Of a stretch of 24,796 nucleotides of DNA, positions 1 to 24,796 are shown piece after piece; position 1 is the first letter of the stretch; every line of letters starts with the position of its first letter. Made by a program: the position numbers and the translations under genes. The notes beneath the pieces are model-generated. The model had not been told where the DNA came from, ran no database searches, and was given only the letters and a program-made list of their open reading frames with translations. The stretch is from positions 1-24,796 of the forward strand of contig JAMQCK010000400.1 of assembly GCA_024196135.1 (NCBI GenBank). Reading direction: 5' to 3'. Origin of the DNA: Pleurotus ostreatus/Saccharomyces cerevisiae fusant. Its lineage: Eukaryota > Opisthokonta.

Positions 1-609
1 GCGACACTGACTATCTCATGACTATCTATGTTGATCTGTATATAGTCGTTATTCCACGACGATAATGCTACGCGCCTACTCCTTTCATCCCCCATAGCTT
101 GGCAATGGAAGTTAGAAAGTTCAACTTCCCACGGTTCGTATCATGCCAGCCACGTGCGCTGAATGCAACTGTGGCTTCTACCTGGCTTCTTCCGAGTCTC
201 TCATGTGCAGTCTCATAGAAAGCTCTCTGCTCGTCTCTTTCTCGTACGAAACCTTTCATGTCACTGTTGGGACCACCATCGCGTGAACAGGTACGCAGCG
301 GGACCCGCGCAGTTACAACAAGAGCCGCACCTCGACGTCCGGAGCTCTAGAAAACCTTGCTTCGCGCCTCATCTTCCGCGTCATCCAGAACAAGCGCGAT
401 ACAGGCCGGTCACGCGCGTCGCAACAGAGGTCGTGGGGCGCGCTTCTTGTGTGCGATAGCCCTCTGGTCTCCAGCCGAGAAGCACTGAGGGAGTGGGAAG
501 GATCATGGTATCATGCGCGAGAGGGGGGCGGCTGCGGCCACATAAAGATCCCCAGCTACTGCTGCGCGCACAGAGCATCTTTCCAACGACCCAGCCGACG
601 ACTGAGACG
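1..609. other. Upstream region of the chitinase gene; no supported gene
   Basis: I see no recognisable gene here. The short open frames on both strands have no known motif and no convincing splice partners. The last 100 bases or so must contain the promoter and 5' leader of the chitinase gene that starts at 610. An A/T-rich stretch near 540 (cataaag) could serve as a TATA-like element, but this is weak. Confidence 0.5.
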
Positions 610-3200
610 ATGAGCGCAGCACCTCCAGTGACGATCTCCTCGCACACGACCGCGTCGCACCCGCGACCGCACATCCTCTACACCGTGCGCGTGGGCGAGG
701 GCAAGCCCATCTTTCGACGGTACTCCGAGTTCGCTGCGCTTGCGTCGGCGTTGCCGGGCTCGTTCTCGCTGCCGCCAAAGCGCCTGCTGACGACGACGTT
801 CGTGCCGTCGGCGTGGGCGGACGACGCGCTGATCGCGGAGCGGAAGGCGGGGCTGTCAGCGTTCCTCAATGACGTCCTCCGCGTCCCGGAGCTGTCAGCG
901 CATCCGGCTCTCAAGGACTTCCTCGGGCAAGCAGGGACAAGCAAAGGCGCGTTTGACCCCGAGGACGCCTTGCCTTCCACCATGTCGCGCAAGGACGCGT
1001 TGAACTTCAAGACGAAGGCGGCGTCGCAGATCGTCGGCGCGTACTATCCAGGTGAGCGCGACGGGAAGCGTCCTCGACAACCTCGGCGCTGACGAGCGCG
1101 CAGACTGGAGTACGGGCACCATCGCGCCGGAGAACATCGACTTCTCGAAGTACGACTTGCTCTTCTTCGCGTTCGCGACGCCGAATCAGAGTAATGGCCT
1201 CAACTGGGACGACGGAAGCCAGAGCACGCTGAAGCGCTTGGTGAGCGCGGCGCACGGAGCAGGGACGAAGGTCAGCCTACCATTCGCGGCGCATATACCC
1301 AACTTAAACTGCTACAGGTCGTCCTTTCAGTCGGCGGCTGGGGTGGAAGCTACTGGTTCTCGAACGCGGTCAGCAGCAAGGTATGCACACATTATCCCAA
1401 TTCGAAGCTCCGTTGCGAGAAGTCATCATCCAATCGTACATGGGACCCTACCCCTTCTATGCGCATATACCCACTCCAATGCGTCCCGGTATGCGCATGC
1501 ACTGACTCTCTTCAGGGGAACCGCTCTGCTTTCTCCTCCGCTCTCGCCGACGCTGTCAGCCAATACAACCTCGATGGCGTCGACATCGATTGGGTGTGTC
1601 AATTGGACCATCCATGTCCTGCTTCACTCATCAGTCCCTCAGGAATACCCAAACTCAACTGGCGCCGGCAACCCGTAAGTCGAAAATCTCTTCTATGCGC
1701 ATACACCCATCATAATCTTTGAATCGACAGGCATAACGCTGCCGACGCTGCGAACCTCCTTACGCTGCTCAAGGACATCCGTAAGAAGATTGGTGCGTAT
1801 AATTCGACCTCTGATTACCGTCCTTCTCTCTGACTATACTTAGGAGACGACAAGACCATATCGGCGGCAGTTGCGCACCAGCCGTGGATTGGGGATAATG
1901 GGTCGCCATTGAGTGATGTGAGCGCCTACGCGTCAGTGATGGACTGGGTTGGGATCATGTGAGTGCTTCCGACTTCTTATAAGCGTCGCCGGGTTCATGG
2001 CACTGATATTCGCATAGGAACTACGATGTGACTGGCGCCAGCGCGCATCCAGGTCCTAATGCACCTTTGGGTACGTAGAATGCATCTCGAAGCCCTTTAC
2101 CTTGGACCGGCGCACATCGTTCCTGTTCCTTCATCGTCACCTGTGCTGATACCCTCACCAAGGCAACCTATGCGGTACCTCTGCGCATCCCGAAGCCTCC
2201 GCTCAAGCTGCCGTCAAGCAGTGGACCGGCGCGGGCTTCCCGGCGAGCAAGCTCATGCTTGGCGTGCCGTACTACGGATATGTGAGCCAGGTGAGTCGGT
2301 GGATCTGCACTTGTCCCGTCTACCCCACGTTCGCCCCTGGCTGCGCGTGCAATGCTGACGAATCTGCATCGCAGAGCTCGGACACGACGCTCACAGGCAG
2401 CTTCGCGCCCAAGGCTCACGCGGGTACGAATGCAGAGGTCACCAATGGTGGGCAAGAGGTCCTCTCCGAGGGCTCGACGGATGGACCCTTGTACGCTCCG
2501 CACCCGCACGCGAAGGCGACACCCGCGAACTCGGACGAGTCGGCGAAGCAGGCAGGGAACGGCGCGACGAAAGAGGCAGCAAAGACGCCGATCACGGTCA
2601 AGGCGGACCTCTCTTCGTACTGGGGCCAACAGGTCGCGTTCTCGACCCTCGTCAGCGCGGGCGCGCTCACGAAGAAGAGCGACGGGAACTATGGCGAAGC
2701 TGGCGGGTTCACGATGGTGCGACATACGTCTTCCTTCTCTGCTCTTCTTGCCGACCCGTCCTTTCATCCCTTCTCCGCTCGAATCCTCCCTGCCTTCTCC
2801 ACACTGTACGCCGCTAACACCGACCACCAGGCCTGGGACAATTGCTCCGACACGCCCTTCCTGTACAAGACATCCGCGCAGACGGTCGTGACCTACGATG
2901 ACACGTACTCGCTCAACTCGAAGGCGGCTTATGCGCGCGATGCGGGGCTGGCGGGCGTGTTTGGGTGGTCGCTGGATCAGGATGATGGGACCTCGTTGGT
3001 GGTGAGTGTGGTTCTGGCTTTCCAGTTCTCTATTTTTCTGTCGTCGGGACGGAGGAGGGTGGGGTACAAGGCTTGGGCAAGAGGCGGGCGACGTCGAGCG
3101 TCTTCCAGAGTTTTGATCAGTGCCGCCGCGGGCCTTGCAGCTTCTGTCGATGTTGCTGACATATACGCAGGGTGCCGTGCGCTCAGGGCTTGGGAAGTAA
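610..3200 (+). CDS. PX domain-GH18 chitinase fusion, 12 exons
   Basis: Predicted to hydrolyse beta-1,4 N-acetylglucosamine linkages in chitin. My exons are 610-1051, 1104-1270, 1318-1380, 1516-1593, 1643-1674, 1731-1792, 1844-1958, 2018-2070, 2163-2290, 2375-2716, 2831-3001 and 3171-3200; they total 561 codons (560 aa) with every junction in frame. Residues about 15-115 form a PX (phosphoinositide-binding) domain with RRYSEF at 36-41. The GH18 barrel starts near residue 140 (IVGAYYPDWS). It has SVGGWGG at 207-213, the catalytic DGVDIDWE at 244-251 (the acid Glu251 is the first codon after an intron), MNYD at 320-323 and FGWSLDQDD near the end. A charged low-complexity insert of about 70 residues lies near 383-455. 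No signal peptide is visible, so the protein is probably cytosolic or endosomal rather than secreted; that location is inference. The start at 610 is the ATG immediately before the PX domain. The gene converges on the F-box gene, with only 50 bp between the stops. Confidence 0.9.
1454..1709 (+). repeat. 20-nt motif shared by two introns of the chitinase gene
   Basis: Positions 1454-1473 (intron 3) and 1690-1709 (intron 5) carry the same 20-nt string, beginning cttctatgcgcata, with one mismatch. A shorter copy, gcgcatataccca, lies in intron 2 at 1289-1301. It falls in no exon of my model. It could be a local duplication or a shared splicing element. Confidence 0.6.
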
Positions 3201-3250
3201 GCGAGAACCTTGGAAACCAAATGGTCGCACCATCAAGGTTGCCACGCCGA

Positions 3251-5155
3251 TCACGACCAGAGCGTTAAGCGCTCTTTCATGACGCAACGAGTTTTAAGGT
3301 TCGGTTTGTGGCTCTGGACTGTATATGGACGGTACGCTGGAATGCATCGTACAATGGTGTCAGGAGGTTTCTGAGGGACGGTCAGCACCATAGTTGAGCT
3401 TCGAAGACTATTCCACATGCATTCTGCCAGACCACGGTCGGGAACAAGGAAGTCCATCACTACGAGCTCGTCCGGCCCCTGGACTTGATCATGCAAAAGA
3501 AGGCATAGTCTCCCGCTAGCGGGGCAGAAGTCATAGTTTCGCACTTGCTGCATCAGGTCCGACGTGAGAGGGGTCATGGCAGGCAGAGCCGCCGTCTCAT
3601 CCGTCGTCGCGCGATACGACATGCACGACGCCTCGTTTACTGAGTCGTTGAAGACCACGAATATGTGGCCCTCGCAGGATGCGACGACCGGACAGGCGGC
3701 GTTGAAGTCCTCGCCTTCGACGGTCCGCGGGATCCTGGCGCGGTAAAGGGGATACTGGCTAGGAAGGGCACCGACATGCGAGGGGTCCGTCCAGATGACG
3801 GGCGCCATGTCGAAGTGGTGGAGGTTGCGGAAGCCGAGGAGAGTGAACTCGCAGGAGGCGGGGGATCTGTAGAACCAGGGCTTCTGAACGAACCACACTT
3901 CGGTGTAGTCGTCCTCCGCGGGGGACATCGTGATGGGGAGGGGAGCGCACTGCTTGGGAAGGTCTGTGAAGCAGATCCGGCCACCGTGGAGGGTTTTGAT
4001 CTCGTAGAAATCGGTGAGCTTGGTCAGCCGGATGCGTGTGCGGTCGGGGAGGATTACGCTTGTTCCCGCGAGGAACACCTAGGAGGCTCAGGTCAGAGGA
4101 CAAGGGAAACCACTCTGAACGGACAGACTAACTTGCTCGCTGCGTTGCGCGTCCAATTTTGCAAACTTGTTGGATCGGTAGTCCCAGAGTACCAGCGTGC
4201 TATCTGCAACATCGACAGCACTCAAAACGACGTGCGTATCGGACATGGACCTAGGGCGAGCCAGAAATTCACAGCGCAGTCTGGACAGAGAGCGCACGTT
4301 CAAACGGCGATTGCGTGGCCTAGCTGTGAAGTCCACTTCGAAGACGCCTACGGCGTGTGTGCTGTGTTCACTCAATGACGTGTCCCAATGCAGAATCTTG
4401 GATCTTACTCACTGGTACAGCACGAAGATGATTCTCCCGGGCGCCTTCGCTTCGTATATCATGATATTGCATCCCGATGAGGAGGGATCCTCCGGTTCCT
4501 TCAGCAGCTCATCGAGGGTCTTGACGTACAGCGGAAGGGGCCGCACACCGCAATACGCGTTCTGGCCGAGATCCCAGATGTGGAAGTGTCTTTTGGAGGT
4601 CGCGAGCAGGAAGCGGCCGCCAGGGACCAGGGAAAAGTGATTGAAGTGGTCCTCCCAGTAGCTGGAGAATGGGCGCTCGCCGGGAATTCGGAGGGTCAGG
4701 GCTTGTCGGGCCAGAGGCGAAAGTCTGCGCTCTGAGTTGCCGGTGAAGTCCGCGCGGGGGCCGCTATGGGAGCGTAGGAGATTGAGGCAGCGGAGAGGTG
4801 CGGTGGCTGTGTGTTCAAGCATTTCTAGAGGCATGCTCTCGAGGTCGTATGTGCCGAGAAACACGCTATTCCGTTTACACATTTCACGTACTGCCGCCGT
4901 CCATATCGGCCGCGTTTTGGTTGAGGACTCCAGGTTCTTGCAAGTCTATCCGGCCCATGTTGAGCAGTAGGTTCCTTCCAGTGATGTCGTGAAGATTTGT
5001 ACCTTTCGTAGAGCGATAATATCCTGGGGTAGCAGATAACTGACGATGACCAAGAAAATATCGAACGGGAGATTGTTCAGCGCCGGTTTTGCAACCTGCA
5101 GCCCAAAGTATCCCGAGATAGAGCGAGAAGCAAGCCAGCGATATACTGGGTCCAT
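3251..5155 (-). CDS. F-box protein, copy A
   Basis: Likely substrate-recognition subunit of an SCF-type ubiquitin ligase. Exons on the minus strand are 5155-5003, 4945-4413, 4370-4133 and 4078-3251, giving 583 residues in frame. The F-box is near residues 28-60 (NLPFDIFLVIVSYLLPQDI), followed by LRKTCK and an IWTAAVREMC segment, the usual layout in basidiomycete F-box families. The rest contains WD-like patches (SLVPGGRFLLATSKRHFHIW, STLVLWDYRS) that may fold as a beta-propeller, and a conserved YDFCPASGRLC block near the C-terminus. It is a paralogue of copy B, with introns at equivalent places and a third exon of the same length (238 nt). The start at 5155 was chosen because it opens just ahead of the F-box. 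The C-terminal ~48 residues after VPDRGL do not match copy B, so the 3' end may contain another intron. Substrate unknown. Confidence 0.82.
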
Positions 5156-5654
5156 TGCGGCTGTGGCTGCAGCTCGGAGCTCCCGTCGCAGTGGATGTCA
5201 AAGTCAAGTTACCCGATCGGGCGATCGGCCGGCTTGTATGACATTGTTTGACCACATCCCCCGCGGATTCCGACGGCGCTGCGTTTCCGTTATGAGTGGG
5301 ATATGCGCTTGGATTGTATGTGCCACAATAGCTCTACATCATCTAACGGTCACAAAACTGGAGGAAAGCATCAGTGAAGGCCGTCACCAAGAACAACGTC
5401 AAACTCACCTTCACAATGCATGGTTAGGGACTAGACAATCCCATACACGCAGGGTTGGGCTGTGTTTCCATCAGGCTGATTGTCACAACATTACCGAATT
5501 GTCCTGGGCCGGGAGTTCAAATCCTCGACCAGAGAGCTGTCGCGACAGCGTACGACTACGAAAATTCACGCTACTCTCTACTTATTGCAGACAGTGAGCA
5601 TATACGTATGTCGTCCTTCCTCCTCTCCTATCCGTATTGAACGTTATAACCGCA
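5156..5654. other. Intergenic region between F-box genes A and B
   Basis: No gene supported. This should hold the promoter of F-box gene A (minus strand) and the 3' flank of gene B, whose displaced last exon ends at 5655. A gttcaaatcc string at 5515-5524 resembles a tRNA B box, but no cloverleaf can be drawn around it. Confidence 0.5.
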
Positions 5655-5673
5655 TCAAACTGGTACCTGAGCC
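5655..5673 (-). other. Displaced terminal exon of F-box gene B
   Basis: Gene B reaches a good splice donor (gtatgt, first base 20418) just before the right target duplication. Joining the flanks of the transposon continues that intron through 5708-5674, which contains a ctgac branch-like site and ends in a ctccag acceptor. The exon then reads five codons after the split Arg codon and stops (TGA at 5657-5655). The junction is in frame and the rebuilt intron is 49 nt, the normal size here. With this exon copy B would be 529 residues. This is inference from the joined flanks. Confidence 0.6.
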
Positions 5674-5708
5674 CTGGAGTTAAGTCAGCCTCCGACGGCA
5701 CTATATGC

Positions 5709-5716
5709 GAATAAGG
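5709..5716. repeat. Left 8-bp target-site duplication of the KDZ element
   Basis: GAATAAGG here is repeated exactly in the same orientation at 20405-20412. Bases immediately outside the match differ on both sides, so the duplication is exactly 8 bp. Each copy sits 4-5 bp from a CAGGCA motif that starts the aligned inverted termini. Confidence 0.7.
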
Positions 5717-5800
5717 CTCTACAGGCAGCCCAAACTGGTGCCTATATGATGGGATAGACCCCCATTGTACCATGACCATAAGGTCCGGCATTCCACTCTG
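5717..5800 (+). repeat. Left terminal inverted repeat (diverged)
   Basis: Matches the reverse complement of 20333-20404 imperfectly. Shared landmarks in order are CAGGCA (5722-5727), GATGGGAT (5748-5755), a GACCCC block, ACCA and an AGGT near 5790. Small insertions and deletions separate the blocks. Confidence 0.6.
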
Positions 5801-6065
5801 ATCATTCCATGTGGAACGATCCAACGTTCCGCACGCTATGGACTGTACCAACCGTCCTCGCACATGCTCTGGATTGTACCAGCCCTCTCAGAGCATACCA
5901 ACAATCATAGTTAGACTGGTATTTTCCATGCATTGGTATATTCTAAGTCTTGGTACATTATAATCAACGGTTCGTTTCTGTCTTCTGGTATGAACCACAA
6001 GAGTACCCTTCGCAGTAACGTACCAAAATGAAGCAATACATTCCACAACTGGAATATTCCATACA
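5722..6065. repeat. Left subterminal palindrome cluster
   Basis: AT-rich block with many copies of half-sites TGGTA/TACCA and GGAAT/ATTCC in both orientations. The best example is the perfect 12-bp palindrome TGGAATATTCCA at 6050-6061, found again at 19321-19332 in the right arm. Such repeats are candidate transposase-binding sites. It lies just beyond the 3' end of the leftward gene. Confidence 0.65.
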
Positions 6066-6253
6066 TCTTGCAGATAGATTCTCCTGCCACACCCAGACCT
6101 GGTGGAACGGTTGCTCGTCACCATTATTGTTGCACTCTCATAGCTTGCTCACATTCACGCCAGTTGGAAATCAAGAATACAATCCAATATATATGCTAAA
6201 TTACAAAAGATACAGAATCACGGTTAAGGGAGAGAATCAGGACTGACATGTAG

Positions 6254-9200
6254 CTAATCACCCTCAGCCTCTCGGTCCTTCCGCTTGTTTGGACGAGATT
6301 GTCCAACACGCAGCGACGTATCCTCTTGCGCAGGGTATGCTTCGAGGCGGCGACGCTTGTGACGATGGTCACCTTCACCTTCGTGGTGGCGTCGCAAGGT
6401 CGGAGTGGCCTGAGGTGGCGCAGGTTGGGTTGGATATCGGGCGTGGGCTTCGCCGTTCCCATAGGCTGCAGGATGCTGATACATCGGATGAAGGCCATAT
6501 GGTGGAGGCATAGGCATAGGGTAAGGAGGCATGAACGGCTGCGAATAGGGATCCGGATAATAGCCGCCATAACCGTATGTGCCATATGGGGGTAAAGGAT
6601 GTGTGGCTGGATGATCTGCGCCGGGATAAGGACTGGCCCAAGGATTGCCGTGTGCACGAGGGTCATGGGTTGGCAGATTCGGGTGCCCAAGACGAGATGA
6701 GGGTGGCGCCCGAGCAGCCTGCATGGGATGATGGCGAGAAGAAGCAGGTGGCGGCGATGAAGTTGGTGGGGGGTGGTGGTGAGAGGGAGCTGGTGACGGC
6801 GATCGGGTCGGCAGGGGGTGGCGCGAGGGAGCGGGTGGCGGGGATGGGGTTGGCATGTTTGTAGGAGGACGAGGATGAGGGGGAGCAGGGTACCCATCCG
6901 CACGCATATGGCCACTGGCAACATGAAGCTCGGAACGTGGAAGCGACTCAGCACGAGACTGAGCATCAACCTCGTCAGCTGGACTTGGCATCCGCGGTGA
7001 GTGGACAGAGATGTGATCCACGGTGGGTAGCTCCTGCCGGCGAGAGACCAGAGGTGATGCGCTGCCGTCTCGAGGTAGTGGTGTCCCTGTAGGGTGAAGA
7101 GGGCGAGAAAGAGAAGGGCGAGAGGAAAATGGTGGCGGCGAAGGAGTTCGCGCAGCATCTTCTCGATCGAAGCCACTATCTGCAACATCATCAGATCGAA
7201 CGAACAAATGAAGTGCAGACCCACATACCATCATGCCTCTGCGCCGCAACCAGCTCGTCAAAGGCCGCGGTAGACTGTATGGGCTCACAGTGCGGCTCTT
7301 GATAGTCAAGATCGATGTCGACCTGGGGCACCTTCTTCTTTCCTTTCCTCGGCTTCTTCCCCTTCTTCGTATTTGCGTGCTTGCTATCATACGCAGGATC
7401 GTCACGGGGTCGCTGCCGGGAGCCGTACTCGAAGTTCTTCGAGTGCCGGTGTTCCTCCTCGTCCTCGATGAAGAGCGGCGAGGCATTGACGCGCAGGATG
7501 ATCCTGTCGTCAACGTCATATGCAAGCCCCTTGTCGGCCAGGTCACGGAAGTCCTTGGCGCGAATGTGAGGATCCCAGCGTACGACCCGCACGGCATGGC
7601 GCAGCAACTCCTCGTCGCCATCATCTCCCTTGTCATAGGCGACACGAGCGTTCGCAGCCCGTTCCCACTCTTTGACAGAGGGATTGAGCGCCGCGCGTGT
7701 TGCATCAGGGTGACCAGGGCAATCATGGTCCCACCCTCGGAACCAGCCTCGAAGCTCGAGCCCAAACTTGTAGAAGAGGGTCATTGCGTTCGTCCTCCAC
7801 GTCCACATCGCAGAAGGTGGAAGCCCATAATCGATAAACATTATACGGGCTGGAGGGGTCATAAGAATACATGCAAGTAGGCAGGCAAGCCTTGACGTAC
7901 CGATGTCCTTAGCAACGCTGTTGAAGACGATGCGGCGGTGATAGTCACGAAGACTCTCGCTGGGGTTCCGCGGTCCTGTGTTGTACTTCTTCTGGAGAAT
8001 GATCTCGTTTGCCTCCCAGGCCTGGTCGACTTGCGGGCGAGGTTGCGCAATGATACGATCATCAGAGGCGCTCACGGTGGCGCGGCGGCGACGTTCCATG
8101 CGCAACGTACTGAGATGAGAGGTGAGATAGGAGTCACGACTTGGTATACAAATAGAACGTACTTGACCATACCAGCGATGTCCTTCTGGCTCTGCTCCAA
8201 GTTCAACGTGAACGAGGGGTGCTGCCACATCTCCTCATACGAGGGTGACCCTCCGAAGTGACCAACGTCGCCCGAGTCATCGACCATGAAGCCGAAGATC
8301 TCCAGACCGGTCTCCGAGTACACGCGCATGGCCCAGATGATGCCGTCCTCGCAGTTCTTCCGCATAAGCTGGCGGGCGCGCACAGGATCGGTCACCACCT
8401 GCTGAGCCTTCTGCAGACCTTGCTCGCGGATGAACTCGACAACCTCGGGGAACGCTCGTTGATAGTCGTCCAAGGTTGGATCATCCCCGAGAGGATCACG
8501 ACGAACGTGGTAGGCTTCGGTTGCAGCCACAAGTAGCTGATCGCGGTCATCTGAGAGATTGTCAGTATCAATACGCCACGATCAAACAGGTCAACGTACA
8601 CTTATGGACGTCAGGATAGCCTTCCTTTGCTCCGTGCACGCTAAACCAAGTCTGGTAGAAATTCCAGAAGTTCTCGCGACGTAGGGACGGCCGAGTAGCA
8701 CCCGCAATCTGATAGACGCGACTCTCCGTGAGATCATGCATGGCTGCATAGTCATTCAGCTTGTCGAAGTACTCCAGCGAAATGGCGCGAATTTCGTGGA
8801 CTGTCGACTGGCCAACAGCACCACTCTTATGTGGTCGCTTCGCAGGTTGCTCGCCAGACGGAGATGCAGGCCGCTCGCCAGGAAAAGGCGCAGGGTTCTC
8901 GACAGAGGGACGCGCAGGGTGCTCATCAGAGGGGTGCACAGGGTGTTCGCCAGCAAGAGGCGTAGCGGCACGACGTATAGACCCAGCTGGATTGGCAGCA
9001 GCAGGCTGCTTGCCACGCGCTTTGGCGGAAAGCCCGCGACGTCGCTTGGATGCCCCTTTACCCGACGGTTTGGCATCGTCATCAGAGGCATTGCCGTTCG
9101 CGTCGAGGTCGCGCTGCATCTCTTCGTCATCACTGTCATCGCCAGCGCGTACAACTGCCGCATCACGATCCTCGCTCGCGACGTACAGATCACTGGAATC

Positions 9201-10265
9201 ATCCTGGTTGTCGTCCTCGAGATCGCCATCATCAGAAGCCGCAGGCAGACGAGTCTTCAGCTCGACACCCTGTGCACAACGCGGGACTTTGCGCTGCCGA
9301 GATGCACGAGAGGCTGCAACAGGAGATACAGGAGGGGGGATCGGTGCTGGCAGCTCCCCGATGCGCTGAAGGGTAGACTCCTTCAGACGAAGCAGCTGCT
9401 GAACACAATCCTCAATAGTATCATCGGGATCGTAGCCATCCGCTGCTTGTAGTGCTTCCCGCCACTCTGCATAGTCGTAGCGGCCACCCAGGATCTCTTG
9501 CAGCGTAGCTTCTGCCGCCACTATGCCCTTACCCAACCGGGCAGCTTCTTCGAGAGCATCCCAAGCACGACGATTGACAACATCGGGTGAGGAGTTGGTG
9601 ATGATGGGAGATGGGTTATTGTCCAGCGGTGGATGGTTGTCGCGCGGAGATGGGCAGTTGCTGACAGCATGCGAGACGTCCTCCTCTTCGTGGGATGGAG
9701 AGACCCCGTCTCCGAGACGGTCCTGCGGGCCCCGGTCGTTGGGTACATCGAGGTTAGGGCGGCGCATGAAGTACGCATCGTCATTTCTAGGCCGTGGATC
9801 ATCGCGATTGCGAGGACGAGCACGCGGATAGCTTCGCTTTGAGCGCAGGGAGGCAGGATGTGGATCGGGGGAAATGCCATGAGGAAGCGGTTGGGTGTCG
9901 CGGGATGGCGGCCGGGATGCCCTATGCTCGTGGTCATTGTCTGCCGGTACGACCGACGGAACTTCGAGCTGTCCCTCGCCACCGCACCCATGTCTGGGGA
10001 CATGTTCGAGTAGAGCTTCTGATATGCCATCAGGCCGGTCTTGTTCGATAGCAGGCTCCGGCACCGGTGCTTTACCGCGCTTCGTGCGACGGGGAGCGGG
10101 CACTGTGCCGGGAGCAGGCACTTGATGGTCATTCGGAACCTCGAGTGGCGTGTCGGAGGTCTCGATGGGAGGTAAGCCAGCCTTAGGCTTGCGTGCGCCT
10201 TTCTTAGGCCGTGGCGTAGGATCCTTAACTGGCACAGTCCGCGTTCGGAGTTGGCGAGTTGCCAT
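6254..10265 (-). CDS. KDZ-element passenger protein 1, unknown function (1269 aa)
   Basis: I do not recognise this family. Minus-strand exons are 10265-8600, 8550-8163, 8109-7901, 7849-7229 and 7179-6254. Introns are 49-53 nt and the frame is continuous for 1270 codons including stop. Residues 1 to about 480 are mostly low-complexity, basic and proline-rich, then strongly acidic (DDGDLEDDNQDDSSD). A folded-looking core spans about 500-880, with NFWNFYQTWFSVHGAKEGYP, CEDGIIWAMRVYSETGLEIF and MFIDYGLPPSAMWTWRT. A basic patch (KKGKKPRKGKKK) and C-terminal KRRR and KRKDR suggest nuclear localisation. Residues about 962-1269 are a Pro/His/Tyr-rich disordered tail. It is transcribed away from the next gene, across a 1.6-kb divergent region inside the transposon. 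An accessory role in transposition is inference. The start ATG at 10265 is the first in the open frame. Confidence 0.8.
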
Positions 10266-11330
10266 CTGTCGCTCGAAAGTAAGAGATATGTTCGGGCCCT
10301 CGGAGACGTATATAACACACCTGATTATACGACAGGGAATGGATGACTTTCACAGACGATGCAGTTGCTGAGCTGGACGAGCATGAGACCGTATAACCTC
10401 GACCAGGGGAGTCAACTTACAGAGTGGCGATGGGCAGGTAGTGTTTGATGAGACGGTAGAGGGCAAGATGAAGTCGAGGAACAAACACAGACAACAGGCC
10501 AACACGCGGAAACAAACAAAGTATGTTGCAGACGACGTCTTATTCTGGCATAACTAATTATGGAAGAGGATGATGCGATCGAGGGCGAGAGTGACAGCAA
10601 AGTGAGTGTTGGAGTTTTGTGACAGACTGCACGCCAGCACATTACACAATGTTGCTCTAAAGGGTGCATTTAGCATTTGAGTACAAACACCTAGAACAAA
10701 AGCTTACCACAGATCTGGTGCTCCATGACCTATTAATTCATCATCGAGCTGCTGACTGCGAGGATCCCCAAGACGCGGTCGACGCAGTCTACGTTTGAGG
10801 GTTCCGCGATAGGTAAAGGTCGTGCAGAGCGGGTCGGCAACACCGAGTGGCGCACGGACACGGGGCTGATGACCGCGCGGCAGCTGCGGGCGAGCGCGCA
10901 GAGCAGGAGGCTTCGATGCGCGAGGCAGCTGCGCGTGCTAACAATGTTGAGGGACGCACGCAGAAAGCCGGCACACGACGAAGGCGGCAGACGCGCGTGC
11001 ATAGAGACGGCAAGGTATTAGCGCATGAGCGCGAGCGTGGAGGGAGCCGGAAAGGAGATCGATGAGGCGGGCGGTGGGGGTTGAGCTGGCAGGAGGGAAC
11101 AGCAGGTCGCCTCATGAGGGATGCCAACGACGCGCGCAACAGGGATCGTCAACAACGACCGTGCGGCCTGTGCAGGTGTGAGCTTACAGTTGATATGATT
11201 ATGCAGCGACTACATACCTCATTCGTCTAACATGGGCCTGCCAGCCGTTCGTATTCCCGCATCGCGCAGGTGTTATTGAAGTGGTGTATGAGGGGTCGCT
11301 CGATCGCGATGAAAGAACCGGCGCAACATC

Positions 11331-11442
11331 GCAGACGCCTCGAAGGCGCGTGCGACGGCAGAATTCACGGTCGCGCAGACGCCACGAAGGCGCGTGCGCG
11401 GTGTGAGTAAGGAGCTACGCAGACACCACGAAGGTGCGTGCA
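11331..11442 (+). repeat. Three copies of a GCAGACRCC-CGAAGG repeat, 44-bp period
   Basis: Copies begin at 11331, 11375 and 11419, exactly 44 bp apart. Each reads like GCAGACACCACGAAGGTGCG with one or two changes. The same motif appears in reverse orientation at 12032-12141, so the two arrays face each other across about 600 bp. Confidence 0.7.
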
Positions 11443-11689
11443 CGCAGAGGGGCTTCGAAGGTTGTCAGCTCGAGTTCGGTGGATGTCAACGTACCAAGGG
11501 CCACACGATGAGGGCAATAAAAGTCGACAAACTGAGCGGCGCAAATGTAAAAAAAGACCGATAGAATGTCGTTCGGCGCGATCGTGGGGCGACGGAGAGA
11601 AGGAAGGAGGAGGCGGGACTAGGTGAGGACGGAGGGGGACGGCGAGGACGACGACGCTGCACTCGGACGCGTCCACCGCCGATCACAAT

Positions 11690-11740
11690 TTCAAACTCCG
11701 ACACTCCGCAGCGGCGCTTTTCGGAGTATCGGAGTTTGAA
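11690..11740. repeat. 19-bp inverted repeat (dyad) upstream of passenger gene 2
   Basis: The left arm at 11690-11708 (TTCAAACTCCGACACTCCG) and the right arm at 11722-11740 are reverse complements with one mismatch, separated by 13 nt. Each arm contains two CTCCG units. It lies about 150 bp upstream of the ATG at 11893 and close to the midpoint of the two facing 44-bp-spaced arrays. It could be a cruciform or a regulator-binding site. Confidence 0.75.
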
Positions 11741-11892
11741 TCGCCCCCGCACGCCCGCTCGTCCTCCCCGCCTTTGCAGTCGTCCTTCCTGCCTGTCCGC
11801 CTCCCTCGCTCATCGCATCCACACTCGACGTCGTCCCAACCCCCTTGTCCATCCTTGCGAACGACCACGTGCGCTCAAGACCGTGCGCCCCG

Positions 11893-14800
11893 ATGTCATC
11901 AGGAGAAGAACGACAACGCGCCAAGCGCGCAGCTGCAAACGCCCGCGTTCAGCGCCGACAGTAAGTGCTTTGCGTCGTTCATCTGCGCTGACGCTCCCTC
12001 AAGCCCTCGTCTTTGACGAGCCTGCGGAGGGCCGCACTTACGTGGTGTCGCCCTCCACTCCCCCGGCGTTACCTTCCGCACCTTCGTGGTGTCGTCGCGT
12101 ATCGTCGGGCTATGTCGCGCTAGTCGCACCTTCGTGGTGTCACTAGTGCTTGACTCCGTGCAGTACTGCAACACGGCGCGCACGCTCTCGCCCCGTGGTC
12201 GCGTGCCTCTCGGTCGTCCATCGCGCCTCTGCGCGCTCCCGATCGGCACGTTGGCCCGCGTCCCGCACACCCACACGGCCCACAGCGCCCTGTTGCTCGC
12301 GTCCGTCGCCATGCTGCCTGGTCTGACGTGCTGTCCGAACCTGCTTCGCAGGATGGATGGTCCCGATACCTTGCAACGTGTGCGCAGACATCGGCACAGC
12401 GCTTGTGCGCTCCATTGTGCGTCGGCATTGTGCACACGCCCGTTCGTGGTATCGCACATTCGCGGGCTCATCGGCCGAAGGGTTGGGGGCGCGTCAGCGC
12501 CCAGGAACTCTACGGATTCTCATCGACCTCAGCGAAGAACGCCAGAAGCGGCAGGACCCGGACTACGTCGACCCGGAGACGGAGGAGGCGGAGCAGGATG
12601 CGGTGGCGGAGTTCTACCAGCCGGTCCAACTGCCTACTGAGCAGGAGGAGGCTGAGGCGCTGTGCGCGAAGTTCGGGTGGCAGACCAAGCAGTTTCTGCT
12701 GGGAGGTGAGTTGACCCTCAGTTACAGCCTGAACGACCGACTGATTGAGTTGCAGAATCTAATGATTTTGACGTCGCGCAAGCGATCGGCCTCACCCACG
12801 ATGGGCAACACCTTGTCACCTGTCCAAACGCGTCCGACATACCGAAACCTCTGCCCAACACCCGCGTTGTCCGGATGCGCCGCGATGGGCGCTTCGGCCC
12901 CGACGACCCTATGTACCGCCCAGTCTTCTATTGCGAATCATACCCTCATCTTGTCTGCGTACCTACACCTTCAGCCTACAACAACAAACTTGCGATATGC
13001 TATGAACACCCTGAACGCGAGACTTGGATGCATTCTTTCAGCGAGACGGCCCCAGACATCGGCTTCCTGAGTCTGGAGTATGAACAGCGGTTCGAGCCGC
13101 TGCGATTCGAGGTGCACCTGTACGCGCACAAGCTGGCGAAAGACCTCGACATCGTCAACCGCCAGACTGAAGACAAAGACGTCTATCTATTCCTCGGTCT
13201 CGAGCAACACATCCATCACGAGCACTGTCGTGCAAAGTCGGCACCCTCATCTTGGAGTGATCTCCGCTTCCTCATCGTCACCCTTCAGCGTCATATCATC
13301 GAGGCATTTGCGCTGAAGATGTACATCACCACTGTACGCCCTCGCCTGGCTCCGACGACCGTTCTGAAGGGGCGTCTTCCTGAGCCGGAGGATGTACTCG
13401 GGGCCTTTGTCCGACCCAAGCAAGACCTGCTTGCGCGTCGTCTGGCGTATGCTGGTGTACCCGTCTTTCAACTCCACGACTTCGCCGAAATACGTTGGAT
13501 CCTCAGCAATACCGCTCGCTGGGGCGTCCCTAAGGCTGCGAAGTTTGTCCTTCTTCGTGACCGCCTCGAGCACGTCACTCGTGAGGATGACATGGTGGAC
13601 ATGGAGGTAGACGGCATCCGCAAGCCGTGGCCGGTGCATCCTGTCATCTACAAGGGCCCTCAGGATCATGAGCTCATGCTCCAGCGTATGCACGACTACA
13701 AGCAGACCTTCTTTCGTACCACAGACGTGTGGGATGCCCCCGACGACCCAGCCTTGGCCGACCCACTTCTCGTGCGTCCAGAGACGTCGTCGTTCCACAG
13801 GAGAGGAGTAGCATCTCTTGCGCGCTCGGTCGTCGAAGTTGCACAAAATGTTCCACACTCTTACGGCGAGGGTGTCGTGTCGGATGCTGCTGCGGTACGA
13901 CAGCAGGTCGCCGCTACCTGGGGTGCTGCTACTGGCTCGTCTTCCGCTGCGTCAACATCTACCTCGACCTCGCATAGTATGCCCCTCGGCAACACCTCCG
14001 ACTCCTCCAAACGCGAGGCGTACCGCACCGGCCTTCCCTCTCATCGTCGTGGTGCAAAAGACAAGGCACCGAAGGCACGATATGCTGAACCGCGTAAGTT
14101 TACCGTATAATTGAAGTTAAATATGTACTAATATCCTTGCAGCAATACCTTCGTTCGGTGATGACGCACCTTTTGCTCCCTCCTTTTGGCGCGACTCTGT
14201 GGAGAAATACAAGAGCACGCGCGGCTTCAACGGAAAGGCCGTCTACCCATCTCCGCCGCCCCGTCTGCTCCTCGCATCTGGCACTTCGGACAAGCGAGCG
14301 AAGGTCTTCCAGTTCTGGGCACTAAGCCAGCCGTACCTCCTCGCCCTCCTCGTTCAGTCCATGTCAGCGCCTAGACTACATGTGCTCATGAACCAGGAAT
14401 GGCGTGTTGTCCTTCAGCTTCCCTTCAAACGTCTACCGACTACGTCATCCATGTCGTCCTCTTCATCTTCATCACCTGCTACCTTCGCCGAAGCAGAAAT
14501 TGAGAATGTGCTCAATATCTTCGGTGATCTGGCGACTGTCCAACGGCTCATCAGCAGGCTGGGGGGACCATACGAGTACGACAGCGACAAGATTGTGGGC
14601 ATCCCATCTGCGGAAACTGCGCGCAAGATGCTCTGGTTTGCACACGAAGTCCTATTCCGTGCCGAATTCGTCAATCTCAATCGCGAGATGCACGCCAGGA
14701 CCCGAGGGGATAACTTGTTCCAAATGGATGTCGTCGACGAGGAGCGCGTACTGAGCCGCTGCTTCGCATTGGAGACAAGAGACGATGGCTGCTTCATTAT

Positions 14801-15068
14801 TCCCCGCTTCCCAAAGACTGGTGACGTCGGTCTTGTGGCGCATGACTGGACCCACCGGCATCCATTCATGACTGCGCTCGCGTGCGCCATGGAGGGTTGG
14901 ACTGTGCCAGCCGCTGTACCGGAGGTGATACACGCACGACGCGAGGAGATCGGCATGTGGAAGGAGCGGGAGTACTTGCAGTGGGAGAAGGACCTTGTCG
15001 AACATTATGTCGCGTGCTTTGTTGAGGTTTTTACATATCTGCCCGAGGTCCCGCGCCGGCTCTTTTGA
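11893..15068 (+). CDS. KDZ-element passenger protein 2, unknown function (834 aa)
   Basis: Not a family I recognise. Exons are 11893-11960, 12533-12705, 12756-14093 and 14143-15068, giving 835 codons including stop, all junctions in frame. The short first exon (MSSGEERQRAKRAAANARVQ) joins a second that continues the same charged helix (EERQKRQDPDYVDPETEEAE), which supports the unusually long 572-nt first intron; introns 2 and 3 are 50 and 49 nt, the last with a tactaat branch site. The body has a mixed alpha/beta look (YRPVFYCESYPHLVCVP, KDVYLFLGLEQHIHHEHC), a Ser-rich linker around residues 470-510 and a C-terminal region with ETARKMLWFAHEVLFRAEF and DVGLVAHDWTHRHPFMTAL. No signal peptide or membrane span is visible. 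It lies 222 bp upstream of the transposase on the same strand, inside the transposon. A role in mobilisation is inference. The first intron is the least certain part. Confidence 0.78.
12032..12141 (-). repeat. Three reverse-oriented copies of the 44-bp-spaced repeat
   Basis: GCACCTTCGTGGTGTC-type copies end at 12049, 12093 and 12141, spaced 44 and 48 bp. They are the reverse complement of the array at 11331-11442. They fall inside the long first intron of passenger gene 2, which may explain that intron's size. A degenerate further copy may lie near 12442. Confidence 0.7.
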
Positions 15069-15290
15069 AGTTTACCATACTGATAGCACACTTGCCACTG
15101 TCCTATGATATCTTGGTTCAGCATCCGTCTTTCACTTGATTGATATGTTCAGGTCCATTGTGCGTCGTCCTTTGTTGTTTTGGTCTATTGTTTGACGGAC
15201 AAAGCTGCGTCTCGTGCTAATCACATGACAGGCGTTGTTCACCTTGACTTCGGACTCCACCAGCTGCTCGCCACTCGCGCGCCTCTCACG
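15069..15290. other. Gap between passenger gene 2 and the transposase
   Basis: Contains the 3' end of passenger gene 2 and presumably the transposase promoter and 5' leader. An in-frame ATG at 15225 could extend the transposase by 22 residues; I preferred 15291 because the charged FKLNKNDKRK sequence follows directly. Confidence 0.4.
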
Positions 15291-18200
15291 ATGTTCAAGC
15301 TCAACAAGAACGACAAGAGGAAGCTCAAGGCGGGCCTTCCACTCAACACAGGTGCTCTGCCACCGCCGTCACCCTCGACTGGTGTGCAGCATGGTTATAC
15401 CCCATCGACTGTGCGACACTTCGACAAGAACACCTTACAGAACCTCGGACCGATATCCTTCGGCCCCCTGGGCCCTCGCGCTCAGCGTAAACTCCTTCCT
15501 CCACGCGAAGGACAATTCGGTTTCGGTCTTCCGAATCTCCCTCGAACTGCGCGAGAGTGGCAAGCTCCTGTCGAAGATGGCGACAATCCCGAGAACCCTT
15601 TCCTGGAAGAATCCCATCCCGACGACACTCTACAAGCCTCTCCAACTGCAGACCCTTCCCCTATCCCCTTTAATCGACTCTTCGATATAACGAGCTCGCC
15701 TGCGTCTGGTGGAGGCTCGAACTACAGGGCGAAAAAGGTCAAGCAGCATGCGCGCTGGGTCAATGAGATCATACCTGACTTGCTATATCCCTACATGGAG
15801 CTCCGCCGCGCGACCGCCAACCTGCGAGATCCTGCTCCAACCTATACGACCTTCAACTGTGGCTGTGGTCCTGCTTGTAGTCACTGCTCTTGCCGACGCG
15901 GATGTCCAGTTCGAAGTGTATCGGTGATCGTACTGCGCTTCCTCGGTGAGTTTTGCTGGCATTGATGTGTACGGTTAGATGCTTATTGCTATTGTAGCGT
16001 TGGAAGAGATTACCGTCTACTATACAGAGTGTAATGGTGTCGCCGAGCAGCTCATCCGATGCGGGTTATTCCCCTGTGCTCCGCTACGCCCGTCTTTTGC
16101 CGTCGACATCAACATTCTCGACTTTGCACGGCTTTTCTATCATCAAACCGCGCCGAACGACACGGCGTGGTGCCAGGCAACTGAAGCATTTTTGAGTGAT
16201 CGTGGATATAAGCTGCAGTTTACTGTAAGTCTTCTTCGTCCGAGGTGCTCGTCGACGTCGTGCTTATATGCTTGACAGGACAATCTTCGTCGCCGTTTCG
16301 CCAACACTATGCTATGGTACTCTTACCTTCGTCAACAAGTCCAGCTGGAGGTTGACAAGTCGGTCAATCTTGCCCATCACGCTGTCAATCCGTCATGGGA
16401 GGTTTCTCCCACTCCGGCATGTGGCTTCACTGCACGCAAGGCGTCATCGCGCACCTCCGATTGCGCTGGCGAGGAGGAATCAACGCCTCGTGCTCAACGT
16501 AGCCAGGGTACACCATCAACTCCTTCCCAGACCCGATTGCGGCCGGCCAGTCCTTCTGTCGCCTCCGCAGACCTGGATACTACACCACGTGCGAGCATCC
16601 AGAATGCGCGGCGCAAGCGCGCGCGCGAAGCAGAACCTCCTGTTGAGCTTCCGACTCCCGAGAATCCATTTCCCGAACCTCGAGAACGTGCAGTCTGTAG
16701 CGCATATCTCCAGCGTCGCTGTCCTGCGTGTTTCGGGGGGAAAGACAAGGTCACCTCGTCACCTGATTTGCCTATGTATGTCACGTCTTTCTATTACTTC
16801 TACAGTACGTAGCTGATCTCATGTTTAGGCCTGATGTCCTTGTATGTGTTGATGCGTGCTATACGCAGAAGCATAACCGGATGGCCTATCGTGATGAGAG
16901 TCTGCCCAACTCGGACACCATTGTAGTCGATGAGTCTATCATCGACGCAATGGAGTCGCACATCAATGGCGTCCGTCCGCGTGCACCCCGTCCATCTAAG
17001 CGTTCACGAGGCGCGGGCGATGGGGCTGAGAGCGATGACCGCATTGAGGCAGGGCTCAAAGTGGCGAACTCAACACTTGAGTTGTGCGAGAAGAGTTTCA
17101 AGGCTGCAAATGGTGCCGTGATCAAGGGGACCACCGACAAGCACGATGTCGTCTCGATTATGGCGCTTGTCTGCCGCCATGATGTTGCGCTATTTGTTAC
17201 GAATATGCGCACTGCTGGCGAGCAGCAATTCTACAGTCTCGCACTGATAGAGTGTCTTATGCAACACTTGCCTCGCTCGTGGACAGTCGGCATCCTCTAT
17301 GATGTTGCGTGCACTCTGCACAGTAGCTGCGTCAAGTGGGGCTTTCTTAAGCGCTACCTGGACCGTCTCTCATGGGGTGTATCTGTCTTCCATGCGTACG
17401 GCCACCAGTATGCTTGCCAGTCGATCTATCATCCTCGCAAGTGTATTGGCTTTGGGCTTACGGATGGAGAGGGATGTGAGAGGTTCTGGCATAGCCTGAG
17501 TCGGCTGATTGCATATCTCAGAGTGTGCGGGGTGCGTCTCTTCACTTTCCTGCTGAATCAACTACTAACTTGACGATAGTATCACCGCCGCAACTTCACA
17601 ATCGATAGCCAGATTGCGACGCTCACGGAGGAGCACCTCCTCCGTCTGGGTGATTGGCAACAGCGCAAGTTTAAGAACTGCGCACTCCTTCGTGCGGAGG
17701 CAGAGAAAGACCTGCTCGCATCGGGCTGGTCGGTTCCTGACCTGCAGAAGCAATGGGATGATCAGGTTCGCACATCAACCGCGCCACTCGCTCGTAAGTG
17801 TTGTCTGTTTTCTCTATGACTCGCTCTGACTCCTACTTCAGGACAGAGCAAGACGCAAGGGAAGAAGGCTGTCGAGGAAGCACTGCGACTTCATGACAAG
17901 CTTGACATCCTTATGGACCGCTTGACTCGTCTCGAGGATTTATCCATTGATGATGATGTCACAAGCGCAGTCCGCTCCGAAGCTCGAGTACATCGCGAGC
18001 AGGTCAAGTCGGAACTTGATCAAACTCGTCGTGCACTTCAGGGCAAGCTCAATGAGCTTGGCCAGGAGGATACCGAGCATCTGCATGCCTTGCGCAGTGA
18101 CAAGTTCACAAATGCGCGTATGAATGGGCTGGCCCTCCTACAGCGCATTCATGACAAGGTCGTTCACCGTAAGCATGAGATGCACCGGATCGCCCGAGCT

Positions 18201-19551
18201 GTAGGAAAGCAGAAGAGTGGAAGTGGTATGTATTTCTCAACTATTCTATTACTTCTGCCTGACTTCTTGGACAGAGCAGCGCCTTGCTGACCATACTCTT
18301 GCTGCTATTGAGGGTCGAGATGCGTCGATCAAATCTCTTATCGCTCGCTACAACCAAAAGGTTGGTGAGCAAGAGGATTTGATCCAGAAGCGTGCAGCTC
18401 CACCAAAGGCTGCTGCCTTGCCTCGCCTGCCCAGAACAGGTGTATTTGACCTGGACGTTGACTCTGAGATTTGGTTCCCTCTCCGGGCCCGGATCGAAGA
18501 TGACTCTGGATCTCCACCTGCATGGCTCGCAAAGGAGGATGTCCGTAAAGGCATTCAAGGCATGCTTAACCGGCAACGGTGCATGGAAGAGGAGACACGT
18601 CTCAAGCACGAGACTCGTAATCTACGCACCTGGTTTGCGGAGGAGTGGAGGGCTGTGCACAAGCTGGCAGAGACCCTGAATAGCTTCACTGGTGATAAAG
18701 GTATGTATAAGCTATTGATTCTCTATATCTGTACTCATAATTTCCGCCAGCTCAGCCTGAAGTTCTGCACGAAGTGGAGCAGCGTAAGTTACGACTTCTG
18801 CGGCTCTATGCACGGTGGGATGGCAAACTAGCCGACGTGCCGGAGGAAAGCCTGCCGCCTTGGGGACCAAGTGAAGAGACCCTTCATCAGGCAAGGCAAG
18901 AGTGGTCATCTATCCGTGTGGCTCAAACACCATCATCATCAATGTATCCGGATGATGATGAGTTGATACCTTTGGTCGATGATCAGGTCGATGCATATGA
19001 GCCATATGCAGAGGTTTATGGTATGTTGTATGATAATTCTGTAGAATTGCTATCTTAGCTATCAGTATCATGGTATATGGTTTGTTGAGACTGGGATTGA
19101 GTGTGGACTTTGACTTTGGATCATTACCACACAATATACTACTTAGGAATATTCCAGAGGTTGATATACCACATGGAACATACTGTTGCACTGTTTGGTA
19201 TATACCAATCAGATGGTCCAAACCCAGGAAGCACTTGGTATAGTCCAGGAAATACATGGACCATTCCGTAGATCAGGATGGTATATACCAAACCAGCTAT
19301 GGAAATTCCTTTGGAATCCTTGGAATATTCCAGCGAGAATGGAATGAGCCATATATGTACCAAATATAATCTGGTCTATTCCTTATCTGGTAAGTGGTAT
19401 ATTCCAGCATACCAAACATGCTTGACAAAATAATGTACTCCATCTCCCAGTGTCTGATGAGGTGACAGAGACAGTGGTAGCAGTGACAGTTGATGCACCA
19501 AAGAAGAGTGCAGAAGCGGAAGAAGATGCCCGTGACATTGAAATGATATAA
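15291..19551 (+). CDS. KDZ-family transposase with CxC cysteine cluster
   Basis: DNA transposase of the Kyakuja-Dileera-Zisupton superfamily, expected to cut and join the element ends. Exons are 15291-15945, 15998-16224, 16279-16775, 16829-17531, 17580-17793, 17842-18225, 18275-18700, 18751-19020 and 19451-19551, totalling 1159 codons including stop, all in frame. An N-terminal cysteine cluster (CGCGPACSHCSCRRGC, Cys190-205) is followed by GLFPCAPLRP, then RRCPACFGG just before the catalytic core, as in CxC-KDZ proteins. Core residues are Asp468 in VCVDACYTQK, Asp618 in ILYDVACTLH and Glu674 in GLTDGEGCERFWHSL, with HAYGHQYACQ before the last. The C-terminal half is charged and probably coiled coil (residues about 760-900). 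The end is ambiguous. If the 430-nt last intron (19021-19450) is retained, the protein stops at 19058 (1137 aa). That intron is full of the element's subterminal palindromes. Confidence 0.88.
19066..19425. repeat. Right subterminal palindrome cluster 1
   Basis: Dense copies of the same half-sites as the left arm: TGGAATATTCCA (19321-19332, identical to 6050-6061), TTGGTATATACCAA (19195-19208), TGGTATATACCA (19279-19290) and TGGTATATTCCA (19395-19406). The cluster overlaps the predicted last intron of the transposase. Confidence 0.75.
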
Positions 19552-20245
19552 GTAGGATGGACATGAGAATAGGCAGATTAACTGATCTGCGGCGTGAAGC
19601 TTACTCGCTCGAAGAGCTATACAGTCCAGACAACGACAGCATGAACATCGACAAGGACTCAACAGACGATGCCCCCAGCTCGGGGATCCTGGCCAGAGAC
19701 CCTGGGCTGATACTCTCGAGTTATGCTTGTACATACAGAATTATCTTTTGCTTGTCTTCTACGTACAGTGTAGATTATATTAGATACATTGTAGGCCACA
19801 AGGTGGCTTGCTGCATTGGGAATAATCATCAATCTCTACTCTTACCACTGTCGAGAAGGAGCCTTGGGAAGCGGGCACCGGGAATACCACCCTATCACCT
19901 CGTTGTTGAGTATAGGTCCGACGCAGGTGCTCTATCCACTTGATGTCACGTGTGTATCATAAGACACTTACTACACGCTACCCAAGTGCTCCCGCTCCCA
20001 ACTGTCACCAAAGGGTGACCACTAGCACTTGCCCTGGACCCTAATTGACTGGCAGGATCCTTACTCGCAGACACAGAGCTTCTGCCAAAGGCAGTGCAGC
20101 GGAAGAGCTATGGCTTCAACTTCTGTAGTGACACGGTCACATGTCTGCCTGTGTGGTACTACAGACTATGTACACACACGTAGGGGGCAATGGGGAGGCA
20201 AGATAACACCTGATTTGGCCAAGAGCAATGAAGCGCAGGTGTACG
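19552..20245. other. Non-coding right arm of the element
   Basis: No gene supported. A plus-strand open frame at 19557-19943 begins with an acidic stretch (LEELYSPDNDSMNIDKDST) that could be a missed 3' exon of the transposase, but no acceptor joins it in frame in a way I trust. A tRNA-like relic (about 19866-19949, minus) and a compound hairpin (19983-20031) are noted separately. Confidence 0.4.
19983..20031. repeat. Compound inverted repeat (hairpin)
   Basis: The outer arms CAAGTGCT (19983-19990) and AGCACTTG (20024-20031) are perfect reverse complements. Nested within them, GTCACC (20004-20009) and GGTGAC (20014-20019) form a second perfect stem with a 4-nt loop. This could be a terminator-like or protein-binding structure near the right end of the element. 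Confidence 0.6.
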
Positions 20246-20404
20246 TAGGTATATTCCAATATAAGTGGATCAAGCTAGCTATATACCGAATCATATCACA
20301 ATGGAATGGGCTGTACCACCATCCTGGTATACAGGTACCTGATGGACTTGGTATCGCATGGGGTCATCCCATCTTTTGGGGTCAATATTCCATATGCCTG
20401 GATT
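20246..20404. repeat. Right subterminal cluster 2 and right terminal inverted repeat
   Basis: Contains GGTATATTCCA (20248-20258) and further GGTAT and AATATTCCA units. Its outer 72 bp (20333-20404) align in inverted orientation with 5717-5800: ATCCCATC at 20366-20373 and TGCCTG at 20395-20400 are the counterparts of GATGGGAT and CAGGCA at the left end. Confidence 0.65.
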
Positions 20405-22154
20405 GAATAAGGACATACCTTCCTGCGTTTCCCAGCCCACGATCGGGTACGAGGAAGTCTAAAACGACGATCTCGGTGCATCGGCCATCTTGAAAAGGCA
20501 CAAGACAGACCCGACCACTGGCAGGGCAGAAGTCCCAGTCGGCTATGGTGGCATTGTCTTCGCGAGTAAGATATAGCATATCAGGCGTGCTCGGCTCTAC
20601 GGGAGAGACGACATATGCAGCGCACATGAGGCTTTGACTATTATCATCAGTGAATGCAAGCACATTCCGCCCTTCCGACGGCGCGACAGACATAGACTCG
20701 TCAATCGAGTCCCAGCATGGCAGAGTCGGAAAGCGGGCGGACGTGTAAGGAATTTGATCCGGCATCGTAGGGGATTGCGGTGTCGTGATCTCCGCCACTG
20801 CGAGGTGAGAGCGGTGGCGCGGTGTAAGTCTATCGATAGATAGAGGGGCATCGCGTCTGTTGTACCATCCATCGCGGACGACCCAGACACCGACGTCTTC
20901 GTCGGCGGTGAGGACGGTGATGGGAATATAGTCTGCCGCGGACGGAAGATCAGCGCAGGACGACAGAGGTCCATCGACGCTGACGAGTGGAGGGATGCGA
21001 TAGACATGGAGCCGGCCATAGTAGGCAAGGGCAACACTGTTTCCCGATGGCAAGAATTTTGCCTAGGTGTCAGAATTACTGCCGGCTACTTCTCGAAGAT
21101 AAGCGAGGACGTACGACGCTTGGTGGGTCATCCAATGCTGGCAAGCTCCCAAGAGCATTTTTGCGATAGTTCCAGATTAGAGCCACCGCCGTGTCCATGT
21201 CATGCTCGTCCAGTAAGACAATATCCTCAGAGACATCCATTATGACAGTGTCAGACTTCCAGTTCAAGTGGATGATCCCGACGGTCTGAACATCGATGAG
21301 ATCGCTAGTCGTTGTCGAGAAGTGGAGCTCAAGTACAAGCGCGCCATGGGACCTGTTGAAGTACGGATGTTGATGAGTTTTCATGCAAAGATGGGATATG
21401 AAATGAACGCACCTTGGCCCGGACGACGTGAGGACAGCCACAAATTTACCAGCCTGCCTTGATTCACATACGGTGAAAAGGGCGAAGGAAGGCTCAGCGT
21501 CACCTCGCTGCGTACCGGCTAGTTCTCGGAGCCCTTGACAGAATACAGGGAGAGGCTTCATTCTCTCGTAGCCACTTCGTCCGAGATCCCATACGTGGAA
21601 ATGCCGCTCGGAGGTGGCTGCGAGAAAGCGGCCACCCGGAACCAGGCAGATCACGGTGAAGCCATCGTGCTCAGCGAGAGGGGAGGACGACGTGACGGTC
21701 TCAGGCAATCGCATGAGGAGGGTGCGCTTTGCCAAAGGCTTCATGGTAACGGCGCTCGGAGATGTACTAGCGTGCTTGTGGAGAAGGCGCAAGAAGCGGC
21801 CTGGTGCAGTAGCCGCGTGTTCCAGTTCCTCCAAAGACATGTTTTCCAGGTCGAAATTGGCTCTGAAAACTAGATTTCTGGAGCACATCGTGCGTACGGC
21901 CGTCATCCAGATCGAGCGAGATTGAGTCAGCCATAGAAAAGACCTGCACGTCTGCCATGCGATCAGTAGTTGAAGGAGAACTCAACCCGTCCATTTATGC
22001 ATACCTTACGTAGCGATATTATGTCTTCTGGCAGTAGGTATTCCGTGATAACCAAGAGCAGGTCCAAGGTAAGGAACTCGATGAAGGACGGCGGGGGCAT
22101 GGGCTGGATACTTCGAGTCGACATATCCAAGGGAGAGATCCGCGCCAGCGCCAT
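20382..22154 (-). CDS. F-box protein, copy B, last intron interrupted by the KDZ element
   Basis: Paralogue of copy A and likely an SCF substrate receptor. Minus-strand exons are 22154-22005, 21951-21413, 21352-21115 and 21062 to a donor after 20419. Residues about 24-50 hold the F-box (FLTLDLLLVITEYLLPEDI), then LRKTCRSF and SIWMTAVRTMC. WD-like patches (CLVPGGRFLAATSERHFHVW, VALIWNYRKN) and WDFCPASGRVCL match copy A. After VPDRGLGNAG the reading frame crosses a gtatgt donor and enters the transposon, where it would stop at 20382 (535 aa). The original last exon appears to be at 5673-5655, which would make 529 aa. Whether splicing across a 14.7-kb insertion still works is unknown, so the protein may be intact, altered by a few residues, or lost. 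Confidence 0.8.
20405..20412. repeat. Right 8-bp target-site duplication of the KDZ element
   Basis: GAATAAGG, the exact same-orientation copy of 5709-5716. On the minus strand it lies six bases into the donor side of gene B's last intron. Confidence 0.7.
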
Positions 22155-22584
22155 GGGTCAAGTATGGTGGGCTCGCTTATTCAGGTGCGTTGATTTCGAA
22201 GATGAGGGTCGGGAACAAGAGACGCGACAACGCGCCTCCGTGGCGGTGTCGCGCTTGTCACACGGTCACATGCACGCCACATGGTTCGTCTTCAACCTGG
22301 AGGGTCACCTCTTCGAGGCATGCGGCAGCAATGGCAGGCTGAAACCGACCTCCATGTTCGTTTATCATCAAGCATGCGCAGAGGGTATATTGAGCGTCAA
22401 AGCGTAAACGAAGCATACAAATACAACCCGACAGGGTATGAAGTAAACCGCGGGAGTACGAAGTAATCCACGGAGATCGAAGGCATAGTAAATCCCATGT
22501 ACAATACTACTGAGGCGGCGAGGAAGCATTAGCTAGGAGAGTAACAACAACGTAAAGGGAGAGAGAACAGATAAGCTAAAGCCA
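22155..22584. other. Promoter side of F-box gene B
   Basis: No gene supported. This stretch precedes the ATG of the minus-strand F-box gene and should carry its promoter. A LINE fragment has inserted about 440 bp upstream of that ATG. Confidence 0.45.
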
Positions 22585-22595
22585 AACGAAGGTGC
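22585..22595. repeat. Left 11-bp target-site duplication of the LINE
   Basis: AACGAAGGTGC, repeated exactly at 23521-23531 on the other side of the LINE fragment. Confidence 0.85.
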
Positions 22596-23200
22596 ACCTC
22601 GAGTTCCACATTGCGTGGATTCCCGGACACATGGACGTCGCGGGAAATGAGTGGGCTGACGAGGCAGCCAAAGCCGCGGCGGGTGGCGCGAGCACGGATT
22701 TGCGTCTGCGGGTGCCCGCGCTGTGCGGGCCCTTGCCTACCAGCGCGTCCGCCCTCAAGGCGGCGCACAAGAAGCTCACTAGAGCCCAGTGGGCGGCTTG
22801 GTGGGCGGAGTCTCCGCGAGGCGTACGTCAAGCGCGCTTCGACAAGACTCCCCCGGGAAACGCCGTGCGCAAGTTGTACAAGGACCAGCCGAGACGGAAC
22901 TGCAGCATCATCACCCAGCTGAGGGTCCATCATATCGGCCTGAACGCCTACCTCCACCGCATTGGGGCTGTCAACTCCGCCCTCTGCGCGCGATGCATTG
23001 CTCGCGAGACGGTCGAACACTACCTGCTCCGGTGTCAGCGCTATGTCAAGGAGCGTCGCGCGCTACGCGCTGCGGTACGCCAACCCCTCTCCCTTCGCTG
23101 CCTTTTGGCCGACCCCTCAAATATACCTCACACTCTTGCCTTCGTACACGCTACCCAACGCTTCCCTAGATACCTCCCTCAGGGTCATATAGCCACATAG
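22596..23200 (+). pseudogene. ORF2 remnant: RNase H end plus zinc-knuckle region
   Basis: The frame is open from the truncation point to TAG at 23198-23200. It begins inside the RNase H domain (WIPGHMDVAGNEWADEAAKA, carrying the conserved His and the last catalytic Asp). It continues into the C-terminal region usual in basidiomycete LINEs, with a CxxC...H...C knuckle (LCARCIARETVEHYLLRC). The reverse transcriptase and endonuclease are missing because of 5' truncation, and there is no start codon of its own, so it is not a functional gene. Confidence 0.85.
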
Positions 23201-23520
23201 ACATCAGCCCCCCTTAATCTACTTGTCACTCGTCCCCAATTTCCTACGCTATTACCTACCGCCTCTTGTTACTCTGAACATCACATACTAATTTCGTAGA
23301 TACTCGCCCCGTCTCACCGACTAGTTAGTTGTATATAGAGCTAGAGGCCACGGCCTCCCCCGGCTCCCGGGCACGCACCACTTTTCCCCCCAGCCTATTC
23401 TCCCACACCTACATTAGTCGACTCACCCCTCTAGCACATGCACCTCGGGTACATAGCAGCGACATAGGCCTTACAGGCCTACACCGCCACTTATAAACGG
23501 ATTTCATCATCATCATCATC
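22596..23520 (+). mobile_element. 5'-truncated non-LTR retrotransposon (LINE)
   Basis: A 925-bp fragment with the end of an ORF2-type protein, a 320-bp 3' UTR and a tail of TCA/ATC repeats (about 23504-23520), flanked by perfect 11-bp duplications. 5' truncation, a repetitive 3' tail and a target duplication are the hallmarks of LINE insertion by target-primed reverse transcription. The reading frame is undamaged to its stop, which suggests a fairly recent insertion. Confidence 0.88.
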
Positions 23521-23531
23521 AACGAAGGTGC
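23521..23531. repeat. Right 11-bp target-site duplication of the LINE
   Basis: AACGAAGGTGC directly after the ATC-repeat tail, identical to 22585-22595. Confidence 0.85.
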
Positions 23532-23823
23532 GCGGCGCGGAACAGCGAGCGAGGGTCATGATGAGGAAAGCACGTAAGTCAGTATACAAGAACCAGCAGG
23601 AAAACATGCTATGTACATTGCCGCCCAGCGTGTATCTGCGGCACGGGCCCGTGGTAGTCTTTATCGAATTGGGGGTTAGGGTATGAACGCGTGCACATGA
23701 GACATGAAGTACAGCAGGTCAGGGTGGAGCGAGGACCTGAGGGCTGCGTCAGTCCGCAGCGGAAAGTCGTCGACATGAGTACGCACCCTCGCAGACGATG
23801 TATCCTATCCTCCCACCACCATC
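23532..23823. other. 3' flank of the RhoGEF-like gene
   Basis: No gene supported. It follows the stop of the minus-strand gene at 23824 and probably holds its 3' UTR and terminator. Confidence 0.4.
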
Positions 23824-24796
23824 TCACATCGCACGATGGAAGAACTCGGCCGTGTCCTGCGCCCGGTCGCACTTGGCAGCGATGGACGCGGCGACGTCGA
23901 CCGCGCTCTGCACGAGCGGGCGGATGGGCGACGTCTGTGGTGTGTGCGCGAGCAAGTCTGGAAACGTGTCAGTTGGCTGAGTCGTTCCAGACCATTCAAG
24001 CAAAAGGACACTGACCTCGATACAGCAGCACGTATCGCATGACGCGCTGCGTGGGCAGAATAGCGAGCTCGCGCACGGTGGGCAGCTTCCGCTGGCGTTC
24101 CTTCCGCTCTCGCCGCCATAACCGAGGGGCAGGATCCTGCACTTTCTCTGGGCCATGCTCCTTCGCCTTCCCCGGGCTACTCTCCTTCCCCGTCTCCCGT
24201 CCATCCGCGCTCCCGTCCTCCTTCTTCGCAGACGAAAGCTGCATCTGCAAAGCAGAGAACGAAGGGACACTCTTCCGCCATGCATGCGTTCGCCTCCCCG
24301 AGCTCTTATGCGAGGCCAGGGATGGCCGCTCTCCTCCCGACTCGGCGCTCGCATTCTCCACCGCGCCCTCCTGTGATGCATCCCCTTGCTGCGGTGCTGG
24401 CTGCTGTTCCTTCGTAGCCGCATGTTGCTCCTTCGACTCCTGCGTGGCTGCGACAGGCTCCTCACTAGCTTGAATGATCGACGACCTTCGCCTCACACCC
24501 TCAGTGAGGATGCTCTTGCTCAGCCTTCGCTTCGACCGCCCGATGCTCGCGCCGCCATTCTCGCTAGGCCCAACGAACCACCCACCGACGACGCCGCACC
24601 AGCGCACGTATGCGCCCTCAACATCCTCCCGGTGCGTGATAAGCGCCTGGCAGGCGACCGCGGGGTTGGGCGGTTCCGGCCGCTTGTGCTCGCCCCCACG
24701 CCTCCGTACGCCGCCTTCAGACTCCGAGCTCGTGCGATGGTGACCGTCGGGCAGGTCCTGACGACCCTCAATTGAGCGTACGAGCCCGTCGCAGAC
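23824..24796 (-). CDS. Dbl-homology (RhoGEF-like) protein, C-terminal part, 5' end outside window
   Basis: Probable guanine-nucleotide exchange factor for Rho-type GTPases. The visible minus-strand exons are 24796-24016 (open to the window edge) and 23957-23824, joined by a 58-nt intron, giving 304 residues. The piece ITHREDVEGAYVRWCGVVGGWF resembles the middle of a DH domain. LPTVRELAILPTQRVMRYVL, continuing across the intron as LYRDLLAHTP, matches the conserved last-helices signature of DH domains (L..LPxQR..RYxLL..LL). Between them lies a low-complexity insert of about 130 residues rich in Glu, Gln, Lys and Ser. No PH domain follows, since the protein stops about 46 residues after the DH signature. 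Assignment rests on these motifs only. Confidence 0.72.

What the first reader, a model, noticed from the sequence alone, without database searches (positions are those of the whole stretch)
5709..20412. A 14.7-kb KDZ transposon with readable ends and target duplication
Identical 8-bp direct repeats (GAATAAGG) flank aligned inverted termini: CAGGCA, then 26 or 27 bp, then GATGGGAT, GACCCC and ACCA at both ends. The interval contains a KDZ transposase with all core motifs and two further intact genes. KDZ elements are rarely delimited to the base, so this is a candidate complete reference copy.
Basis: partly seen in the sequence, partly recalled or inferred. Interest (0 to 1): 0.85.

Follow-up and report, generated by a model that had tools for sequence, protein, structure and literature searches.

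The report
Complete KDZ transposon with empty site
A 14.7-kb jumping gene of a little-studied fungal group sits here complete, with its ends fixed to about one base by an unoccupied copy of the same site, and its relatives share an unusual layout of repeated control sites.

Summary
GAATAAGG flanks 5717-20404. Repeat plus short termini alone is no better than shuffled DNA. Decisive evidence is independent. Contig C1259 of the same genome carries the site without the element: window flanks joined with one 8-mer align to it without a gap. Five other KDZ elements in this genome were delimited at both ends with 7-8-bp repeats; the window's left end matches one of their two terminal types, its right end neither well. 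Four of the five fit 7 bp, so the right end is 20404 or 20405.

The host is Schizophyllum, probably S. commune. The element carries an intact KDZ transposase, gene 2 (identical to a public S. commune protein) and gene 1. Gene 2 relatives lie on nine other KDZ contigs; gene 1 is probably a remote relative of their third gene.

Beyond the finding, 12-bp palindromes cluster near both ends. Relatives carry a different palindrome in 25-bp arrays, 95-96 bp from one end, and once between the divergent transposase and gene 2 (5 of 5). I propose an autoregulated multi-site transposition system.

The parts
5717..20405 (.). the KDZ element (14,688 bp if it ends at 20404 with an 8-bp repeat; 14,689 bp if it ends at 20405 with a 7-bp repeat)
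   Evidence: flanking repeat, empty site C1259, terminal match on the left
5709..5716 (+). left target-site repeat GAATAAGG (AATAAGG 5710-5716 in the 7-bp model)
20405..20412 (+). right target-site repeat GAATAAGG (AATAAGG 20406-20412 in the 7-bp model)
5717..5730 (+). left terminus CTCTACAGGCAGCC, the 'CTC' type of end
   Evidence: 11 of 14 positions match the CTC-type consensus of five other elements
20392..20405 (-). right terminus, read inward CAATCCAGGCATAT; begins CA as the other type of end does, but the sequence match is weak
   Evidence: 6 of 14 to the CA type, 7 of 14 to the CTC type, chance level; placed by repeat and empty site
5812..6061 (+). left cluster of 12-bp palindromes (TGGWATATWCCA): six sites with up to 2 mismatches at 5839-6061, one with 3 mismatches at 5812
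6254..10265 (-). gene 1: exons 10265-8600, 8550-8163, 8109-7901, 7849-7229, 7179-6254; 1269 aa; 3' part of the model uncertain
   Evidence: 950 of 961 aligned residues identical to public P0121
11893..15068 (+). gene 2: exons 11893-11960, 12533-12705, 12756-14093, 14143-15068; 834 aa
   Evidence: 834 of 834 identical to public P0122; relatives on nine other KDZ contigs
15291..19551 (+). KDZ transposase gene, 9 exons, 1158 aa, no stop inside
   Evidence: PF18758, 6.4e-49; 1036 of 1041 aligned residues identical to public P0001
16851..17480 (+). candidate catalytic residues D468 (codon 16851), D618 (17301), E674 (17469) or E677 (17478)
   Evidence: invariant in 30 of 30 aligned relatives; catalytic role inferred
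19021..19450 (+). intron 8 of the transposase gene (430 bp) holding the main palindrome cluster, seven sites at 19145-19406
   Evidence: present once in the genome
20247..20258 (+). single palindrome AGGTATATTCCA near the right end

Best explanation
This is a complete, recently inserted DNA transposon of the KDZ superfamily in Schizophyllum. It most likely moves by cut and paste: the KDZ (RNase-H-type) transposase cuts at the two ends and joins them to a target with a 7-8-bp stagger, which leaves the direct repeat (shown: repeat, empty site, intact transposase frame; inferred: chemistry and activity). It belongs to a wider group of KDZ elements in this genome that carry the transposase, a conserved partner (gene 2) and a third gene (of which gene 1 is a probable remote relative), with two kinds of end: a CA type and a CTC type. 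A family-specific 12-bp palindrome is clustered roughly 1 kb inside the CA-type end and from about 0.1 kb inside the CTC-type end; in the group with divergent genes one more copy lies between transposase and gene 2. I infer that a protein of the element, gene 2 or the Cys-cluster part of the transposase, binds these palindromes as a dimer, pairs the two ends, and in the divergent group also represses its own promoter. In the window the CTC-type end is on the gene 1 side, so the ends appear swapped relative to the direction of the transposase.
For: Empty site colinear with the window's flanks. Five other elements with both ends and repeats: TACTTCC, TTATTAC, CAGCTTA, GATTCGC, GTTCTAAA. All zero-mismatch genome hits of the end motifs are on KDZ contigs: 4 of 4 and 5 of 5. 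Left end 11 of 14. Palindromes: 14 against 1.36 expected, 0 of 100 shuffles, all 14 at 5839-6061, 19145-19406 and 20247. Relatives: first palindrome 95, 96, 96, 95 and 95 bp from the CTC end (C822 has a further hit at 82), CA-side array at 0.7-2.1 kb, one perfect site between the divergent genes in 5 of 5. Intact genes, nearly identical to public S. commune proteins.
Against: Single copy in this genome, so no sister copy confirms the ends. The right end matches neither terminal type above chance, and the swap of ends rests on the left end and on palindrome distances only. C761 fits 8 bp, not the 7-bp rule. No palindrome copy with up to 2 mismatches lies between the window's genes, so the promoter-site idea does not cover the window. 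At up to 2 mismatches its first palindrome is 122 bp from the end, not 95; the 95-bp site needs 3 mismatches. Protein-DNA binding is untested; the gene 2 model was useless (pLDDT 33) and the transposase model matched no solved structure.
Confidence: 0.88

Rival explanations
1. The ends are elsewhere: a larger element or nested insertions, and the 8-bp repeat with short inverted blocks is chance.
For: Repeat plus arms alone are no better than shuffles (observed 14, shuffles 13-18; 144 of 300).
Against: C1259 is colinear with both flanks and breaks exactly at the repeat; the left end matches the terminal motif of five other KDZ elements.
Confidence: 0.02
2. Duplication of 7 bp (AATAAGG) with the right terminus at 20405, rather than 8 bp with the terminus at 20404.
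For: Four of five other elements fit one 7-bp rule with a CA start; Kojima 2025 reports 7 bp and CA..TG termini for Laccaria Kyakuja (PMC12730594, passages).
Against: C761 fits 8 bp; three of the five also fit 8 bp if the left end starts at AGCC. The empty site has A where the window has G at the disputed base, so it does not decide.
Confidence: 0.6
3. The palindromes are promoter or silencing sites of the host, not transposase or partner binding sites.
For: Copies between divergent genes; the relatives' core GAANNTTC resembles a heat-shock element (recalled, not from a call).
Against: Family-specific sequence, clustering near both ends, and constant 95-96-bp distance to one end in five elements.
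Confidence: 0.25
4. Gene 1 is a captured host gene (cargo), not a core gene.
For: No relative elsewhere in the genome at the search's threshold; one public relative, S. commune only, among 6550 candidates; hmmsearch with the third-gene profile misses it.
Against: blastp 1.9e-5 and 3.0e-5 to two of four third genes (best of 200 shuffles 0.80); hhalign 94.5%, E 7.8e-8.
Confidence: 0.3

Closest known systems
Kyakuja elements (KDZ superfamily; Laccaria bicolor Kyakuja-1_LB and -2_LB, Kojima 2025, PMC12730594; abstract, passages and figure legends seen)
   Same: KDZ transposase; short duplication (7 bp there, 7 or 8 here); a terminus starting CA
   Different: No TET/JBP domain found in the window's three proteins; short inverted termini here, none reported there; the other end type is CTC; two further genes; palindrome arrays
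KDZ1-KDZ3 of Cryptococcus neoformans (PMC12810828, passages seen)
   Same: KDZ plus Cys-cluster transposase, 4-8-bp repeats, about 9-11 kb, shown to move
   Different: TIRs of 139-241 bp there against a weak match of a few tens of bp here
Zisupton (described in PMC12730594 passages; original paper not seen)
   Same: KDZ superfamily, 8-bp duplication
   Different: Subgroup of the window's transposase not tested; no named Zisupton reference was aligned
En/Spm TnpA/TnpD and hAT Hermes (recalled; for Hermes only a listing was seen, PMC10368747)
   Same: Many short subterminal binding sites used to pair the ends; En/Spm has a separate binding partner and autoregulation
   Different: Unrelated transposases; binding here is only inferred

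Membership tests
KDZ superfamily | KDZ transposase domain (PF18758) above the curated cut-off | tested here: met
   167 bits against 26.6
KDZ superfamily | D, D, E catalytic residues | tested here: met
   invariant in 30 of 30 aligned relatives and present in the window; the RNase H fold itself was not confirmed (no hit with E up to 0.001)
KDZ superfamily | CxC cysteine cluster before the catalytic domain | tested here: inconclusive
   CxC2 20.7 bits (cut-off 27) and CxC1 19 bits (cut-off 26.9), both below cut-off
KDZ superfamily | target duplication of 7-8 bp | tested here: met
Kyakuja | 7-bp duplication, CA..TG termini, no TIRs | tested here: inconclusive
   7 bp and a CA start are possible; the other end read inward starts CTC, so the element does not have plain CA..TG termini
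Kyakuja / Zisupton / Dileera | position in the transposase tree | not tested
   no named reference sequences were at hand; only a tree of this genome's own KDZ domains was made
TET-bearing KDZ elements | TET/JBP dioxygenase gene | tested here: not met
   no such Pfam domain in the window's three proteins nor in ten ORFs from three other elements

The most novel reading that the evidence does not exclude
These KDZ elements are multi-component machines: the transposase, a conserved partner (gene 2) and a third gene act together; a family-specific 12-bp palindrome works both as a multi-site end marker (in relatives a 25-bp-period array about 1-2 kb inside one end and a site fixed 95-96 bp from the other) and as the operator of the shared promoter, so that element dose controls both expression and assembly. 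In the window's family the main array has moved into an intron of the transposase gene and the ends are swapped, so that splicing and end recognition share the same DNA.
Probability: 0.4. Interest if true: 0.75.

Novelty: new variant of a known kind. Interest (0 to 1): 0.58.

Why it matters
KDZ elements are a large fungal transposon group of which few have been delimited and whose end recognition I found undescribed. Here one genome gives six with both ends known (the window and five others), an unoccupied site for one of them, and a consistent anatomy: two end types, a partner gene and family-specific palindrome arrays. That makes end recognition, the role of the partner gene and autoregulation directly testable in S. 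commune, for which gene deletion methods exist (PMC7641404, passages). The near identity of the element's proteins between strains (99.5-100% of aligned residues for transposase and gene 2 against three of the public relatives, 98.3% against a fourth partial transposase, 98.9% for gene 1), beside 82-96% DNA identity of the flanks to the empty site, suggests recent movement.

Tried and rejected
Repeat plus inverted-arm statistics alone and plus end profiles window-wide: not significant, so not used as proof. BLASTN of the window against other KDZ loci found only the conserved transposase exons. The pattern CAGGCA N{20,35} GATGGGAT gave 10 places, two of them the window's ends, none of the other eight on a KDZ contig. 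A CTC-type motif at the left end of relatives was sought and not found, which led to the second end type. The gene 2 structure prediction (3 sequences, pLDDT 32.8) was discarded. The transposase model (pLDDT 73.7) found no PDB match with E up to 0.001; sequence searches of the PDB found none. The KDZ-domain tree used the wrong strand for seven loci and is replaced. The first gene 2 model (808 aa) held a false micro-exon and a false intron; it was the query and was corrected. ARAGORN with the bacterial code found no tRNA; Rfam found one, in a relative. Considered and rejected: larger element, nested insertion, chance repeat (see rivals). The palindrome consensus of the window was picked by eye from the sequence before it was counted, so its significance is post hoc; the relatives' palindrome came from a scan.

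Full report
Observation. The window is a whole contig, C615, of a 40.05-Mb assembly of 1277 contigs. By themselves repeat and arms are not significant: of 2555 repeat pairs in the window this one ties for the best arm score (14), but 29 of 30 shuffled windows reach 14 or more.

The empty site. The left flank 109-5108 matches C1259:109-5140 at 93%. The left flank 5109-5708 matches C1259:5141-5498 and 5923-6149 at 82 and 87%, with about 0.4 kb extra in C1259. The right flank 20406-21304 matches C1259:6151-7055 at 96%. Letters of C1259:6080-6230 align to 5631-5716 joined to 20413-20490 over 151 columns without a gap, with 10 mismatches; the 8-mer there reads AAATGAGG. So C1259 is an unoccupied copy of this site, colinear over at least 5 kb on the left and 0.9 kb on the right. 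Whether it is the other allele or a duplicated segment is not settled.

Other elements. The KDZ family PF18758 has 27 matches on 21 contigs, the window included. I fetched eight of the other 20 contigs (seven whole, 30 kb of C349) and, for the other twelve, only the 3-4 kb around the match. Five right ends share TGGTWGCCTNAGGAG with 0-2 mismatches (C349, C535, C748, C932, C822). The flanking bases led to left ends AGCCTTGGC in C349, C535 and C748 with the same repeat on both sides. Genome-wide, the CA-type motif has 4 zero-mismatch hits, all on KDZ contigs, and 5 one-mismatch hits, one of them on a KDZ contig, against 4 for the reversed control. The CTC-type motif has 5 zero-mismatch hits, all on KDZ contigs, and 33 one-mismatch hits, two of them on KDZ contigs, against 29 for the control. 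Small stretches then gave repeats for C367 and C761. With the left end read as CAGCC, the repeat is 7 bp in C349, C535, C748 and C367, and 8 bp (GTTCTAAA) in C761. Sizes are about 18.4-19.5 kb.

Ends of the window. The left end matches the CTC type at 11 of 14 positions, reached by 10 of 49,566 positions of the window on both strands. The right end reaches only 6 of 14 for the CA type and 7 of 14 for the CTC type, which is chance level. It is therefore placed by repeat and empty site, not by sequence. Combining end profile and inner block, 0 of 1500 shuffles match. The right end is 20404 (8-bp repeat) or 20405 (7 bp, which would make it start CA when read inward).

Genes. The transposase gene (15291-19551, nine exons) encodes 1158 aa without a stop, PF18758 at 6.4e-49, CxC1 and CxC2 below their cut-offs. 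D468, D618, E674 and E677 correspond to columns invariant in 30 of 30 relatives. Gene 2 in its corrected form is identical over 834 of 834 residues to a public S. commune protein. Gene 1 has 950 of 961 aligned residues identical to a public S. commune protein. P0121 and P0122 both name a longest contig of 100,297 bp, P0001 and P0123 one of 123,813 bp; I infer that gene 1 with gene 2, and gene 2 with the transposase, are linked in other strains. The best three transposase relatives of the 120 listed (453 found) are S. commune.

Gene 2 in the genome. Relatives at 26-34% identity lie on 11 other contigs, nine of which carry a KDZ match (C349, C375, C212, C367, C932, C822, C535, C748, C761) and two of which do not (C326, C622). 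In eight of the nine, gene 2 and transposase are divergent; in C212, as in the window, they point the same way. Gene 1 has no genome relative at the threshold, but ORFs near the CTC end of the other elements form a third gene. Gene 1 matches it by blastp in two of four cases (1.9e-5, 3.0e-5; best of 200 shuffles 0.80) and by hhalign (94.5%, E 7.8e-8, 188 columns); hmmsearch gives no hit. I call it a probable remote relative.

Palindromes. TGGWATATWCCA with up to 2 mismatches has 14 sites in the window, 1.36 expected, 0 of 100 shuffles reaching 14; all lie at 5839-6061, 19145-19406 (intron 8 of the transposase) and 20247. In the other 20 KDZ loci or contigs scanned it has 0-3 sites each. Relatives use YAGAANNTTCTR: arrays of 25-bp period in C748, C535, C349 and C822, the beginning of one at the edge of contig C932, and a 28-bp period in C212; C681 and C985 have none. 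In five of five elements examined (C349, C535, C748, C932, C822) exactly one perfect copy lies between the divergent genes, with 0.00-0.01 expected each; the intervals were set by hand from ORF edges, for C822 only roughly. The first site (up to 1 mismatch) lies 95, 96, 96, 95 and 95 bp from the CTC-type end (C822 has a further one at 82); the CA-side arrays lie at 0.7-2.1 kb. In the window the distances are 122-333 bp from the left end and 147 and 999-1249 bp from the right end; a weaker site (3 mismatches) is at exactly 95 bp, but ten such weak sites lie in that 537-bp stretch, so this may be chance. These distances and the left end suggest that the ends are swapped relative to the transposase direction.

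Relationship. The window's KDZ domain is 47.9-53.4% identical to nine of the other KDZ domains (C822, C748, C535, C375, C349, C367, C932, C761, C184) and 45.9% to C681; the remaining ones compared are far more distant. In the tree of 15 domains it falls, on a long branch, into a group of ten with those nine (support 85/93).

Mechanism. Shown: precise insertion with a short duplication, an intact transposase frame, partner genes, palindrome clusters. Inferred: cut-and-paste, palindrome binding by an element protein, pairing of the ends through many sites, autoregulation in the divergent group. Recalled parallels are En/Spm TnpA/TnpD and Hermes.

Literature. Searches of the open library found no description of palindrome arrays, of a conserved gene 2 or of a fixed palindrome-to-end distance in KDZ elements; Iyer et al. 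2014, which founded the group, is not held, so this absence is limited. Kojima 2025 gives 7 bp and CA..TG without TIRs for Laccaria Kyakuja and 8 bp for Zisupton (passages). Cryptococcus KDZ1-3 have TIRs of 139-241 bp and 4-8-bp repeats (passages).

Noticed in passing
G000 C1259:5141-7055 against window 5109-5708 and 20405-21304: The contig with the empty site differs from the window's flanks by 4-18% and carries about 0.4 kb extra shortly before the site: allele of a second haplotype or duplicated segment, undecided.
   Followed up: partly
window 109-449: Identical to C1090:1-341 (minus) while also 93% identical to C1259; it looks like an assembly branch point.
   Followed up: no
L046:8685-8763 (C748:18685-18763): A tRNA match (Rfam, 36.6 bits) lies inside the KDZ element of C748, between its palindrome array and its CA-type end.
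   Followed up: partly
L040 (C212:4507-5235): Long array of CAGAATATTCTG-like palindromes with 28-bp period, between a gene 2 relative and a transposase reading frame with two stops.
   Followed up: partly
window 11330-11442 and 12032-12142: Repeats of a GACACCACGAAGGTGCG-type motif in opposite orientations on the two sides of the gene 2 start, and a 19-bp inverted repeat at 11690-11740 upstream of it; possibly regulatory.
   Followed up: no
window 460-1089 and 2150-3268: PX-domain and glycosyl hydrolase 18 reading frames in the left flank, host genes outside the element.
   Followed up: no
C932:14426-16791 and C822:3009-5432: The CTC-end 2.4 kb of two elements is 81% identical while most of the rest of their alignable DNA is 65-75%: the third-gene end may have been exchanged between families.
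   Followed up: no
C822:407 (minus): A second CTC-end-like motif (2 mismatches) about 2.6 kb beyond the element's end; maybe another insertion.
   Followed up: no
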